Below are positions 1 through 60,147 of a stretch of 60,147 nt of DNA, one piece after another. The stretch spans positions 1 to 60,147 of the forward strand of contig NZ_JACIEN010000012.1 in assembly GCF_014196925.1 (NCBI RefSeq). The letters run 5' to 3'. Position 1 is the stretch's first letter. Each line of letters starts with the position of its first letter. A program made the position numbers and the translations under genes. Source of the stretch: Chelatococcus caeni. GTDB lineage: Bacteria > Pseudomonadota > Alphaproteobacteria > Rhizobiales > Beijerinckiaceae. Below the pieces are notes generated by a model. It ran no database searches, was not told the origin of the DNA, and was given only the letters and a program-made list of their open reading frames with translations.

Positions 1-95
1 AGCGCATCGACGTGTCCGAGGCCATGATCCACGTCGCCATGGGAAGCCTGCTGCTGCGCAGGATCAGCCACTGACACCATTCTCAAACGGACTCT
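1..95 (+). mobile_element. 3' end of an IS5-family insertion sequence (left copy)
   Basis: The frame ends IDVSEAMIHVAMGSLLLRRI-SH-stop, the typical C-terminal tail of IS5-family (IS427/IS1031-like) DDE transposases. The tail is followed by the outer end TTCTCAAACGGACTC. The same 95 bases recur, inverted, at 60053-60147. The next bases are TTA, which fits the TNA target used by this group. Only the last 23 or so codons are in the window. The copy lies against the 3' end of the replication gene. Confidence 0.8.
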
Positions 96-1019
96 TAGAC
101 CCTGTTTGGGTTCCCGATAGCACGAGCCTCCGGTTCCTGATAGCACGATATCCCGGGTTCCCGATAGCACGAGGCCATCCACAGGTTTTGCACAGGCGCC
201 GGACGGCTCAAAAGCGAGCAGCAGGCGGCCGCCGACTTCGACCTCCAGAAACAGCGTGTAGCCCGGCAAGGGTTGGCGCTGGATGATGCTGCGCAGCTCG
301 AAGGCGAAGCGCTTGAATGGCGATAGGCTGCCGGATTTCTGGTGCAGATGCCGGAAGTCGAAACGCCAGCCATGGCGCTGCCTGCCGCCGTGCTTGCGCA
401 CTAGGCGGTAGAGCCAGCGATCGAGCCCACCTGTCAGGTCGAAATAGGCCCGGTCGATGGTGAGCACGAGCGCATCGTCGAGGACGGCACGATAGAACCA
501 GTCCGGCACGATCAGCTCGATCCCGGCGGGCTTGCCGTATCGATCGGTGCGCTCCTGCCATTCATTGATCCAGGAGAAGCGGTGACGGCGGCGCTCGGCC
601 GGCTGGCGGAGCGAGGTGGCGACGGTGGTCGACTGGAGCCGGTCGAGCGCTGCCTTCAGGCGCTGATAGTCGCGCAGCGACACGCCGCGGCCGATGAAGT
701 TGAGGATCTCATAGGGCGTGGCGGCCATCAGGCGCGAGGTGCGCAGACCCTTGTCGCGCGCCTCGACGATCTGGCTTGCTGCCCAGATCAGGATATCTGC
801 GTCCCAGATCGTGGCCATGCCGTGATCGGGCACCGCCTCGACGCGGATGGTGACGTCGCCCGCCACGAAATCGATCGGGGCCGTGCGGTGGCTCTTGGAG
901 AGGGAGAAGAACGGATAGGCCATGAGATCCTGCGCGTCGCGGGGCGCGAAATCGCCCGGGAGCGCATGGAACAGATCAAGCTGCCCTCGCTCCTGAGATG
1001 GGCGATGCCGCGCCGTCAT
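96..1019 (-). CDS. repA: replication initiator protein A (RPA family), 3' end cut by an IS
   Basis: Starting from ATG at 1019, the frame stays open to the IS junction. It reads MTARHRPSQERGQLDLFHAL, then DLMAYPFFSLSKS, then HGMATIWDADILIWAASQIV, a strong match to the plasmid RPA initiator family (winged-helix initiators that bind iterons). About 300 residues are present. Later blocks include RRRHRFSWINEW and LTGGLDRWLYRLVRKHGG. The frame runs on through three iteron-like repeats and into the IS without a stop, so the native C-terminus is lost or replaced. The start lies just downstream of the excisionase-like gene, as in related elements. It should give the element autonomous or post-excision replication. 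Whether the cut protein works is unknown. Confidence 0.88.
111..172 (-). repeat. three iteron-like direct repeats inside the 3' end of repA
   Basis: TTCCCGATAGCACGA occurs at 111-125 and 158-172, with a one-base variant (TTCCTGATAGCACGA) at 134-148. The start-to-start spacing is 23-24 bp, about two helical turns. They lie in the coding end of repA and read VLSGT in that frame. Regular spacing next to an initiator gene suggests initiator-binding iterons. The IS sits 16 bp from the first one, so part of the array may have been lost. Confidence 0.65.
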
Positions 1020-1036
1020 TGAGGAAACCGCAAGGA

Positions 1037-1315
1037 TCAGCGGGCGTGACGGCCGGCATGGGCCGGTACGGGCTCATGCCGCTTTGCGGGCAGGACGCGG
1101 CCGCGCGGATCGGAGGTCGAGGTGACGACGCCGCGCTCGGCCCAGGCTTCGAGATCGTCGATGGCGTAGACGACGCGGCCGCCGAGTTTGCGATAGGCCG
1201 GCCCGGTGCCGTACGTGCGGTGCTTTTCGAGGGTGCGTGCCGACAGGCTGAGGAATTCGGCCGCTTCCTTGGTGCGCAGGAAGCGCGGCGGCAGGGTCGC
1301 GAGATTGGTGGTCAT
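1037..1315 (-). CDS. excisionase-like helix-turn-helix protein (RdfS-like)
   Basis: A 92-residue MerR/AlpA-type DNA-binding protein. Residues 13-60 (LRTKEAAEFLSLSARTLEKH followed by GPAYRKLGGRVVYAIDDLEAW) form the winged HTH used by recombination directionality factors, with a basic C-terminal tail. It lies 17 bp upstream of repA and downstream of the FseA-like genes on the same strand. In ICEMlSymR7A the equivalent excisionase gene rdfS is the target of FseA. By analogy it should steer the integrase toward excision. The assignment as RdfS rests on position and fold, not on a measured match. Confidence 0.7.
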   Translation of the reverse strand: MTTNLATLPPRFLRTKEAAEFLSLSARTLEKHRTYGTGPAYRKLGGRVVYAIDDLEAWAERGVVTSTSDPRGRVLPAKRHEPVPAHAGRHAR

Positions 1316-1450
1316 GGGGGCCTCCGTGGCGTTCGCTGGAGCCGCTGGCGCTTAGCGGCGGGACGAAGGCCACGTTGGCGAAGAAGAATTGCGAGGGGGG
1401 AGTGCGAACTTAAGGGTGCTAAAAACGCACACCCGTGATCGTAGTGCCGG

Positions 1451-1960
1451 CTATTTGCGGCGGCGGTGGCGAAGCAGCTTGCGATAGCCGCCTTCGATCA
1501 TGGCGAAGCCGTCCTTGACGAGATCGAGCACGGCGTCGCGCAGCGGGGAGGTCTTCCAGGGGTCGCTGGCGACGCGCTCGACGCCGAAGATGGCTTCGGC
1601 GATCTCGCGGTAGTCGGCATTGTGCATGCGCGCGTCGACGGCGCGTAGCATGTTCTTGAGGCGGCGGCGTTGTTGGGCTGTCATGCGCATATCCCGCGGA
1701 ACAGAGAGGCCATGGAGACTGCGCCACAGGCGCGTCAGGGCCTGGATCCGATCGAGGCTATGAGCATCGAGCGGTATGATGGCGGCAATCGGCTGGTCAG
1801 GCCTGAGTTTGTTCAGCGCGATCAAATGGAGGCGGCCGCTCTCGGTGAAAGCCGACAAATGCAGACCTTCGAACGCGGTTTGCTGGAATTCCATGTCAAT
1901 ATCTCCGAGAACGAGCGGGCCGATCTGAACCAGTTCTGGTGCGGGACCGATATGCAGCAC
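1451..1960 (-). CDS. DUF2285 protein, C-terminal part of an FseA-like activator
   Basis: The clean part of this frame starts at GTG 1960 (VLHIGPAPELVQIGPLVLGD) and gives 169 residues with the DUF2285 fold, ending in a very basic RHRRRK tail. The frame is open further upstream, reading ALEQPVFWTPETDTS before the GTG and back to TTTCCC at 2030-2025 in the neighbouring gene. It is therefore probably translated mainly as the second half of a protein joined by +1 frameshifting, like msi171 in ICEMlSymR7A. The joined product would be 256 residues. Alone it has no obvious ribosome site. Confidence 0.78.
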   Translation of the reverse strand: MLHIGPAPELVQIGPLVLGDIDMEFQQTAFEGLHLSAFTESGRLHLIALNKLRPDQPIAAIIPLDAHSLDRIQALTRLWRSLHGLSVPRDMRMTAQQRRRLKNMLRAVDARMHNADYREIAEAIFGVERVASDPWKTSPLRDAVLDLVKDGFAMIEGGYRKLLRHRRRK

Positions 1961-1997
1961 GCTTGTGTCGGTTTCCGGGGTCCAGAAGACGGGTTGC

Positions 1998-2222
1998 TCA
2001 AGGGCGCTTAGGCTTGGGCGGGCGGGGAAATCGCAGGCCCCAGCGATTGCCGATCGCTTCGGTTTCGTTGTCCCCTCTCACGGGAGTCTTAGCGATATTT
2101 GCATAGTCCCGCTGGTATTTTGGATTGCGGCGCAGGCATTCCCAGGCAAGCGCGTCTATATCGGCGTCGTCCCAATAGTCATATGGAATTGATGAGCGCC
2201 ATTCTCTCGTATCTGGCGTCAT
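1998..2222 (-). CDS. DUF6499-type protein, N-terminal part of an FseA-like activator
   Basis: A 74-residue frame from ATG 2222 containing YWDDADIDALAWECLRRNP and WGLRFP. It matches the small N-terminal domain that is either fused to, or encoded just before, DUF2285 in alphaproteobacterial ICEs (msi172 in ICEMlSymR7A). It stops at 1998, while the +1 frame continues into DUF2285. The TTT CCC in its WGLRFP motif is the place where frameshifting is known to occur in the Mesorhizobium homologue. The 74-residue zero-frame product may itself be a separate protein. Confidence 0.75.
   Translation of the reverse strand: MTPDTREWRSSIPYDYWDDADIDALAWECLRRNPKYQRDYANIAKTPVRGDNETEAIGNRWGLRFPRPPKPKRP
2024..2030 (-). 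other. putative +1 programmed ribosomal frameshift site
   Basis: On the minus strand the codons for RFP are CGA TTT CCC. Slipping one base at TTT (Phe tRNA moving to TTC) changes the reading to F-P-A-R-P-S-L-S-A-L-E-Q-P and leads directly into DUF2285, giving one continuous 256-codon protein. In ICEMlSymR7A the published mechanism is +1 slippage of tRNA-Phe from UUU to UUC in a conserved msi172 motif. The same codons in the same motif are seen here. Confidence 0.65.
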
Positions 2223-2336
2223 GATGATCCTTCCTGTGCAGCGAATGCGCGTTAAGAGCGAATTGATTCCGCGAATTCAATTGCTTTGGAAGGATGCGAG
2301 TGGCAACGCCTGTTGCTTGCAGAACAACGGAGGCGT

Positions 2337-2594
2337 TCAGTGCGGGCGCTCGCGCCTGAGCTGCCGGTAGCCGTGTTCGGTCATCCAGTGAGCGCGCGCC
2401 AGATGGCTGTCATGGACGCGGCGGGCACGCTCGGGTTCCGCGATCGGACAGATCCTGAAAAGAACCTGCACGGCTTCCTGCCAGTCGGCGCCGTCGGCCT
2501 CCGCGTCGAGCAAGCGGGCGTAGAGTTTGATATGCTGGCGGTCATACTCGGTGAGCGCCAGGCTCGTGGGGGCTTCGTCGAGGTAATCAATCAT
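2337..2594 (-). CDS. small DUF2285-family protein, QseM-like antiactivator candidate
   Basis: This 85-residue protein reads YDRQHIKLYARLLDAEADGA, then DWQEAVQVLF and HLARAHWMTEHGYRQL. It is the short DUF2285-type family that sits beside the FseA/RdfS genes in ICEs. In ICEMlSymR7A the small protein QseM binds and blocks both TraR and FseA. No DNA-binding motif is visible. The length and neighbourhood fit that role, but binding to the FseA-like protein is inference. Confidence 0.65.
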   Translation of the reverse strand: MIDYLDEAPTSLALTEYDRQHIKLYARLLDAEADGADWQEAVQVLFRICPIAEPERARRVHDSHLARAHWMTEHGYRQLRRERPH

Positions 2595-2703
2595 CGTCAG
2601 TAAAAAGCACGTAGCATCCTTTGATCGGACTAGGCTTCCTTAACCATATCTACAGGCCGAAGGTGACAATGGGGCGGCAGTGCGTCCGTCCGGCTGAGTG
2701 AAA

Positions 2704-2955
2704 CTATTTGCGTTCAGCGGATTCTTGCGCATCGACGATCATCACCCCTTCGTTCCGACCCGAATTGATGAAGGCGATGCCTTCGGTTTCCAAGGCTCTG
2801 CGCACTTGATCACTGGTGCTTTCATACACACGAAGGCCGCTTGCCGACTCCATGCGTTTGAGCGCGGTCAGCGAAACCTTGGCCTTGTCCGCGAGCATCT
2901 CCTGTGTCCACCCAAGCAATGCGCGCGCGGCCCGTGTTTGTCGGGCGGTGATCAT
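2704..2955 (-). CDS. XRE-family HTH regulator
   Basis: An 83-residue protein with a Cro/CI-type HTH: TARQTRAARALLGWTQEMLA then VSLTALKRMESASG, about residues 3-45. A short tail (RALETEGIAFINSGRNEGVM) is common in single-domain XRE repressors. It is divergent from another XRE gene at 3111, with a 155 bp AT-richer gap between them. Its position next to the QseM-like gene suggests a QseC-like role in controlling the excision switch; that is inference. Confidence 0.8.
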   Translation of the reverse strand: MITARQTRAARALLGWTQEMLADKAKVSLTALKRMESASGLRVYESTSDQVRRALETEGIAFINSGRNEGVMIVDAQESAERK

Positions 2956-3110
2956 GCATGATCACCTCCCACCGGCACCAACCGTCACGCCAGAACTACG
3001 GCTTCTCTATTCGGTCCGTGCCGAGCGCACGAGCCTCATCAGTCCTCCAATCGTCAATTACATACTATAGTTGATAAACTTAAAGTGTGTAAATTGCCAT
3101 CGCTTTGCGC

Positions 3111-3329
3111 ATGGACATGCGCAAACTGGTCGGCCGGAACTTCGCCCGCCTGCGTCGGGAGAAGGGCCTGACGCAGGAAGAGGTCGAAGCTCGTTCCGGT
3201 TTCAGCCAACAGTACCTCAGCAGTCTTGAACGCGGTCGGAGGAATCCGACCGTGATCACGCTCTACGAACTCGCCCAAGCCCTCGAGGTCAGTCATGTCG
3301 AACTGGTTGCACCCGACGACGAGACTTGA
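3111..3329 (+). CDS. XRE-family HTH regulator
   Basis: From ATG 3111 the protein is 72 residues and almost entirely a Cro/CI HTH: GRNFARLRREKGLTQEEVEA, FSQQYLSSLERGRRNP, ITLYELAQALEVSHVELV. A second ATG at 3117 is possible. It diverges from the XRE gene at 2955. The intervening sequence (2956-3110) is AT-richer than its surroundings and is the likely shared operator, but I see no clear palindrome. It resembles small autoregulators of plasmids and ICEs. Confidence 0.8.
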   Translation: MDMRKLVGRNFARLRREKGLTQEEVEARSGFSQQYLSSLERGRRNPTVITLYELAQALEVSHVELVAPDDET

Positions 3330-3532
3330 TGAGCACTCCCGCGAGGATCATGCTTCTCTTCGTGGTCGGCACTCGACCGCCACAGGATGGGATCAGAGGA
3401 AGCCGGCGGGACAATCTATTATGCGACATCGCCTTGGCAGACCTTGGCGGTCAAGTCGTATTTGCGCACTCGCCGTTCCCCGTCCCCTCGCGGGGAGATG
3501 CTTCGGTCAGGTGATCCCCGGCCGAACTCGTG

Positions 3533-4134
3533 TCATAGGGAGGCAGGCTGTCGCCGTTCTCCCCATTCGAACTCTGTTCCGTCGATCCACATGCGATGCA
3601 GGATCACGGCGATTTTCCGCGCTAAGGCGATGATCGCCTTCTTGTGACCGCGCCGTCGCGCCACCTGCATTGCCCAAGCCTTCAACGCCGACCATCTCTT
3701 CACACGAGTCAGCAGCACTTGTGCGCCCTCGTAGAGCAGGCTGCGCATCATGGCGTCGCCCCACCGGGAGATTCTGCCGCTTCGATCGACCTCACCAGAT
3801 TGCTGCTTGCGCGGCGTCAGGCCAAAATGGGCACCGACGGTCCGAGATCGCATAAAGCGCGTGGGAACATCCACCGTGGCCCGGAAGGTCAGCGCGACGA
3901 GAGGCCCCACACCTGGCACAGTCATGAACCGTCGGGTCAATTCATCCTGTCGCGCCAATTTGACCAGCAGATCATCCAATCTGCCAAACTGCTCCCGCAA
4001 TCCACGCCTCGCCGCCAGAAGCGTATCCGTGACGACGTGCAGATCCGTGTCAGCGGTCAACTCGCGCACGCGCGGCTCGAAATCGCGAGCCGTGACCTTA
4101 CCCAGATGATAGCCGAAGTCGCGGATCAGCCCGC
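3533..4134 (-). pseudogene. IS110-family transposase, C-terminal half (split gene)
   Basis: The frame carries the Transposase_20 domain (MTVPGVGPLVALTFRATVD, HFGLTPRKQQSGEVDRSGRI, WGDAMMRSLLYEGAQVLL). It begins abruptly at 4134 with GLIRDFGYHLGKVTARDFE, a mid-protein block. The missing N-terminal half lies at 14905-15343 on the same strand. Joining them at the shared GCGGGC gives an uninterrupted 347-codon gene. It was therefore split by insertion of the 4135-14904 element, not decayed. Confidence 0.9.
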
Positions 4135-5735
4135 CACTTCAGTCCCTGAGTGGGCACTGAATTTACGCAACTTCCCGCCACAAGCGTCTGTAGCAGCCGG
4201 GACTTCGATCCCATGATGCGAACCTCGCCCTCCGCGACCTCGACGCGCTGCGCGAGCGCGCGAAGGTGGTCGCGACGATAGCCGCCGCTTTCCAGTCTAA
4301 TACGCTCACGGGCGGTTGTGGCGAACTTGCGCAGCATCTGCGGCGTCACCGCCTTCTGTCCTGTGTTCTGGAGCATGGCCTGCGCACGCTCGGCATCAGC
4401 TTTGGCCTGATCGCGGATGGCCTTGAGGCCGTCGATACGATCTTTCAGCGCCGGGTCGTCCAGATCGGCAACACCTGCCTCGATGGCGTCATAAAGCCGT
4501 TTGAGGCGCAATTCCGATTCGGCTGAGCGTTTGTTCAACTCGGCGATATGCTCGCGGCGGCGCTCAGCGTGTTCTTCCCTGCGGTCGAGCGCAGCGGCAA
4601 GCACGGTTTCCAGCCGCTCGGGCTGGAGAAGCTGTTTCTCAAGGTGATTGACGACAAGATCGTCCAACTTTTCCATCGGCACGGCCATGCCTTCGCAGGC
4701 GGTCGGCCCCTGCCGCGCCTTCATCGAGCAGGCGTAGTAGCGATAGCGCCCGCCCTTGCCGGTGCGGATGGTCATGGCCCCGCCGCACTTGGCGCAATGG
4801 ATCAGGCCGGTCAGCATGGTTGGGCCGCTGATGACGCGGGCGGGCATGACCTTGGGATTACGAGCCTTGAGCAGCTTCTGAACCGCCTCGAACGTATCTT
4901 TGTCGATAATGGGGGGGACCGGAACCGTCACGATCTCGCTGACCGGCTTCAATTCCTTGGTTTTGGAGCGCTTGTTGAACTCATGCTCGCCCATATAGGT
5001 GCGACGGGTCAGGATGCGGTGCACCTGCCCGATGCCCCAACGCCCGCCATCGCGGGTGAAGATGCGGCGGCTGTTGAGATAGGAGACGATGTTCTTGACG
5101 CCCATCTGGCCGGTGGTGCCGTCGCCCTCCAAGGCAAGGCGATAGATCAGCCGCACCGTATCGGCGTGCAGCGGGTCAATCTCCAGCTTCTTCTTGGTCT
5201 TAGCCCCGCGCTGTTCGGCGGCGACGGTGCGATAGCCGATAGGAGGTAGCGAGCCGTTCCAGAAGCCTTGCCGCGCGTTCTCCTTCAAGGCGCGCATGAC
5301 GTGCTTGGCGTTTTCCTTGGACTGATATTCATCGAACAGCGCCATGATCTGCCGCATCATGACATGCATGGGGTCGTCCCCCATTTCCTGAGTGATCGAA
5401 ACCAGCTTCACACCGTTCTTCGCCAACTTGCGGACATAGAACTCAAGCTCGAAGTGATCGCGGAAGAACCGGCTGAACGAATGGACCACCACAACGTCGA
5501 AGGGCGCGGGTTTCGACGTTCCGGCCTCGATCATGCGCTGGAACTCGGGGCGGCGGTCATTGGTCGCCGATGCGCCGGGTTCAATAAAGGTTTCGACCAG
5601 TTGCAGGCCGCGTGACTCGCAATAGGCTTCGCCCTGCCGCTTCTGGTCGGGAATGGAAACGTCATGCTCGGCCTGCCGCGCCGTCGAAACACGCAGATAG
5701 AGGGCGGCGCGTAGCGGCACGGTAGAAGCGGTCAT
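4098..5735 (-). CDS. large serine recombinase/integrase
   Basis: I chose ATG 5735 because GGAAACAG lies just upstream and the protein then begins MTASTVPLRAALYLRVSTAR, placing the catalytic Ser at residue 17. The order is resolvase domain (to about 150), recombinase domain (about 175-290), a zinc ribbon (HCAKCGGAMTIR then YYACSMKARQGPTACEG) and a coiled-coil C-terminal region. At 545 residues it is full length for the family. The last ten residues after LKWR come from the IS110 target, so the C-terminus changes with the insertion site. It should integrate and excise the 4135-14904 element. Confidence 0.92.
   Translation of the reverse strand: MTASTVPLRAALYLRVSTARQAEHDVSIPDQKRQGEAYCESRGLQLVETFIEPGASATNDRRPEFQRMIEAGTSKPAPFDVVVVHSFSRFFRDHFELEFYVRKLAKNGVKLVSITQEMGDDPMHVMMRQIMALFDEYQSKENAKHVMRALKENARQGFWNGSLPPIGYRTVAAEQRGAKTKKKLEIDPLHADTVRLIYRLALEGDGTTGQMGVKNIVSYLNSRRIFTRDGGRWGIGQVHRILTRRTYMGEHEFNKRSKTKELKPVSEIVTVPVPPIIDKDTFEAVQKLLKARNPKVMPARVISGPTMLTGLIHCAKCGGAMTIRTGKGGRYRYYACSMKARQGPTACEGMAVPMEKLDDLVVNHLEKQLLQPERLETVLAAALDRREEHAERRREHIAELNKRSAESELRLKRLYDAIEAGVADLDDPALKDRIDGLKAIRDQAKADAERAQAMLQNTGQKAVTPQMLRKFATTARERIRLESGGYRRDHLRALAQRVEVAEGEVRIMGSKSRLLQTLVAGSCVNSVPTQGLKWRADPRLRLSSG
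4129..4134. other. left attachment core of the IS110-targeting element
   Basis: GCCCGC at 4129-4134 lies exactly where IS110 coding sequence stops and recombinase coding sequence begins. The same hexamer at 14899-14904 marks the right junction. A short direct repeat of this kind is expected from a serine-recombinase crossover. The true exchanged dinucleotide must lie within it. Confidence 0.75.
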
Positions 5736-5778
5736 AATCTGTTTCCTTTCAAAGCCGGTTGTGTCCCGAATGGGGCCG

Positions 5779-6111
5779 CTACTCTGCGGCCTCCCTGATG
5801 GTCCTGACGATCCATTCATTCAGGCTCTTGCCCGATGCTGCTGCGGCAATGACTGCGGCGGCATGGTCGTCAGGCGTGAGGCGGACATTAAACTTGCCGG
5901 AGAACTTCCGGCGCGGCTCGATACCCTTCTCCCGGCACATTTCGAGATAAACGGCCAGCGACTTGCGGCCTTCCTCGATCAGATCGTGGACGCTTTCGGC
6001 ATAGAAGTCGGCCCCGCCATTGAGGCCTACAAACTCGCCGCGCAGCATCTGAATCTCGGGATCGAAAGCGATAACCGCCTTCTCGCCATTGATTTCGACG
6101 ACATTGTTCAT
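5779..6111 (-). CDS. hicB: HicB-family antitoxin
   Basis: From ATG 6111 the protein is 110 residues. A HicB-like partial RNase H fold (FDPEIQMLRGEFVGLNGGAD, then SVHDLIEEGRKSLAVYLEMC) is followed by a ribbon-helix-helix tail (KFNVRLTPDDHAAAVIAAAA, then GKSLNEWIVRTI). The RHH half should repress the operon. The start codon overlaps the hicA stop as ATGA, so the pair is translationally coupled in the order toxin-antitoxin. It probably stabilises the mobilizable element. Confidence 0.88.
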   Translation of the reverse strand: MNNVVEINGEKAVIAFDPEIQMLRGEFVGLNGGADFYAESVHDLIEEGRKSLAVYLEMCREKGIEPRRKFSGKFNVRLTPDDHAAAVIAAAASGKSLNEWIVRTIREAAE

Positions 6112-6362
6112 GGCTTTACTCCGTGTTCGTCCAGCCATTTTCGGATGCTGGCAACCGCACCTTTGTCCGTATCCGGTGAGGGATGCGGGCGATGAAAGAC
6201 GCGCACTTCGCCGAACAGGAACACGCCGACGCGCGAACCTTCCCGCTCGCTGACCTCCGCCCCGAGGGCTACAAACAGCGCCTCTATATCGGCCCAGCGG
6301 ATCGAGCCGTTGACCGGGCGGGCGAAGATCAGTTCCAGCGTGGCTCTGTGACGCTTTTTCAT
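6108..6362 (-). CDS. hicA: HicA-family mRNA interferase toxin
   Basis: Starting at ATG 6362 gives 84 residues: KKRHRATLELIFARPVNGSI, RWADIEALFVALGAEVSE, GSRVGVFLFGEVRVFHRPHP. This is the double-stranded RNA-binding-like HicA fold. The catalytic His is probably in the VFHRPHP motif. It ends in the ATGA overlap with hicB. HicA toxins cleave mRNA until HicB binds them. Confidence 0.86.
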   Translation of the reverse strand: MKKRHRATLELIFARPVNGSIRWADIEALFVALGAEVSEREGSRVGVFLFGEVRVFHRPHPSPDTDKGAVASIRKWLDEHGVKP

Positions 6363-6375
6363 GGAGTATCCAGTA

Positions 6376-6693
6376 TCATTTTGTAGTACCGTTTTCAAGA
6401 TCAATCTCAGGCCCTGTGTCGGGCGATCCGGTGTCGGGGCCGAACATTTCATCGAAGAGATCGCTGAACCATCGTTCGAACACCTCGATTTCGGCTTCCG
6501 TGACCGGAACGGGATCGGGCCAGTCGTCGGTTACGGTCCATGTGCTGAGGTCATGTTTGGGCGGCCTGCCGGGGAACGGCCACGGATAGCCCAGTAATTC
6601 CTCAAGCTGCTCCGACGCCGTAGGCGGTCGTTCGGTGCGCCGGGAACGGGATGCCGTCACCGGCTTGTGGTCGCCGCTGCGGTCAGAAGTCAT
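6376..6693 (-). CDS. hypothetical protein of the mobilizable element
   Basis: The likely start is ATG 6693, which overlaps the end of the AlpA-like gene and suggests coupled translation, giving 105 residues. The N-terminus is basic and low in complexity. The middle reads LEELLGYPWPFPGRPPKHDL, and the C-terminus is acidic (VFERWFSDLFDEMFGPDTGS). I do not recognise a family. It lies between hicA and alpA in one orientation, so it is probably part of the regulatory unit upstream of the relaxase remnant operon. Confidence 0.6.
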   Translation of the reverse strand: MTSDRSGDHKPVTASRSRRTERPPTASEQLEELLGYPWPFPGRPPKHDLSTWTVTDDWPDPVPVTEAEIEVFERWFSDLFDEMFGPDTGSPDTGPEIDLENGTTK

Positions 6694-6910
6694 CGAGGAA
6701 ATCAAATTCGTTGAACGAGCGCTGCCGCCATCCGGCAGGGTTGGCGACCCAGCGATTGATGTCGGATTCCTTCCAGCCCGCGCCATTGGTGCTGATCTTG
6801 ATCTGGGCTGGAAAGGTGCCTTCGGCGATCTTGCGATAGATGGTGGACCGGGACAGCCCGGTGCGGGCGAGAACGGTCTTCAAACGGACGATACGGTCTG
6901 GTTGACGCAT
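6683..6910 (-). CDS. AlpA-family phage/IME transcriptional regulator
   Basis: A 75-residue winged HTH: MRQPDRIVRLKTVLARTGLS, RSTIYRKIAEGTFPAQIKIS, GWKESDINRWV. This is the classic AlpA/excisionase arrangement. AlpA-type proteins commonly act as activators or directionality factors for neighbouring integrases. Here the partner is presumably the serine recombinase encoded downstream on the same strand. Its end overlaps the next gene. Confidence 0.88.
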   Translation of the reverse strand: MRQPDRIVRLKTVLARTGLSRSTIYRKIAEGTFPAQIKISTNGAGWKESDINRWVANPAGWRQRSFNEFDFLDDF

Positions 6911-7047
6911 GGCTGCGCTGCCTCCTGCTGGGTGTTTCTGGCTATTGCAGAGACCAGACAGAACAGTGATTTATCGTTGTGCAACTGATATTTAGGCAGC
7001 GTAGGGCTATGGCGTAGAAACGGCGGCAAATAGGAAAGTTCTTCGCT

Positions 7048-10026
7048 CTACAATCCGATGCCCCGGCCTCTGCCAAGGCCATGACTGAGGGAAAGTTGCC
7101 GCCCCAGCCTCATGCCTGAGTCGAAATCCATGTCGATGCCGAGTTGCTTCTTGCGACCTTCGAGCAGGGATTCCATCTGCGCATCGCGCTCAAGGCTTTT
7201 TGCCATGTTGCCCATCTCTGCTCGCGCGGCCTTGTAGCCGGAATAGTTGCCTGCCGCATACTGGCGGTCGCCAGTCTGCTTGAGGTCCCGGAACCGCTCC
7301 ACGAAGCGGTCGGCGCGCAGTTCGGGATTTTGGCGCATCTCGGTTTCCAGTTGCAGAGCGCGCCTTGCAGGCGCGGCGCGATCAGGATCGCCAGAGGCGA
7401 CATCGGCGGCAAAGTCGGGATTCCGTTTATAGACCGCCTCGGCATCGCGGGAACCGTGAGGACGCACATCGTCAAATCCGGCACGGGCTTCGTGCAGTTC
7501 CTGCACTTGTTCGGGTGTGGCGGCCATGTCTCGCGCCTGCGCCCCGAAGATCGTGTCCACGGCACGGGCATGACGGACAAAGGCCCGGCCACGGGCACGG
7601 CGCAACGCGGTCTCCGGGTCTTCCCCGGCCTGCCGTTCCGGTCCTGTCTTCCCGGCGCTTTCCCTTTCCGGGTGCTGCACGGCCTCGCGACCAGGCGCGG
7701 CGTTGTCATGCTGGTGCAGACGGTCGAGCATGTCATTGACAGCATCGCGCATCCGTTCCGGCATCAGCCTGCGCATGATCTGTGCGACACGGGCGCGGAA
7801 GGTGATGCCGCGCCGTTCGGCATAATCCTGCGCCGGGTCGTAATCCGTCGCCATGTCCTTCGACCTGTCACGCGACAGGATGTTGACGAGTTTGTCCTGA
7901 CTGGCGAAGTCGTCGCGACCATAATGCAGGTCCGTGCCGTCGCGATGGCGCGACAGGGAAACATAGCTGCCATGGGTGTCCACGCCCGGTGTCGCCAGCA
8001 CATGCGTCCGATCCACCGTCATGCCCTGCGCCTTATGGATGGTCGCGGCATAGCCGTGGTCGATCCGGTCGTAGTCTTTCAGGTCGAACGCGATAGAGCG
8101 GCCATCGTCTGTCTGCACGGTCATGCTCTGCGCGCTGACCTGCTCAATGGTCCCCAATGTGCCGTTCTTCACACCAAGACCGCGCTCGTTTTGCAGGAAC
8201 ATGACGCGATCCCCGCTGGCAAAATTCCGGTCGCCGCGCTCGACGGTCACGCGCACGTCCTCGCCCAGATCACCCGCCGCCCGCATCCGGTCACGGGCCG
8301 CCTCGTTGAGTTCGCGGACCTCGGCGTTGGTGTGGGTGAGGATGATGCGGCTGTTGTCTGGCGATGCCTGCCGGTCGCGGTCCCAGCGGTCGATCAGATC
8401 GCCGCGCGCCTGCTCGCGCGTTTCGGCGGAATGCACCATGCCGTGACGGTCATAGGCGCTGATCGCATTGCCGGTTCTTCCTGTCGCCAGATCACGGGTC
8501 GCGTCACGCTGCCAGTCCTCGCGCTGGCGTCGCACCTCATGGATTTCCACGCCACCATGACGGTCGTGGATAGACCGGAACGCCGCGCCCGCCTCGATGG
8601 ATTGCAACTGCTGCGGATCGCCGACCAGAACAACCTTTGCGCCAGCCTCGGCGGCATGGGACAGAACGCGCTCCATCTGCCGCGTGCCGACCATGCCCGC
8701 CTCGTCGATGACAAGCACGTCGCGGCTGGTGAGCATGTCGCGGCCCTGTCCCCAGCCGTGTTCCATGCTGGCGATGGTGCGCGAGGATATGCCCGATCCG
8801 CCTTCCAGATTCTCGGCAGCGATGCCGGACAGGGCAACGCCGCGAACCTCAAAGCCCGCCGCTTCCCATGCCTCGCGGGCCACGCCAAGCATGGCGCTCT
8901 TTCCCGTGCCGGCATAGCCGACGACAACGCCAAGATCGCGCCCGTCCGTCACATGTGCCAGCGCGTGGGCCTGCTCGCCGGAAAGAACAAGGCCGCGTTC
9001 TTCCGCGCGGGCGAGTGCGGCCTCTCTGTCACGGTCGCTGACCTCGTGCAATTCCTTCTCGGCCATCAATTCCGCCGCACGATGCAAACGCTGTTCGGCG
9101 TCGATCATGTCGCGGGTGGTGAAACGGTCCTCGCCGCGTCCGTCCTGCCCAAGCTCGACCAGATCGGGCGAATTGCGCATCGCACCGATGACCTCGTTGA
9201 ACTGGTCGATGCCGTCGCTGTGCCGGTGTGCGAACTTCGCCATGTCCCGGCGCGTGAACGTCGATTGCTGATGTGTGATCGCGTCCAGCGCCACGGAAGG
9301 ATCGGTGATGACCCGGTCGCCATTGTTGCGCGCGATCTCGCGGTGCATCTCGACACGGTCTGCCGCTTCGACGCCTTCACCCTCGATCCGCTGCGCGGGT
9401 GCGCCGATCTGGCTTTGCGGCTCCAGCCCGATGCCCTGCGCCTCAAGGCTGCGATGGTCAATGCGGGCGTCGATGTCGAGTTCGGCCAGCCGCTCGTTGA
9501 CATGCTCTGCCCAGCGTTCTCGCCACCGTTCGACCATCTCCGTGCGGTTCCACTCCCGGACTTTCGGGCCGAAACCATCCTCATCGACTTCGCGCATGGT
9601 GAGCATGACATGAGCATGGGGTTTGGGCATCCCGTCCTCGCCGATGTCCCAATGCACATTCAGGTCGGCGATCATGCCCTGATCGACAAATTCCGCCTGT
9701 GCGAAGTCGCGGGCAAGCTCGATGCCCTGCGCCTGCGTCATCTCGCGTGGAATGGCGAACTCGACCTCGCGGGCAAGCTGGGCGTCCTTTCTGACCTCGA
9801 ACGCCTCCACATCGTTCCAGAGCCGTTCGCGGTCGCCAAGATGCTCGGGCGCGCCATCCGGCAGCATGACCTCGGAATGGACGACGCCGCGCTTGGCGGA
9901 AAAGTCCTGCACGCGGTCGATGCGCTCGTCGCGCAGCCGCGAGGCCGAACGGTAGGCGGCGGACGCCACCGCACTGCTTCCGGCCTTGCGGCCAATGACC
10001 TTGACGTGAAGATGATAGATCGCCAT
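7048..10026 (-). CDS. traA: Ti-type conjugative relaxase/helicase (MobA-MobL + RecD-like), TraA-like
   Basis: I prefer ATG 10026, giving MAIYHLHVKVIGRKAGSSAV and 992 residues, the usual start for this family. The relaxase domain (1-210) shows the three-His type motif PKPHAHVM near 137-141. The helicase half has Walker A GYAGTGKS at 370-377 and DEAG near 441. The C-terminal region from about 750 is charged and less conserved. It would nick the oriT next door, stay linked to the 5' end and unwind the strand. It faces away from traC/traD across the oriT, the normal layout of such modules. Confidence 0.93.
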   Translation of the reverse strand: MAIYHLHVKVIGRKAGSSAVASAAYRSASRLRDERIDRVQDFSAKRGVVHSEVMLPDGAPEHLGDRERLWNDVEAFEVRKDAQLAREVEFAIPREMTQAQGIELARDFAQAEFVDQGMIADLNVHWDIGEDGMPKPHAHVMLTMREVDEDGFGPKVREWNRTEMVERWRERWAEHVNERLAELDIDARIDHRSLEAQGIGLEPQSQIGAPAQRIEGEGVEAADRVEMHREIARNNGDRVITDPSVALDAITHQQSTFTRRDMAKFAHRHSDGIDQFNEVIGAMRNSPDLVELGQDGRGEDRFTTRDMIDAEQRLHRAAELMAEKELHEVSDRDREAALARAEERGLVLSGEQAHALAHVTDGRDLGVVVGYAGTGKSAMLGVAREAWEAAGFEVRGVALSGIAAENLEGGSGISSRTIASMEHGWGQGRDMLTSRDVLVIDEAGMVGTRQMERVLSHAAEAGAKVVLVGDPQQLQSIEAGAAFRSIHDRHGGVEIHEVRRQREDWQRDATRDLATGRTGNAISAYDRHGMVHSAETREQARGDLIDRWDRDRQASPDNSRIILTHTNAEVRELNEAARDRMRAAGDLGEDVRVTVERGDRNFASGDRVMFLQNERGLGVKNGTLGTIEQVSAQSMTVQTDDGRSIAFDLKDYDRIDHGYAATIHKAQGMTVDRTHVLATPGVDTHGSYVSLSRHRDGTDLHYGRDDFASQDKLVNILSRDRSKDMATDYDPAQDYAERRGITFRARVAQIMRRLMPERMRDAVNDMLDRLHQHDNAAPGREAVQHPERESAGKTGPERQAGEDPETALRRARGRAFVRHARAVDTIFGAQARDMAATPEQVQELHEARAGFDDVRPHGSRDAEAVYKRNPDFAADVASGDPDRAAPARRALQLETEMRQNPELRADRFVERFRDLKQTGDRQYAAGNYSGYKAARAEMGNMAKSLERDAQMESLLEGRKKQLGIDMDFDSGMRLGRQLSLSHGLGRGRGIGL

Positions 10027-10055
10027 CGCGATCAAGCATTGCCACGGTCAAGCGC

Positions 10056-10085
10056 ACGTCGGAACGACGTATAAGCGCGCCCTCC
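10056..10085 (+). other. putative oriT with IncQ-like nick region
   Basis: A perfect inverted repeat (ACGTCG at 10056-10061 and CGACGT at 10065-10070, three-base loop) is followed at once by ATAAGCGCGCCCTCC. IncQ/RSF1010-type and related MOBQ origins have a small hairpin followed by a TAAGTGCGCCCT-like nick sequence. The site sits between the divergent relaxase and traC genes, exactly where oriT is expected. Confidence 0.72.
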
Positions 10086-10197
10086 TTCGAAAAAATCTCG
10101 GGATGGACCGGGCCGTGCCAGACCGTCCCGGCAACAATACTGCGTTCGGCCGCCTGTACAACTATCATCGCCACATCAACAGCTTATGGAGATGATG

Positions 10198-10524
10198 ATG
10201 CGCAAGCCACGGGACTACGACGCGGAATTGAAGGCGCTGGAAGACAAGGCCAAGGAACTGAAAACGCGCAAGGTGCAGCAACTCGGCGAACTGGTCATCG
10301 CCACCGGAGCCGATACGCTCACCGTCGATGAACTGGCTGGCGCGCTGATCGTCTTAGCGGAAACAACCGATGCCGGAAGGAAAGAGGCATGGGCCAAGCG
10401 CGGGGCGGCGTTCTTTCGCAGCAAATCGCGGCGATCAGCGACGGCAACTGACCGCGACACTGGCAGCGCTCAAACGCAACCGGGCAGCCCGCAATCGGCA
10501 TCAGGCGGCACAGGCGCGGCATGA
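10198..10524 (+). CDS. traC: TraC-like conjugal transfer accessory protein
   Basis: ATG 10198 is chosen because GGAG lies six bases upstream; three earlier in-frame ATGs (10186, 10192, 10195) are possible. The product is 108 residues with a charged helix at the start (RDYDAELKALEDKAKELKTR), then QQLGELVIATGADTLTVDEL, and a low-complexity tail. It matches the small proteins encoded opposite Ti-type relaxases that help form the relaxosome. Its stop overlaps the next start region (ATGACATG). Confidence 0.78.
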   Translation: MRKPRDYDAELKALEDKAKELKTRKVQQLGELVIATGADTLTVDELAGALIVLAETTDAGRKEAWAKRGAAFFRSKSRRSATATDRDTGSAQTQPGSPQSASGGTGAA

Positions 10525-10525
10525 C

Positions 10526-10792
10526 ATGCGTAACTGGCAGGTCGAGCGCCGCAAGAGAACGCGGCACCTCATCGAGCTCGGCGGTCTTGTCGTCAAGTCG
10601 GGCATCGTCGAATTGACCGGCGACGACCGCGCCATGACCTACGGCGCACTACTCTGGATGGCCGAAAAGCTCAGGAGCGAAGATGCTGAACGGGCGCGAG
10701 AACTGTGGGCCGGAAAGGGGAAGGAGGCGTTCGCAGAGGGACAGCCAGCAGGCGCACACGACAGAATTCGATCGCATCAGGATCGGGCGTGA
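10526..10792 (+). CDS. traD: TraD-family conjugal transfer protein
   Basis: From ATG 10526 the product is 88 residues: MRNWQVERRKRTRHLIELGG, LVVKSGIVELTGDDRAMTYG, ALLWMAEKLRSE. This is the short TraD protein of Ti-type transfer modules, unrelated to the F-plasmid coupling ATPase of the same name. It overlaps traC by a few bases and reads away from the oriT. It probably takes part in relaxosome assembly. Confidence 0.85.
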   Translation: MRNWQVERRKRTRHLIELGGLVVKSGIVELTGDDRAMTYGALLWMAEKLRSEDAERARELWAGKGKEAFAEGQPAGAHDRIRSHQDRA

Positions 10793-10896
10793 CCGATGGC
10801 GGGCGGCGCGAAGACACCACAATCGCAGCGCTGCCCGCCATTGCGCGGCAACGCCGCGCAAATGCTTGCTACTTCATAGGTTTTGGCCGAAAACTG

Positions 10897-10924
10897 TGTC
10901 GCGGGTTTCGGGATTTTCGCGACA
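10897..10924. promoter_or_regulatory. palindromic site upstream of ubiA
   Basis: TGTCGCG (10897-10903) and CGCGACA (10918-10924) flank GGTTTCGGGATTTT. The site ends 17 bases before the ubiA start. A second site with the same outer heptamers and the same inner GGGTTTCGGGAATTTT is at 14751-14786, upstream of another cargo gene facing the opposite way. It is a likely operator or promoter element shared by the cargo. Confidence 0.5.
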
Positions 10925-10941
10925 ATAATTGAGATATACAG

Positions 10942-11856
10942 ATGACCACTTCGAGCCGTCCAGATTTGAGCGATATCCGCCTTGGAGATTGGGTCGATCG
11001 TCGATTGCCTATCTCTTGGCGTCCCTATGCGAGACTTGCCCGGATTGATCGGCCAGTAGGCATTTGGCTTACACTTTTCCCCTGCTTGGCTGCTCTTATA
11101 CAGGCGGCCCACGGGCTCCCTGAAATCTGGCTTCTGGTGGTGTTCTGTCTCGGTGCGTTCCTGATGCGAAGCGCCGGCTCGACAGTCAATGATATCGCGG
11201 ATCGCAAGTTTGACGGGCATGTGGAGCGGACCCGCTTTCGCCCGCTGGCGAGTGGTCAACTCCGGCTCCACAGCGCAATAGTGTTTCTTGCCGCAGAACT
11301 CGCCCTAGCTGCGTTGTTGCTGTTTTTCCTGACCCCCTTCACGCGCCTCGTAGCGATATGCGTGTTGCCGCTCGTGTTCATCTACCCCCTTTGCAAACGC
11401 TTCACGCATTGGCCGCAAGCCGTCTTGGGCGCGGCGTTCAATTGGGGAATGTTGATGGCATGGGCGGAGGTTTCGGGAACGATCCCGGCCGGGGCCGTCG
11501 CTATGTGGATCGGCGCAATAGCGTGGCAGATCGGCTATGACACGGTTTACGCCTATGTCGATGTGGCGGACGATACCCGCTTGGGCTTGAAGTCGACCGC
11601 GATATTGTTCGGCCGAAACGGGAAAGCCTGCATTGGCCTGTTCTATGCCCTCGCCGTCGTTTCGTGGGCGGTTGGGGGCTGGCTGCTAGATATGTCGATG
11701 CTCTACGCGGTTGGCATGGTCATTGTCGCGGCCCATCTGGCTTGGCAGGCATGGCGTGTTGACCTCAAAAGGCCGGAGCTGAATTACCGCTTGTTCCTGT
11801 CGAATATCCTGACTGGCGCTCTTCTGGCAGGCGCGGCCCTCGCAGGAAGTTGGTAA
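10942..11856 (+). CDS. ubiA: UbiA-family prenyltransferase (4-hydroxybenzoate polyprenyltransferase-like)
   Basis: A 304-residue membrane protein with the two aspartate motifs of the family: NDIADRKFDGHVERTRFRPL near 84-103 and YDTVYAYVDVADDTRLGLKS near 199-218, which bind Mg and the prenyl diphosphate. About eight hydrophobic helices surround them. UbiA joins a polyprenyl chain to 4-hydroxybenzoate in ubiquinone synthesis. A copy in a mobilizable element is unusual. It may be a spare ubiquinone enzyme or act on another aromatic acceptor; no other pathway genes are near. Confidence 0.9.
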   Translation: MTTSSRPDLSDIRLGDWVDRRLPISWRPYARLARIDRPVGIWLTLFPCLAALIQAAHGLPEIWLLVVFCLGAFLMRSAGSTVNDIADRKFDGHVERTRFRPLASGQLRLHSAIVFLAAELALAALLLFFLTPFTRLVAICVLPLVFIYPLCKRFTHWPQAVLGAAFNWGMLMAWAEVSGTIPAGAVAMWIGAIAWQIGYDTVYAYVDVADDTRLGLKSTAILFGRNGKACIGLFYALAVVSWAVGGWLLDMSMLYAVGMVIVAAHLAWQAWRVDLKRPELNYRLFLSNILTGALLAGAALAGSW

Positions 11857-11888
11857 GTCGCACAAATCCTAATATCGGGACACAGGAG

Positions 11889-12524
11889 TCAGAAGGGACG
11901 TGGCGAAAGGGCCAGTCGAAGCCCGAAACCGATCAACATCGTCGCGAACACCCATCGTTGAAGCGTCTGCACCAGCGGACGACGGGCGATCCATCGGCCG
12001 AGAACGAAACCAGCGCTCGCATACACGAGATCGAAGGCCAGCCCCACGCTAACAAGGATCACCCCCAACAGCAGGAATTGCCCCGCCATACTTTCTGGGC
12101 CGGCGTGGACGAACTGCGGCAACAGCACAGAGCAAAACAGCAGCGCCTTGGGGTTGAGGATATTCGTCAGTAGCCCCTGATAGAAGCACGATCCACAGGA
12201 GTGCGCCCGGCTTGGCGTCTGCGTTGCCGTCGCTTCGGGCAGGAGTGACCGGGCACGCAGGATTTGGATTCCGAGCCATATGAGATAGGTCGCACCGGCG
12301 AAGCGCACGACCTCGAATGTCATCGGGCTTGTGGTGAGCAAGGCCGCAAGTCCGAGCGCCGCCAGAGTTACGTGCGCCGCTCGCGCGAGCGCCAGACCCG
12401 CCGCTGTAGCGATAGCCGGCCCACGCCCCCCCGTCGCGCCGGTTTGCAGGATCAGAACCATATCCGGCCCCGGCACCAGATAGACGACGACCAGTGCCCC
12501 GATGAACAATCCTAAATCGGCCAT
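11889..12524 (-). CDS. LysE/RhtB-family amino-acid exporter
   Basis: A 211-residue six-helix membrane protein: FIGALVVVYLVPGPDMVLIL at the N-terminus, TYLIWLGIQILRARSLLPEA, then GLLTNILNPKALLFCSVLLP. The PGPD and NPKA blocks are hallmarks of the LysE/RhtB family. It is transcribed divergently from the Lrp/AsnC regulator at 12657, the standard arrangement in which the regulator senses an amino acid and turns on its exporter. It is convergent with ubiA. Confidence 0.93.
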   Translation of the reverse strand: MADLGLFIGALVVVYLVPGPDMVLILQTGATGGRGPAIATAAGLALARAAHVTLAALGLAALLTTSPMTFEVVRFAGATYLIWLGIQILRARSLLPEATATQTPSRAHSCGSCFYQGLLTNILNPKALLFCSVLLPQFVHAGPESMAGQFLLLGVILVSVGLAFDLVYASAGFVLGRWIARRPLVQTLQRWVFATMLIGFGLRLALSPRPF

Positions 12525-12656
12525 GAGCCCGCCCCCCGATGATAATGTTTCGGTTCAGGCTACCGTGAATATCGAGGGCATGTCCTTGCAAGTTGTGCTG
12601 AGATGCAGGAACATATTGGCGAGTTATGCTAATCTTCTCGCTAAAGATGCTAAAGG

Positions 12657-13160
12657 ATGCCAAAATTGAAGCTGGATGCCATCGACCGCCGTATCCTCGC
12701 CGCCTTGCAGCGGGACGCCCGCCTGACTAACGTGCAGCTCGCGGAGGTCGCCGGGCTATCGCCTTCGCCATGCCTGCGGCGTGTGCGGATTCTGGAACAG
12801 TCCGGCGTGATCGGCGGCTATCATGCGAGCCTCGATCGCGCGGGCTTGGGGCTTGGTCTGACCGTTTTCGTGAGCGTCAAGGTCGAGCGCCACCATGACG
12901 AGCCGGCAGCGGCGTTCAGGGAAGCGGTTCGCGCCTTGCGGGAGGTCGTGTCCTGCCATCTGGTATCGGGAGAGGCCGACTTTCTGTTGCAGGTCGTCGT
13001 TCCCGATCTGGCGGCCTATGAACGCTTCCTGCTCGGCACGCTGCTCAAGTTACCGGGCGTGAACGACATACGCAGCAATTTTGCGATCCAGACCGTCAAA
13101 TCCCAAGCACCTCTCCCGCTCGATCATCTCCCGAGTACGGAGGCGTCGCAATTATCCTAA
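12657..13160 (+). CDS. Lrp/AsnC-family transcriptional regulator
   Basis: This 167-residue protein has an N-terminal HTH (LDAIDRRILAALQRDARLTN, VQLAEVAGLSPSPCLRRVRI) and a C-terminal RAM ligand-binding domain (VSCHLVSGEADFLLQVVVPD, LAAYERFLLGTLLKLPGV). It is divergent from the LysE-type exporter with a 132 bp shared control region. It probably activates the exporter on binding an amino acid. The exact ligand cannot be read from the sequence. Confidence 0.92.
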   Translation: MPKLKLDAIDRRILAALQRDARLTNVQLAEVAGLSPSPCLRRVRILEQSGVIGGYHASLDRAGLGLGLTVFVSVKVERHHDEPAAAFREAVRALREVVSCHLVSGEADFLLQVVVPDLAAYERFLLGTLLKLPGVNDIRSNFAIQTVKSQAPLPLDHLPSTEASQLS

Positions 13161-13366
13161 CTTTCGCAACAGTCGGTTTGAACCCATTGCTGTCATTCAT
13201 CGCCGTTGATAAGCTGTCAGAGAGGCTGGTGCAGCCTGCCGCTCGCATCCGAAGTCGGAATGGTGAATGCACTCACAGCATAGCATGACCTCTGACCCTT
13301 TGGGCGGATTGTCGGCAACGCGAGCACCGGCGCGCGAAAGCGTTTCCGCCTTTAAGGAAACAGAGC

Positions 13367-14086
13367 ATGCACAGCTTCATGGACGCCAAGATACTGGCGA
13401 AAAATCTCCGACAATCACTTGCACATAATGGAATAGAGCGCTCGCACAGCGAATGCCTTGAACTTGTGGCGCAACAGTTCGGATTAAAGGACTGGAACCA
13501 GCTTTCAGCACGGATTGCCGCGACAGCGAATCGCGCGTCGATGGATCACCTCGCGCTGCCGGAAGGCTGGAAGCTTGCACGACATACGGACCGCTCAATC
13601 TACCGGATTGGCATGGACACCGAAGCGCCCGGTGTCGCGAAGATAGCCTGCCGTGCTGGTCGCGCGGATGGCATCGTCCTGCCATCAGATAGCTTCGGCG
13701 TGATGATGCAGAGCATAACCGCCGAACCCTATCGGGAGCGAAAGCTGGCTCTTTCTGCTATGATCAGCACCGATGATGCGGATGCGGCATCGATATGGAT
13801 GCGTGTCGATCAGTCTCTTGGGCAGGTTCTCCGGTTCGACAACATGTTGGATCGTGTCGGTGAAGGTTCCTTGCGCGGCACGAACGACTGGACAACCCGT
13901 CGCATCGTCCTCGACGTTCCCGATAGCGCGGCAAGCATCCATTATGGTCTGCTCCTGAACGGCTACGGCAGCATGTGCGTGAAAAACTTGACGTTTGGCG
14001 AGGCGCAGGCTGGTTGGCCGGTAACGGCCGGCGGTGGCAAGCTGTTCATGAAGCCGACCAATCTGGATTTCTCATCGGCAGCATAA
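13367..14086 (+). CDS. glyoxalase-related-domain protein with a jelly-roll-like C-terminal region
   Basis: ATG 13367 follows AAGGAAA at good spacing; ATG 13379 is an alternative. Residues 5-50 (MDAKILAKNLRQSLAHNGIE, RSHSECLELVAQQFGLKDWN) match the short domain found before glyoxalase-like proteins. The rest (RKLALSAMISTDDADAASIW, MRVDQSLGQVLRFDNMLDRV, NDWTTRRIVLDVPDSA) resembles a beta-rich domain sometimes attached to AraC-type regulators. No HTH is visible and no catalytic site is certain. The function is unknown. Confidence 0.7.
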   Translation: MHSFMDAKILAKNLRQSLAHNGIERSHSECLELVAQQFGLKDWNQLSARIAATANRASMDHLALPEGWKLARHTDRSIYRIGMDTEAPGVAKIACRAGRADGIVLPSDSFGVMMQSITAEPYRERKLALSAMISTDDADAASIWMRVDQSLGQVLRFDNMLDRVGEGSLRGTNDWTTRRIVLDVPDSAASIHYGLLLNGYGSMCVKNLTFGEAQAGWPVTAGGGKLFMKPTNLDFSSAA

Positions 14087-14166
14087 CAGCCAAAGGCATG
14101 TCCCATCGCAGGGGCTTGCCTTCCTATCGCAAGCGGTAGCTTCGTCCCGCGGAGCTTGCCGTGATG

Positions 14167-14219
14167 TGTCGCAAAAGTCAGCCGCGCAAGTCAGACTTTC
14201 GCACGAGACTTTTGCGACA
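14167..14219. repeat. 13 bp inverted repeat with nested half-sites
   Basis: TGTCGCAAAAGTC (14167-14179) and GACTTTTGCGACA (14207-14219) are perfect inverted arms. Between them lie weaker copies in both orientations (CGCGCAAGTC and GACTTTCGCAC). The cluster lies in the 149 bp gap between two convergent cargo genes. It could be a recombinase or resolvase binding site, a bidirectional regulatory site, or a structured terminator. It lacks a clear T tract. Confidence 0.45.
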
Positions 14220-14235
14220 GATTTTTCCCTAAAAA

Positions 14236-14745
14236 TCAGTGATCCCTATTTTGTCGCGATATATAGAATTTGTGCGACGGATCGAAGTTCGACCGGAAGC
14301 CTATCCACTCAGGCCATAGTGCCGCTATGGTTTCATGACGTGCCTTTATGGCAGCGGGGTCCGCCAAATCTACGGACCCAACATAGCGTGTGTCGGAAAT
14401 CGATGTGATGACGATAGGATCCCAGCCGAATTGATCGGCCGTTATGTCAACTATGATATTTCCGGAAACGACCCAGGCGTGGCCTTCCCATTGCGCTCCA
14501 GAGTAAAATCCGCACGCTGCATCAGGTGCCCCGCTTTTTCCGGCATATGGCGTTCCGCTCATCCATTCGGCAGGATGCCCCTCATGTCTCAGCACATCCC
14601 GTAGAAACAAGCTGGTTCTACCGCAAATATGTCTGGACGGGGGATGCACGGTGCGACCTCCCGATTGATGCCAGCGGTGCCATACTGGTTCGATAAATAA
14701 TCTCGCGGCCGATGCGATACGTTGAATTTCATTCAGCTGGGTCAT
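14236..14745 (-). CDS. uncharacterised protein with a Cys-His-Asp transglutaminase/NlpC-like pattern
   Basis: ATG 14745 follows GAGGG at close spacing and gives 169 residues. CGRTSLFLRDVLRHEGHP, WEGHAWVVSGNIIVDITADQ and FGWDPIVITS follow the order Cys, His, Asp seen in papain-like/transglutaminase folds, with the acidic residue after a strand. No signal peptide is seen, so it would act in the cytoplasm. Its promoter region carries the same TGTCGCG palindrome as ubiA. I do not recognise a named family. Confidence 0.62.
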   Translation of the reverse strand: MTQLNEIQRIASAARLFIEPVWHRWHQSGGRTVHPPSRHICGRTSLFLRDVLRHEGHPAEWMSGTPYAGKSGAPDAACGFYSGAQWEGHAWVVSGNIIVDITADQFGWDPIVITSISDTRYVGSVDLADPAAIKARHETIAALWPEWIGFRSNFDPSHKFYISRQNRDH

Positions 14746-14750
14746 CCCTC

Positions 14751-14786
14751 TGTCGCGTCGTTGCAAAATTCCCGAAACCCGCGACA
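14751..14786. promoter_or_regulatory. palindromic site upstream of the C-H-D protein gene
   Basis: TGTCGCG (14751-14757) and CGCGACA (14780-14786) enclose TCGTTGCAAAATTCCCGAAA-CC. Read on the minus strand, the inner part is the same GGGTTTCGGGA-TTTT seen before ubiA. Only the GAGGG ribosome site separates it from the start codon. Confidence 0.5.
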
Positions 14787-14898
14787 TATCCCTCGGCGTG
14801 GCCGTCAAGCGGCGTTCAGATCACCGTGATTCCTTCATGGAAATTATCACCCGGAGAGGGCCATAGCGAAAATGTAGTGATCATCTCTATCGTTCTCG

Positions 14899-14904
14899 GC
14901 CCGC
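14899..14904. other. right attachment core of the IS110-targeting element
   Basis: GCCCGC at 14899-14904 is where IS110 coding sequence resumes. It pairs with the left core at 4129-4134. The element-side flank (TCTATCGTTCTC) has no similarity to IS110. Confidence 0.75.
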
Positions 14905-15343
14905 GAATTTCATTCTCGACATCCTGGAGTTTGTTACGCAGCAACTGCCGGGCAGTGAGGATTGCGCGCAGACGCCGACTGGTCGGCGTTTTGACATGAA
15001 CTTCCTTGAACAGCCCGACCCGCATCATCTGCGCGATACCTCGCGCATCGTGACGGTCGGTTTTGTTCATCTGCGCCGCCAAGGCGGCTTTCATATGCCG
15101 GGTTTCAACGCAGATAACAGGAAGGCCTGCTTCGGCGAGCGTGCCGAAGATGTGCTGCGATAGCATTCCAGCCTCCAGGCCAACGCGATAAACGATAAAG
15201 GGCAGTGCCAGAATGTGCTGTGCAATTTCCTCCGGCTCGGAAGTAAGCTTTGCTTCGTGAACAACCTGGCCGCTATGATCTACCACGCACAGATTCACGG
15301 TGCGCGCCGAGACATCCAGGCCAATGTAGTGATTTTCGGTCAT
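14905..15343 (-). pseudogene. IS110-family transposase, N-terminal half (split gene)
   Basis: From ATG 15343 the frame reads MTENHYIGLDVSARTVNLCV, then VICVETRHMKAALAAQMNKT and DRHDARGIAQMMRVGLFKEV. This is the DEDD RuvC-like catalytic half of IS110 transposases with its acidic residues in place. IS110 sequence ends at EIRG (14905), where the mobilizable element begins; beyond it the frame continues for about 27 unrelated residues. The C-terminal half is at 3533-4134. Confidence 0.9.
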
Positions 15344-15634
15344 ACCGAATCCCTCCAGAATCAAGGACCGGTACTTCTCTTAGCCAAAAATTCGTGGGCT
15401 TTGTAAACTACGACTATTTCAGTCGTTCTTTGCGAGAGAGCATCGCAACGCGGGGTCTTCGCACGAAAACTACCATTGTGAACTTGATCGCTACGAAGCC
15501 TTCAGCATTTTTTCTGTTGGCAGATCATGTTGCGTGGTTTGACGGATACGGTAGCAAGAGCACAAAATAGGAACATCAGCTCGTCGATTCGGAAACTACG
15601 GCGTGCATCATCCCTAGAGCCGATAGGGGGCAAA

Positions 15635-16960
15635 GTGGGCATCGCGGACGACTTCAGGACTTTCCTCGAGAACATCAAAGTAGATAACTCAGCAACCATC
15701 TCGCTTCGCTATGGCGAGATCACCTCCGCGCTGAACAAGCAATTTCGAGATACCGAGTCGAAAACTGCCAACAGCCTTCAGGTCGGCTCCTATGGTCGCT
15801 GGACGGCGATCAAGGGCATTTCCGATCTGGACATGATCTACATTGTCCCGGCCTCTGAGTGGGATACCTACAAGGATGGCGGACAGTACGAGCTCCTTCG
15901 CGACACCAAGGATGCGATCAAGGCGCGCTATCCATCGACAACGGTGAAGGTCGATCGGCTAGTTGTGCGGGTCCTCTATAAGGATTTCCATATTGAGGTT
16001 ATGCCCGCTTTTCGGGAGGCGGATGGAAGCTACAAATATCCCGACACCGCGAACGGAGGATCATGGAAGATCACAAAGCCCCAAGCCGAACTCGATGAGA
16101 TGCGGGCGGCTAATGAGCGGAAGAATCGGAATCTCCGGCGCTTGTGTAAGATGGCTCGCGCTTGGAAGAACAAGCACGGCGTGGCTATGGGCGGCCTTCT
16201 GATTGATACACTCGCCTACAACTTTCTTGAATCGACCGATGAGTACGACGAGAAAAGTTACCTCTACTACGATTATATGTGTCGAGATTTCTTCAAGTTC
16301 CTGGCTGACCAACCCAAACAGTCGGAATACGCCGCCCTCGGCAGCCGACAGCGCGTACGGGTAAAGAAGAGGTTCGAGCGGAAGGCAAAGAAGGCCCACG
16401 AACTCTGCCTGAAGGCTATCGAGGCGAGCGGCCAGGCGAATGAGCGCCAGAAGTGGCGTGACGTGTTCGGCAATGGCTATCCCGCTCCCGCATCCAAGTC
16501 GGAAACAGAAGCCACGCTCGCCAAAGCAGCGTTTCGTAACACCGAGGAATTTGTTGAGGATCGGTTTCCGTTGGATGTCCGGTACGAGATGCGGATCGAC
16601 TGCGAGGTTACACAGAACGGCTTCCGGGCCACACGCTTGCTCGACCTTCTCGAGCGGCACGGCATCCTTCTGCGCAAGAAAAAACTTCGATTCTTCGTCG
16701 CGGACGGCGCCGATCTCCCCGATGACGTCGACATCTATTGGAAAGTGTTGAATCGAGGAGACGAGGCTGAGCGGCGCGACATGATCCGCGGCCAAATTAT
16801 CCGTGACGATGGCAATTGGGAACAGCGTGAAAGCACCGACTTCCGGGGAAACCACCTTGTGGAATGCTATGCGGTCCTGAATGGTGTTGTCGTCGCGCGA
16901 GATGACATCCTCGTTCCCATTAGCGCACAGAGCGCTGAAGTAGGCGACCATGCAGCTTGA
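15635..16960 (+). CDS. CBASS CD-NTase (SMODS nucleotidyltransferase with AGS-C sensor domain)
   Basis: GTG 15635 is preferred because AGGGGG lies five bases upstream and the product then begins at a normal CD-NTase N-terminus (441 residues). The active site has GSYGRWTAIKGISDLDMIYI, with GS near 51-52 and metal-binding Asp at about 64 and 66. The third acidic residue is probably in YKDFHIEVMP. The C-terminal third resembles the adenylyl/guanylyl-and-SMODS C-terminal sensor domain. On sensing infection, such enzymes make a cyclic oligonucleotide that switches on the neighbouring effector. Its end overlaps the effector gene by 11 bases. Confidence 0.88.
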   Translation: MGIADDFRTFLENIKVDNSATISLRYGEITSALNKQFRDTESKTANSLQVGSYGRWTAIKGISDLDMIYIVPASEWDTYKDGGQYELLRDTKDAIKARYPSTTVKVDRLVVRVLYKDFHIEVMPAFREADGSYKYPDTANGGSWKITKPQAELDEMRAANERKNRNLRRLCKMARAWKNKHGVAMGGLLIDTLAYNFLESTDEYDEKSYLYYDYMCRDFFKFLADQPKQSEYAALGSRQRVRVKKRFERKAKKAHELCLKAIEASGQANERQKWRDVFGNGYPAPASKSETEATLAKAAFRNTEEFVEDRFPLDVRYEMRIDCEVTQNGFRATRLLDLLERHGILLRKKKLRFFVADGADLPDDVDIYWKVLNRGDEAERRDMIRGQIIRDDGNWEQRESTDFRGNHLVECYAVLNGVVVARDDILVPISAQSAEVGDHAA

Positions 16961-17531
16961 CTATGACATCACCCTTGAGGATCAAATCCGCGAGTGCTTC
17001 GGTCGGGTGGTCTATACTCACAAGACGCACGAGAGGATGGCCGACAACTGCGCTAAAAAACTCAATCGGTTTAAGGTTGGACAGATCGTCCTCACCGCAG
17101 CGACGAGCACGGGCGCTGTTGGTGTAGTTGTAACGAATGAGACGTGGCTCGAGGTCGCAACGGTTCTGGTGTCATTCCTGACGCTCTTCGTGACAACCTA
17201 CCTCAAGAACTTCGATTTGGGCGCGACCGCGCAGAAACACCGCGATGCCGCGGCGAAACTGTGGAACGTCCGCGAGTGTTACCTTTCGCTCCTCACGGAT
17301 CTGCCGGCTCTTGACCGGCAGGCGGCCGTTGAGCGTCGTGACGAGTTGCAGACTATGCTCGCCGCACTCTATCAATCTGCGCCACAAACGGATGGCAAAG
17401 CCTACGTTGAGGCTCAGAAGCGTCTTCAGAAAATGGAAGACATGACGTTCAGTGCTGACGAGATAGATTGTTTTCTACCGCTATCACTAAAACGTTCAGG
17501 CGGACGACCGAAGACCGATGAAGGAACATGA
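16950..17531 (+). CDS. SLATT-domain transmembrane effector of the CBASS module
   Basis: A 193-residue protein with two hydrophobic helices (about 43-61, VGQIVLTAATSTGAVGVVV, and 69-86, VATVLVSFLTLFVTTYL) followed by a long coiled cytoplasmic part. This is the SLATT layout found next to SMODS nucleotidyltransferases. It starts inside the end of the CD-NTase gene, so the two are made together. When bound by the signal nucleotide it probably oligomerises and damages the membrane, killing the infected cell. No Cap2/Cap3 genes accompany it, so this would be a minimal type I system. Confidence 0.85.
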   Translation: MQLDYDITLEDQIRECFGRVVYTHKTHERMADNCAKKLNRFKVGQIVLTAATSTGAVGVVVTNETWLEVATVLVSFLTLFVTTYLKNFDLGATAQKHRDAAAKLWNVRECYLSLLTDLPALDRQAAVERRDELQTMLAALYQSAPQTDGKAYVEAQKRLQKMEDMTFSADEIDCFLPLSLKRSGGRPKTDEGT

Positions 17532-17789
17532 GCGCGTGCCCCTTTCACGCTCACCGGCTATCTGACATTGGGGTTTTATGGCGACTAGATGATTAGCTCC
17601 GCATGGTGCCGGTGAAACTCCTAAATGTTTCAACCAGGCTCGAAGTTGCTGTGCAGGAGCGCTCGAATACCCCATCTATTATAGTCGGAGTTGATTGGGA
17701 AAGCGACCCAGAATCGGCGTTTGAGGCCCTGTCAGCAAGAAAATGAACCCCGACTGATTCGGTCGCACGCCAAGCGAGCCCCGCGCACG
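17532..17789. other. short intergenic scar
   Basis: This is 258 bp between the CBASS effector and a broken terC start. No gene or clear hairpin is seen. It probably marks a junction between imported segments. Confidence 0.4.
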
Positions 17790-18110
17790 ATGATCGCGCC
17801 GACGGCAGATTCAAGTATCTGGATCGGCCTTGTCACCCTCATCGTTCTCGAAGTCGTTCTCGGCATCAACAACCTGGTCTTCATCGCGATGCTGGCGGAC
17901 AAGCTGCCGTCCCATCAGCGCAACAGGGCGCGCATCGTCGGCCTGTCGCTGGCGCCCGCTATGCGCGTGGTGCTGCTCTTCTCGATCTTCTGGATCGTGA
18001 GGCTGACCTGCGCCGTGATGTCGGATCTCGGTCGGGATCGGATGAATTTGGCCTACGACGAGGAAACGCGGGCGATCACCGAAATCTCTTGCGTTAGTGC
18101 CGATCACTAG
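17790..18110 (+). pseudogene. truncated TerC-family membrane protein
   Basis: From ATG 17790, about 73 residues match the start of TerC/YgdQ-type integral membrane proteins: [54 protein letters not shown]. After that the frame turns into unrelated sequence and stops at 106 residues; the family is normally over 220. It is therefore a broken fragment left by recombination beside the SSB gene. Confidence 0.8.
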
Positions 18111-18164
18111 CCGCGACCATGAGGATTGCCCGGCGGCTGTTGCCGCCGGGCCTTCGACGCCCGC

Positions 18165-18566
18165 TCAGAACGGAATTTCGTCGTCGTCAATGACCTTGCC
18201 GTCGTCGTTCTGGGTCTGCTTCGCCCGGCTGAGGAAGTCGACCGTCTCGGCGATGATCTCGCAGCCGTAGCGGTCAACGCCCTGCTGATCGGTCCACTTG
18301 GTGTAGTGGATGCGGCCGCGGATCAGGACCTTCATGCCCTTCTCGCAGTGCTCCTGGACCGTCTTGCCGAGGCCGTTGAAGCAGGTGATGCGGTGCCATT
18401 CGGTGTCCTGCACCCGGTAGCCATTCTCGTCGCGGACGACACGGCCTTCCGAGTAGCGGGGGCGCGAGGTGGCCAGCGTGAAGTGGGTGATGCTGGTGCC
18501 GCCTTGGGTGGTGCGGGTTTCCGGGTCCTGGCCGATGTTGCCAGCGAGGATGACGATGTTCTGCAT
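18165..18566 (-). CDS. ssb: single-stranded DNA-binding protein
   Basis: From ATG 18566 the protein has 133 residues. The OB fold starts MQNIVILAGNIGQDPETRTT, continues with SITHFTLATSRPRYSEGRVV and DTEWHRITCFNGLGKTVQEH, and ends in the conserved acidic tip DDDEIPF used to recruit partner proteins. It is a mobile-element SSB that would coat the transferred strand or assist replication. It stands at the end of the minus-strand housekeeping block. Confidence 0.95.
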   Translation of the reverse strand: MQNIVILAGNIGQDPETRTTQGGTSITHFTLATSRPRYSEGRVVRDENGYRVQDTEWHRITCFNGLGKTVQEHCEKGMKVLIRGRIHYTKWTDQQGVDRYGCEIIAETVDFLSRAKQTQNDDGKVIDDDEIPF

Positions 18567-19272
18567 GGTAGTTCTCCGTTGCTTCATTCGGAAGGACCGT
18601 CCCTCCGATGATGCCCGGCCAAGACCGTCGGGAGATGCCTGCACTGACGCCGGAGCGTCAGCTTGACCCGTAAGGCCCGGAGTGGAGCGGGCAGGCGCTT
18701 CAGCGCCAACACGGTCCGGAGCCGCGCGGGTTGCGGTCAGAAACCGAACGGGCTTAGGGGATCAGTCAGGAGGAGGGATTGGTCCTTCAGAAGAAGCCAC
18801 TGGAACGGGGACAGCCAGCAGAACCTTCCTCTTCATCCGCAACACGGACTGCGAAGGATCCGCCCCCCACTACCCTGGCGGCAGCACCACATTCATCACG
18901 CGGCCTGTCCCCTTCGCGGCCATCACTCGTCCGTGGCCGAGCCTTCAGCGCGAAGGGCTATCGGGTGGCACCGGTTGAAGAGAACCGGCATCCCTAAACG
19001 GCCGGAGCATCGGGGCAGCTTGCCCGTGAAGTATGAGGGATCGCCAGCCGCCTCGGTTACCACCTATTCCAAGACGGTCGATTGCTGCCGATTGACCAAG
19101 AGCTCGGCTGGGACCTGTCGCGAGGGTCGTCATTCCTGTGAAACAGACAAGGGAATCCGAGTGTGCGGTTCACAAGCGGCGAAAGCGTGGGCTGGCCGAC
19201 GATGCTGCCCGTCTGTGTCCTGGCACCGTTGGCGTCTGTGTGCCGGCCACCTGGATCAGCTATCCAGTTGGG
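18567..19272. other. 706 bp gap without a recognisable gene
   Basis: The stretch between ssb and the membrane-protein gene has several short frames, but none has a family signature or a good ribosome site. Short GC-rich inverted stretches occur (for example around GGCGCTTCAGCGCC near 18690). It may hold a long leader, an untranslated RNA or remnants. I see nothing I can name. Confidence 0.5.
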
Positions 19273-19689
19273 TCAGCGCGAAAGGACGACCGTGCCGAGG
19301 GCGTTGAGATTGGCCATCGCCGCCACGCCGACGATCAGCCCGCTGGTACCACACAGCATGTTGAGAAGGATGGCGGAGTCGATGGCGTTTTTGGCGACGC
19401 CATGGAAAAGAGCATAGCCGGCGATGAAGGCTGGTATGGCGAAGGCGGCAAGCGCAATGAGACGCAGAAACGGGTTCTTGGCAAAGCCGAGAATGGCGAT
19501 GACCAGGCCGACGGAGAGCAATGCGGCTCCGATGGCAGCCAAGCCCGACATGACGAAACCGGCATCGGTCGCGTAGACGTGCTGGAAGGCCGCAATCCCG
19601 ACCATCACGGGCAAAGCGTAGGTTGCGAAATTGAAAGCGATTACGCAGAGCGCAATCGAGAGGGAGATGGCGAGCAGGATGAGCGTCAT
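19273..19689 (-). CDS. small membrane protein of the ICE backbone
   Basis: From ATG 19689 the protein has 138 residues, nearly all hydrophobic: TLILLAISLSIALCVIAFNF, then TYALPVMVGIAAFQHVYAT, FVMSGLAAIGAALLSVGLVI and ALAAFAIPAFIAGYALFHGV. Four or five membrane helices are likely. Proteins like this are often found beside ssb in these elements, and their function is unknown. It is in the same orientation as ssb but separated from it by about 700 bp. Confidence 0.72.
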   Translation of the reverse strand: MTLILLAISLSIALCVIAFNFATYALPVMVGIAAFQHVYATDAGFVMSGLAAIGAALLSVGLVIAILGFAKNPFLRLIALAAFAIPAFIAGYALFHGVAKNAIDSAILLNMLCGTSGLIVGVAAMANLNALGTVVLSR

Positions 19690-19839
19690 GGGAACCTCCA
19701 CATGATCAATGGAAAGATCACGACAGGCTGCCCGATGAATCGCTCCGCCTGCGACTATGCTTCGAACCGGTTCTGCAAGACGATATTCTTGGGCTGAGGG
19801 ACCTACGCCGTCAAGTATCGGCGGCTTAAACTACCGCCG

Positions 19840-19870
19840 AGCGGCGGCGCTCTAAGCGCCGCCGTCGAAT
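19840..19870. terminator. hairpin overlapping the DUF2493 stop codon
   Basis: GGCGGCGCT-cta-AGCGCCGCC forms a nine-pair stem around the stop codon of the DUF2493 gene. There is no strong T run after it, so it may stop transcription weakly or protect the mRNA end. Confidence 0.4.
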
Positions 19871-20787
19871 TTCATCACTGGGATGCCGAGCTTGCGGGCT
19901 TTGTCCGCGAGGTTCTCCTGGATCCCGGTGCCGGGGAAGACGAGGACGCCGATCGGCAGGACCTCCAGCATCTGGTCGTTGCGCTTGAAGGGCGCGGCCT
20001 TGCCGTGCTTGGTCCAGTCGGGCTTGAAGGCGACCTGCGGCACCTTGCGGTTATCCGCCCATTTCGCGGCAATCAGTTCGGCGCCCTTGGGCGAACCGCC
20101 GTGCAGAAGCACCATGTCGGGGTGCTTGGCATGGACCTGATCGAGCCTCGCCCAGATCAGCCGGTGATCGTTGAAGTCGAGCCCACCGGTGACGGCGACC
20201 TTGGGACCGGCCGGCAGCATCACCTCGGTTTCCGCCCGGCGCTTTGCGGCAAGGAAGTCGCGGCTGTCGATCATCGCGGCGGTCAGATTGCGATGGTTGA
20301 CCATCGAGCCGGAGCGCGGACGCCAGGGCGTGCCGGTGTGGCGCTCGAACTGCTCGGCGGCGACATCGCGGAAGAGCTCCATGCTGTTGCGCCGCTCGAT
20401 CAGGGTCTGGCCCTCTGCCGTTACGCGCTCCAGATCGACGGACTTCACCTCGCTGCCATCCTGTTCTCGTTGAAGGCGGCGCTGTGCCTGCTCGTTGTCG
20501 TCGAGCTCGCGTTCTACCCGGTTGGCGGCGCGGTGGAAGAGATTGACGGTCGACCAGAGCAATTCGTCGAGGTCGGGTTCGAGGCGGGTGTCGCACAGCG
20601 TGACGATCAGGGCATCGAAGATGTCGGCGACCGCGCCGGCGACGGCATTGCCTTCGGGAAGCGGCCTCGGATCGGCTTCGTCCTGAAACGGGCGCCAGCC
20701 ATAGAGCTGGAGTTCGGTGAGGACATGATCGGTGGGGGAAGAGGTGTGGACCGGTTCGAAACCTGCATCTTCGTCTTCGTGCAACAT
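19852..20787 (-). CDS. DUF2493 (SLOG/YspA-like) protein
   Basis: This is a 311-residue protein. The C-terminal half carries the Rossmann-like DUF2493 domain: KVAVTGGLDFNDHRLIWARL, MVLLHGGSPKGAELIAAKWA, GVLVFPGTGIQENLADKARK. The N-terminal half is helical and charged. DUF2493 belongs to the SLOG superfamily of nucleotide- or ligand-binding folds and is a standing part of these ICE backbones. Its exact ligand is unknown. Confidence 0.88.
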   Translation of the reverse strand: MLHEDEDAGFEPVHTSSPTDHVLTELQLYGWRPFQDEADPRPLPEGNAVAGAVADIFDALIVTLCDTRLEPDLDELLWSTVNLFHRAANRVERELDDNEQAQRRLQREQDGSEVKSVDLERVTAEGQTLIERRNSMELFRDVAAEQFERHTGTPWRPRSGSMVNHRNLTAAMIDSRDFLAAKRRAETEVMLPAGPKVAVTGGLDFNDHRLIWARLDQVHAKHPDMVLLHGGSPKGAELIAAKWADNRKVPQVAFKPDWTKHGKAAPFKRNDQMLEVLPIGVLVFPGTGIQENLADKARKLGIPVMKFDGGA

Positions 20788-21117
20788 CGGGTGCTTCCTT
20801 CGTTTGAAGCCGCGCCCATCGCGGCCTTCGCAGGCGTCGAAAGCCCACGGGCGGGACGGGCTGGCAGTCCTCGCGCTCGCGCGAGGGTCTTGATGGCCGT
20901 GTCCGGCTAATTTGCTTCGCGATGCAAAGGCGAGGCTCGTCCTCGCCGGCGGAAATTAGCCGGACGCGGCCATTGCCTGACCGGCGCGTTTGTGGGCCGA
21001 TCGCCCTCTCGAGAAGGCCGTGGGCGCTGCCTCCACGACAGGCAGGAATCGCACCGATGTCCGAAGACGGCAGGTGAAGATGGACGGTCGGCGCGCGTCT
21101 TCTCCTGCCGATCTCCC
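20788..21117. other. 330 bp gap holding a large inverted repeat
   Basis: No gene is seen between the Toprim and DUF2493 genes. The main feature is a 21 bp inverted repeat at 20893-20973, listed separately. The remaining sequence has only short, unremarkable frames. Confidence 0.5.
20893..20973. repeat. 21 bp inverted repeat with a nested hairpin (possible structured RNA or single-strand site)
   Basis: ATGGCCGTGTCCGGCTAATTT (20893-20913) is matched at 20/21 positions by the reverse complement of 20953-20973. The enclosed 39 bases contain another perfect stem, GGCGAGG/CCTCGCC. Folded as one strand, it gives a long stem with an inner hairpin. It could be a non-coding RNA, a single-strand origin or an IS remnant. 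Neither neighbouring gene overlaps it. Confidence 0.55.
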
Positions 21118-22158
21118 TCAGCCCTCCATGAACCGGGCGACATCCTCAGGAAGAAGCTGGTCCTTCAAGGCCGCCCGCAAGGCATCGGCGCCGGCTTCGC
21201 GCAGATCCTGGTTGAAGTCCCCACGCATTGGCGACAATCCAACGGCTTCGATGCCGACGCTTTCAGCTCTGGCGATCAGGCTGTCTCTCGCAACGTCCCC
21301 CGCCGGGTCGCGATCTCTGAGGACATAGAGCCTCCGCAGCGACGTCGGGAACAGGATGGCGGCGAGGTGTGCGGCCGAGAGTGCTGCCAGCATCGGCATA
21401 TGGGGCAAGACCATGCGGGGTGATAGCACGGTCTCGATCCCTTCGCCGGCGGCGAGCACCTCACCGGTGATCCCGAAACGGACCGCATGGCCGAGAAGAT
21501 CGCCCATCGCCCGCCGCGGTGTCTCGACAGGCGCCTTGTCCAAGCCGTCCGGGTTGAGCCAGGTGCGATGCGCGCCGGTCTGTCGCCCGGCAAGATCGGT
21601 GACGGCAGCGACGATCGCCGGCCAGGTCTCAGTGGGCGAATGCTCGTCAGGCCGATAATAGCAGCGCGGATGGAAGCGCAGACTTCCGGTTCCGTGCAAA
21701 GCCGTAATGCCGCGATTGCGGAAATACGTTTCTGCAAGTGTGCCGCTGATCGGCTGCGACATGGCGAAAAGCCGCCGCGACGCTTCCGGCGACCCAGATG
21801 CTGCGGGATGGATATGAGCGTTCCGTGGTCTTTCCTGCGGTTCGGGATGCGGGAGAGAGAGGAAACGCCGTGCTTCTTCGGCCACGTCCTTGAAGTCTAC
21901 CAGGCCCAGCGTCTCGCGGATGACGTCGAGCAGGTCGCCATGTTCGCCGGTTGCGGCATCGGTGAACTTACCGGCCGCGCCTTTGCCGGTTTCCGGGCCG
22001 GTAAGACGGACGAACATGGAGCGGCCGGGCGCGTTGCGGACATCGCCCACTACCCAGTAGCGACCGGCACGGTTGCCCGAGGACAGGTAATAGCGGCACA
22101 CCGCCTCGGCCTGCCGGCCGAGACGGATCGCGAGGTCCGAGGCATCGTGACGCACCAT
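21118..22158 (-). CDS. Toprim-domain primase-like protein (DUF7146 type)
   Basis: A 346-residue protein. The N-terminal part (YYLSSGNRAGRYWVVGDVRN, GAAGKFTDAATGEHGDLLDV) resembles the DNA-binding front of plasmid primases. The C-terminal half carries Toprim-like motifs: EVLAAGEGIETVLSP with its Glu, and LYVLRDRDPAGDVA with the DxD-like acidic residues. It may prime replication of the transferred strand. Its start codon overlaps the stop of the upstream methylase/helicase gene (TAATG). Confidence 0.86.
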   Translation of the reverse strand: MVRHDASDLAIRLGRQAEAVCRYYLSSGNRAGRYWVVGDVRNAPGRSMFVRLTGPETGKGAAGKFTDAATGEHGDLLDVIRETLGLVDFKDVAEEARRFLSLPHPEPQERPRNAHIHPAASGSPEASRRLFAMSQPISGTLAETYFRNRGITALHGTGSLRFHPRCYYRPDEHSPTETWPAIVAAVTDLAGRQTGAHRTWLNPDGLDKAPVETPRRAMGDLLGHAVRFGITGEVLAAGEGIETVLSPRMVLPHMPMLAALSAAHLAAILFPTSLRRLYVLRDRDPAGDVARDSLIARAESVGIEAVGLSPMRGDFNQDLREAGADALRAALKDQLLPEDVARFMEG

Positions 22159-25100
22159 TACGCGGCCTCCCGTTCGCCGACGCGCTCGACCGGATAGCGG
22201 TCGAGCAGCCTGGCGAGGACAACCGGTCCGTTGTCAGCGACCGGAACGAACATGCGCAGCTTCCAGGAGATGATCTCGTGGAAGAGGCCATAGGCGGTGA
22301 GACGCTCGCGCATGGTGTCGTCGAAGCCGGTGAGCTCGATCCGGTTGGCGCCCATGACGCGGCTGCGGCGAAGCTGCAGACCCTCGGCGAGGTCGAGGAT
22401 CGTGCGGCCATCCATCAGTGCCATGAACGCATCGTCCGGCGCGAGCGAAGTCGTTCCGGTCGCGGTTGCATTGGCGGCCCAGGCCGGCGAGACCTTGCGA
22501 CCGATGATCCGCTCGCCTTCATCGGTTTGGAGCCGATAGACGCGGGTGGATTCGTTGGGCAGCCGCTTCCAGATCGGCAGCAGCAGGCCGGTGACGATAT
22601 GGATGGTCGAGTCGGAGAATTCCGGCACCTCCGCGACCTCGGCATTCCAGGCCTCGGCGAAGACATCATTGCCCGCTTCGATCCAATGGGTCTCGCCCAT
22701 CATCCGGACCGGGACATTGTGCGCCTCCATCGGACGGAGCAGACGAACGCGGCGTTCGACCTCGCCATCGTCGAGCATGACGCTGGTGGTCGGGATCTGG
22801 ACGGCTGCGCGCCCGGATCGCTCGTTGATCAGGAGCTTCGCGCGGGGATCGCCGAGGTGATCCAGAGCGGCAGTGAGCGTGACCGGATGGTTGCGCTCGC
22901 GCTGTGTGATGGTGAGGAGCTGCGTCTGCGCGCCGGTGCCCGGATGCGTGTAGATGGTCTGACGGTCGGTCACCGTGAACCGCTCCGCCGTCAGCGTCTC
23001 CAGTCCGACATCATAGGTTCCAGACGCGATAGCGCCCTCGATCTTCGCATTGAGCAATTGCTCGAAAGCGGTGAAGAGGATGCCCTGAAGCTCGATGGTG
23101 AGTGCGAGCAGTCGATTGAGGAAGGTCGTGATCGGCGGCAGATCGTCCTTGATGCCGGTGGAATCCATCAGCTTCAGGCCGGTGGCGGCTTCGAAACGGT
23201 CGAGCGAGCAGCCCTCGACCTTGCCGCGCACCAGCAGCAGATAGAGCTGGCGCAGCGCATCGCGGGCATAGTGCGACTCCAGATTGTCCTCGGGCCGGAA
23301 GAGACCCTGGCCGCCGGTCTGGCGCTGGCCGCGCGTGATCGCGCCCAGCGTGTCCAGGCGGCGGGCGATGGTCGAGAAGAAGCGCTTTTCGGCCTTCACG
23401 TCGGTCGCGATCGGCCGGAACAAGGGCGGCTGCGCCTGGTTCGTCCGGTGCGTTCGGCCGAGCCCCTGAATGGCGGCATCCGCTTTCCAGCCGGGTTCGA
23501 GCAGATAATGGACGCGCAGCCGCGTATTCCGCGCTGACAATTCGGCGTGGTAGCTGCGGCCGGTCCCGCCGGCGTCCGAGAAGATCAGGATGCGCTTCTG
23601 ATCATCCATGAAGGCCTGCGTCTCGGCGAGATTGGCGGCCGCCGCACGGTTCTCGACCACGAGTCGATCGACACCGCCCGGGCTCGTTTTTCGGATGATC
23701 CGGCGCGATCGGCCGGTGACCTCGGCGACGGTATCAATCCCGAAATGCTGGACGATCTGGTCGAGCGCGCCCGGCACGGGTGGCAGGCTGGCGAGCTTCT
23801 CGATCAGCGCGTTGCGCCGGGCGACCGCCTCACGACTTTCGACGGGCTGGCCATCACGATAGACCGGACGCGACGATAGATTGCCCTCGCTGTCGGTGAA
23901 GGGCTCGTAGAGCTGCACCGGGAAGGAATGGGCAAGGTAGTCAAGGACATATTCCCTCGGCGTGATGTCGACGCGGACGTCGTTCCACTCCTCGGTCGGA
24001 AGCTCGGCGAGCCGTCGCTCCATCAGCGCTTCGCCGGTGGAGACGATCTGGATGACGCCGGCATAGCCTTCCTCCAGATCGTGCTTGATCGACCGGATCA
24101 GGGTCGGCGTCTTCATCGACGTCAGCAGATGGCCGAAGAAACGCTGCTTGGCGCTCTCGAAGGCCGAGCGGGCTGCCGACTTCGCCTGCCTGTTCAGCGT
24201 GCCCTCGGTACCGGTGATGTTGGCCGCCTCCATGGCCGCGTCGAGATTGTTATGGATGACCGCGAAGGCCCCGGCATAGGCGTCGTAGATGCGGGTCTGC
24301 TCCGGCGTCAGCGTGTGCTCGACCAGCTCATATTCGACGCCATCGAAGGAGAGCGAGCGGGCGGTATAGAGGCCGAGCGCACGCAGGTCGCGTGCCAGCA
24401 CCTCCATGGCGGCGACACCGCCAGCTTCGATCGCCTCGACGAACTCGGCGCGCGTCGAGAACGGAAAATCCTCGCCGCCCCACAGCCCGAGCCGCTGGGC
24501 ATAGGCGAGATTGTGAACCGTGGTGGCGCCGGTCGCCGAGACATAGACGACGCGCGCGTTCGGAAGTGCGTGCTGGAGCCGTAGGCCCGCACGGCCCTGC
24601 TGCGAGGCGGCGATGTCACCGCGTTCTCCCTTGCCGCCACCGGCGTTCTGCATCGAATGCGCCTCGTCGAAAATGATCACTCCATCGAAGTCGGAGCCCA
24701 ACCATTCGACGATCTGCTTGACGCGCGAAACCCTCTCTCCGCGATCGTCGGAGCGTAGCGTGGCGTAGGTTGTAAATAGGACGCCTTCCGCCAGCGAGAT
24801 TTGCTTGCCTTGCGGGAAGCGCGACAGCGGCGTGACCAGCAATCGCTCCATGCCGAGCGCCGACCAGTCGCGCTGCGCGTCCTCCAGAAGCTTGTCCGAC
24901 TTCGAAATCCACACCGCCCTGCGGCGGCCCTGGAGCCAGTTGTCGAGAATGATCGCGGCGGACTGACGGCCCTTGCCGACGCCGGTGCCGTCACCGATCA
25001 TGAAACCGCGGCGGAAGCGGACGGCGTTCTTCGCATCCTCGCGCGCGGCGGTGACGACATCGAAGGTGTCGTCGATGGTCCAGGACCCGGCGAGATAGTT

Positions 25101-26501
25101 GGAATGGGCCTCGCCGGCATAAACCACGGTCTCAAGCTGGGCGTCGGAGAGCAGCTCATGGACATTGGCAGGGAGCCGCGGGCGGTAGCTCGGCTTCGGC
25201 GGCGCGACGCTGGCCATGGCCGCCGACTGCACGAGCTTGGTCGGGTGCGCCTGAGAGCCGGCGATACGGATCGCTTGAAGTCCGTATTCCTCATAGATGG
25301 CATCGGAGAGCCGGCCTGCTTCGCCGTCCTGCCAGTCGACGGTCTCATAGGCAAGCGGCAGACCCTCGGGCTCCGCCATCGGCGCGGCTGGAGCGGCTTT
25401 GGCAGCACGGTTCAGATAGCCGCGTACACTGCGGGGCGTAGACACGGCCGGTACAGGAACGACAACGGACGGAGCGACCGGAGGCCGTGCCGGCAGGAGC
25501 TCGTCCAACCAGCCCATCAGCGTGGCGGTGTCGGAGGCGACGCCGGGGGAAGCTGGAAAAGATGACGGGTCGTCGGCGGGCAGCTTGTCGATGACGGTCA
25601 GGCGCGTGTCGATGGTCGTGCCGTGCTTGGCATAGACCGAGCCGTCGATTGCCGCCGAGAAGACGATGCGGCCGCGCTCCTGCAGACGGGCGAAAGCGGA
25701 AGCCCAGGCCGGATTGTCGGGCGCGAAGCCGGCGCCGGTGATCGTCACAAGCCGTCCGCCGGGAGCGAGACGCGCGAGCGCCGAGGCCACATGGCGGAAG
25801 GCGGCATCCGCGACGCGACCCTCGACATTGGCCATGACGGAGAATGGCGGATTCATCAGCACCACGCTTGGCGCCACGGCCGGATCGAGATGATCGTCGA
25901 TCTGGGCGGCGTCGAAGCGCGTGACGGAAACGGCCGGAAAGAGAGAAGAGAGAAGACCGCCGCGCATCTCGCCGAGCTCGTTGAGCATGAGGGTGGCGCC
26001 GGCGATCTCGGCGAGGATGGCGAGCAGGCCGGTGCCGGCCGAAGGCTCCAGCACACGGTCGGCCGGTGTGATGGCGGCGGCATTTGCCGCGACCAGGCCG
26101 AGCGGGATCGGGGTGGAGAATTGCTGGAAGGTCTGAGCTTCCTCGGAGCGGCGCGTGTGCGTCGGAAGGAGGCTGGCGATTTTCGTCAAAGCGGAAAGGC
26201 GAGCAGCCGGAGACGCGGCTTTACGGAAAAGCGCCGTTCCGTACTTGCGCAGGAAGAGGACGGTTGCGGCCTCGCAGGCCTCGTATGCCGTTTTCCAGTC
26301 CCAAGCGCCGGTGGCGTCGGATGCGCCGAAGGCGCTTTCCATCGCGGCGCGCAGCGTGGCGGCGTCGATGCGCTGGCCGCGTTCAAGATGGGGGAGCAAC
26401 AGGCCCGCCGCCGCGAAGACGGGAGCGGATGTGTCAGCGTCGGAGGCGAGCGGAAGCAGCGCGGCGGCCGAAGCCGCGGCGAATGGAGAAATCATGTTCA
26501 T
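22158..26501 (-). CDS. strawberry-notch-like protein: N6-methylase domain plus superfamily II helicase
   Basis: A 1447-residue protein. An N-terminal methylase-like domain has VLEPSAGTG (about 150-158) and the catalytic NPPF (217-220). A strawberry-notch-type helicase follows, with GDGTGVGKG at 503-511, DEAH at 612-615 and a C-terminal helicase part containing QGLGRTHRTNQAQPP. It is a signature large gene of alphaproteobacterial ICEs and plasmids. It may modify or unwind incoming DNA for anti-restriction, but the role is not established. It is coupled to the Toprim gene. Confidence 0.93.
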   Translation of the reverse strand: MNMISPFAAASAAALLPLASDADTSAPVFAAAGLLLPHLERGQRIDAATLRAAMESAFGASDATGAWDWKTAYEACEAATVLFLRKYGTALFRKAASPAARLSALTKIASLLPTHTRRSEEAQTFQQFSTPIPLGLVAANAAAITPADRVLEPSAGTGLLAILAEIAGATLMLNELGEMRGGLLSSLFPAVSVTRFDAAQIDDHLDPAVAPSVVLMNPPFSVMANVEGRVADAAFRHVASALARLAPGGRLVTITGAGFAPDNPAWASAFARLQERGRIVFSAAIDGSVYAKHGTTIDTRLTVIDKLPADDPSSFPASPGVASDTATLMGWLDELLPARPPVAPSVVVPVPAVSTPRSVRGYLNRAAKAAPAAPMAEPEGLPLAYETVDWQDGEAGRLSDAIYEEYGLQAIRIAGSQAHPTKLVQSAAMASVAPPKPSYRPRLPANVHELLSDAQLETVVYAGEAHSNYLAGSWTIDDTFDVVTAAREDAKNAVRFRRGFMIGDGTGVGKGRQSAAIILDNWLQGRRRAVWISKSDKLLEDAQRDWSALGMERLLVTPLSRFPQGKQISLAEGVLFTTYATLRSDDRGERVSRVKQIVEWLGSDFDGVIIFDEAHSMQNAGGGKGERGDIAASQQGRAGLRLQHALPNARVVYVSATGATTVHNLAYAQRLGLWGGEDFPFSTRAEFVEAIEAGGVAAMEVLARDLRALGLYTARSLSFDGVEYELVEHTLTPEQTRIYDAYAGAFAVIHNNLDAAMEAANITGTEGTLNRQAKSAARSAFESAKQRFFGHLLTSMKTPTLIRSIKHDLEEGYAGVIQIVSTGEALMERRLAELPTEEWNDVRVDITPREYVLDYLAHSFPVQLYEPFTDSEGNLSSRPVYRDGQPVESREAVARRNALIEKLASLPPVPGALDQIVQHFGIDTVAEVTGRSRRIIRKTSPGGVDRLVVENRAAAANLAETQAFMDDQKRILIFSDAGGTGRSYHAELSARNTRLRVHYLLEPGWKADAAIQGLGRTHRTNQAQPPLFRPIATDVKAEKRFFSTIARRLDTLGAITRGQRQTGGQGLFRPEDNLESHYARDALRQLYLLLVRGKVEGCSLDRFEAATGLKLMDSTGIKDDLPPITTFLNRLLALTIELQGILFTAFEQLLNAKIEGAIASGTYDVGLETLTAERFTVTDRQTIYTHPGTGAQTQLLTITQRERNHPVTLTAALDHLGDPRAKLLINERSGRAAVQIPTTSVMLDDGEVERRVRLLRPMEAHNVPVRMMGETHWIEAGNDVFAEAWNAEVAEVPEFSDSTIHIVTGLLLPIWKRLPNESTRVYRLQTDEGERIIGRKVSPAWAANATATGTTSLAPDDAFMALMDGRTILDLAEGLQLRRSRVMGANRIELTGFDDTMRERLTAYGLFHEIISWKLRMFVPVADNGPVVLARLLDRYPVERVGEREAA

Positions 26502-26684
26502 GAAGAAGACCTCGGGAGAGCAGAACGGGATCGAGCCCGCGCAGCGCTCTCTCTCGACCGCACAGGCTCAAACCCGTCCCGGCCTTCCTCTGGCTCTAGG
26601 AACGGCGTCGGAGTCCGCGCCGCTTGAACCGGAGGCCAGCAAGGAGTATCTTACGTTTGTCTTACATCTGAAAGGTTCGGGCCT

Positions 26685-26960
26685 ATGGCCAACGCAGAGA
26701 AGCTCATCACCACGGTTTCCACCAAGGGACAGGTCATTCTGCCGAGCGCCATTCGCCAGCGGCGGGAATGGCAGGCGGGAACACGGCTGACCGTCGAGGA
26801 GACGGCCGAGGGCGTGCTGTTGAAGCCTGCGCCAGCCTTCGCGGAGACGCGGCCTGAAGACGTCTTTGGCGTGCTGCCTCACAAAGGCAAGCCGAAGAGC
26901 CTCGAAGAGATGGATGCTGGCGTGCTCGCCGAGGCCAGGCGCCGGCATGCTCGCGGTTGA
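26685..26960 (+). CDS. vapB: AbrB/MazE-type antitoxin (VapB-like)
   Basis: The 91-residue protein begins with a swapped-hairpin AbrB domain (KLITTVSTKGQVILPSAIRQ, RREWQAGTRLTVEETAEGVL) and ends with a toxin-binding tail. It overlaps the PIN toxin start by 14 bases. The upstream 40 bases contain a repeated TCTTAC that may be its operator. It faces opposite to the surrounding backbone, as expected for an inserted module. Confidence 0.9.
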   Translation: MANAEKLITTVSTKGQVILPSAIRQRREWQAGTRLTVEETAEGVLLKPAPAFAETRPEDVFGVLPHKGKPKSLEEMDAGVLAEARRRHARG

Positions 26961-27336
26961 TACGAACCTGATCGTCCGCTACCTGACCGGCGATCATCCG
27001 AAGCAATCCCCACGCGCACGCGCACTCATCGATGGCGAACCCATCTTCGTTGCGGCCACGGTCATCCTTGAAACGGAATGGGTGTTGCGCAGCACCTATG
27101 CCTACCGGCCGGCGGACGTCGCACGCGCATTGCGCGCGTTCGCAGGACTCCCCACGGTAACGATCGAGGATGGAGCCGTCGTCGCAACCGCGCTCGATCT
27201 GGCCGAGAAAGGCATGGACTTCGCGGACGCGCTGCATCTCGGCAAATCCACGCATTGCTCGGGCTTCGCGACCTTCGACCGGAAGTTCGTCAAGGCGGCC
27301 AGGGCGAGCGGCCACGAGAGCGTGCGGGAAGCGTGA
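26947..27336 (+). CDS. vapC: VapC-type PIN-domain ribonuclease toxin
   Basis: From ATG 26947 the protein has 129 residues. Metal-binding acids are in place: MLAVDTNLIVRYLTG near the start, VAATVILETEWVLRSTY in the middle, GMDFADALHLG and ATFDRKFVKAA near the end. VapC toxins cut tRNA or rRNA when VapB is lost. Its stop overlaps the GTG start of the EamA transporter (GTGA), so all three genes are co-translated. Confidence 0.91.
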   Translation: MLAVDTNLIVRYLTGDHPKQSPRARALIDGEPIFVAATVILETEWVLRSTYAYRPADVARALRAFAGLPTVTIEDGAVVATALDLAEKGMDFADALHLGKSTHCSGFATFDRKFVKAARASGHESVREA

Positions 27337-28262
27337 CTGCTGCCGGCGGACAGCCGAGCGGAGTGCGCTCTCATCCGTCGCCCGTTTCCGGCCCGGCTTT
27401 GGTGCTTGCCGCGGCCGTTCTATGGGGGACAGTCGGCATCGCTTCGCGGCTGCTCTACGGGATCGAGGACATCCCGCCGCTGGTCGTCGGCTTCTTCCGC
27501 CTCGCGCTGGCCGTCCCGCTACTGGGTCTCTGGTGCTGGTGGCGGCTCGGTCCGGAGACCTTCCGCTTCGACGGCAGCGACCGCCTGCGCATCGCCGGAA
27601 TCGGGCTCACCATGGCGGCCTATCAGGCGTGTTATTTCCAGGCCGTCGCCGATGTCGGCGTTGCCCTGGCAACCCTTATCACCATTTGCTCGGCGCCTGT
27701 GATCGTCGGCATTCTGGCGATCATCCTGTTACGCGAGAAGGTATCCCGCACGGTTGTCACCGCGCTGGGGCTTGGCCTGATCGGCACCATTCTGCTGATC
27801 GGCACGCCGCCAGCCGAAGACGCCGATCCGGCGGGCATCTTATGGGCATGTGGCTCCGCGCTCTCCTATTCCGGCTTCGTGCTGCTGAGCCGAAGCCTTG
27901 CCGGTCGACACGATCCCGGAAAGATCATCGTCACAGGATTCGGCGCGGGTGCGGTGATGCTGCTGCCGCTCGCCATTGCGGCCGGGATGACGCCGGGCGT
28001 TTGGACAGGACAGGTCTGGGCCGCACTTCTCTATATGGGCCTGGTTCCGACAGGCTTGGCCTATGTGCTCTATTTCCGCGGGATGAAGGCGACGCAGGCC
28101 ACGCCTGCCAGCATCATTGCGCTGGCCGAGCCGCTCACGGCGACGACGCTCGCCTTCGCTCTGTTTGGCGAGACACTCGGGCCGTCCGCCATAGCCGGTG
28201 CCATCTTGCTGATGGTGACGATGGTGCTGCTGGTCCGAAGTCGGCCGCGCCCCGGTTCGTGA
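27333..28262 (+). CDS. EamA-family (DMT) transporter
   Basis: From GTG 27333 the product has 309 residues and ten hydrophobic helices in two EamA repeats. Examples are ALVLAAAVLWGTVGIASRLL, VGVALATLITICSAPVIVGI and TPASIIALAEPLTATTLAFA. EamA proteins export amino acids, nucleosides or small amines. The GTGA overlap with vapC ties its expression to the toxin-antitoxin promoter, an unusual pairing. Confidence 0.9.
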   Translation: MTAAGGQPSGVRSHPSPVSGPALVLAAAVLWGTVGIASRLLYGIEDIPPLVVGFFRLALAVPLLGLWCWWRLGPETFRFDGSDRLRIAGIGLTMAAYQACYFQAVADVGVALATLITICSAPVIVGILAIILLREKVSRTVVTALGLGLIGTILLIGTPPAEDADPAGILWACGSALSYSGFVLLSRSLAGRHDPGKIIVTGFGAGAVMLLPLAIAAGMTPGVWTGQVWAALLYMGLVPTGLAYVLYFRGMKATQATPASIIALAEPLTATTLAFALFGETLGPSAIAGAILLMVTMVLLVRSRPRPGS

Positions 28263-28348
28263 AGGCGGTAGTTTCGCGACCAGTTCAGTTGCTCGATGCA
28301 GTCGAGCGGCGCCTGCTCACAATGGCATGAATTGTGGCTGCTCGTGGA

Positions 28349-28552
28349 TCAGTCTTCGGCGGAAGCGCTCTGCCGATCCTTGTACCACTGGAACAAGGCG
28401 GCCTTGTCTTCCTCGGGGCTGATATATCCTGTTCGTGCCCAGGTGAGAAGTAACAGGGCTTGTCCGCACAATTGTTTGGCATGTTGCTGGAGCCGTTCGT
28501 GCGCATTGGAGGGGAAAAGACGCGAGCACCTTTCAACATGCTGGTCGCGCAC
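28349..28552 (-). CDS. small hypothetical protein
   Basis: A 67-residue frame from GTG 28552 containing a helical stretch (HAKQLCGQALLLLTWARTGY) and a charged end (EEDKAALFQWYKDRQ). A stop lies 12 codons upstream of the GTG, so no longer start exists. The protein-like composition and minus-strand position in the backbone support it, but I recognise no family. Confidence 0.45.
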   Translation of the reverse strand: MRDQHVERCSRLFPSNAHERLQQHAKQLCGQALLLLTWARTGYISPEEDKAALFQWYKDRQSASAED

Positions 28553-28593
28553 GCTCTTGCACTGTCCTTCAAGGCGGTCCTGTTTCGATTACC

Positions 28594-29010
28594 TCAGGCA
28601 TCGGGATCGCCTCCGTCCAGAACCTCGGCGAGCCAACCGTCGGTATAGGTCCAGGCGACCGTCTCACCGGTTGCAAGGTCGAGCACATGCGCGCCGCCAC
28701 CAAAGGCGTTGATGCAGGGTTTCGAGCAGGTGTTGGCGTACTGAAAGCCCCAGCGGCCTGTCAGCCTGAACTCCTTGGCGCAAAGCTTGACGAACTGGAT
28801 CAGGCGTTCGGGATCGCCGGTGACGTCATCACGCATCCAGAGCTGTGTGCCGCCATATTCGGGCTGGATCGACACGAGGAAGCTTTCGGATGGCGGATCT
28901 TCTGAGGCGCCTTCCTCCTGCATGCGATTGTAGAGCTCGAGCGCGCGCGCTGCGTTTTTGGGCGTGCGGACGTTGAGCAGGCAGGAGAAGTGCGTGAAAT
29001 AGTCGGCCAT
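28594..29010 (-). CDS. conserved ICE-backbone hypothetical protein
   Basis: ATG 29010 sits after CAGGAG and gives 138 residues (ADYFTHFSCLLNVRTPKNAA, then LYNRMQEEGASEDPPSESFL and CINAFGGGAHVLDLATGETV). No catalytic motif is seen, and three or four Cys residues are scattered. It is one of a run of small soluble proteins between the helicase and ParB genes, each with its own leader hairpin. The function is unknown. Confidence 0.78.
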   Translation of the reverse strand: MADYFTHFSCLLNVRTPKNAARALELYNRMQEEGASEDPPSESFLVSIQPEYGGTQLWMRDDVTGDPERLIQFVKLCAKEFRLTGRWGFQYANTCSKPCINAFGGGAHVLDLATGETVAWTYTDGWLAEVLDGGDPDA

Positions 29011-29033
29011 GACAGGCTCCTGAAACGAGAAAG

Positions 29034-29050
29034 CCCGGCGCGAGGCCGGG
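29034..29050 (-). promoter_or_regulatory. type-B leader hairpin before the 29010 gene
   Basis: CCCGGC/GCCGGG forms a stem. It is followed on the minus strand by TTTCTCGTTTCAGGAG and then the start codon. The same order (GC hairpin, TTTCGTTT, CAGGAG, ATG) appears before the genes at 31717 and 32266. It may be a terminator placed directly before each gene or a translation-control element. Confidence 0.5.
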
Positions 29051-29080
29051 GCGGGGATCGGGAATTGCGGTGCGGGTGGG

Positions 29081-29275
29081 TCAGAGGCGACAATGCACCA
29101 CCAGCTGCTGGGCATCGGCATGGTCGCGAAGCATCTTGCGATAGAAGCGCTTGCGCGCATCCCGCACGGCCGGATCGCGCTGGGCCGATTGAGCCAGCTT
29201 TCGGCGTGCCGCGCGGATCACCGTGCGATCGCTGTCCCACACGAGGACATCGAGGCGCAGATAAGTGGCATACAT
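29081..29275 (-). CDS. small basic hypothetical protein
   Basis: From ATG 29275 the product has 64 residues: MYATYLRLDVLVWDSDRTVI, RAARRKLAQSAQRDPAVRDA, KRFYRKMLRDHADAQQLVVH. It is strongly basic and helical, which suggests nucleic-acid binding. It lies 10 bp downstream of the preceding backbone gene, and it appears to belong to the same transcription unit. Confidence 0.7.
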   Translation of the reverse strand: MYATYLRLDVLVWDSDRTVIRAARRKLAQSAQRDPAVRDARKRFYRKMLRDHADAQQLVVHCRL

Positions 29276-29285
29276 CGGGCGCCTC

Positions 29286-29636
29286 CTAGATGTTGGTGCG
29301 TTCGCACAGGGCGTCGATCTGGGTGAGATCGAGGCCGGCGTGAGCACCGTCATTGGTGAGGATGCTTCTCAGCTGCGGGTCGATGTGTTCGCCGGCGAGT
29401 GCGAGTTGAAGGAGGCGAAGGCCCGCCAGCAGGGCATCGCGCTCCTGAGAGGTGACGCTGATGAACAGAAACGCCTCGACGGTCTCGCCATCTTCGAGCG
29501 GACGAACGCCGTTATGCTCGTCGATTTCGTAGTCATCGAATTCCTGCACGTAGCGGGTGGCTAGCCATTCGCCCTCGACGATGGTTTCGTAGTAGACAAA
29601 GGCGTCATGGCCTTTGCTGACGACAAATTTCGGCAT
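29286..29636 (-). CDS. conserved ICE-backbone hypothetical protein
   Basis: From ATG 29636 the product has 116 residues (PKFVVSKGHDAFVYYETIVE, ATRYVQEFDDYEIDEHNGVR, LEDGETVEAFLFISVTSQER). It is acidic and probably a small alpha/beta protein. It is preceded by a GC hairpin (CCCGGC/GCCGGG) and sits within the run of small backbone genes. The function is unknown. Confidence 0.72.
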   Translation of the reverse strand: MPKFVVSKGHDAFVYYETIVEGEWLATRYVQEFDDYEIDEHNGVRPLEDGETVEAFLFISVTSQERDALLAGLRLLQLALAGEHIDPQLRSILTNDGAHAGLDLTQIDALCERTNI

Positions 29637-29700
29637 GGGAGACTCCGTAGGTGAATGCCCGGCAGGAGGCCGGGATGAATGGTGATCGTGGGAGGGGAAA

Positions 29701-30258
29701 TCACGCGGCCTGCGGGAGCCGCAGCAGCTCGCAGGCAGTCTCGCGCCAGCGGGGATCGACCAGCCTCGCTTCGAGTAGGGTAGCCTGGAAGCGGAAATCG
29801 CGGGCCGCTGGGTGATCTCCGTGGCCGGCGGCGGCGAAGGCCCTGCCGCGCAGGTGGCTGGCTTCGACGACAACGAGTGTAGCTTCGGCCTTGCTGGCGA
29901 CAGGCTGCTGCCAGAGGATTATGCCGGCGCGGATTTCGCCGGCGATGACGAGGCCAAACCCGCTGTCTTGAATAACGATCAGCCGTGGCCTGAAGCGTAG
30001 CGTATTGTCCGGTGTGACCCGGATGTCACCGTGCGAGACCCGCATTGCGGCAACGGCCATGGCATCCTGCGGCGATGAGGCTTCACCGATCGGGATGCTG
30101 CGGTCGACGCAATCTGCTTCGGTGGCGCCGTCATAGCTGACCGTGCCGAGGCAGGCGACACGCAAGGGGCGCTTCTGCGTGTGCTCAAGTCTGGGAAGCA
30201 CCCGTTCGGCAAGAATTTTTCCGATTGGGGCGAAGGTGGTTTGATGTGCAAGGGCCAT
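29701..30258 (-). CDS. conserved ICE-backbone hypothetical protein
   Basis: This 185-residue protein starts at ATG 30258, directly after a type-A leader hairpin. It has a middle beta-rich part (DIRVTPDNTLRFRPRLIVIQ, DSGFGLVIAGEIRAGIILWQ) and a helical end. No family is recognised. The shared leader links it to the parB-like and ardC genes, so all three may be controlled together. Confidence 0.72.
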   Translation of the reverse strand: MALAHQTTFAPIGKILAERVLPRLEHTQKRPLRVACLGTVSYDGATEADCVDRSIPIGEASSPQDAMAVAAMRVSHGDIRVTPDNTLRFRPRLIVIQDSGFGLVIAGEIRAGIILWQQPVASKAEATLVVVEASHLRGRAFAAAGHGDHPAARDFRFQATLLEARLVDPRWRETACELLRLPQAA

Positions 30259-30563
30259 CGGCTGACGCTCCGTGACGGGCGCCGGGAGCCTCTCTCTCCG
30301 GCAACCAACCCGTCATGGCCCTCGCAACCGTCCTCTCGCTCTTTAATCCGGCGTGAGAGTCGGTTTCTTCGATCGGAGCCATTTGATCGTTCCGACGCCA
30401 TTTGGGCGTGACGCCGGGCGCGTTCGCCCGGGCATCGATGGCAACGTGAGCGCATGTCGCGGCAGCAAATCCGGCTGATTGGGATCGCACCCCGCGCCGG
30501 CGCGGCTGTGCCCAAGGCCCGGGCGCAGGTTGCTTTGGGCCGTTGATGTGAGGCGCATGCGCC
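30259..30563. other. 305 bp gap holding a type-A leader
   Basis: Apart from the leader at 30273-30315, no gene is seen. The remaining bases have only antisense-style frames without starts. Confidence 0.45.
30273..30315 (-). promoter_or_regulatory. type-A leader hairpin before the 30258 gene
   Basis: TGACGGG (30273-30279) pairs with CCCGTCA (30309-30315). Inside lies the minus-strand GAGAGAGAGGCTCCCGGCG block. The element ends 14 bases before the start codon. Nearly the same element precedes the parB-like and ardC genes. Confidence 0.6.
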
Positions 30564-30728
30564 TCACTGCCAGGGATCGATCTCAAATTCGACCATGTCC
30601 TCATCGCCGTCGAATTCGCCGGCGGGGCAAACGCCGTGGGTTCCGTCCCCGGCCTGGAACACGACGATCGAGACCATCAGGGTTTCGGCGAGGCTGGCGG
30701 CGAAAGCGGTGGCATCTGCATAGGACAT
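30564..30728 (-). CDS. small acidic hypothetical protein
   Basis: From ATG 30728 the product has 54 residues (SYADATAFAASLAETLMVSI, VVFQAGDGTHGVCPAGEFDG, EDMVEFEIDPWQ). CAGGAG-like sequence precedes the start. It is short but has protein-like composition and sits in line with the other small backbone genes. Confidence 0.62.
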   Translation of the reverse strand: MSYADATAFAASLAETLMVSIVVFQAGDGTHGVCPAGEFDGDEDMVEFEIDPWQ

Positions 30729-31154
30729 TGTTCCGGCTCCTGTCTTTGGAGGCGGGGGACCATCTCCCGCGCGACAGGCGCCCGAAGTGTCTGACCGGAT
30801 CTGCAATCACCCTCGCGCGTTCGGCTCGTCCGAATCCGCGAGGGCGGCACGCTCGCGTAAGCCGACCCCTCCGGGGTTGATTGACGAAGAGACGGTTCGG
30901 ACCAAGGTTCGCGAATGGAAGCGGGGGTGGTGCTTTGCATCTGACTGGAAGCCGGCACCCGTCGCAGGTGCCAGCGCCTTCGCTGCCAGCCTCCCCCAGG
31001 CCGGTCTTATCAGATCGGTGTTGCAGGCCGCGGAAGCCGTCCCGCGCCCGGACAAACGATGGCGGCCCATGCAAACTGGAACGCGACCTCTGGCAGGATT
31101 AACGGCTGTACTCAGCACGATAGGGCCTGACATAGCCAAACGGGCCGAAACGGA
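30729..31154. other. 426 bp gap without a recognisable gene
   Basis: Several overlapping frames exist on both strands, but none shows a known motif or a good start. It may hold promoters for the minus-strand genes to its left. Confidence 0.4.
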
Positions 31155-31451
31155 TCAGCCCCAAAGCCGGTCCGCGATCTCTCGGGCGACCATAACGCGA
31201 GCCTTCAGAAGCAGATCGCCGCCGCAGGTATCGATATGGCCGTAGAACCGCGCCCGGCCGCCGTTCGCACTCCAGTCGGCATAGTGGCAGTATTCACGGG
31301 CATCGAGCCGAAAAGCCCGCATGTCGCCGGCCCAATGCGGCTTCGGCTCCACAACGACGGTGACGCCACCACGGGTTTCCGCCCACGGAAGCGAGCGCTC
31401 CGGGGGAGGATTGCGGCGGTCCTCGGCGAATATCTCCTCCACCGTCATCAT
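31155..31451 (-). CDS. conserved ICE-backbone hypothetical protein
   Basis: A 98-residue protein (MMTVEEIFAEDRRNPPPERS, HWAGDMRAFRLDAREYCHYA, CGGDLLLKARVMVAREIADR). It overlaps the end of the next upstream gene by four bases (ATGA), so the two are coupled. No family is recognised. Confidence 0.7.
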   Translation of the reverse strand: MMTVEEIFAEDRRNPPPERSLPWAETRGGVTVVVEPKPHWAGDMRAFRLDAREYCHYADWSANGGRARFYGHIDTCGGDLLLKARVMVAREIADRLWG

Positions 31452-31717
31452 GCTGCGCCCCCGCCTTCGCTGTTCGGCAGAAAGCCGGTTGGATCGTCAG
31501 GGTCGGGCGGCAGGTAGGCGTCATAGGGATCGCCGTCTGCAAGATGGCCGAACGGCGTCATGACGTAATCGCCGTCGTCCGCGCGCCCCACGGCGCACAG
31601 GACATAGCGCGGCTCGCGGGTGACGGCATCCAGGCACTTCATGAGTGCGAGATTGCCGTCGCCCGCCGCGCGCAGCAGGGTGTTGAAGTTGGTGCGGGCG
31701 TAATCGGGAATGGCCAT
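31448..31717 (-). CDS. small conserved protein (DUF6117-like)
   Basis: An 89-residue acidic protein (MAIPDYARTNFNTLLRAAGD, GNLALMKCLDAVTREPRYVL, CAVGRADDGDYVMTPFGHLA). It resembles the short DUF6117 family seen in plasmid and ICE backbones; this name is given with moderate confidence. A type-B leader precedes it, and it is coupled to the gene at 31155. Confidence 0.75.
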   Translation of the reverse strand: MAIPDYARTNFNTLLRAAGDGNLALMKCLDAVTREPRYVLCAVGRADDGDYVMTPFGHLADGDPYDAYLPPDPDDPTGFLPNSEGGGAA

Positions 31718-31740
31718 GGGTTTCTCCTGAAAACGAAAAT

Positions 31741-31766
31741 GGCCCGCGGTCGTTCGACGGCGGGCC
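31741..31766 (-). promoter_or_regulatory. type-B leader hairpin before the 31717 gene
   Basis: GGCCCGC/GCGGGCC arms (31741-31747 and 31760-31766) are followed on the minus strand by ATTTTCGTTTTCAGGAG and the start codon. The layout matches the leaders at 29034 and 32291. Confidence 0.5.
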
Positions 31767-31789
31767 AGGTAGACGGGATTGAGCGACGG

Positions 31790-32266
31790 TCAGGCGGCAG
31801 CGCGGCCCTCGACGACATCGGCACCGACCTCATCGGCCGTGACGTCCTCAAGCCGGGCACGGCTGTATCCGGTCTTCGCCAGCCAGAGTTCGGCAGCTTC
31901 ACGACTCTCCGCCAGATGCAGCAGTTCGACGTTGTCGCCGACATCCTGCACGACGCGGACCTGACCGACCCTCGGGCGCTCGACGACCCGGAAGGTCAGG
32001 TCGCTGTCGATGCCATAGGTGCGCATGACCGTAACGAGGATGATGCCGCCCTGACCGAAATTGCCTTCATGCAGGGTGAAGCATGGCGGGGTTGTGTAGG
32101 TCGGGCGCTCGCGCGCGGGCTCCTTGCGCACGAGACGGCCGACACCGTTGCGACGTTCCCAGGCTGCCAGCTTCTTCGTGAAGCGGGCGGGTGGCTTGGG
32201 CTCTCCGTCGGCATAGGCAATCAGCGAGCCGAGCGGAGCTATGTCGAGGACAAGGGAAGCGGACAT
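31790..32266 (-). CDS. conserved ICE-backbone hypothetical protein
   Basis: This 158-residue protein has a basic middle (RFTKKLAAWERRNGVGRLVR, KEPARERPTYTTPPCFTLHE) followed by a beta-rich part (GIILVTVMRTYGIDSDLTFR). It is preceded by a type-B leader hairpin and lies just downstream of the parB-like gene. No family is recognised. Confidence 0.72.
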   Translation of the reverse strand: MSASLVLDIAPLGSLIAYADGEPKPPARFTKKLAAWERRNGVGRLVRKEPARERPTYTTPPCFTLHEGNFGQGGIILVTVMRTYGIDSDLTFRVVERPRVGQVRVVQDVGDNVELLHLAESREAAELWLAKTGYSRARLEDVTADEVGADVVEGRAAA

Positions 32267-32290
32267 TGTTGGTCTCCTGAAACGAAACCA

Positions 32291-32309
32291 GCCCAGCGGA
32301 ATGCCGGGC
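32291..32309 (-). promoter_or_regulatory. type-B leader hairpin before the 32266 gene
   Basis: GCCCAGC and GCCGGGC form a stem with one mismatch. GGTTTCGTTTCAGGAGACC and the start codon follow on the minus strand. It is the third member of this leader family. Confidence 0.48.
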
Positions 32310-32368
32310 CTAGCGAGTGGAAAGTGAGGAAAAAGACGGGGCGACCGGAGCCGCCCCGCAGATGCGTG

Positions 32369-34513
32369 TCACTCAGCGGCGACGAGAACCGCCGGCTCGT
32401 CGGTGCCGTCAGTCGCATCGTGCTCGTCGTCGCCAGCGAGGAAGTCTGGCAATGCCTCACCGTCGTCGTGCTCGGCCGAAAGCTCCGCTGGCTCTTCCGC
32501 GACCAGGCGCAGCGGCTCGGGAAGCCAGCCGGTATCGGCCAGCAGGCGTTCGGCCTCCCTGGCCATGTCGCCCTTCTTGAGATGGTCGATCAGCTCGGCC
32601 GCGCGCTCGCCCGCCCCCTCGCGCACGGCTTCGAGGATGCGAGGCTTGGTGACGCGGCCGAGATAGTTCTCGACCGTCGGCCTCCAGCCTGCTTCCACCA
32701 TGTCGAGTTCGACAGCGCGTGCGAGACGATCGGCCTCGGCAAGACGCTGCTGGATGCCGTGCACGGTGACGGTGCCGCCGCCGTAGCGATCGGCCTTCTC
32801 GTAAAGGGCGTTGACCCCGAAAGCCGCGCAATGCGCAAAGAGCGCCGCCTGCTCGGTGCCTTCGAGAGAGATCAGCCAATCCCAGAGGGAGGCCTCGTCG
32901 ATCGGCATGCGCGCCTCCCATGCCTTGTGGCGCTCCTCGATGGCCTGCGCCGCCGGGGTGTCCTTCAGGCCCGGCGCTTGCAGGGAGAAGCCGGTGTTGC
33001 GCACCGAGACTTCCATGGCCGGGCTGTAGGAGGTGTAGCGGGAGAAGACGTCCCGGCAGAACTTGTGCAGCACGGCCAGGAACGCGACGGACGGGTTGTT
33101 CGCCAGCCTGTCGCGCAGCGCAAGTGTCCGCTCGGCCGTCAGCTCCGTCACCAGGCGTTCCGGCAGCGGCTTGATGACGTCGCCTTCGTCGTCATCCGTG
33201 TCCGTCGGCTGGCTGCCGATGGTGATTGCGGCGCGCCGAGCCGAAGGATCGACATCGGCGTCAACGCGGTCGATGTCGGCCTCGTCACCGGTCCCGGAGT
33301 CGTCGCCCTCGACGGCGGCTTCGGGCTCGTCCTCGGGACGGACATAGCCGCGATCGACGACGAGTTGGCCGTCCCGGTCGATACTGAGGAAAACGCCGGC
33401 GCGGGCGATCTCGTCCGGATCGAAGCTGACGGGGCGGTTCTCGAAGGCGTCGAGGGCGGCCTCGATCTCGGCGAGACGCTGATCCACCTCTTCGGGCAGA
33501 TCGTCGGCCTCCGCATATTCCGATTCGAGATCGTCATACTCATTGCGGAGAGCCTCGCGGGCCGCCCGTTCGTCTTCGGTGAGGTCCTGCGCCGTGCCGG
33601 TCAGCTTGCGCAGGCCGCTGGCATGGCCGTAGGGGAGTTCGACCGAAGCGTCGATCCACTTCCAGCCCTGGTCGGCAATCTCGTCGGCCATCACCTTCAG
33701 CTTCTCGTCAACCAGGCGGTCGAGCAGGGAGACGTCCTGCAGCCAGCCGTCATTGTCGTGGGAGAAGAGATCGCGCAGAATCGCGCCGCCCGCCGCCTCA
33801 TAGGCTTCGAGGCCGATGAAGCGGGCGCGCTTGTCGGACGCCGGGACGGTGGTTTCGGTCAGCATGCGCCGGATCTGCCACGGCTCCTTCTGCCAGGAAT
33901 TGCGGATGCTCTCCCAGACCTGTTCCTGACGGGCATGGTCGGGATTGACGGTGAAGGCCATCAGCATCTCCAGCGTCATGCCGTCCTCGGCATAGACGTC
34001 GAGCAGCACGGGAGAGACGGTGGCGAGGCGAAGCCGCTGCCTGACGACCTGAACCGTGGTAAAGAAGGCGGCCGCGATCTCCTCTTCGGTCATGCCCTTG
34101 TTGCGCATGTCGAGGAAGGCGCGGAACTGGTCGAGGGGATGCAGAGCCACGCGCTGGGTGTTTTCGGCCAGGCTGTCGTCCTCGGCGAGGATCTGCGTCG
34201 AGGGATCGCGAACGACGCAGGGCACCGGCGCGGTCTTCGCGAGACGCTTCTGCTTCACGAGGATCGCCAGGGCCTGATAGCGGCGGCCGCCGGCCGGCAC
34301 TTCGTACATGCCGGTCTCGTTGCCGTCGGCATCGAGCACGGGGCGGACATTGAGGCTCTGGAGGAGCGTGCCGCGGCGGGCGATGTCCTCAGCCAGTTCC
34401 TCGACTGAAACGCCGGCCTTGACGCGCCGGACATTCGACTGGCTGAGAACGAGCTTGTTGAAGGGAATGTCGCGCGAGGGCGACAGGGTGAGTTTCTGAG
34501 CGGCAGTAGCCAT
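32369..34513 (-). CDS. ParB/RepB/Spo0J-like nuclease-domain protein
   Basis: From ATG 34513 the protein has 714 residues. The ParB N-terminal domain is clear (DIPFNKLVLSQSNVRRVKAG, EVPAGGRRYQALAILVKQKR, LAENTQRVALHPLDQFRAFL), followed by an HTH-like region and a long acidic C-terminal half. It is far larger than a partition ParB and belongs to the ICE/plasmid ParB-like family whose role is unclear. A type-A leader with perfect nine-pair arms sits just before the start. Confidence 0.9.
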   Translation of the reverse strand: MATAAQKLTLSPSRDIPFNKLVLSQSNVRRVKAGVSVEELAEDIARRGTLLQSLNVRPVLDADGNETGMYEVPAGGRRYQALAILVKQKRLAKTAPVPCVVRDPSTQILAEDDSLAENTQRVALHPLDQFRAFLDMRNKGMTEEEIAAAFFTTVQVVRQRLRLATVSPVLLDVYAEDGMTLEMLMAFTVNPDHARQEQVWESIRNSWQKEPWQIRRMLTETTVPASDKRARFIGLEAYEAAGGAILRDLFSHDNDGWLQDVSLLDRLVDEKLKVMADEIADQGWKWIDASVELPYGHASGLRKLTGTAQDLTEDERAAREALRNEYDDLESEYAEADDLPEEVDQRLAEIEAALDAFENRPVSFDPDEIARAGVFLSIDRDGQLVVDRGYVRPEDEPEAAVEGDDSGTGDEADIDRVDADVDPSARRAAITIGSQPTDTDDDEGDVIKPLPERLVTELTAERTLALRDRLANNPSVAFLAVLHKFCRDVFSRYTSYSPAMEVSVRNTGFSLQAPGLKDTPAAQAIEERHKAWEARMPIDEASLWDWLISLEGTEQAALFAHCAAFGVNALYEKADRYGGGTVTVHGIQQRLAEADRLARAVELDMVEAGWRPTVENYLGRVTKPRILEAVREGAGERAAELIDHLKKGDMAREAERLLADTGWLPEPLRLVAEEPAELSAEHDDGEALPDFLAGDDEHDATDGTDEPAVLVAAE

Positions 34514-34525
34514 CAGGGTAGTCTC

Positions 34526-34571
34526 CGCGACGGGCGCCGAGAGCCTCTCTCTCCGCTTCCGACCCGTCGCG
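34526..34571 (-). promoter_or_regulatory. type-A leader hairpin before the parB-like gene
   Basis: CGCGACGGG (34526-34534) and CCCGTCGCG (34563-34571) are perfect nine-base arms enclosing the GAGAGAGAGGCTCTCGGCG block. The GGAG ribosome site sits right at the foot of the stem, so folding could mask or expose it. Confidence 0.65.
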
Positions 34572-34685
34572 AAAACACCTTCCCTCCTCTGACTCTGCGG
34601 GCAGCGCGGTCGGCTTCCTGTGACTGGAAGCCACCGGGAAACCGCGTGCGGAGAAGCCGAGCCCGTCAGGCTGTCCGACAAGCAA

Positions 34686-35174
34686 TCAGATTTCGCCTCG
34701 GGCGCGCAGACTGACCTCCCGGCCGATACCGACGATGATGTGGTCATGCAGCGTTACGCCCAGAACCTTGCAGCCCTTCTGGATTTCCTTCGTCATAGCG
34801 AGGTCGGCGGCCGAGGGTTCGGGATCGCCGGCCGGATGATTGTGCACGATGATCAGCGCGGTCGCGTTGAGCGCCAGGCTCCGCCGCAGCACTTCCCGGG
34901 GATAGACCGGGACATGATCGACCGTGCCGATGGCGAGGCATTCGTCCGAGATGAGCCGGTTCTTTCGGTCGAGATAGAGGACATGGAAGCGCTCTACCTC
35001 TCCACGGATGGTGATGGCACAATAGTCAAGAACCGCCTGCCAGGAGGACAGGACCGGGTTCTGGTTGAGGTGGCGCAGCAGGATCTGGCGGGCCTCGTAG
35101 ACGACGGCCTGCTCCTGGGCCGAGAACCGGAGAGGCTGCGGCTCGATGGTGAGTTTTCTGTGATGTCGCGTCAT
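34686..35174 (-). CDS. radC: RadC-family JAB-domain protein
   Basis: A 162-residue protein with the metal site HNHPAGDPEPSAADLAMT (JAB/MPN+ motif H-x-H...S..D) and RGEVERFHVLYLDRKNRLIS. Only the C-terminal RadC/UPF0758 metalloenzyme domain is present; the N-terminal HhH part of chromosomal RadC is missing. Mobile-element copies are common, and their reaction is not known. Confidence 0.92.
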   Translation of the reverse strand: MTRHHRKLTIEPQPLRFSAQEQAVVYEARQILLRHLNQNPVLSSWQAVLDYCAITIRGEVERFHVLYLDRKNRLISDECLAIGTVDHVPVYPREVLRRSLALNATALIIVHNHPAGDPEPSAADLAMTKEIQKGCKVLGVTLHDHIIVGIGREVSLRARGEI

Positions 35175-35293
35175 GTTCGGATTCCCCGACGGGCAGCCGG
35201 CCGGGTGCCGGGACTTTCACCGCGTCACGGCGAGACGCGCCGCCCTCTGCCTCGGAGAGAGCGGCGCAGGATCGCAAGCCGGAGAGCCGGAAA

Positions 35294-35695
35294 TCAGGCT
35301 TTCCGGGTTTCCGTATCAGGGGGAGTGAGGTTGGACGCGGCGCCGCGGGCGCGGGCGTAAAGAATGCGCTCGGCCGCACGTATGCTGCCAGCCTCTCTTG
35401 CCGCGTCAGCCCAGACCGAGATCGGGAAATCCCCGGTAAAGAGCAGGTCCCGCTCGATCCCCATGCCGAAGGGCAACCGGATGGACTCCATTTCCTCCAG
35501 CGAGAAGCTGCCAAGCTCCGGATAGCCGATATCGGCGAGGCCGAACATGATGTCGCCGTCCGGATCCAGCTCGGTCGCGAGCCAGACGCCTTCGCCGAAC
35601 GGATTGTAGAATTTCACGACCGGCACATGGTCGACGTCGCGCTGACGGCCATTGGCGAGCAGGCGAACGCGCAGTTCGGGTGTCAGGAGGATCAT
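35294..35695 (-). CDS. DUF2958 protein
   Basis: The 133-residue protein reads MILLTPELRVRLLANGRQRD, HVPVVKFYNPFGEGVWLATE and LDPDGDIMFGLADIGYPELG, the DUF2958 signature. It starts four bases inside the end of ardC, so the two are coupled. DUF2958 genes accompany ardC in many plasmids and ICEs, probably in anti-restriction or early DNA establishment. Confidence 0.92.
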   Translation of the reverse strand: MILLTPELRVRLLANGRQRDVDHVPVVKFYNPFGEGVWLATELDPDGDIMFGLADIGYPELGSFSLEEMESIRLPFGMGIERDLLFTGDFPISVWADAAREAGSIRAAERILYARARGAASNLTPPDTETRKA

Positions 35696-36651
35696 GCCGC
35701 TGCCCTCCTGTCGATGATCTCGGCATCGACGGCGGGGCTGTCAGCATCCGGAAGGAAGGACAGGATCCAGTCCGCCGCTTTGCTGGCCTGCGAGGCGGCA
35801 CGGACGATGGCGCGGGAATCCTCGCGCATGACGTCGAGCCAGGAGCCGATGTAATCTGCATGGCGCACGGTCGGGACGATGCCGAGCGAAGCGCAGCAGA
35901 AAGCCGAAATCTGTTCAGCGATCATTTCTTCGAAGGCGTATTTCTTCGAGCCGACGGATCCGGAAAGATCGCGGTTGAGCCGGCTGTGATGACCGCTGGC
36001 GTGACCGATTTCGTGCAGTGCGGTCCGATGCCAGTTGATCGGCTCGTAGTAGGCTTGCGGCGGCGGCACGACCACATAGTCGTGGGCGGGAACGTAGAAC
36101 GCCTTGTCGCCGCCGATGCGGAAGTCGATGCCGGTCGCCTTGATGAGCGCCTCGACCTTCGGCTCGATCAGGCCGGGTGGCGGCGGGATGGTGACGGCGA
36201 TATCGTCGGGCAGCCCCTCGCATTGCGCCGTGTTGAACACGGTGAACCGTTTGAGGAACGGAACGGCCTGCGCCTCTTCTCCAGTCTCGGTGGCGCGCTT
36301 CTTCTCGTCCTCGGGAACGAAGCGGTCGGCATAGACGACGGTGGTGCCGCGCTCGCCCTTGCGCACATTGCCGCCAAGGGAAAGGGCCTGCCGGAAAGTG
36401 AGCCAGCCCTGGCCGGGGAAGCCGTGCTGGACGACGGCGCCCCAGAGGAGAAGGATGTTGATGCCGCTGTAGCTTCGGCCCGTGCTGGCATTCTTCGGCA
36501 GGCCGAGCGGGGCTTTCGCCGCAGACGTGCCCCAGGGCTGCACCCAGGGCACGCGGCCGGCTTCCAGCTCGGCGATGATCTTGTTGGTGATTTCATCGTA
36601 CAGGTTCGTCCGGTCCGGGCCGGCGCGTGGGGTGCGGTCATATCTGGACAT
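35692..36651 (-). CDS. ardC: ArdC-family antirestriction protein
   Basis: A 319-residue protein with an N-terminal ssDNA-binding domain (NLYDEITNKIIAELEAGRVP, WVQPWG) and a C-terminal zincin metalloprotease-like domain carrying HEIGHASGHHSRLNR. ArdC binds single-stranded DNA and shields entering plasmids from restriction. It is the first gene of the backbone block and has a type-A leader directly before its start. Confidence 0.93.
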   Translation of the reverse strand: MSRYDRTPRAGPDRTNLYDEITNKIIAELEAGRVPWVQPWGTSAAKAPLGLPKNASTGRSYSGINILLLWGAVVQHGFPGQGWLTFRQALSLGGNVRKGERGTTVVYADRFVPEDEKKRATETGEEAQAVPFLKRFTVFNTAQCEGLPDDIAVTIPPPPGLIEPKVEALIKATGIDFRIGGDKAFYVPAHDYVVVPPPQAYYEPINWHRTALHEIGHASGHHSRLNRDLSGSVGSKKYAFEEMIAEQISAFCCASLGIVPTVRHADYIGSWLDVMREDSRAIVRAASQASKAADWILSFLPDADSPAVDAEIIDRRAAA

Positions 36652-36661
36652 CGCGGTTCTC

Positions 36662-36706
36662 CGCGACGGGCGCCGAGAGCCTCTCTCTCGACCTCAACCC
36701 GTCACG
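36662..36706 (-). promoter_or_regulatory. type-A leader hairpin before ardC
   Basis: CGCGACGGG (36662-36670) pairs with CCCGTCACG (36698-36706) with one wobble. GAGAGAGAGGCTCTCGGCG lies inside. A partial copy of this leader, including the start codon, recurs at 59359-59387. Confidence 0.62.
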
Positions 36707-36996
36707 GCAAACCCCCGTCCGCACTCTGACTCTCGCCGGGCCGGAGGCCCGCAAGGGCGCAGAACCGTGAAGGCGCAAAGCCGCCTTCCCGACATCCACC
36801 GACCGCAGCAGCACCACGACGCGTCAGGGATCGACGCCCGCAGGGTGAAGACCGCGCAAGCGGGGCTTCAGCGCCAGCCGAGAGCCCGGCCCGAAGGGCG
36901 ACGCCATGCCTGATTCGGTCAGCCAAGCATTGGGGACAAGGCGAGAGTTCTCAAGGCAACCGAGGCCAGTTCACCCTGGATAAATCATGTCAAAAT

Positions 36997-37077
36997 ATCC
37001 GCTGATAGTGCGGATTTTTTGAGGTGAATCGCGGCTCTGTTACAATCCGTGTTGAAATATCCGCGCTAAAAGCGGAT
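36997..37077 (+). promoter_or_regulatory. two operator palindromes controlling abiEi-abiEii
   Basis: ATCCGC-N7-GCGGAT occurs at 36997-37015 and again at 37059-37077, 62 bp apart. The second ends eight bases before the abiEi start. AbiEi antitoxins are known to bind paired inverted repeats in their own promoter, so these are the probable binding sites. Confidence 0.75.
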
Positions 37078-37085
37078 AAGAGAGC

Positions 37086-37913
37086 ATGGTTCACGATCAG
37101 CGATCCGCCCTGTCGAGCTATGTCAGCGGCCTGCTCTCCGCGGGCCGGACGGTTTTCACCGCCGAGGAAGCCGAGGCGGCGCTCGGCGTCGGGCGCGGCG
37201 CGTTCCTGGATGCCGCCGAGCGCTTGCAGCGTCGCAAGGCCCTGCTGAACCCGCGGCAAGGGTTTTATGTCGTCGTCCCGCCGCAGTTTGCATCCTGGGG
37301 AGCGCCACCGCCGGCCTGGTACATCGACGCGCTCATGCGTTATGAGCGTCAGGCCTACTATGTCGGGCTTCTCAAGGCCGCAGAATTGCATGGCGCGACG
37401 CACCAGGCGGTCATGGAGTTCCAGGTCGTTTCGGCCAAGCGCCTTCCGAAGATCCGTGCCGGCCGCAACCTGATCGTCTTCTATTTCCGCAAGGACATGG
37501 AAGCGGTGACCGCAGGGATTGAGGGCCGCAAGACCGATACCGGTACAATGAATATCTCGTCAGCAGCTCTGACGGCTCTCGATCTGCTGCGCTATCCGAA
37601 GGCGTCCGGCGGCATCGACAATGTCGCCACGGTGCTCTCCGACCTCGCGGAGAAGATCGATCCCCAGCAACTCGCCACCCTGTCGGCAACCTTTGAGCGG
37701 CCGGTCGTGCAACGCCTCGGACATCTTCTGGATCGCCTCGGCCGCGAGGCCCTGACGACGCCGATGCTGGAGGCGCTGCAGGAACGAGGGGCTGTTCCCT
37801 GGGCCGAACTCGACCGGCAGGAGGCACGGGATCCGGACTTCGCGCCCGAACCACAGGAACGCGATTCCCGCTGGCGTGTGATCGTGCGGCGCGTGCCGGA
37901 GCTCGACGAATGA
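37086..37913 (+). CDS. abiEi: AbiEi-family type IV antitoxin and autoregulator
   Basis: A 275-residue protein with an N-terminal winged HTH (GRTVFTAEEAEAALGVGRGA, QRRKALLNPRQGFYVVVPPQ) followed by the AbiEi C-terminal region (PAWYIDALMRYERQAYYVGL, LKAAELHGATHQAVMEFQVV). It blocks the toxin's action rather than binding it tightly, and represses the operon through the two palindromes upstream. It overlaps the toxin gene by four bases. Confidence 0.92.
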   Translation: MVHDQRSALSSYVSGLLSAGRTVFTAEEAEAALGVGRGAFLDAAERLQRRKALLNPRQGFYVVVPPQFASWGAPPPAWYIDALMRYERQAYYVGLLKAAELHGATHQAVMEFQVVSAKRLPKIRAGRNLIVFYFRKDMEAVTAGIEGRKTDTGTMNISSAALTALDLLRYPKASGGIDNVATVLSDLAEKIDPQQLATLSATFERPVVQRLGHLLDRLGREALTTPMLEALQERGAVPWAELDRQEARDPDFAPEPQERDSRWRVIVRRVPELDE

Positions 37914-38773
37914 TCCCGGCCCAGAACATCGTCGCCTGGGGCAATGTCGTTCCGTGGGCGGATCAGCGCCAGGTCGAGCAGGACCTCATCATCAGCCGCG
38001 CCCTCGTCGACATCTTCTCCGACGACATGCTGCGCGACGCATTGCGGTTCCGAGGCGGAACGGCGCTTAACAAGCTGCATTTTCCGGCGCCGCTGCGCTA
38101 TTCGGAGGACATCGATCTGGTCCGCACCTCCGGCGGTCCGATCGGTCCGATCCTCGACCGACTGCGCGCACTTCTGGAGCCATGGCTCGGGCAGGCGCGG
38201 TTCGACCAGAGCCCCGTCGCGCCGAAGTTTCGCTTCCGGGTCGAGGCCGAGGACGGCAGCGGCGTGCCGATCCGTCTGAAGATCGAGATCAACACCCGCG
38301 AGATCGAGGTGTTCGATGCGCCGGCGGCGTTATCGCTCGAGGTCACCAATCCCTGGTTCTCCGGCGAGGCCGCCATTCCGACATTCTCCCGCGAGGAGAT
38401 GCTGGCGACCAAGCTGCGGGCGTTGCTGCAGCGGGACAAGGGACGCGATCTTTACGACATTGCCCATGCTCTCGAAGTCTTCGAGGATCTCGCCATCGAT
38501 CGCATCGTCGAGATGTTCGGTCGCTATCTCGCCCTTGCCGGCCAGGCGATCTCCCGCGCCGAGGCCCAGCAACGCATGTTCGCCAAGCTGGCGAACCCGC
38601 GCTTTCTGCTCGACATGCGGCCTCTGCTACCGGCGGCTCAGGTGGAGACGCTGACCGAAGCATCGACGGCGGAATCGTTTCGGCTCGTGTTCACGGCACT
38701 GGTCGATCGGCTCCCCGGTGAGCCGTGGGCGAAGACCCCCGCCATGAAGGAAAGGTTTGGAATCTTATGGTAG
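37910..38773 (+). CDS. abiEii: AbiEii/AbiGii-family nucleotidyltransferase toxin
   Basis: A 287-residue protein with the nucleotidyltransferase core RFRGGTALNKLHF and RYSEDIDLVRTSG; GG-T and the D-x-D pair bind NTP and metal. FSREEMLATKLRALLQRDKG and RDLYDIAHAL follow, as usual in this family. Such toxins transfer nucleotides to tRNA and stop growth during phage infection. It is co-translated with the antitoxin. Confidence 0.93.
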   Translation: MIPAQNIVAWGNVVPWADQRQVEQDLIISRALVDIFSDDMLRDALRFRGGTALNKLHFPAPLRYSEDIDLVRTSGGPIGPILDRLRALLEPWLGQARFDQSPVAPKFRFRVEAEDGSGVPIRLKIEINTREIEVFDAPAALSLEVTNPWFSGEAAIPTFSREEMLATKLRALLQRDKGRDLYDIAHALEVFEDLAIDRIVEMFGRYLALAGQAISRAEAQQRMFAKLANPRFLLDMRPLLPAAQVETLTEASTAESFRLVFTALVDRLPGEPWAKTPAMKERFGILW

Positions 38774-38893
38774 CCAGAAGTGTTGCCCGAACGGTGCCGC
38801 GAGAAGGACCAACGGGCGGGATAAGGGTGGATCAATACTGTCAAGTCGCTCGCGGGAATTGAGTTTCAAGCAAGAATCTATCAAGAATTTGCC

Positions 38894-40063
38894 ATGTCAG
38901 GTACTTTGAACTCTGTATCGGTCAAAAAATCGGCACCCGAACGAGAAGTCGCCCGGGGCAACGCCAATTCTGTGCAGGACCACTCGATCTTTCCCGTGAC
39001 CGGGAGCGACGACGTGATGGCGGTCGATCTTTTTTGCGGGGCCGGTGGGCTGACATATGGTCTGCAGCGTGCCGGGATCACCGTGGTCGAAGGCGTCGAT
39101 ATAGATGGTGCGTGCCGGTACGCTTACGAGGTCAACAACGGCTCCCGGTTCGTCCATAAGAGCGCCTTAGATTACACCGCCGCCGATGCTGCCACCGCTC
39201 TCGATGGGGCGAAGGTTCGAGTGCTAGCCGGCTGTGCACCCTGCCAGCCGTTCTCCACCTACACGCAAGGGCCGAGAGGAAATCATCGAGACAAATGGGC
39301 GCTATTGGATCGTTTCGGTGAACTCGCACGGTCGGTGCTGCCAGACATCGTATCGATGGAAAACGTAACGCCTCTGGCAGTTACCGACCGGTTCAAGTCT
39401 TTCGTTGACGAGCTCGAGGAGGCGGGCTTTCGTGTCAAACATTGGATCGTGGACTGTCGCGAGTATGGCGCACCGCAGCAACGTCGCCGTCTTGTGTTAC
39501 TTGCATCGCGGCACGGTGAAATCGACATTCTGCCACCCACCCACAAACACCCAGAACAGTGGACCGCGGTGCGCGACGTGATCGGAGACATGCCCCCGCT
39601 CGGTGCCGGTGAAACCGATACAGGGGATCCGCTTCATCGTACGAGCCGGCTGTCTCCGACGAACATGAAGCGGATGCTTGCCTCGAAACCCGGCGGAACT
39701 TGGCGAGACTGGCCAGATGAGCTTCGCGCACCGTGTCACGTTCGGGAAAGCGGGAAAACGTACCCGGCCGTCTATGGGCGAATGGAGTGGGGCAAACCGG
39801 CTCCCACAATGACGGGGCAGTGCTTCGGATTCGGAAACGGCAGATTCGGTCATCCGGAGCAACATCGTGCCATCAGTCTCCGCGAAGCGGCGATTCTTCA
39901 AACCTTCCCCCGGACATATGAATTCATTGAGCCAGGCTCGGCGGTTTCCATGAAATCCGTCGGCCGAATGATCGGTAACGCCGTACCACCATTGCTGGGG
40001 GAAGTGATCGGGAAGTCGATCGTGCGGCACATTCGCGAAAAGAACATTGTCGGAAACAGCTGA
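38894..40063 (+). CDS. C-5 cytosine DNA methyltransferase (DrmMII/Dcm-like)
   Basis: A 389-residue enzyme with all key motifs: DLFCGAGGL (45-53), catalytic Cys in PCQPFS (116-121), ENV (156-158), QRRR (196-199) and a C-terminal GNAVPP. A variable target-recognition region (about 210-320) lies before the last motifs. It probably marks host DNA as self for the genes that follow. Its last 17 bases overlap the sigma-factor frame, placing it first in a tight four-gene operon. A Vsr gene lies 7.7 kb downstream. Confidence 0.92.
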   Translation: MSGTLNSVSVKKSAPEREVARGNANSVQDHSIFPVTGSDDVMAVDLFCGAGGLTYGLQRAGITVVEGVDIDGACRYAYEVNNGSRFVHKSALDYTAADAATALDGAKVRVLAGCAPCQPFSTYTQGPRGNHRDKWALLDRFGELARSVLPDIVSMENVTPLAVTDRFKSFVDELEEAGFRVKHWIVDCREYGAPQQRRRLVLLASRHGEIDILPPTHKHPEQWTAVRDVIGDMPPLGAGETDTGDPLHRTSRLSPTNMKRMLASKPGGTWRDWPDELRAPCHVRESGKTYPAVYGRMEWGKPAPTMTGQCFGFGNGRFGHPEQHRAISLREAAILQTFPRTYEFIEPGSAVSMKSVGRMIGNAVPPLLGEVIGKSIVRHIREKNIVGNS

Positions 40064-41186
40064 CGATAAGCGTGACCGCCTGGTAGGTCGCACACTCGAG
40101 GACTTGGGCGATGACGCCTATCGTCAGGACGGCGAACTCAAGCGCAGCGAAATCGACGCCACCTATCTTCGACGCGGCATCACGCCCGACGAAGCGATAG
40201 CAATCGAAAGGGCGTTGACGGCCGACAGCATAAGGATAGTCGAAGATTCGGCAGTCAGTGAGGTAACCTTCGAGGGAATTCCGTCACCGCGTGCGGGGAC
40301 GGCGCTAGAGCAGCTACTGGGTCTCGCACGGAAGTATCCTTTGCTCAATGAAGCTGAGGAGCGAGAGCTCGGGTATGCCATCCAAGACGGTTTGCGGTTG
40401 CCGGATGCGGATCGGTTTTCGCCTATCGGGCAGCGTGTCCTCGCGCGGGCCGAGCAGGCGAAGGCGAAGCTCGTGACCTCCAACATTCGCTTGGTCGCCA
40501 AGATGGCCTACGACCGAAGGTTCCGATATCGAATGGATCCAGAGGATCTCGTTCAGTTCGGCTTGATGGGACTGATGAGGGCATGTGACAAGTTCGACCC
40601 GGACTGGGGCACCAGGTTCTCGACATACGCTGTATGGTGGATAAGGCAGGCGATCTCGCGCGGCATCGACGATGTGGGTTCGACGATACGCCTCCCCGTC
40701 CATATGCGCGGACAGATATCGAAATACCGACGCACGAGGCGATCCCTGGGGCTATCCACGGGCTACAGCGCTGCAGACATCCCGAAGATTGCGGAATCGC
40801 TCGGCTGGGATGAAGCCTTCACAGCGAGGATTGCGCAGCTCTCCGAGCAAAAGGTGATCTCGTACGACGTGCCTATCGACGACGAGTCCTCCACGCCGCT
40901 GCGCGAATTTATCAACGACGAAGCTCCGACTCCGGAAGAGGTTGCGATCGCCAGCGACCTCGCGGAGGTTCTCGGAGAGCTGGTAGACGGCATTGGAAAC
41001 GAGCGGCTCATCGATATCGTCCGCCGGCGATTCGGAATTGACGGACCCGCCGAGACGCTCGAGCAGATTGGTCAACAGTATGGTGTGACGCGGGAACGCA
41101 TACGACAGCTCGAAAGCAAGGCGCTCAGGATCTTGCGCGGACGCGCTCGCAAGATCGGCCTGCACAAGACCTTCGAAGGAGATTGA
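40047..41186 (+). CDS. sigma-70 (primary-type) RNA polymerase sigma factor inside the defence operon
   Basis: TTG 40047 is the only start that keeps the frame within the overlap; the product is 379 residues. Region 1.2/2.1 is YPLLNEAEERELGYAIQDGL; region 2 has KLVTSNIRLVAKMAYDR, DLVQFGLMGLMRACDKFDP and WWIRQAISRGIDDVGSTIRL; region 4 has IGQQYGVTRERIRQLESKAL. It has the layout of a housekeeping or general-stress sigma, not an ECF factor. Overlaps with both neighbours show it is part of the system. It may drive the operon itself or redirect polymerase during attack. Confidence 0.88.
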   Translation: MSETADDKRDRLVGRTLEDLGDDAYRQDGELKRSEIDATYLRRGITPDEAIAIERALTADSIRIVEDSAVSEVTFEGIPSPRAGTALEQLLGLARKYPLLNEAEERELGYAIQDGLRLPDADRFSPIGQRVLARAEQAKAKLVTSNIRLVAKMAYDRRFRYRMDPEDLVQFGLMGLMRACDKFDPDWGTRFSTYAVWWIRQAISRGIDDVGSTIRLPVHMRGQISKYRRTRRSLGLSTGYSAADIPKIAESLGWDEAFTARIAQLSEQKVISYDVPIDDESSTPLREFINDEAPTPEEVAIASDLAEVLGELVDGIGNERLIDIVRRRFGIDGPAETLEQIGQQYGVTRERIRQLESKALRILRGRARKIGLHKTFEGD

Positions 41187-44100
41187 AATTGCCGCACACG
41201 GCGATCACCGACCGCTACCAGGCCGCCGAACGTTTTGTCGACTGGCTGGCCGATTTCGTCGTAGCGGATGCTACGGGAGCAAAAAAGTCGGCGCTGGAAG
41301 TGGATCCGTGTGGATTGTTCTGGCTCGGGCGCCTCGCCCCCGAAGAGGAAATCGCCGAATCCAAGCTTGGGGAACGGGCAGAGAGACTGGAGCCATGCGC
41401 CGTCGGCATGCGGCTGGGCCTCGACGCAGAATTTGGAGACATGGTGTCGTTCGACCTCCGTGCTTCGTTCGCGGTCTGGCGGAAGGAGGGCGATAGGTGG
41501 ATCAAGTCCGATCCGATCGACTGCACTGAAAGCGTCAGTATCCTTCTCAATCATGGGTCTACAAATCGATTTACGACATCCATCCAACGCGAGCTCGATA
41601 GCCGCTTTCCGGACTCCGGCCTCGCCGCCGCCATTGAAATCGAGGTGGATACAAGTCGGGATGGTTTGCCGGGATTGACCGTCACCCTCGTCAATTGCTC
41701 GAAGCCAAATCAGGAACAGAAGAACGCTTTCGCCAGAGGGCGGCTGTTTCAGTGCGAACTTGAGGTTTCCGGTCTGCCGACCCGGGAGTTCATTCTCGAA
41801 GCGCTACCCGACAGCTTTCGCTATGATCGGCATGTCCCCGCGTGGGGCATCAACTGCGGGGTTTCCGTCGAGGGATCGGTTTTCACCACCGTCGATCTTC
41901 CGCGCCACGACAAGCCACGCCCTCAATTCTGGAACGCTCCTGGCCAGTCGGAAGATTTCTTTTCCTTCGAAAGGCTTGCAGACGATCCGGTCGCGCCTGG
42001 TCGCGAACTCGTCGAAGCGCTCCGGGCTTGGGGAGACGACGCATGGGACATGGAGCGTATACGATCGAGACATGCCGACTGGTCGGAGGAGATGGAACGC
42101 GAAGCGAGGCGGGAGAGGCAGGGTTTTCTCGAAGAAGTCGAGCGAATAGCTGCCGGTGTCGCGCGCCTCGAGGAAGACCAGGATCTTTGCCGCGCATTTC
42201 GTCTGATGAACGCATCTATGCTCATCTCCGCACGAGACGGCAAGGGTGGCTTCAAATACACATCGTGGCGGCCGTTTCAGATCGGTTTTCTTTACGCGAA
42301 CCTGGACGCTTGCCGAAACGAGGGTGCCGACATCGTCGATATCGTCTGGTTCACGACCGGAGGCGGCAAGACGGAGACCTATCTCGGTCTCATCCTGACA
42401 GCCGCTTTCCTGGATCGCTTTCGTGGCAAGACCACGGGGGTGACGGCGTGGTCGAGATTCCCACTCCGATTGCTTTCGCTCCAACAGACGCAGCGTTTCG
42501 CCAATGCCCTGGCCGCGGCAGAGATGGTCCGCCGCAAGGAGGCAATCGAGGGGGACCCGTTTGGCCTCGGTTTTCTCGTTGGCAGTGGAGCCACCCCCAA
42601 CGAGATCAAACGCGAGAGAAATCGCGATCGGCGCGGCCAATGGGACTACGAGGACGATTCGATGCCAGATCGTCTTCGCATGCTCAAGGTGTGCCCGTTC
42701 TGCCGCACAGACAGCATAGAGATGCGTTTCAATCGGCGATATTGGCGGCTGGAGCACCGCTGCACGAACTCCGACTGCGAGTGGGATATTGCGCAGCCAC
42801 TTCCGATCTGGGTCGTCGATTTCGAAGTATGGCGTTATCTCCCGACGGTGATCGTCGGCACGCTCGACAAGGCGGCGGGCATCGCACTACAGGCCAACAT
42901 GCGTGGGATCATCGGCCCACCTATGGGATACTGTTCCGAGCCCGAGCATGGCCACACTTATGCGACCCGATGGAGTCGTCCGAATGGATGCCTAGTGCCG
43001 GATTGCAAAGGGTCACCTAAAGGCCTCCCGATGGACCCGTCTCTCTATGGGGTGTCGTTCAGACTGCAGGACGAGTTGCATCTTCTGCGTGACAGCCTCG
43101 GAGCTGTCGACGCGCATTACGAGGCGCTCTATGACCACTTGCAGCGACACCTTTCGGGAACGCGGCCCAAAATACTGGCTTCGTCCGCCACGCTGAGCGG
43201 TTACGAAAGACAGAGCGAAGTCCTATACGGCAAAAAAGCACGTGTGTTTCCGTATCCAGAGCCCCAGATAGGAGAAGGCTTCTGGTCCCGGGAGACGGAC
43301 AAGCGAATGCGCTCCTACCTTGCTGTTTCGCCACGCGGGCAGACCGTCGAGTTCGCAGTCGACCGCATGATGATCTCGCTGCAGTCAGCAATCCGCGAAT
43401 GGCTGCGAGATCCGCGCGGCGTCGCAGAGAAGATCGGTGTCGATCCGTCGCTCGCCGACTTCCTAGTCGACATATACGGCACGAACGTCGTGTACGGGAA
43501 CACGCTGCGCGACCTCGACGCTGTTGTCCGTTCGTCTGAGACACAGTGGGAGGCTATCCCTAAGCCGGCGCCCAACGTAACCTCGATGACCGGGCGGACC
43601 CTTTTCTCGGACGTATCGGAAGTCCTCGAAAAGCTCGAACGCCCTGACGCCGAGTTCGCCAACCGACTTCACGTGGTCGCGGCATCCTCGATGATGTCGC
43701 ATGGCGTGGACATCGACCGACTAAACGTGATGGTGATGCTTGGGTTACCGCACACTACGGCCGAGTTCATCCAGGCGACGGCACGTGTGGGGCGCAGGTG
43801 GCCTGCCCTCGCCTTTGTCGTGCACCGAATTGCCAGGGAGCGCGACGCCAGCGTCTTCAAAGCGTTCCCGCAGTACGTGGCTCAGGGTGATCGTTTCGTC
43901 GAACCTATACCGATCACCGGGCATAGCAGACGGGTGCTGGAGCGAACTTTGCCGGGTCTGGCCTTCGCGCGGATCCTGCTGCTTCACGAGCCCCGGGCGG
44001 GCCGCAGCATAGCGAAGGCGAAAGTCTTGCGCGATTATCTGGATGCACACCCTGACTTCTGCGAGAACGAGAGTGCCACGATCGCCGGGATGCTCGGCTA

Positions 44101-44287
44101 CACCGATGAAATGACGGCCGATCTCTCCCAAGACGTGCGATGGTGGTACGAACGTCTCGCTGCGAATCTCGGCGATCCAGCGCACGCCAACGAATGGTCG
44201 AATTCCATGGGGCCGAAAGGTGGCCCCATGCTGTCTCTTCGCGACGTTGAGGAGCAAGTCGAGATTCGCGGAGAGGACCCGAGATGA
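41183..44287 (+). CDS. drmA: DrmA-like superfamily II helicase
   Basis: TTG 41183 overlaps the sigma stop and follows GAAGGAG. The 1034-residue protein has motif I TTGGGKTE at 391-398, a four-Cys zinc site between 504 and 532 (CPFC...CTNSDC), a DExH-like QDELHLL at 629-635, SAT at 668-670, and GVDIDRLN plus QATARVGRR near 841-872. The motif set and its partnership with a DUF1998 protein match DrmA of DISARM. The first 350 residues are not recognisable. It would translocate on non-self DNA. It overlaps drmB by four bases. Confidence 0.75.
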   Translation: MKLPHTAITDRYQAAERFVDWLADFVVADATGAKKSALEVDPCGLFWLGRLAPEEEIAESKLGERAERLEPCAVGMRLGLDAEFGDMVSFDLRASFAVWRKEGDRWIKSDPIDCTESVSILLNHGSTNRFTTSIQRELDSRFPDSGLAAAIEIEVDTSRDGLPGLTVTLVNCSKPNQEQKNAFARGRLFQCELEVSGLPTREFILEALPDSFRYDRHVPAWGINCGVSVEGSVFTTVDLPRHDKPRPQFWNAPGQSEDFFSFERLADDPVAPGRELVEALRAWGDDAWDMERIRSRHADWSEEMEREARRERQGFLEEVERIAAGVARLEEDQDLCRAFRLMNASMLISARDGKGGFKYTSWRPFQIGFLYANLDACRNEGADIVDIVWFTTGGGKTETYLGLILTAAFLDRFRGKTTGVTAWSRFPLRLLSLQQTQRFANALAAAEMVRRKEAIEGDPFGLGFLVGSGATPNEIKRERNRDRRGQWDYEDDSMPDRLRMLKVCPFCRTDSIEMRFNRRYWRLEHRCTNSDCEWDIAQPLPIWVVDFEVWRYLPTVIVGTLDKAAGIALQANMRGIIGPPMGYCSEPEHGHTYATRWSRPNGCLVPDCKGSPKGLPMDPSLYGVSFRLQDELHLLRDSLGAVDAHYEALYDHLQRHLSGTRPKILASSATLSGYERQSEVLYGKKARVFPYPEPQIGEGFWSRETDKRMRSYLAVSPRGQTVEFAVDRMMISLQSAIREWLRDPRGVAEKIGVDPSLADFLVDIYGTNVVYGNTLRDLDAVVRSSETQWEAIPKPAPNVTSMTGRTLFSDVSEVLEKLERPDAEFANRLHVVAASSMMSHGVDIDRLNVMVMLGLPHTTAEFIQATARVGRRWPALAFVVHRIARERDASVFKAFPQYVAQGDRFVEPIPITGHSRRVLERTLPGLAFARILLLHEPRAGRSIAKAKVLRDYLDAHPDFCENESATIAGMLGYTDEMTADLSQDVRWWYERLAANLGDPAHANEWSNSMGPKGGPMLSLRDVEEQVEIRGEDPR

Positions 44288-45990
44288 AGGAAACCAGAAG
44301 CGCATCGCAAATCCTTTACGGTCATCTCCCGCAGCAGACTGTCGATGTCAGAGGCGGCGTTTGGAAAGTCAAAAGTTGGAAGTACAAGCCTGTTCACGAG
44401 GTCGATGCAGAGGCATTGTCAGCAGAATTGATCCGGCTTGCCGCCCCTTGGGAAGCGAGCGGTCGCGATGGGCGACTCGTGGCCAGCTTGAGAGCGGGTG
44501 CGAATGTACAGGTGCGATCGCTCGATCGGGAACTCGGAGCTTGGTTGGAGCCGTTCCCGAAGACCTGGCGGTGCAAGAACTGCTCACGACTGTTGGATAG
44601 CCCCCGGGCACGTTGCAAATGCGGTGCGATCGGGCCGCACGGGCAACTCCCTTTCGTATTGTTTCACGACGCTTGCGGGGACATACGGGAGCCCAGCTAT
44701 CCGCGTTGTCCGGCTCATGACGATGTGAGGATGCGCTTGCCCGGGACGACCAGTCTGCGAGAAATCGAGCTCTCGTGCCCTGAATGCAATCGAACTTTGC
44801 GATCGAACTTCCTCTATACCAACTGCACTTGTGGCCAATCGGGCCGGAATGGCGAGAGGATGGAATTCACGGTTCACCGCAGCGCTTCCGTCTATGTCCC
44901 GAGGAGCGTCGTGATCGTGAATCCCCCGTCACGCACTCAGAGGCGGCGACTACACGCCGCGGGGGGTGGGCCGGCCGCACTGGCGTGGGTAGCGGAAGGA
45001 ATGGCATCGCCTTGGGTCGATGGAGTTGCTGGCGCGAAGTCTGCGGCGCTTCGAAGAACTCTGGCAGAGCAAGGATTGACTCCGGAACAGATCGACGCCG
45101 CGCTTGCGGCCGCTGGGGTGGCAGACGACAAGCCGCGGGAGCTCCGTATCTCGCCCGAGGTTAACGATGCCGCAGAGTATGACGCTTCCGCGATCGCCCT
45201 TGCGATGTCAGAGACGAGGAAGACCATCGGAGATCTGAAGAGGACCGCCACGGGGAAGAGGCAGGCGCTTTATGACGGCCAGTACGACCATGCCTTGAAA
45301 CGCGCGGGAGTGCAGAGAATCGATCTGGTGGAGCGCTTTCCGATCCTGAACGGTCAATTCGGTTACACGCGGGGCGATCACGAGCCGGGAGCGTCACGAC
45401 TTCGGGCGTTCACCGAACGAGACGGTACAGTCGTGGTTTATGGGGACCTCGCCACCACGGAAGCGCTTATTACTCGGCTGGATCCGGTCCGGGTCTCGTA
45501 TTGGCTACGGGAACGAGGACACGGAATCGAGGTGAAGGACAACATACGAGATGCCTACGAGGGAATCCTCGGCGCGGTGGGAAATGATCCTGAAAACTCG
45601 GCGGTCCTGTCCGACATCACGACCCTCGTTCACAGCTTTTCGCACCGAATGGTCCGACAGACCTCCTACTATGCAGGTATCGATAGGGAATCCATTTCCG
45701 AGCTCCTATTCCCCTTGGCTTTGGCTGTCGTGACATACGCCGTTCCTAGGGGCGACTTCGTCCTCGGGGGCTTACAGGCCATGTTCGAGCACGATCTGCA
45801 CACGGTCTTGGATCGCGTGGTGTTGGACGAATCGCGATGTGCATTGGATCCAGGTTGTTGGGAATCGAGGCACGGGGCAGCCTGTGCCGTATGCCTTCAT
45901 CTGGGCGAACCGTCGTGTCGGCTATTCAATACGCGACTCGATCGGAAGGTGCTGTTCGATACGGATGGCTACTTTCGAATGCGCAGCTGA
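44284..45990 (+). CDS. drmB: DrmB-like DUF1998 protein
   Basis: A 568-residue protein with two zinc-binding areas (WRCKNCSRLLDSPRARCKCG near 98-117, and CPECNRTLRSNFLYTNCTCG), a middle region of unknown fold, and a C-terminal DUF1998 domain with HSFSHRMVRQTSYYAGIDRE and Cys-rich CALDPGCWESRHGAACAVCL. DrmB works with DrmA as the DNA-sensing core of DISARM. It is the last gene of the operon and faces the NERD helicase gene on the other strand. Confidence 0.8.
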   Translation: MKETRSASQILYGHLPQQTVDVRGGVWKVKSWKYKPVHEVDAEALSAELIRLAAPWEASGRDGRLVASLRAGANVQVRSLDRELGAWLEPFPKTWRCKNCSRLLDSPRARCKCGAIGPHGQLPFVLFHDACGDIREPSYPRCPAHDDVRMRLPGTTSLREIELSCPECNRTLRSNFLYTNCTCGQSGRNGERMEFTVHRSASVYVPRSVVIVNPPSRTQRRRLHAAGGGPAALAWVAEGMASPWVDGVAGAKSAALRRTLAEQGLTPEQIDAALAAAGVADDKPRELRISPEVNDAAEYDASAIALAMSETRKTIGDLKRTATGKRQALYDGQYDHALKRAGVQRIDLVERFPILNGQFGYTRGDHEPGASRLRAFTERDGTVVVYGDLATTEALITRLDPVRVSYWLRERGHGIEVKDNIRDAYEGILGAVGNDPENSAVLSDITTLVHSFSHRMVRQTSYYAGIDRESISELLFPLALAVVTYAVPRGDFVLGGLQAMFEHDLHTVLDRVVLDESRCALDPGCWESRHGAACAVCLHLGEPSCRLFNTRLDRKVLFDTDGYFRMRS

Positions 45991-45996
45991 CGAGCG

Positions 45997-47592
45997 TCAC
46001 CTCCATCCTACGGAAGCCTTTCGGGAGGGCGAACCAAGGACGTTCAAGTAGGCCCGAGCACGGCTGAAGCCGACATATGCATTTCGGTCGGGCGGCTCGG
46101 GCGTATCCCCGTCAAGGGCGAGGACCACGGCAAGGGCCTCCAGGCCCTTGAATCGGCCTATAGTTTCGGCCACCACTCCGGAGCCACCGTAGGGGCAAAA
46201 TCCAGAGTCGGCGACGGCCATCTCCCTGAGCCTTCCCACGAGGCTCGCAGTCTCGCACAAAACGACGATGTCGCGCTTTTCGAACCCTTCTGCGAGCAGC
46301 TTTTCGACGATACGCTGCACGAGACGAGGCGCATCCGGCACCCTGGTTAGGTCCGACCATTTGGCCGGTGGTCCATCGATACATAAGTCGTCGACATCAA
46401 AGCCGGCGATTACCGCCACGCGTTCCGATATAGGTCGTGCGTTTCGACAATTGGTGGTGAGATCGAGTCTGAAACGTTGCGCATCCGGCACCCAGTCCCG
46501 GTCCCAAAGGCGCTGATGTTCATCAGCGAATACATAAAAGGGCGCGTCGGGACCGGCACTACAAAGCGCCTCCAGTACCTCGATCCAACTCCCGGCAAAG
46601 TCCTGCCCCTCATCGACCACGATGGCGTCGAAGGTCAGACCATTCCTCTCCATGGCTTCAAGAAGTACCAATGGCGCGTCGCCTGTCCACCAGTTCGAAT
46701 CCGGCATTCTCGGTATCGGCACTCCTGACGATTTAGCGGCTGTCATGCAAAGGGAGTGAAAGGTCGCGGTTCTTATGTCGTGGAGCGAGGGATCGGCAGC
46801 CAGTCGGCGTGCCAGCAGTTCGTTGAAACACGTCAGCAGGACGCTATTGCCTTCGTCTCTGAGCTGACGCGCTTTTTCGCAAGCCAATACCGTCTTCCCG
46901 GTGCCGGCGCCTCCGAACACGACCGCTCTGGGGGTCCTTCGGGTCATCGCGAAGGCCCGAACCTGACCTTGGGTCAATTGCAGGAGTCCGGCGTCGGCGT
47001 CGTGAGCGGCATCGGCCAACGTCCGTCTGACTGTAACGGTCGGAGCGAGCGCGTCGACGATTCTGGTCGTGTCGGCCGCGGACAAGCTCGCCTTCTGTTG
47101 CCAATGGTCGAGAACGCGTGCGAGGGAGATGTGAACATCCGACAGTCCTCGACCGTCGATGACGATTTCGGTCGGTGCGGCGGGCCCGAGTTCGAGCGAG
47201 TAGGTGATGTCGGGAAACACGACGGCGTGGCAAGTCGGGACATATAGGCCCAAACGGCCTCTCAGCCACTTGTGCAGGTTCACTTTCGACGTGGTCGCCT
47301 GCTCGAAAGGGTTTTTGATATCGTTCACTCGACCATGACGGTCTTCGGAAACCCAGCGGCCATTCCGGAGATCGACACCGCCGCCCTTCACCTCCAATAC
47401 TACGATGCCAAAGGATCGATGGAGGAGCACGAAATCAGCCTCTCCATCGGCAAGCCGGTTGCCTCGCGGGCCGAGCCACGCCACGGAATGTATGATGTGC
47501 CAGTCGTCCGAAAGCGCCTTTAGTGCGGCGTGGACCTTCAATTCGGACTGAGGATCGTAACCGGCGACTGGATATGAGATAGTGATAGCCAT
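45997..47592 (-). CDS. NERD-nuclease/UvrD-type helicase
   Basis: From ATG 47592 the protein has 531 residues. The N-terminal NERD domain has PD-(D/E)xK-like residues in GEADFVLLHRSFGIVVLEVK (50-69). The UvrD/Rep half has GGAGTGKT at 227-234, VDEGQDFAGSWI, and a C-terminal YVGFSRARAYLNVL. It probably cuts and unwinds foreign DNA. It is convergent with drmB (six-base gap) and divergent from vsr, so it is expressed separately from the operon. Confidence 0.88.
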   Translation of the reverse strand: MAITISYPVAGYDPQSELKVHAALKALSDDWHIIHSVAWLGPRGNRLADGEADFVLLHRSFGIVVLEVKGGGVDLRNGRWVSEDRHGRVNDIKNPFEQATTSKVNLHKWLRGRLGLYVPTCHAVVFPDITYSLELGPAAPTEIVIDGRGLSDVHISLARVLDHWQQKASLSAADTTRIVDALAPTVTVRRTLADAAHDADAGLLQLTQGQVRAFAMTRRTPRAVVFGGAGTGKTVLACEKARQLRDEGNSVLLTCFNELLARRLAADPSLHDIRTATFHSLCMTAAKSSGVPIPRMPDSNWWTGDAPLVLLEAMERNGLTFDAIVVDEGQDFAGSWIEVLEALCSAGPDAPFYVFADEHQRLWDRDWVPDAQRFRLDLTTNCRNARPISERVAVIAGFDVDDLCIDGPPAKWSDLTRVPDAPRLVQRIVEKLLAEGFEKRDIVVLCETASLVGRLREMAVADSGFCPYGGSGVVAETIGRFKGLEALAVVLALDGDTPEPPDRNAYVGFSRARAYLNVLGSPSRKASVGWR

Positions 47593-47815
47593 GGAAATCA
47601 ATTCTATAAGCGCTGGCGACGAGTCCAAGAAGACATCAGTTTCAAAGAACTACTATTAAGTTGAGGCTGCGGGTCGTGGAGCGGTTGGCCAAACGAAAAT
47701 CGATCGGAGGTCGGTCTGCGGCTGCCGCGACGTTCGGGCAGGACGACGGGATCGGCGAATCTCAGGAGGGATTCATGGTGATCGATCGCTTCACACCGTT
47801 TGAGAGAGACTGATC

Positions 47816-48289
47816 TTGGAAGTAGACCCGATCAGGAGTCGCATCATGCGTGCCGTCCGGCAGAAGAATACCGGACCGGAAATGACCGTGCGGCGCCTCC
47901 TGCATGCATCTGGTTATCGCTTTCGCGTCCAGCGCCGTGACCTGCCGGGCTCGCCGGACATCGTGCTGCCGAAGCACAACTTGGCCATCTTCGTGCATGG
48001 CTGCTTTTGGCACCGGCATCCGGGTTGCAAGAAGGCGACGACGCCCAGGACGCGAGCCGAGTTCTGGGCGGCGAAGTTCGAGCGAAACGTCATGCGTGAT
48101 AGCGAAAACGAAGCGGCGCTCCGAGTGATGGGTTGGCGGGTACTCACCATTTGGGAATGTGAGGCCAGGTCGACCGACACGCTCGTGGCAAAGTTGATGT
48201 CGGCACTGCCGCCGACGAGCGCGAGCGAACTCACGGTCCTTCGGGACATCGGCGATGATGAAGCTAATGCGGCGCCTGGTCATCGATAG
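47816..48289 (+). CDS. vsr: very-short-patch repair endonuclease Vsr
   Basis: TTG 47816 follows GAGAGA. The 157-residue protein carries SRIMRAVRQKNTGPEMTVRR, the catalytic Asp in PGSPDIVLPKHN, and the zinc/His set in FVHGCFWHRHPGCKKA. Vsr cuts at T:G mismatches arising from deaminated 5-methylcytosine. Its presence suggests the methyltransferase at 38894 is active and causes C-to-T damage. Its end overlaps the PIN-like gene. Confidence 0.93.
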   Translation: MEVDPIRSRIMRAVRQKNTGPEMTVRRLLHASGYRFRVQRRDLPGSPDIVLPKHNLAIFVHGCFWHRHPGCKKATTPRTRAEFWAAKFERNVMRDSENEAALRVMGWRVLTIWECEARSTDTLVAKLMSALPPTSASELTVLRDIGDDEANAAPGHR

Positions 48290-49118
48290 CAGCATGCTGC
48301 AGTCGGAGGATCTCAGGCTGTTTCTCAATGCATCAGCCGCGAATTTTGCCGTTCTACCGGACTTCGTTTGGTTCGAGCTGTACAAGCAGGAATCGATCGA
48401 AGCGATTGTGGCTGGGATGTCCGTCATCGGTGACTTCCCGGAACAGGTCATCGTCTTGAAACCGGGAAAGGAAATCGTGGAAATCGATCCTCGAACCCCG
48501 AATATGACCTCCTCAATGCAGCGCTCCGACGTGGCGCATCAGATTCGAGGAATGGTCGCCATTTTGGACGGGCCGGACCGAGACGAGCCCGGGGTTCGCG
48601 CTCAGTTAGAACGACTTTGGTCCGGCGCTGTAAATGCGCTTTCCGGAATGCTCGAAGGTGCCCACGACATATTGGTTTCGTTGCCGGAGATGGCCGAGCA
48701 AATGTTTACGCCTCAGCACCTTCGCATCATCAGGAGGAATACGCGATACACGCCGGAGATGTTCTCGTCGATCTTCGGAGCCGCTGATCAGATATGGGAG
48801 ACGCTATCGGGGGGTGACCAGGATTCCACCTGCCCGGCGCCCGAAGAACTCAGAACGCAAGCCTATCTCTACCGCTACTCGCTTGCGATCGTCATTTACC
48901 TGCTCTGGTGGGTCAAGAACGGGAATCAAACTCCGAAACGGCTCGACCGCGCAAGAAACGATCTCATCGATTTGAGCTTCGCAGTATATGGTACATATTA
49001 CGAGGGCTTGATGACCGCCGACAAGAAACTGGATTGGACGCATCAAAACCTTTCACTTGCTCTCAACGCCATCGGTGCAGAGGTGCCGGCAATTCGCTAT
49101 TGGCGGCCATCATCGTAA
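48255..49118 (+). CDS. PIN-like-domain protein of the defence island
   Basis: A 287-residue protein. The start (RRLVIDSSMLQSEDLRLFLN), LPDFVWFELYKQ and the late LMTADKKLDWTHQNLSLAL place acidic residues as in PIN ribonucleases. About 180 residues of helical insert lie between the second and third blocks, so it is larger than VapC-type toxins. It overlaps vsr by 35 bases and is probably co-translated. An RNase effector role is plausible but not shown. ATG 48267 is an alternative start. Confidence 0.65.
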   Translation: MMKLMRRLVIDSSMLQSEDLRLFLNASAANFAVLPDFVWFELYKQESIEAIVAGMSVIGDFPEQVIVLKPGKEIVEIDPRTPNMTSSMQRSDVAHQIRGMVAILDGPDRDEPGVRAQLERLWSGAVNALSGMLEGAHDILVSLPEMAEQMFTPQHLRIIRRNTRYTPEMFSSIFGAADQIWETLSGGDQDSTCPAPEELRTQAYLYRYSLAIVIYLLWWVKNGNQTPKRLDRARNDLIDLSFAVYGTYYEGLMTADKKLDWTHQNLSLALNAIGAEVPAIRYWRPSS

Positions 49119-49302
49119 GCTTTCGCGTTGGAAACTCATCGGACGATCTTTGCATAAAAAGAATTTAGCAAATTAGAATACGGCGACGCGCGAGGTTGCG
49201 ACGACAAATTCAGTGTACGATGGAAACAGTAGATGACTCAGTAGCTTCTCACCTCTAGTCTGATGTGATGCAAACGAGCCCTGGACAGATGAAGAGAACG
49301 AT

Positions 49303-50101
49303 TTGATCGTCGCGGATTACTTCGCAATGCTCGCTGACGACGTCGCCGGCCGGTCCTATAGCAAGGCCGAATGTAACCGACGACTACAAGAGCGGATCGA
49401 CCGCTCCCGAAAGTCGATCGAGTTCAAGCACCAGAACATCAGTGCAGTGCTCAAGGGGCTTGGCGAGGATTGGATTCCTGGCTACCGGCCGGCCTTCCAC
49501 TTCCAGACGTCTCTGATCGATGCAGTAGTGCGTTGGCTGGCGCAGAATCCGGGTTGGTTTGCCAGAAGGCCCTCCGCACGCGAAGACTCCGGGCTACGCG
49601 AGACATCACCGCTCTGGGTCGGGCCGCCACCCACGCTTTCGAATTCAGCCGCCGCCGCAGGAACTGGAGCAGACGCTACACATTGCCCGAAAGTTCGATG
49701 TCGCGGGTAGGGACGAGCGCAATCGCGCGCTCGGTCGAGCGGGAGAAGAACGTGTCTTGGCTCATGAACATGCCTCGCTGACCAACGCGGGCCGAAACGA
49801 TCTAGCACGCAAGATACGATGGGTGTCGCAGGAAGATGGAGACGGTGCGGGTTACGACATCGCAAGCTTCTCGGCAGACGGGCGGTCTCGATTGATCGAG
49901 GTCAAGACGACGAACGGTTGGGAACGCACACCCTTTCACGTCACGCGCAACGAACTGGCGGTTGCCGAGGAGAAGCGCGCCGAATGGTGCTTGTTCCGGC
50001 TCTAGAACTTCTCGCGCGAGCCGAAGGCGTTCGAGCTATATCCGCCATTGGATGCTCACGTCTCACTGACGGCGATGACGTTTCAGGCGAGCTTCGTTTG
50101 A
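49303..50101 (+). pseudogene. DUF3883 gene broken by a frameshift and an amber stop
   Basis: The first part (49303 on) reads MIVADYFAMLADDVAGRSYS and KSIEFKHQNISAVLKGLGED. Near 49651 the frame must shift: an extra G before CCG-CCG-CCG-CAG moves it to PPPQELEQTLHIARKFDVAG, and GRAGEERVLAHE leads into the DUF3883 endonuclease-like core IEVKTTNGWERTPF. A TAG at 50003-50005 then interrupts WCLFRL-stop-NFSREPKAFELYPP, and the native end is at 50101. Two separate lesions indicate a decayed defence gene. Confidence 0.8.
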
Positions 50102-50462
50102 GTCTATTGCCGGCTCCTGCAGATAACTGCCGAGCGCATCGTGATGCACTTGAATATCCGAGCCGGAGGAACTCGCCACCACCTTTGCCACCCCCTCCAT
50201 CCATCCCTCTTCGCACCGATAAGCATCGGAACTCTGACGGCCGCCGCGTGATCAAATCAGCCCCGCACTTGCCACTGTAGAGCCCGACCCGGGTTTGCAC
50301 CGGGTGGGCGTTCTCGCTCTCGACCGGAGGTCGAGATTGAATGGAGGCGATCGTGGCCAAACCGCTCATCACCGAAGATCAACTAGCCGGCAGGGGCGCC
50401 GGGGCACTCGCAGCTTTACGGCCGAATACATACACGGCAAATTAGAACGCTGGGAGGGGGCG
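50102..50462. other. 361 bp gap before the DUF2971 gene
   Basis: No family is recognisable. A 34-codon frame (50341-50445, MEAIVAKPLITEDQLAGRGA) might be a remnant. GACCCGGGTTTGCACCGGGT forms a short hairpin near 50286. The region probably carries the promoter of the DUF2971/Rad50-S24 pair. Confidence 0.4.
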
Positions 50463-51194
50463 ATGAATACGAAGAACTATATCAATCTACAAGCCACCGA
50501 GTTTGACGGCTATATCTACCGCGTGATGCCGCTCGGGCGGTTTTACGAACTGTTCGCAAACAAGCAGAACGTGCTGGTCCGGCCCTCGAAATGGGATGAC
50601 CCGTTCGAGAATTTCATCCTGAACGCCCCCGCGCGGCTTGCTGATGGCACGATCGCGAAGTTCGCATTCAACAACGACTTCTACGGGCAATGCTGGACGC
50701 GGCAGACCAGCTCCGATGCTATCTGGCGTATCTATTCGCCCGACAAGACCGGCGTGCGGGTGCGCACCACGATCCGCAACCTCCTCACCGGATTGCAGGC
50801 CCCGCTTGGCGACTGGGCGCATAAGCAAGCTTTCATCGGCAAGGTCCAGTACATGGGCGACAGGAAGCTGGTGGAATTCGGCAACAAGGTGTTCCGCGGT
50901 GGCCTGCACGTCCGCGCGCTGGCCGAAACGCTACTGGTCAAGCGCAACGCCTTCATCCACGAGCGTGAGGTACGGCTTCTCTATCTGGAGAAGAATAAGG
51001 GAAAGCAGGACATCTATGCCTACTCGGTCGATCCGCACGCACTGATCGACCAAATTATGATCGACCCGCGCCTGCCGCTCTCTGACGTGAACAAGGTGAA
51101 GGACGAGATCCGCAGGCGCACCGGCTTCAAGGGGCGGATTATGAGGTCACTGCTCTACGCACCGCCGAAGGACATGATTTTCCCGATCGGGTAA
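50463..51194 (+). CDS. DUF2971 protein
   Basis: ATG 50463 follows GGGAGGGGG. The 243-residue protein has the DUF2971 pattern: YRVMPLGRFYELFANKQNVL, VRPSKWDDPFEN near the start, then CWTRQTSSDAIWRIYSPDKT and AFIHEREVRLLYLEKNKGKQ. DUF2971 genes often lie in defence islands, but the activity is unknown. It stands 79 bp ahead of the Rad50-like gene in the same direction and may be its partner. Confidence 0.82.
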   Translation: MNTKNYINLQATEFDGYIYRVMPLGRFYELFANKQNVLVRPSKWDDPFENFILNAPARLADGTIAKFAFNNDFYGQCWTRQTSSDAIWRIYSPDKTGVRVRTTIRNLLTGLQAPLGDWAHKQAFIGKVQYMGDRKLVEFGNKVFRGGLHVRALAETLLVKRNAFIHEREVRLLYLEKNKGKQDIYAYSVDPHALIDQIMIDPRLPLSDVNKVKDEIRRRTGFKGRIMRSLLYAPPKDMIFPIG

Positions 51195-51273
51195 CAAGCT
51201 GAACCTTTGAAAGTTGCTGCTTTGTTCTCACCGAGAATCCGGATAGTCTGGCAACCGGGGGAGATTCAGAAAA

Positions 51274-51297
51274 ATGAGCTCCATGATGATTGGCTAA
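51274..51297 (+). CDS. possible seven-codon leader ORF before the Rad50-S24 gene
   Basis: The strong GGGGGAG at 51257-51263 precedes ATG 51274, which opens MSSMMIG and stops at 51297. The large gene's ATG at 51302 follows four bases later without its own ribosome site. Termination-reinitiation would then set the level of the large protein. This is inferred from spacing alone. Confidence 0.35.
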   Translation: MSSMMIG

Positions 51298-51301
51298 CGC
51301 A

Positions 51302-54300
51302 ATGAACGACCAGCCTGAACCGATACGTCTTGAAGATTACAGCCTGGATGAAGTTGTCAGGCTACTGACGGCGGGCGTGCCGGTTCACCGTGCGAATGAA
51401 GATGCCTTCCGGCTCGATACAGACGACAAGCGTAAAGCGTTTGCGTTCTATGGGCGCAATCGCGATCTGTGGCCGCGGAATCGCACCGTTCAGGCAAAGG
51501 AAGTCGAAGGGCTCCTTACGGCGCTCGAAGCGGAGCTGCCGGCCGCGACGGCCAGGACCTCGCGTTCGGCGGGCGCCCGGCCGATCTGGCATCTGGAACG
51601 TGTTGAGGCGCATCGGTTCGGCGGACTCCACCGCCACCTGGGTCCGAACGGCGAAGACCCGGATGACTTCGTTCTCGATATCAATAGGGAAATTACGCTT
51701 GTCAGCGGGTTCAACGGTGCCGGTAAGACCGCATTGTTGAGCGCGGTGATCTGGTGCCTGACGGGCAAGGCGCTGCGGTCGCAGCATATGCCGCATGAGG
51801 TGCACGAACCCATGGCGGTCGAATGGACCGCGGACAGCGAAGCAATTGGCGAGGGTGATAACCGGCCTGAAATAGCCATTCCGCCGATTGTTCCTATCCC
51901 TTCTGCCGAAAATCTTGAAAAGCTCGCCGATCAGCCGAAGCTCGATACCTGGGTAAGGTTGACGTTTAAACGCGAAGACACGGCTGAAATCCGCAGCGTG
52001 ACGCGAAGGGTGCAAGTGTCGGGCAAGAAGCTGACGGCTCCCGTAGAAGGGCTGGACGCGCTCGGTATCCCGGCGCTGGCGCTTGAGGTAGGCACGTTGA
52101 TGCCAGGCGTTGCTGCACATATGCGCTTCGATGAGAAGACCGACTTCACGCAGGCCGTTTCGCAGCTAACCGGACTAAAGCCGCTTGAAGAGCTCGGGCA
52201 CCGTTCAACGCGGCTCGTCGGACGCCTGCGGAATGCCGAGAAACGCACGACGGAAGAGGCCCGCGATCAGAAGACAAGCGATTTTGCGAGCCGTCTTCAA
52301 ACGCTTGTCGAGAACTGGGAGGAACGTTCCGATCTTGGAACGCCGCCCAGGATTCTGATGCCGGGGGAGGAAGAAGGAGAAGGCGAGAACAAGGCGGGCT
52401 GCGCCTCCTCCATCGCTGCCGCGCGCAAAGCTTTGCAGGAACTGCAGAGCGAAATGATGTCCACGATGGAAACCATCCTGGGCCGCCGTGTGGAACTGAC
52501 CTCAAAGCAGGATGCCGACGCCATGACCGGCGCCCTTGATGCGGCTGCCGAACGTTTGAAGGGTGGCGCTTTGCGGGAGCTGCCCTCGATTGGAACGATC
52601 CTCTCCCTTTCAGAAATCTCCGAAGAAGAGGCATCTGACGCGCTAAAGGCGGTGGAGGATATTCTCGCGCGAGCGCGAGCGCTTGCGACCCGGCTGGAGG
52701 ATGAGCGTCAGGCGACACGCTGGCGCCTGTATGCGCGCGTGGCCGACTGGCATAAGAACGCTCACCCTGACAGTGATGTGGTGAACTGCCCGGTTTGCGG
52801 AACGGACCTTGACGAGGTTCCTCCCGACGCGTTGCTTGATATGTCGGTGAAGGCGGCGCTGGAGAAGTGCCGCGAAGCTGACAGCGATATCGCGAAGACC
52901 GCCTCGGAATGGGAACGTGACGAGGCGGCCTCCTTGCTGCACGCTCTGCCCGAAAGCCTGCGGGGTTTCGCTGACAAGGCATTGCCGGATACCCTGCTGG
53001 CCATTGTTCGCAAGGGCTATGTTGACGAGCTACTTGCACACAGGGCTTTCTCCGGCCGCCTGGAGCCGCTTCAGAGGAATGCTCAGGCGGTCTGGGAGAT
53101 AGCGGCAAGGGAGAACCCGTTGCCGGATGCGCCGCAGCCGGCGAACAGCAAACTTCCCGAGCTTTTTGCAGGCAGTACGCTGCAAAAGCGGCTTGCCGCC
53201 ATCGTCCACGCTTTGATGTTGCGCGCACACCGGGCGGCAGCGGGCGATGTCTTGAAGCAGTTGATGGTGCGCTATGTCGGCGCCCCGCAATCCGCCGAAG
53301 ACCAAATACCTGCCGAACGGGAACAGGCAAAGCCGCAGGAACGCTCGCTACGCGATCAGATTGAAGCGATCCGGCGCGGCGTTCAAAACGCATCCCCAAT
53401 CCTTTCGCTCATACGTCAGCTTGATGAGCTCGAGCGGGTGCGACAGGCGTGGGAAGCCGAGGAGAAACGGCTGAAGTTGCTGGAACGGGCGGCGGATGCG
53501 GTGGAACCTTTTCTTGAGTTTCCGGCACTGGTCTATGAACGGGTTTCGGGGCTCATCAATACGCTTGATCGCGACACCGGCACCTGGCTGGGCAATATCT
53601 ACCGGCCGCACTATCGCGGCGGTCCGGATTATGGAGGGTTTGAGCCAGGCGAAGATGGAGGGTTTGGACTTCGCGCCGGGCTGGGCGATATGCGCGTGCC
53701 TGCGCATCAGGTGATGAACGCTTCGCTTTTGAGGGCGTGCGTTTGGGCTTTCCTTTTCGGTCTGTGGGAACACGTGCGGACTCAGTCAGGCGGGCTAAGC
53801 TGCATTCTGCTCGACGATCCCCAGACTCATTTCGATCCAATTAACAGCGAGAACTTTGCAGCCACAGTGCCGAAGATGCCGTCGCATGGGATGCGGCCGC
53901 TGATTGCGTCGAACGATATTCGCTTTGTTGCGTCGGTGCAGGACAAGCTCCCTTCCCGCGCCGAAGATGCGCCGACTTGGACGGCGCTGCGGCTCGACCC
54001 TGTGTCGTCATCCAGGCTTACAGCATCGCTCAGCCCCGCTATCGAGGAAATCAGGGAAAGGCGGGATCGCTGGATCGAAGACGAAAACGACTCTGCCAAG
54101 GCGCAGGAGTTCGTGAAATGTGTACGGGTCGACATCGAAAACAGGCTGTGGAACCTGCTCGCAACTGACCCCCTGGTCATGCACTCCCCGACCCTTGGCG
54201 ATCTGCTCGGCCAGCTACGCCACGCAAGGAATGCTGGAGAACGGCCTTTCGAGGAACCGCCGTTTGAAAAGCTGCTCACGCACCAAGCGCTTCGAGACAG

Positions 54301-55300
54301 CGCGCTTTTTTACAAGATCATCAACAAGGCACATCATCAGCCGTCCATGATCACGCCGCAGGATGCTGCCGACGTGAATGAAGTCTATGAGAGTGTGCAC
54401 AGCCTCCTGAGGAGTTGCACGGCCTCATACGCGCGCTTTCTCGGACGACTCACTCATGAGGAGCGCGATCTGGTGCAGGCGGATGCACCGTCAGCGCCCG
54501 AGGCAATGGTTCTGCCGGACACGCCCCTGCCGATGCTTGGCACCTTGGCCGCGCGCAGCGCCGCTGACATTCTCGCGGTCACCGGCGACCAGGAATATCT
54601 GTCCCTTGGCTCGCTCGGCGCCGTTGCCCTGTATGTCATCCGCGGTCCCACGCTGGGTTCGGTTGCACTGGCCGGGCAGGTTGTCATCGTCTCGCTCGAT
54701 CGCGATGCAACGGAAGGCGAGCCGGTCATTGCGCTTCATGGGAGCAAGATCTATGCGCGCCGGTTTCATAGGGACAAGAAGGACCTTTCACGAACGATCC
54801 TTGCCGCGGATCGCTCCGGGACAGAACGTGTGCCGCCGGCCTTGCTCGTCCCCACGGCAGAAACTCGCGTCATGCCGATCGTCGGCGTGCTCTACGATGC
54901 GCAAAACCTTCCCGGGCGCGACGAGGCAGTTGCTGCGCGCGCCAGCGACATACTTTCCCGCAAGCTGGCGGTGGCCAGTATCGTTGAGGACAGCGCATAT
55001 CCTGTCATACGGAATGGGGACACGGTGCTGCTTGAGGCTGTTGATGATCTCACGCCCGCGAAGCTAACGGCGCTGGAAGGGCGAATCGTTGCCGTAACGG
55101 CTCGGAGCGGCGGTGAGAGCTACGGGTATCTGAAGCGCCTCGGCCAACGGATCGAAACGGGCGCGCGCATCTTCGAGAATATAGGTCTCAACGGCCAGGC
55201 CGTGTGCATCTCGCTGGGTTCCGCCGTTCACAGCGCCGATAACCTGACGCTTGAGCGGCTTTGGCGGGTTCACGGCGTGCTTCGTTCCGGCAGTCACTGA
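51302..55300 (+). CDS. Rad50/SMC-like ATPase fused to a LexA/S24-like peptidase region
   Basis: From ATG 51302 the protein has 1332 residues (TTG 51290 is possible). Walker A SGFNGAGKTALL is near 135-146, coiled coil follows, a Rad50-type zinc hook CPVC lies at 496-499, and Walker B CILLDDPQTHFDP is near 834-846. The last 120 residues look like an S24 peptidase: VEDSAYPVIRNGDTVLLEAV with Ser near 1231, then GESYGYLKRLGQ with Lys near 1278. A second, degenerate copy (RGPTLGSVALAGQVVIVSLD, then KIYARRF without Lys) precedes it. I know of no described system with this fusion. It probably senses DNA ends and triggers cleavage or signalling. Confidence 0.72.
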   Translation: MNDQPEPIRLEDYSLDEVVRLLTAGVPVHRANEDAFRLDTDDKRKAFAFYGRNRDLWPRNRTVQAKEVEGLLTALEAELPAATARTSRSAGARPIWHLERVEAHRFGGLHRHLGPNGEDPDDFVLDINREITLVSGFNGAGKTALLSAVIWCLTGKALRSQHMPHEVHEPMAVEWTADSEAIGEGDNRPEIAIPPIVPIPSAENLEKLADQPKLDTWVRLTFKREDTAEIRSVTRRVQVSGKKLTAPVEGLDALGIPALALEVGTLMPGVAAHMRFDEKTDFTQAVSQLTGLKPLEELGHRSTRLVGRLRNAEKRTTEEARDQKTSDFASRLQTLVENWEERSDLGTPPRILMPGEEEGEGENKAGCASSIAAARKALQELQSEMMSTMETILGRRVELTSKQDADAMTGALDAAAERLKGGALRELPSIGTILSLSEISEEEASDALKAVEDILARARALATRLEDERQATRWRLYARVADWHKNAHPDSDVVNCPVCGTDLDEVPPDALLDMSVKAALEKCREADSDIAKTASEWERDEAASLLHALPESLRGFADKALPDTLLAIVRKGYVDELLAHRAFSGRLEPLQRNAQAVWEIAARENPLPDAPQPANSKLPELFAGSTLQKRLAAIVHALMLRAHRAAAGDVLKQLMVRYVGAPQSAEDQIPAEREQAKPQERSLRDQIEAIRRGVQNASPILSLIRQLDELERVRQAWEAEEKRLKLLERAADAVEPFLEFPALVYERVSGLINTLDRDTGTWLGNIYRPHYRGGPDYGGFEPGEDGGFGLRAGLGDMRVPAHQVMNASLLRACVWAFLFGLWEHVRTQSGGLSCILLDDPQTHFDPINSENFAATVPKMPSHGMRPLIASNDIRFVASVQDKLPSRAEDAPTWTALRLDPVSSSRLTASLSPAIEEIRERRDRWIEDENDSAKAQEFVKCVRVDIENRLWNLLATDPLVMHSPTLGDLLGQLRHARNAGERPFEEPPFEKLLTHQALRDSALFYKIINKAHHQPSMITPQDAADVNEVYESVHSLLRSCTASYARFLGRLTHEERDLVQADAPSAPEAMVLPDTPLPMLGTLAARSAADILAVTGDQEYLSLGSLGAVALYVIRGPTLGSVALAGQVVIVSLDRDATEGEPVIALHGSKIYARRFHRDKKDLSRTILAADRSGTERVPPALLVPTAETRVMPIVGVLYDAQNLPGRDEAVAARASDILSRKLAVASIVEDSAYPVIRNGDTVLLEAVDDLTPAKLTALEGRIVAVTARSGGESYGYLKRLGQRIETGARIFENIGLNGQAVCISLGSAVHSADNLTLERLWRVHGVLRSGSH

Positions 55301-55575
55301 CCTCCTCACCGGTAGCGAGCCTGCGAGTTGGCTAGGGCGCACCTGCCGCAGGCGGGCAACTCCCTCATGTTGGCGTGTTTCGAACCGTGAGCCTATCGGC
55401 GCGAGACCGCCCTCGCTGTGGATCGCAGTCGACAAGCAACCTGGCCGTGATCAATGCGAAGCGCACTGCGGAGCGTAGCCGAGAAGCTCGCCTTCGAAGG
55501 CAGCATGAAACTTGCCTCCAACGTCGTATAGCTTGCAAGCTATTCCGTCAAACCTTCTGTAGTTTGGGATGTCGA
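55301..55575. other. convergent intergenic region
   Basis: This is 275 bp between the Rad50-S24 gene and the integrase end. No gene, clear terminator or repeat is seen. Confidence 0.4.
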
Positions 55576-56847
55576 CTAAGCGGCTGCTCTATCGTTTCGG
55601 GCGGTCGGTGCGGCCTCCTCCTTGGCGTCGAGCAAAGTGGCGATCTCTTCACAGGTTCGGGTTACCGCGAGCTTCAGTGCCTCATCGATATGGACGTAGC
55701 CCTGTGTAACGCTCTGAGCGGCATGGCCAAGAAGCGCGCGGATAGTCAGCTCCGAGAAGCCCAAATCGCCGGCGACGCTTCCGAATGTGTGGCGCAGCGT
55801 GTGGGGCGTCACCCCCTTGATCCCCACGCTGGCGCAGAGCCTGAAGAGGCAGGCCTTAGCCGCCGTGAAATGCCCCTCGCTGATGTCGGATGGGAAGACA
55901 TAGGGGCTGTTGCCTCGAATTGGCTGGCTGGCGGCAATCTTCGCGGCGGAGGGGCCGATCGCGCGGATCTGCGCGTCTCCCTTGGTGTCGGGGAACGCCA
56001 CATAACCTGCGTCCGCATGAAGCCAAGGCCGTTGCAGGCCCTGGCCCTCGGAGATGCGGAAACCCGTGAGAGCCAGGAACCGGACGATGGCAAGCGCCAC
56101 CGGGTTTTCGCCGTTGCGCTCTGCGTGCCGCATCGCTGTGCCCAGCAGCTTAATCTCGGCAACACTCAGGCGGCGCTGCTTCTTCTTGCCGGCCAGCTTT
56201 CGCGCTCCGCGGCTGGGATGGCTCTCAAGCTTGTCAAGCCGGGCGGCATGACCAAGGATGCTCTGGAGGGTTCCGACAGCGCGAGACGCAACGCCGGGGC
56301 CGCCGGTCGTGACGCCGCCTCGGCCCTTACCTCGAGGCTTTGCCGTCTTGCCAGCCACGATATCGGACTGCATCCCCTCGATGTCGGCCACCTTCAGGGT
56401 ATGGGCGAGGCGCTTGCCCAACAGCGGCTTGATGTGCGTTTCGATACGGCTCTTGTCCATGGCAAGCGTCGACTTCTTGATCGGGCGGTTGCGGCGGCCG
56501 AGGATGCGGCCAGCCCTGGCCTCCGTGAGATACCAATCGCAGAGATCGGAAACCGTGACCTGATGGTGGGGATCGTCATCGGTGTCGGCGGGGTCCTCGC
56601 CAGCAGCGACAGCGCCTAGCTTGATCTTGGCTTCGTCGCGTGCGTTCTCGACGGTCATGATGCCGAAACGGCCGATATTGATACGGCGGCTTTTTCCTTC
56701 AGCGTTTCGGTATTGGATGATGAAGGTCTTGACTCCGGCCTTGGTCACGCGGACGCCAAAGCCCTTGAGCTCTCCATCCCACAAGAATGCTTGCCCAGTA
56801 GCTGGTGCTTCCAGCGCCTCCACGGCCTTCTTCGTCAGCTTGGCCAC
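55576..56847 (-). CDS. int: tyrosine recombinase integrase of the element
   Basis: A 423-residue P4-type integrase. A DUF4102 arm-binding domain comes first (MAKLTKKAVEALEAPATGQA, FIIQYRNAEGKSRRINIGRF), then a SAM-like core-binding domain and a catalytic domain with Arg in LALTGFRISEGQ, HTLRHTFGS, LLGHAAQSV and the Tyr in TQGYVHI. It reads away from the tRNA-Gly 3' half at 57032, the normal layout for an integrase that uses that site. It should integrate and, with RdfS, excise the ICE. Confidence 0.93.
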   Translation of the reverse strand: MAKLTKKAVEALEAPATGQAFLWDGELKGFGVRVTKAGVKTFIIQYRNAEGKSRRINIGRFGIMTVENARDEAKIKLGAVAAGEDPADTDDDPHHQVTVSDLCDWYLTEARAGRILGRRNRPIKKSTLAMDKSRIETHIKPLLGKRLAHTLKVADIEGMQSDIVAGKTAKPRGKGRGGVTTGGPGVASRAVGTLQSILGHAARLDKLESHPSRGARKLAGKKKQRRLSVAEIKLLGTAMRHAERNGENPVALAIVRFLALTGFRISEGQGLQRPWLHADAGYVAFPDTKGDAQIRAIGPSAAKIAASQPIRGNSPYVFPSDISEGHFTAAKACLFRLCASVGIKGVTPHTLRHTFGSVAGDLGFSELTIRALLGHAAQSVTQGYVHIDEALKLAVTRTCEEIATLLDAKEEAAPTARNDRAAA

Positions 56848-57031
56848 GTCGCTTCCTCGCTTGATCGTTCTGCTTACACGGCTTAATCATAGCACCCATG
56901 TAAGCAATATGTAAGCAGTGCAGGCGGAAATTTAGGTCTATCGTGGCGAGTTGTGGCGAATGGCGGTCAGCCTAACGATATGATTTGTAGCGCATTTTCG
57001 CATTTCTGGATATTGTGGCGCAAGAGTTTCT

Positions 57032-57081
57032 CAATCTTGCCAAGGTTGGGGTCGAGGGTTCGAATCCCTTCGCCCGCTCCA
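57032..57081 (+). other. tRNA-Gly(GCC) 3' half, putative attR
   Basis: Starting with CAATC-TTGCCAA-GGTTG (anticodon arm, GCC), the sequence continues through the T arm GAGGGTTCGAATCCCTTC to CGCCCGCTCCA. The 5' half is missing, and the preceding bases are unrelated. This is what remains at one end of an element that inserts into the 3' part of a tRNA gene. It marks the right boundary of the ICE. Confidence 0.78.
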
Positions 57082-57290
57082 GTTTCTCTCGAACATCAAA
57101 GGTTTGTAAGCGCGACCGCTGGTCGCCGCCTTTGTCTTTTGTCGAGAAGACACCAACAAGGCACCACGCGGCCGAACGCGTTTCCCGATAAGGCTCTGCC
57201 CCTTCGCCCTTCCCGGCGGCTAACGGCATGCCGACGTGCGCTGAGCCCGCTATTGGCAGAAATCCGGACAGATTTGTCGTTCTTGCCAAG

Positions 57291-57333
57291 TGGCGGGACG
57301 CTAGAATCTCATGCGTTTTTTAGCGTCCCGCCA
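57291..57333. repeat. 13 bp inverted repeat hairpin
   Basis: TGGCGGGACGCTA (57291-57303) and TAGCGTCCCGCCA (57321-57333) are perfect arms around a 17-base loop rich in T at its end. It lies 73 bases before the DUF899 gene. It may be a terminator or an operator. Confidence 0.5.
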
Positions 57334-57405
57334 GCGGAAGCTTGTGGTCCGCGTGCCGACGGTGCAGGCGCCCGCCGCAGCAGGGGCAGAAAAACGGAGA
57401 GAGCG

Positions 57406-58200
57406 ATGGTGGAGTCAATGAAAGGCGAGCTCGGGGCTCCCAAGATTGTTGATCGCGCCACGTTTCAGGTCGAAGTGGACGCGTTGCGCGTGCGCGAAAA
57501 GGCCCACACGAGAGAAGGCGACGCCATCGCGGCCGCCCGTCGGCGGCTCCCGATGGTGAAGGTTGATGGCACCGTTCCGCTCATTGGCGAAAACGGACCG
57601 GTGACGCTGTTGGATGCCTTCGAAGGCCGCCGAATGCTCGTCGCCTACTATTACATGTGGTTCGACGGCCGGCCCGCGCCGGAGCAATGCGAGGGCTGCA
57701 CCTTCTTCACCACCCAGGTTCGTGAGCTTTCCCATATCCATTCGCGCGACGCTACCTACGCCACGTTCTGCCAGGGCTCTCATGAGGAGAGCGTCCGCTA
57801 TCGCGCGTTCATGGGTTGGGAGATGCCTTGGTACTCGGTACCGGATGCATCGCTCGGAACACTCCTCGCCGGGCGCCAGCAGGGCTTGATGTACCTCATC
57901 TGCTACCTCCGGCAGGGATCGGACATCTTCGAGACCTACTGGACGACCCGTCGCGGTGTCGAGGCGATGGACAACAGTTACCGCCTGCTCGACCTGACTG
58001 TTTACGGACGGCAGGAGGATTTTGAAGACTCGCCCGCCGGTTGGCCCCAGTACTGGGGCGAAACCAACCATCCGTTTCGTCGCGACGGCCGGCCGATCTC
58101 TCAATGGCGGCGCTTGGAAGCGGGTCATTCCGACGATCTGGGGGCTGACCATCCGGAAGCGAACAGTGACGGACATGGTTGCTGCAGCGGGAGCAGCTGA
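57406..58200 (+). CDS. DUF899 (thioredoxin-like fold) protein
   Basis: ATG 57406 follows GGAGAGAG. The 264-residue protein has the DUF899 pattern: LRVREKAHTREGDAIAAARR near the start, LDAFEGRRMLVAYYYMWFDG, GCTFFTTQVRELSHIHSRDA and VPWY-type MGWEMPWYSVPDASLG. The family has a thioredoxin-like fold, and its C-terminus here ends in CCSGSS. It lies outside the ICE boundary and is probably chromosomal. The function is unknown. Confidence 0.88.
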   Translation: MVESMKGELGAPKIVDRATFQVEVDALRVREKAHTREGDAIAAARRRLPMVKVDGTVPLIGENGPVTLLDAFEGRRMLVAYYYMWFDGRPAPEQCEGCTFFTTQVRELSHIHSRDATYATFCQGSHEESVRYRAFMGWEMPWYSVPDASLGTLLAGRQQGLMYLICYLRQGSDIFETYWTTRRGVEAMDNSYRLLDLTVYGRQEDFEDSPAGWPQYWGETNHPFRRDGRPISQWRRLEAGHSDDLGADHPEANSDGHGCCSGSS

Positions 58201-58262
58201 GACGCGTCCGCACGAACCCTTCAACCCGAAAGCATCGCATTGGAGGCTGGAGGACCATGACA

Positions 58263-58346
58263 TCAGCTAGCGATTGTCGTGTCGCGGTCACGCGCCACCA
58301 TCGCCAGTGCCATGTCGATCCCGGCGGTCACGCCCGCCGAGGTCCA
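58263..58346 (-). pseudogene. DJ-1/PfpI-family C-terminal scrap
   Basis: The minus-strand frame reads WTSAGVTAGIDMALAMVARD followed by RDTTIAS and a stop. TSAGVTAGID is a hallmark of the GATase1/DJ-1 family (GlxA-type and isonitrile-hydratase-like proteins). Only about 30 codons remain; upstream the frame is lost. Confidence 0.65.
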
Positions 58347-58373
58347 CAGTACGGCCTGACCGGCGGGTTGGTG

Positions 58374-58973
58374 TTATACGCTTCGAAGCGTTGCGACGAC
58401 CATGGCGGTGGCCAGCACGCCGTCGAGAACGAAGCAGAACTCCGCCATCGAGCGCACCACAACCTTGTTGTTCACGTGGTGATAGGCGTCCCAACCGGCA
58501 TGGGCGAACAGTCCCGCGGCGACCAATAGCGCTCCGAGGGCGGGATTGACGAAGAGGGCCAGGACGGCTGATCCGCCAAAGGCAACCATGGCGGTCGCTT
58601 GCAGCGGCAGGTCGTGATTAGGGCGTCTCAAGGCCCGAATTACCCCGTAGGCGGCGAAGAAACCGGCGACCATCAGCATGAGCCACGTCGCCTCGAGGGG
58701 AACCAGGCCGAGCCTTGCGACGGTGATGACCGCCACCGACAGCAGGAACACCGGCCAGGAGATCCACGGAACTTCGAGCGAGGCCGCCGCCAGGTAGACA
58801 AGACCGGAGGCGGCAACGACGGCAGCGAAGTCCGTGCCGTGCTCTGCGCCGCTGAAGAGGTCGATTGCAAGAAAGGTCGCAAAGGCCAGCCCAAGCAATG
58901 CGGGCCACCATTGGATAGACCGCCATCCCGTCACCGGTGTGCCAGGCGGCCTGGATGATGACGAGTTGTCCAT
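58374..58973 (-). CDS. six- to seven-helix membrane protein of unknown function
   Basis: ATG 58973 follows AGGAGTG. The 199-residue protein has hydrophobic segments ALLGLAFATFLAIDLFSG, FAAVVAASGLVYLAAASLEV, WPVFLLSVAVITVARLGLVP, LMLMVAGFFAAYGVI, TAMVAFGGSAVLALFV and ALGALLVAAGLFAHAGWDAY. The DAYHH and AEFCFVLDGVLA motifs near the end are notable. It resembles small conserved membrane proteins of Alphaproteobacteria that I cannot name. Confidence 0.75.
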   Translation of the reverse strand: MDNSSSSRPPGTPVTGWRSIQWWPALLGLAFATFLAIDLFSGAEHGTDFAAVVAASGLVYLAAASLEVPWISWPVFLLSVAVITVARLGLVPLEATWLMLMVAGFFAAYGVIRALRRPNHDLPLQATAMVAFGGSAVLALFVNPALGALLVAAGLFAHAGWDAYHHVNNKVVVRSMAEFCFVLDGVLATAMVVATLRSV

Positions 58974-59420
58974 TGTCACTCCTGATCTGCGGCAACGGTC
59001 GATGCTGAAGCGATCGGGCGCTACGGTAGCAACGGTCCTGCCTGTCAGGAATGACAAAGGGATGCCTATTTCTGCCAGGTGCTCGATCCCGCCCACATCC
59101 ACTCTGTAGGTGCCCGGTCGAGAGGCACAGCGGATGGAGCGCAAGCCCGGAGGGCTGCGGCGCGTGTCCGCAATGCTGGACGCGCTGCAGATGAGATCTC
59201 GACGCCTCCGGAAGCGCTGCTTTTGATGAGCTTTGGCATGCGCAGCGTTGGGAACGAGAACCGCCTGGCGAGCCCCATGGCGAGACCCGCCCACGCTTTT
59301 CCTTTCCTTTTCGGCTGGCCCTCTTCGAGCCATGCCGGACGCGTGCGGCTTTCGTGGCCATCGCGGTTCTCCGCAACGGGCGCCGGGCTGGCTGGCGACG
59401 CCGCCGTCTCGGACCCGCCG
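58974..59420. other. 447 bp gap with a partial ICE leader copy
   Basis: The stretch holds an incomplete type-A leader and ATG at 59359-59387, nearly identical to the ardC leader. The frame that would start there (MATKAARVRHGSKRASRKGK) has no recognisable family. It looks like debris of a related element. Confidence 0.45.
59359..59387 (-). repeat. partial copy of the ardC type-A leader and start codon
   Basis: TCGCGGTTCTCCGCAACGGG at 59361-59380 continues CGCCGGG. Over 27 bases it differs from the ardC leader (36651-36677) at two positions. The other half of the hairpin is absent. It lies outside the integrase-side boundary. Confidence 0.6.
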
Positions 59421-60050
59421 TCAGCAGGGGCTCGGCCTGAGGGCCTGATCGACGGCCATCGAAGCCTCGAATGCGGTGCTTGCCGCGTGTCCTTCAACGG
59501 CCGCGTAGAAGACGAGACGAAGGTGTCTCTCCTGATCGATGGTGAAAGTGGCATGCTCGAAGGTCACCGGCCCGATGCCGTCGACCAGGAAACTGCGCCG
59601 CCCCTCGCAGCGGCCGTGGACATCGTGGCGGGTCCAGAGATCGCGGAACTGCGGAGAAATCCCCTCCAGGGTCTCGACAAGTGACACCATGTCCTCGTCT
59701 TCAGGGGCCTGGGCAAGGTCGCGCCGGAAGCTCGCGAGGATCTGCGGCGCCTGCTCCTGCCACTCCAGGATGCGGCCGTGCAGGCGGTCGTCGGCGAAGA
59801 GCATCCACAACATGTTGCGCTCGGCCGGGTCTCGCGCCTCGAATTCGAACAGGCGCTCGGCCGCGGCATTCCAGCCGACCACGTCCCAGCGCAGGTTGAG
59901 CACATAGGCCGGCCGCCGCGTCAGGTCGTCGAGCAGCCGCCGGGCCAGGGGCGGCAAAATGCACCACGGCCGGCCGGAAAGGACGGGCGGGCGCTGGTGG
60001 GCCAGCAGGAAGAGGTGCCGGCGCTCCGTCTCGTCGAGCTTCAGCACGCG
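59421..60050 (-). pseudogene. XRE-family regulator (MmyB-like ligand-binding domain), N-terminus lost to an IS
   Basis: The visible 208 residues carry the MmyB-like region: LFLLAHQRPP, DDLTRRPAYVLNLRWDVVGW, NAAAERLFEFEARDPAERNM, LWMLFADDRLHGRI, then FRDLWTRHDVHGRCEGRRSF. Family members have an N-terminal Cro/CI HTH, which is absent here because the right IS copy begins at 60054 in place of it. The regulator is therefore disrupted. Confidence 0.86.
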
Positions 60051-60052
60051 TG

Positions 60053-60147
60053 AGAGTCCGTTTGAGAATGGTGTCAGTGGCTGATCCTGCGCAGCAGCAG
60101 GCTTCCCATGGCGACGTGGATCATGGCCTCGGACACGTCGATGCGCT
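60053..60147 (-). mobile_element. 3' end of an IS5-family insertion sequence (right copy)
   Basis: This is the exact reverse complement of bases 1-95, encoding the same IS5-type C-terminal tail. The flanking trinucleotide is TGA (60051-60053), another TNA target, but different from TTA at the left copy. The two were therefore separate insertions. Confidence 0.8.

Follow-up and report, generated by a model that had tools for sequence, protein, structure and literature searches.

A DISARM-related operon with a sigma-70-family factor as a probable third partner of DrmA and DrmB

The operon and its neighbours

The window, a stretch of 60,147 nucleotides of a Chelatococcus caeni contig (NZ_JACIEN010000012.1), carries at 38894–45990 a single operon of four genes, in which successive genes overlap by 17, 4 and 4 bases according to the ORF list. 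The ORF coordinates, all on the plus strand, reproduce the layout proposed in a sequence-only reading of the same DNA. Two probable accessory genes follow:

38894–40063, plus strand: C5-cytosine DNA methyltransferase (Dcm/DrmMII-like), 389 aa
40047–41186, plus strand: full-length sigma-70-family factor with a region 1.1-like module and regions 1.2, 2, 3 and 4, 379 aa, TTG start
41183–44287, plus strand: DrmA-like YprA-family SF2 helicase, 1034 aa, TTG start
44284–45990, plus strand: DrmB-like DUF1998 protein, 568 aa
45997–47628, minus strand: NERD-domain UvrD-like helicase, convergent, probable accessory (Pfam NERD 4e-11, and AAA_19)
47816–48289, plus strand: Vsr-type endonuclease, probable accessory (Pfam Vsr 1.6e-26)

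The identities first assigned to the four operon genes (5mC methyltransferase, sigma-70, DrmA and DrmB) are backed by Pfam, PADLOC and PDB profile matches. The methyltransferase matches Pfam PF00145 (DNA_methylase, 4.4e-48) and, in PADLOC, both MTase_II (1.1e-85) and DrmMII (1.9e-82), with the generic profile slightly ahead; its PCQ and ENV motifs are intact, as are the GGGKTE and DELH motifs of the DrmA-like helicase. The latter is matched by PADLOC (1.6e-99) and by PDB 7s9v_A (2.1e-51), and its predicted model, of low confidence (mean pLDDT 68.2), has 7s9v_A (E 1.4e-38) and 7s9w_A (E 2.1e-38) as top fold matches. The DrmB-like protein has no Pfam match at 1e-3 and is matched by PADLOC (2e-31); a DrmB profile aligns with PDB 7s9v_B (3.3e-13), and 14 cysteines, with C519, C525, C534, C537 and C545 among them, are shared by all 12 sequences compared, one of which is the window's. 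These profile matches of DrmA, DrmB and the methyltransferase uphold the DISARM-like nature that had been claimed for the operon.

Recurrence and co-inheritance

The set of related loci numbers 36: 32 from 84,980 species genomes scanned with the DrmA of this clade, together with two plasmids and two viral contigs. The sigma gene lies inside the drmAB locus in 33 of the 36, with hosts from four phyla; in one further case it sits on a second contig, and one locus is not judgeable. A clean loss is seen once, in Salinispora oceanensis (L028), where the rest of the operon is whole. Recurrence in 33 of 36 loci excludes a chance association and bears out the recurrence across genera that the sequence-only reading had looked to. 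It had also raised the prospect of a sigma gene usually found without drmA and drmB, and of complete homologous operons lacking it; zero free-standing copies were seen in 398 genomes of the phylum, and such operons are rare (one of 35 judgeable loci). A plasmid search with the sigma N-terminus found the Burkholderia DrmAB locus alone, and was insensitive, since it missed the known Roseomonas locus. At least 509 viral contigs carry sigma genes; the best 80 of them had no match to DrmA–E, Dcm, NERD, Vsr or MzaB–E in flanks of up to 7 kb.

The sigma, helicase and DrmB sequences have diverged together. Pairwise distances correlate with r=0.968 for sigma and DrmA (n=32), 0.979 for DrmA and DrmB (n=33) and 0.835 for sigma and Dcm (n=25), so that sigma tracks DrmA more tightly than it tracks the methyltransferase; these values ignore host descent, n differs between pairs, and L002, L018 and L042 are left out. 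In a DrmA tree of 68 rows built by a quick method, which omits L002 (broken gene) and L008, two clades bear the sigma, and it is found in none of 28 other DrmA loci. Four of these 28 are archaeal and have no use for a sigma factor. Recurrence, co-inheritance and the absence of free copies together argue for an integral component, as had been proposed, rather than a chance neighbour.

Two arrangements are found. In 22 of 33 loci the sigma gene immediately precedes drmA and shares its strand, with a spacing of −49 to +36 nt (extrapolated). In the other 11, termed layout B, it lies on the opposite strand, with no co-transcription with drmAB.

Domains and contact residues of the sigma factor

The regions 1.2, 2, 3 and 4 attributed to the protein from its sequence hold up to differing degrees: Pfam matches to region 2 (1.1e-15, 57.6 bits) and region 4 (1.5e-11, 44.1 bits) exceed the cut-off, region 3 (1.5e-4, 22.2 bits) falls below the cut-off of 25.3, and region 1.2, with no Pfam match at 1e-3 in the window protein, is matched in the relatives L026 and L034. 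Overlooked at first was a region 1.1-like module at the N-terminus. The N-terminal profile matches RpoD N-termini, and this part is homologous to RpoD regions 1.1–1.2. The family profile matches SigA structures (up to 6.5e-109), and the AF2 model has a mean pLDDT of 84.8 and a pTM of 0.54. In the sigma tree the family falls outside the RpoD clade (support 100/97); the same tree does not resolve the MZA sigma as its sister group.

Eleven positions (E. coli numbering) are invariant in 34 of 34 sigmas: R584, E585, R586, R588, Q589, N383, D403, T429, Y430, W433 and W434; Q406 and Q437 are kept in 33. We take these positions to serve in core, −10 and −35 contact or in melting. Other contacts are variable: T440 is T in 5/34, R596 is R in 5/34, region 1.2 positions vary, S428 is replaced by K in all 11 layout-B sigmas, and the window sigma deviates at E407 (F), N409 (L), R423 (W), Y425 (T) and E458 (G). 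The many invariant core- and promoter-contact residues and the RpoD-homologous N-terminus suggest that the protein is probably a working sigma factor.

Unusual architectures occur among sigma proteins. The L153 sigma stops inside region 3 and has no region 4. Extended proteins are found in S. fungicidicus (1273 aa) and at L154 (sigma, HTH_3 and a further part), and MzaA carries ankyrin repeats. In the L154 protein the C-terminal half has what we take to be GHKL-like motifs; its assignment as GHKL was dropped, as Pfam gave none and PADLOC matched PDC-M33A alone.

Accessory genes, DrmC and DrmE

Homologues of DrmB are present in all 36 related loci, of the C5 methyltransferase in 30, of the NERD helicase in 20 and of Vsr in 18. 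In the 11 layout-B loci the NERD helicase gene is a same-strand neighbour of the sigma gene. DrmD matches occur in nine actinobacterial loci; in L029, the sole one of these scanned, the next gene encodes an IIG enzyme with DrmMI matches.

The DrmC-type phospholipase D, first reported as missing, is absent from the PADLOC matches of nine window proteins and from all 36 loci searched with four queries at 1e-6, a search of limited sensitivity that recovered two of three controls with an annotated non-query PLD protein and missed the third, L045. L001 and L002 have no PLD annotation. In the available text of one study DrmC is described as non-essential and often missing (PMC9142583). PADLOC gave no DrmE among the nine window proteins, and three DrmE queries gave 0/36 loci in a search of low sensitivity, which recovered the queries themselves alone and did not pick up the DrmE annotated in L054.

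A proposed mechanism and its alternatives

The clade, its gene content, its co-inheritance and the conserved core and promoter contacts were computed, and they describe what is very probably a DISARM-related defence operon: a DrmAB core with a 5mC methyltransferase, in a distinct clade that almost always adds a primary-sigma-like factor as third partner. The near-constancy of the sigma hints that transcription initiation may belong to the recognition of, or fight against, invading DNA.

How a holoenzyme forms, how DrmAB is recruited, how the methyl mark is used and what the nucleases do are inferred in the favoured reading, a scheme that is put forward tentatively: the sigma-holoenzyme might mark promoters on incoming DNA for DrmAB, and a methyl mark would spare the host. 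The sigma would join the host RNA polymerase core to form a holoenzyme that locates sigma-70-type promoters, a specificity suggested by its largely conserved contact residues. The DNA melted at these promoters would then attract DrmAB or serve as its loading site; DrmAB loading requires single-stranded DNA or a 5′ overhang, according to the portion of the source available (PMC9142583). Incoming DNA without the Dcm mark would be engaged once its promoters open, host DNA would be spared through methylation, and the NERD helicase or Vsr could complete the attack in place of DrmC. Besides the recurrence, the two sigma-bearing DrmA clades and the distance correlations, the scheme is favoured by sigma proteins with added modules, by the company of sigma and Dcm in MZA or MZA-like loci and by the TATA-binding proteins of TALON. 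Three observations speak against this coupling of holoenzyme and DrmAB, namely the L153 sigma without region 4, the opposite-strand sigma in 11/33 loci and the variation of several contacts. The sigma may also be dispensable, as the L028 operon is otherwise whole after its loss.

A rather unlikely alternative is a back-up sigma, which would combine an RpoD-like promoter taste with a different surface and sustain transcription of the defence genes after a phage has taken over the cell. The host primary sigma is a frequent target of phages, which inactivate it or put another in its place. The RpoD-like −35 contacts have been kept though the remainder has diverged, leaving ∼39% identity to the RpoD of the same host, and both the placement outside the RpoD clade and the rarity of R at position 596 fit this reading. 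Any defence system would profit from such a factor, yet it occurs in two DrmA clades and in 0/28 other DrmA loci.

Slightly less likely again is a dedicated regulator that would use private promoters to drive its own operon, or the island, and would hold a harmful system off until needed. Dedicated regulation is a common way of working for sigma factors, and the position just upstream of drmA in 22/33 loci would suit it. The −35 helix is unspecialised, however, and its housekeeping-like contacts disfavour a private regulon. Nor do upstream promoter signals rise above shuffles: −35/−10 matches upstream of the operons show no excess in small sets of 11, 12 and 9 regions with uncertain start sites (each compared with 100 shuffles), the best two-block motif found de novo in the 11 layout-B regions had a score of 7 where three shuffles gave 6, 7 and 7, and a promoter scan of 38600–49500 gave one match against a shuffle mean of 3.5.

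Improbable is a decoy or guard, whose mimicry of RpoD would draw a phage anti-sigma or polymerase modifier, with binding as the trigger of DrmAB. The strong resemblance to RpoD, including the region 1.1-like module, would suit a decoy, but a decoy has no need of the melting residues W433, W434 and Q437, which are kept, and no trigger link to DrmAB is known. That the sigma hitch-hikes in a defence island as an accidental passenger, for which its absence from one of 35 judgeable loci could be cited, is so improbable, given its recurrence, its co-inheritance with DrmA and its never being seen free, that the reading was rejected.

The promoter-marking scheme leads to a broader and more doubtful proposal, in which host RNA polymerase with a private sigma takes a working part in immunity, restriction is triggered when promoters open on unmarked DNA, and the same principle has several independent origins: two in DrmAB lineages, one in MZA and one, based on TBP, in TALON. 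If true, an initiation factor would provide target recognition for a DNA motor, restriction would be coupled to transcription initiation, and three unlike defence types would have in common that they sense by means of such a factor. Being transcribed may be what marks incoming DNA as a target, and the conserved sigma offers a testable handle on how DISARM finds its targets without a fixed sequence.

Comparison with known systems

The operon is best read as a sigma-bearing variant of DISARM. It shares with DISARM the separate genes for DrmA and DrmB and the C5 methyltransferase; it differs in its near-constant sigma, in the lack of DrmC at 36 loci (within the sensitivity given above) and in scores far under the NCBIfam cut-offs for DrmA (373 of 950 bits) and DrmB (75 of 240 bits). 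Its DrmA aligns near end to end with the DrmA of seven loci that we call class-2-like (hhalign E ∼1e-158); with class 1 DrmA the alignment starts at residue 138 (1.2e-85). A special loss of the EVE-like domain by clade I DrmA was rejected: the alignment with class-2-like DrmA begins at residue 28, so the absence of this domain is a class trait.

In ARMADA, as described in the accessible text, the DUF1998 module is fused to the YprA helicase (PMC12458937), whereas the operon's DrmA and DUF1998 protein are separate genes (41183–44287 and 44284–45990). TALON/TOTE resembles the operon in combining a YprA-family helicase and a NERD nuclease with a factor for transcription initiation, the TATA-binding protein (TBP) that TALON is reported to carry in the same accessible text (PMC12458937). 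TBP is unrelated to sigma, and TALON is reported to be very rare and mostly from Chloroflexota. RpoD/SigA shares with the operon sigma the region 1.1-like through region 4 architecture, the −35 helix and the melting residues; the operon sigma is shorter (379 against ∼700 aa), forms a separate branch and has the ∼39% identity with host RpoD noted above.

The sequence-only reading knew of no DISARM type with a sigma factor. This stands for the literature listings searched, in which no sigma in DISARM was seen, and in its main text the YprA preprint has 'sigma' solely in a supplier's name; for anti-phage systems more widely, a sigma factor does have a precedent. MzaA of the MZA anti-phage system is a sigma factor of the sigma-70 family, as stated in the part of the source available (PMC9523054). 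It is the top NCBIfam match of the operon sigma, which scores under its cut-off (227.7 of 800 bits), and MzaB–E are unmatched among the nine window proteins. A sigma and Dcm occur together in two MZA or MZA-like loci, one of them with Vsr, and MzaA is the closest precedent for the operon sigma.

Gene identities and setting of the operon

ORF calling on the window recovered four genes with the frames, strands and overlaps (17, 4 and 4 bases) described in the sequence-only reading, and profile searches upheld the names proposed there: a C5 methyltransferase, a sigma-70-family factor, DrmA and DrmB. The operon and the genes that adjoin it are:

38894-45990, + strand: C5 methyltransferase (Dcm), 379-aa sigma-70 factor, DrmA and DrmB
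45997-47628, - strand: NERD-UvrD helicase, convergent with the operon (Pfam)
47816-48289, + strand: Vsr endonuclease (Pfam)

DrmA resembles 7s9v_A, the DISARM helicase of known structure, in sequence (2.1e-51) and, as a predicted model with a mean pLDDT of only 68.2, in fold (7s9v_A, 1.4e-38; 7s9w_A, 2.1e-38), the next other protein in the fold search reaching only 4.9e-6. The DrmB profile matched 7s9v_B (3.3e-13), and the catalytic and zinc motifs of the operon proteins are intact.

Elsewhere the window encodes:

7048-10035, 22158-26501, 32369-36651 and 55576-56847: MobA/MobL relaxase-helicase, Strawberry-notch helicase, ParB-like protein (below cut-off), RadC, ArdC and a phage-type integrase
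15527-16960: CBASS-type synthase, a CD-NTase with SMODS (Pfam, 4.2e-48) and an AGS_C sensor (6.3e-44)
37086-38773: AbiEi antitoxin and AbiEii toxin, immediately upstream of the operon
48255-49118: 287-aa protein that overlaps vsr and drew no match from Pfam, PADLOC, NCBIfam or PHROGs
50295-51194: candidate defence protein PDC-S31 (1.2e-90)
51290-55300: 1336-aa SMC-like ATPase with weak likeness to LmuB (1.8e-14)

Given the relaxase, integrase and other mobile-element genes, the operon seems to lie in an integrated mobile element.

Recurrence and co-inheritance of the sigma factor

Plasmid searches found sigma, DrmA, DrmB and Dcm together on a Roseomonas and a Burkholderia plasmid, in gene orders differing from that of the window. 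Sequences from the window and the two plasmids gave a profile of the DrmA C-terminal part, with which 84,980 species genomes were searched; 102 stretches fitted its patterns and 32 were confirmed. Viral contigs gave two further loci, and an actinobacterial survey contributed L156, a member beyond the 36 loci counted below. The query was built from sigma-bearing loci; the loci themselves were chosen on DrmA only. Hosts belong to Pseudomonadota, Myxococcota, Acidobacteriota and Actinomycetota.

By tblastn, sigma was found in 33 of the 36 loci sharing the window's DrmA clade. One stretch (L018) breaks off inside its NERD gene; its genome has a separate 3.2-kb contig on which sigma precedes the beginning of NERD. 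Another stretch (L042) begins near the start of DrmA. With L018 counted as having a sigma and L042 set aside, the factor is present in 34 of the 35 loci that can be judged. The one true loss is L028, from which sigma is cleanly deleted with both flanks retained, and a search of the rest of that genome found no such sigma. The deletion (L028:7700-8110, Salinispora oceanensis) leaves the drmA, drmB, drmD and methyltransferase frames whole.

With host descent left in, pairwise distances of sigma correlate with those of DrmA at 0.968 and of DrmB at 0.958 (n=32 each), beside 0.979 for DrmA with DrmB (n=33); correlations with Dcm are lower, 0.835 for sigma (n=25) and 0.82 for DrmA (n=26). Invariant in 34 sigmas are R584, E585, R586, R588 and Q589, which we take to be -35 helix residues, T429, Y430, W433 and W434, presumably melting residues, and N383 and D403 (E. 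coli numbering). Of the 34, 33 retain Q406 and Q437; T440, R596 and the region 1.2 contacts vary, and the window protein departs from the housekeeping factor RpoD at E407, N409, R423, Y425 and E458. The sigma branch lies outside the RpoD clade (support 100/97). The AF2 model (mean pLDDT 84.8, pTM 0.54) has sigma factors as its best folds, with whole-chain TM scores of only ~0.4.

Profile searching shows homology between the sigma N-terminus and RpoD regions 1.1 and 1.2; direct profile comparison gave a weaker result (probability 49, E 1.7e-4). A 21-row N-terminus profile was run against 398 genomes of the phylum, with at most 10 candidates scored per genome. Some match occurred in 310 of them; the window's own gene scored 124.7 bits and the next best 41.7. 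The top matches were frames of ~620-880 aa, fitting RpoD, and others, of ~280-320 aa, were limited to the 1.2 part, so that no free-standing copy of the window-type sigma was seen among the 398 genomes. Against 72,556 plasmid records the window N-terminus matched only the Burkholderia DrmAB locus, a test that is insensitive, since it missed the Roseomonas locus.

Distribution among DrmA clades

In a DrmA tree with 68 proteins, built by a quick method with no bootstrap, the sigma label changes four times (shuffle mean 22.1; none of 500 shuffles as low). We attribute two of the changes to L028 and to L042, which is cut off; the remaining ones delimit two sigma-bearing clades, that of the window with 37 rows and a small group with L048, L152, L153 and L154. 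Outside the window's clade (L008, L044-L055 and L152-L171 minus L156), longer flanks showed sigma in 4 of 32 loci, all in the second clade, a biased sample in that 20 genome stretches were picked from 44 genomes with a match among 794 searched, and L152, L153 and L156 were picked because a short first stretch had shown sigma. Among the short stretches (L101-L149), 5 of 49 had sigma: those of the window, L034's genome, L156, L152 and L153. In the same longer flanks no sigma was seen in the other 28 loci, four of them archaeal (L044, L053-L055); archaeal loci are not expected to carry one.

Second-clade sigma proteins bear extra parts. A 1273-aa sigma-70 protein lies upstream of drmA-drmB in Streptomyces fungicidicus (L048:4646-8467), its long C-terminal part appearing coiled-coil and repetitive by eye. 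A 1198-aa protein (L154:1031-4627; PADLOC PDC-M33A) has HTH_3 and a further part, its C-terminal half appearing GHKL-like by motif only. The L153 sigma stops inside region 3. Separately, a Miltoncostaea oceani plasmid (L007:4011-10008) has two sigma-70 genes spanning ~6 kb end to end, with SMC, DHH and AAA ATPase genes near.

Layout of related loci

At E up to 1e-6 and within available flanks, the 36 loci have DrmB (36), Dcm (30), NERD helicase (20), Vsr (18) and DrmD (9). DrmC was found in none at the same threshold, with queries that in one control failed to pick up an annotated PLD protein; the zero for DrmE carries little weight, as its queries recovered only themselves. Among 33 loci the sigma gene takes two positions: in 22 it precedes drmA in the same orientation, and in 11 it adjoins the NERD gene, on the strand opposite drmA. 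In eight of nine loci the DrmD-like gene comes after drmB, the exception (L026) having it on the other side and opposite strand; in L029, the sole locus scanned, the gene next in line encodes a type IIG methyltransferase that drew DrmMI matches.

Possible role of the sigma factor

According to PMC9142583, known DISARM DrmAB is self-inhibited, loads on ssDNA or 5' overhangs, and loads more poorly on methylated DNA. A sigma with housekeeping contacts would open promoters and so yield single-stranded DNA, and for this reason the opening of promoters is, tentatively, our preferred candidate for the step of recognition or loading. A back-up sigma factor is a less likely reading, and a private regulator a little less likely again. 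Two points tell slightly against both: no promoter signature upstream of the operons rose above shuffled sequence, and the factor is restricted to DNA-motor systems, most with Dcm. The naturally sigma-less L028 weighs against a strict need for the sigma.

Comparison with known systems

We file the operon as a DISARM-related variant and not as canonical DISARM, because DrmC was tested for and not found and the DrmA and DrmB scores fell short of the NCBIfam cut-offs. Literature searches for a sigma paired with DrmAB found no report. A sigma in defence has precedent in the MZA system, whose MzaA is classed by NCBIfam as a member of the sigma-70 family and called a sigma factor in PMC9523054; grouping of our sigma with MzaA has no support on the tree. 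A further parallel is TALON, which, according to PMC12458937, joins a YprA helicase and a NERD nuclease with TBP.
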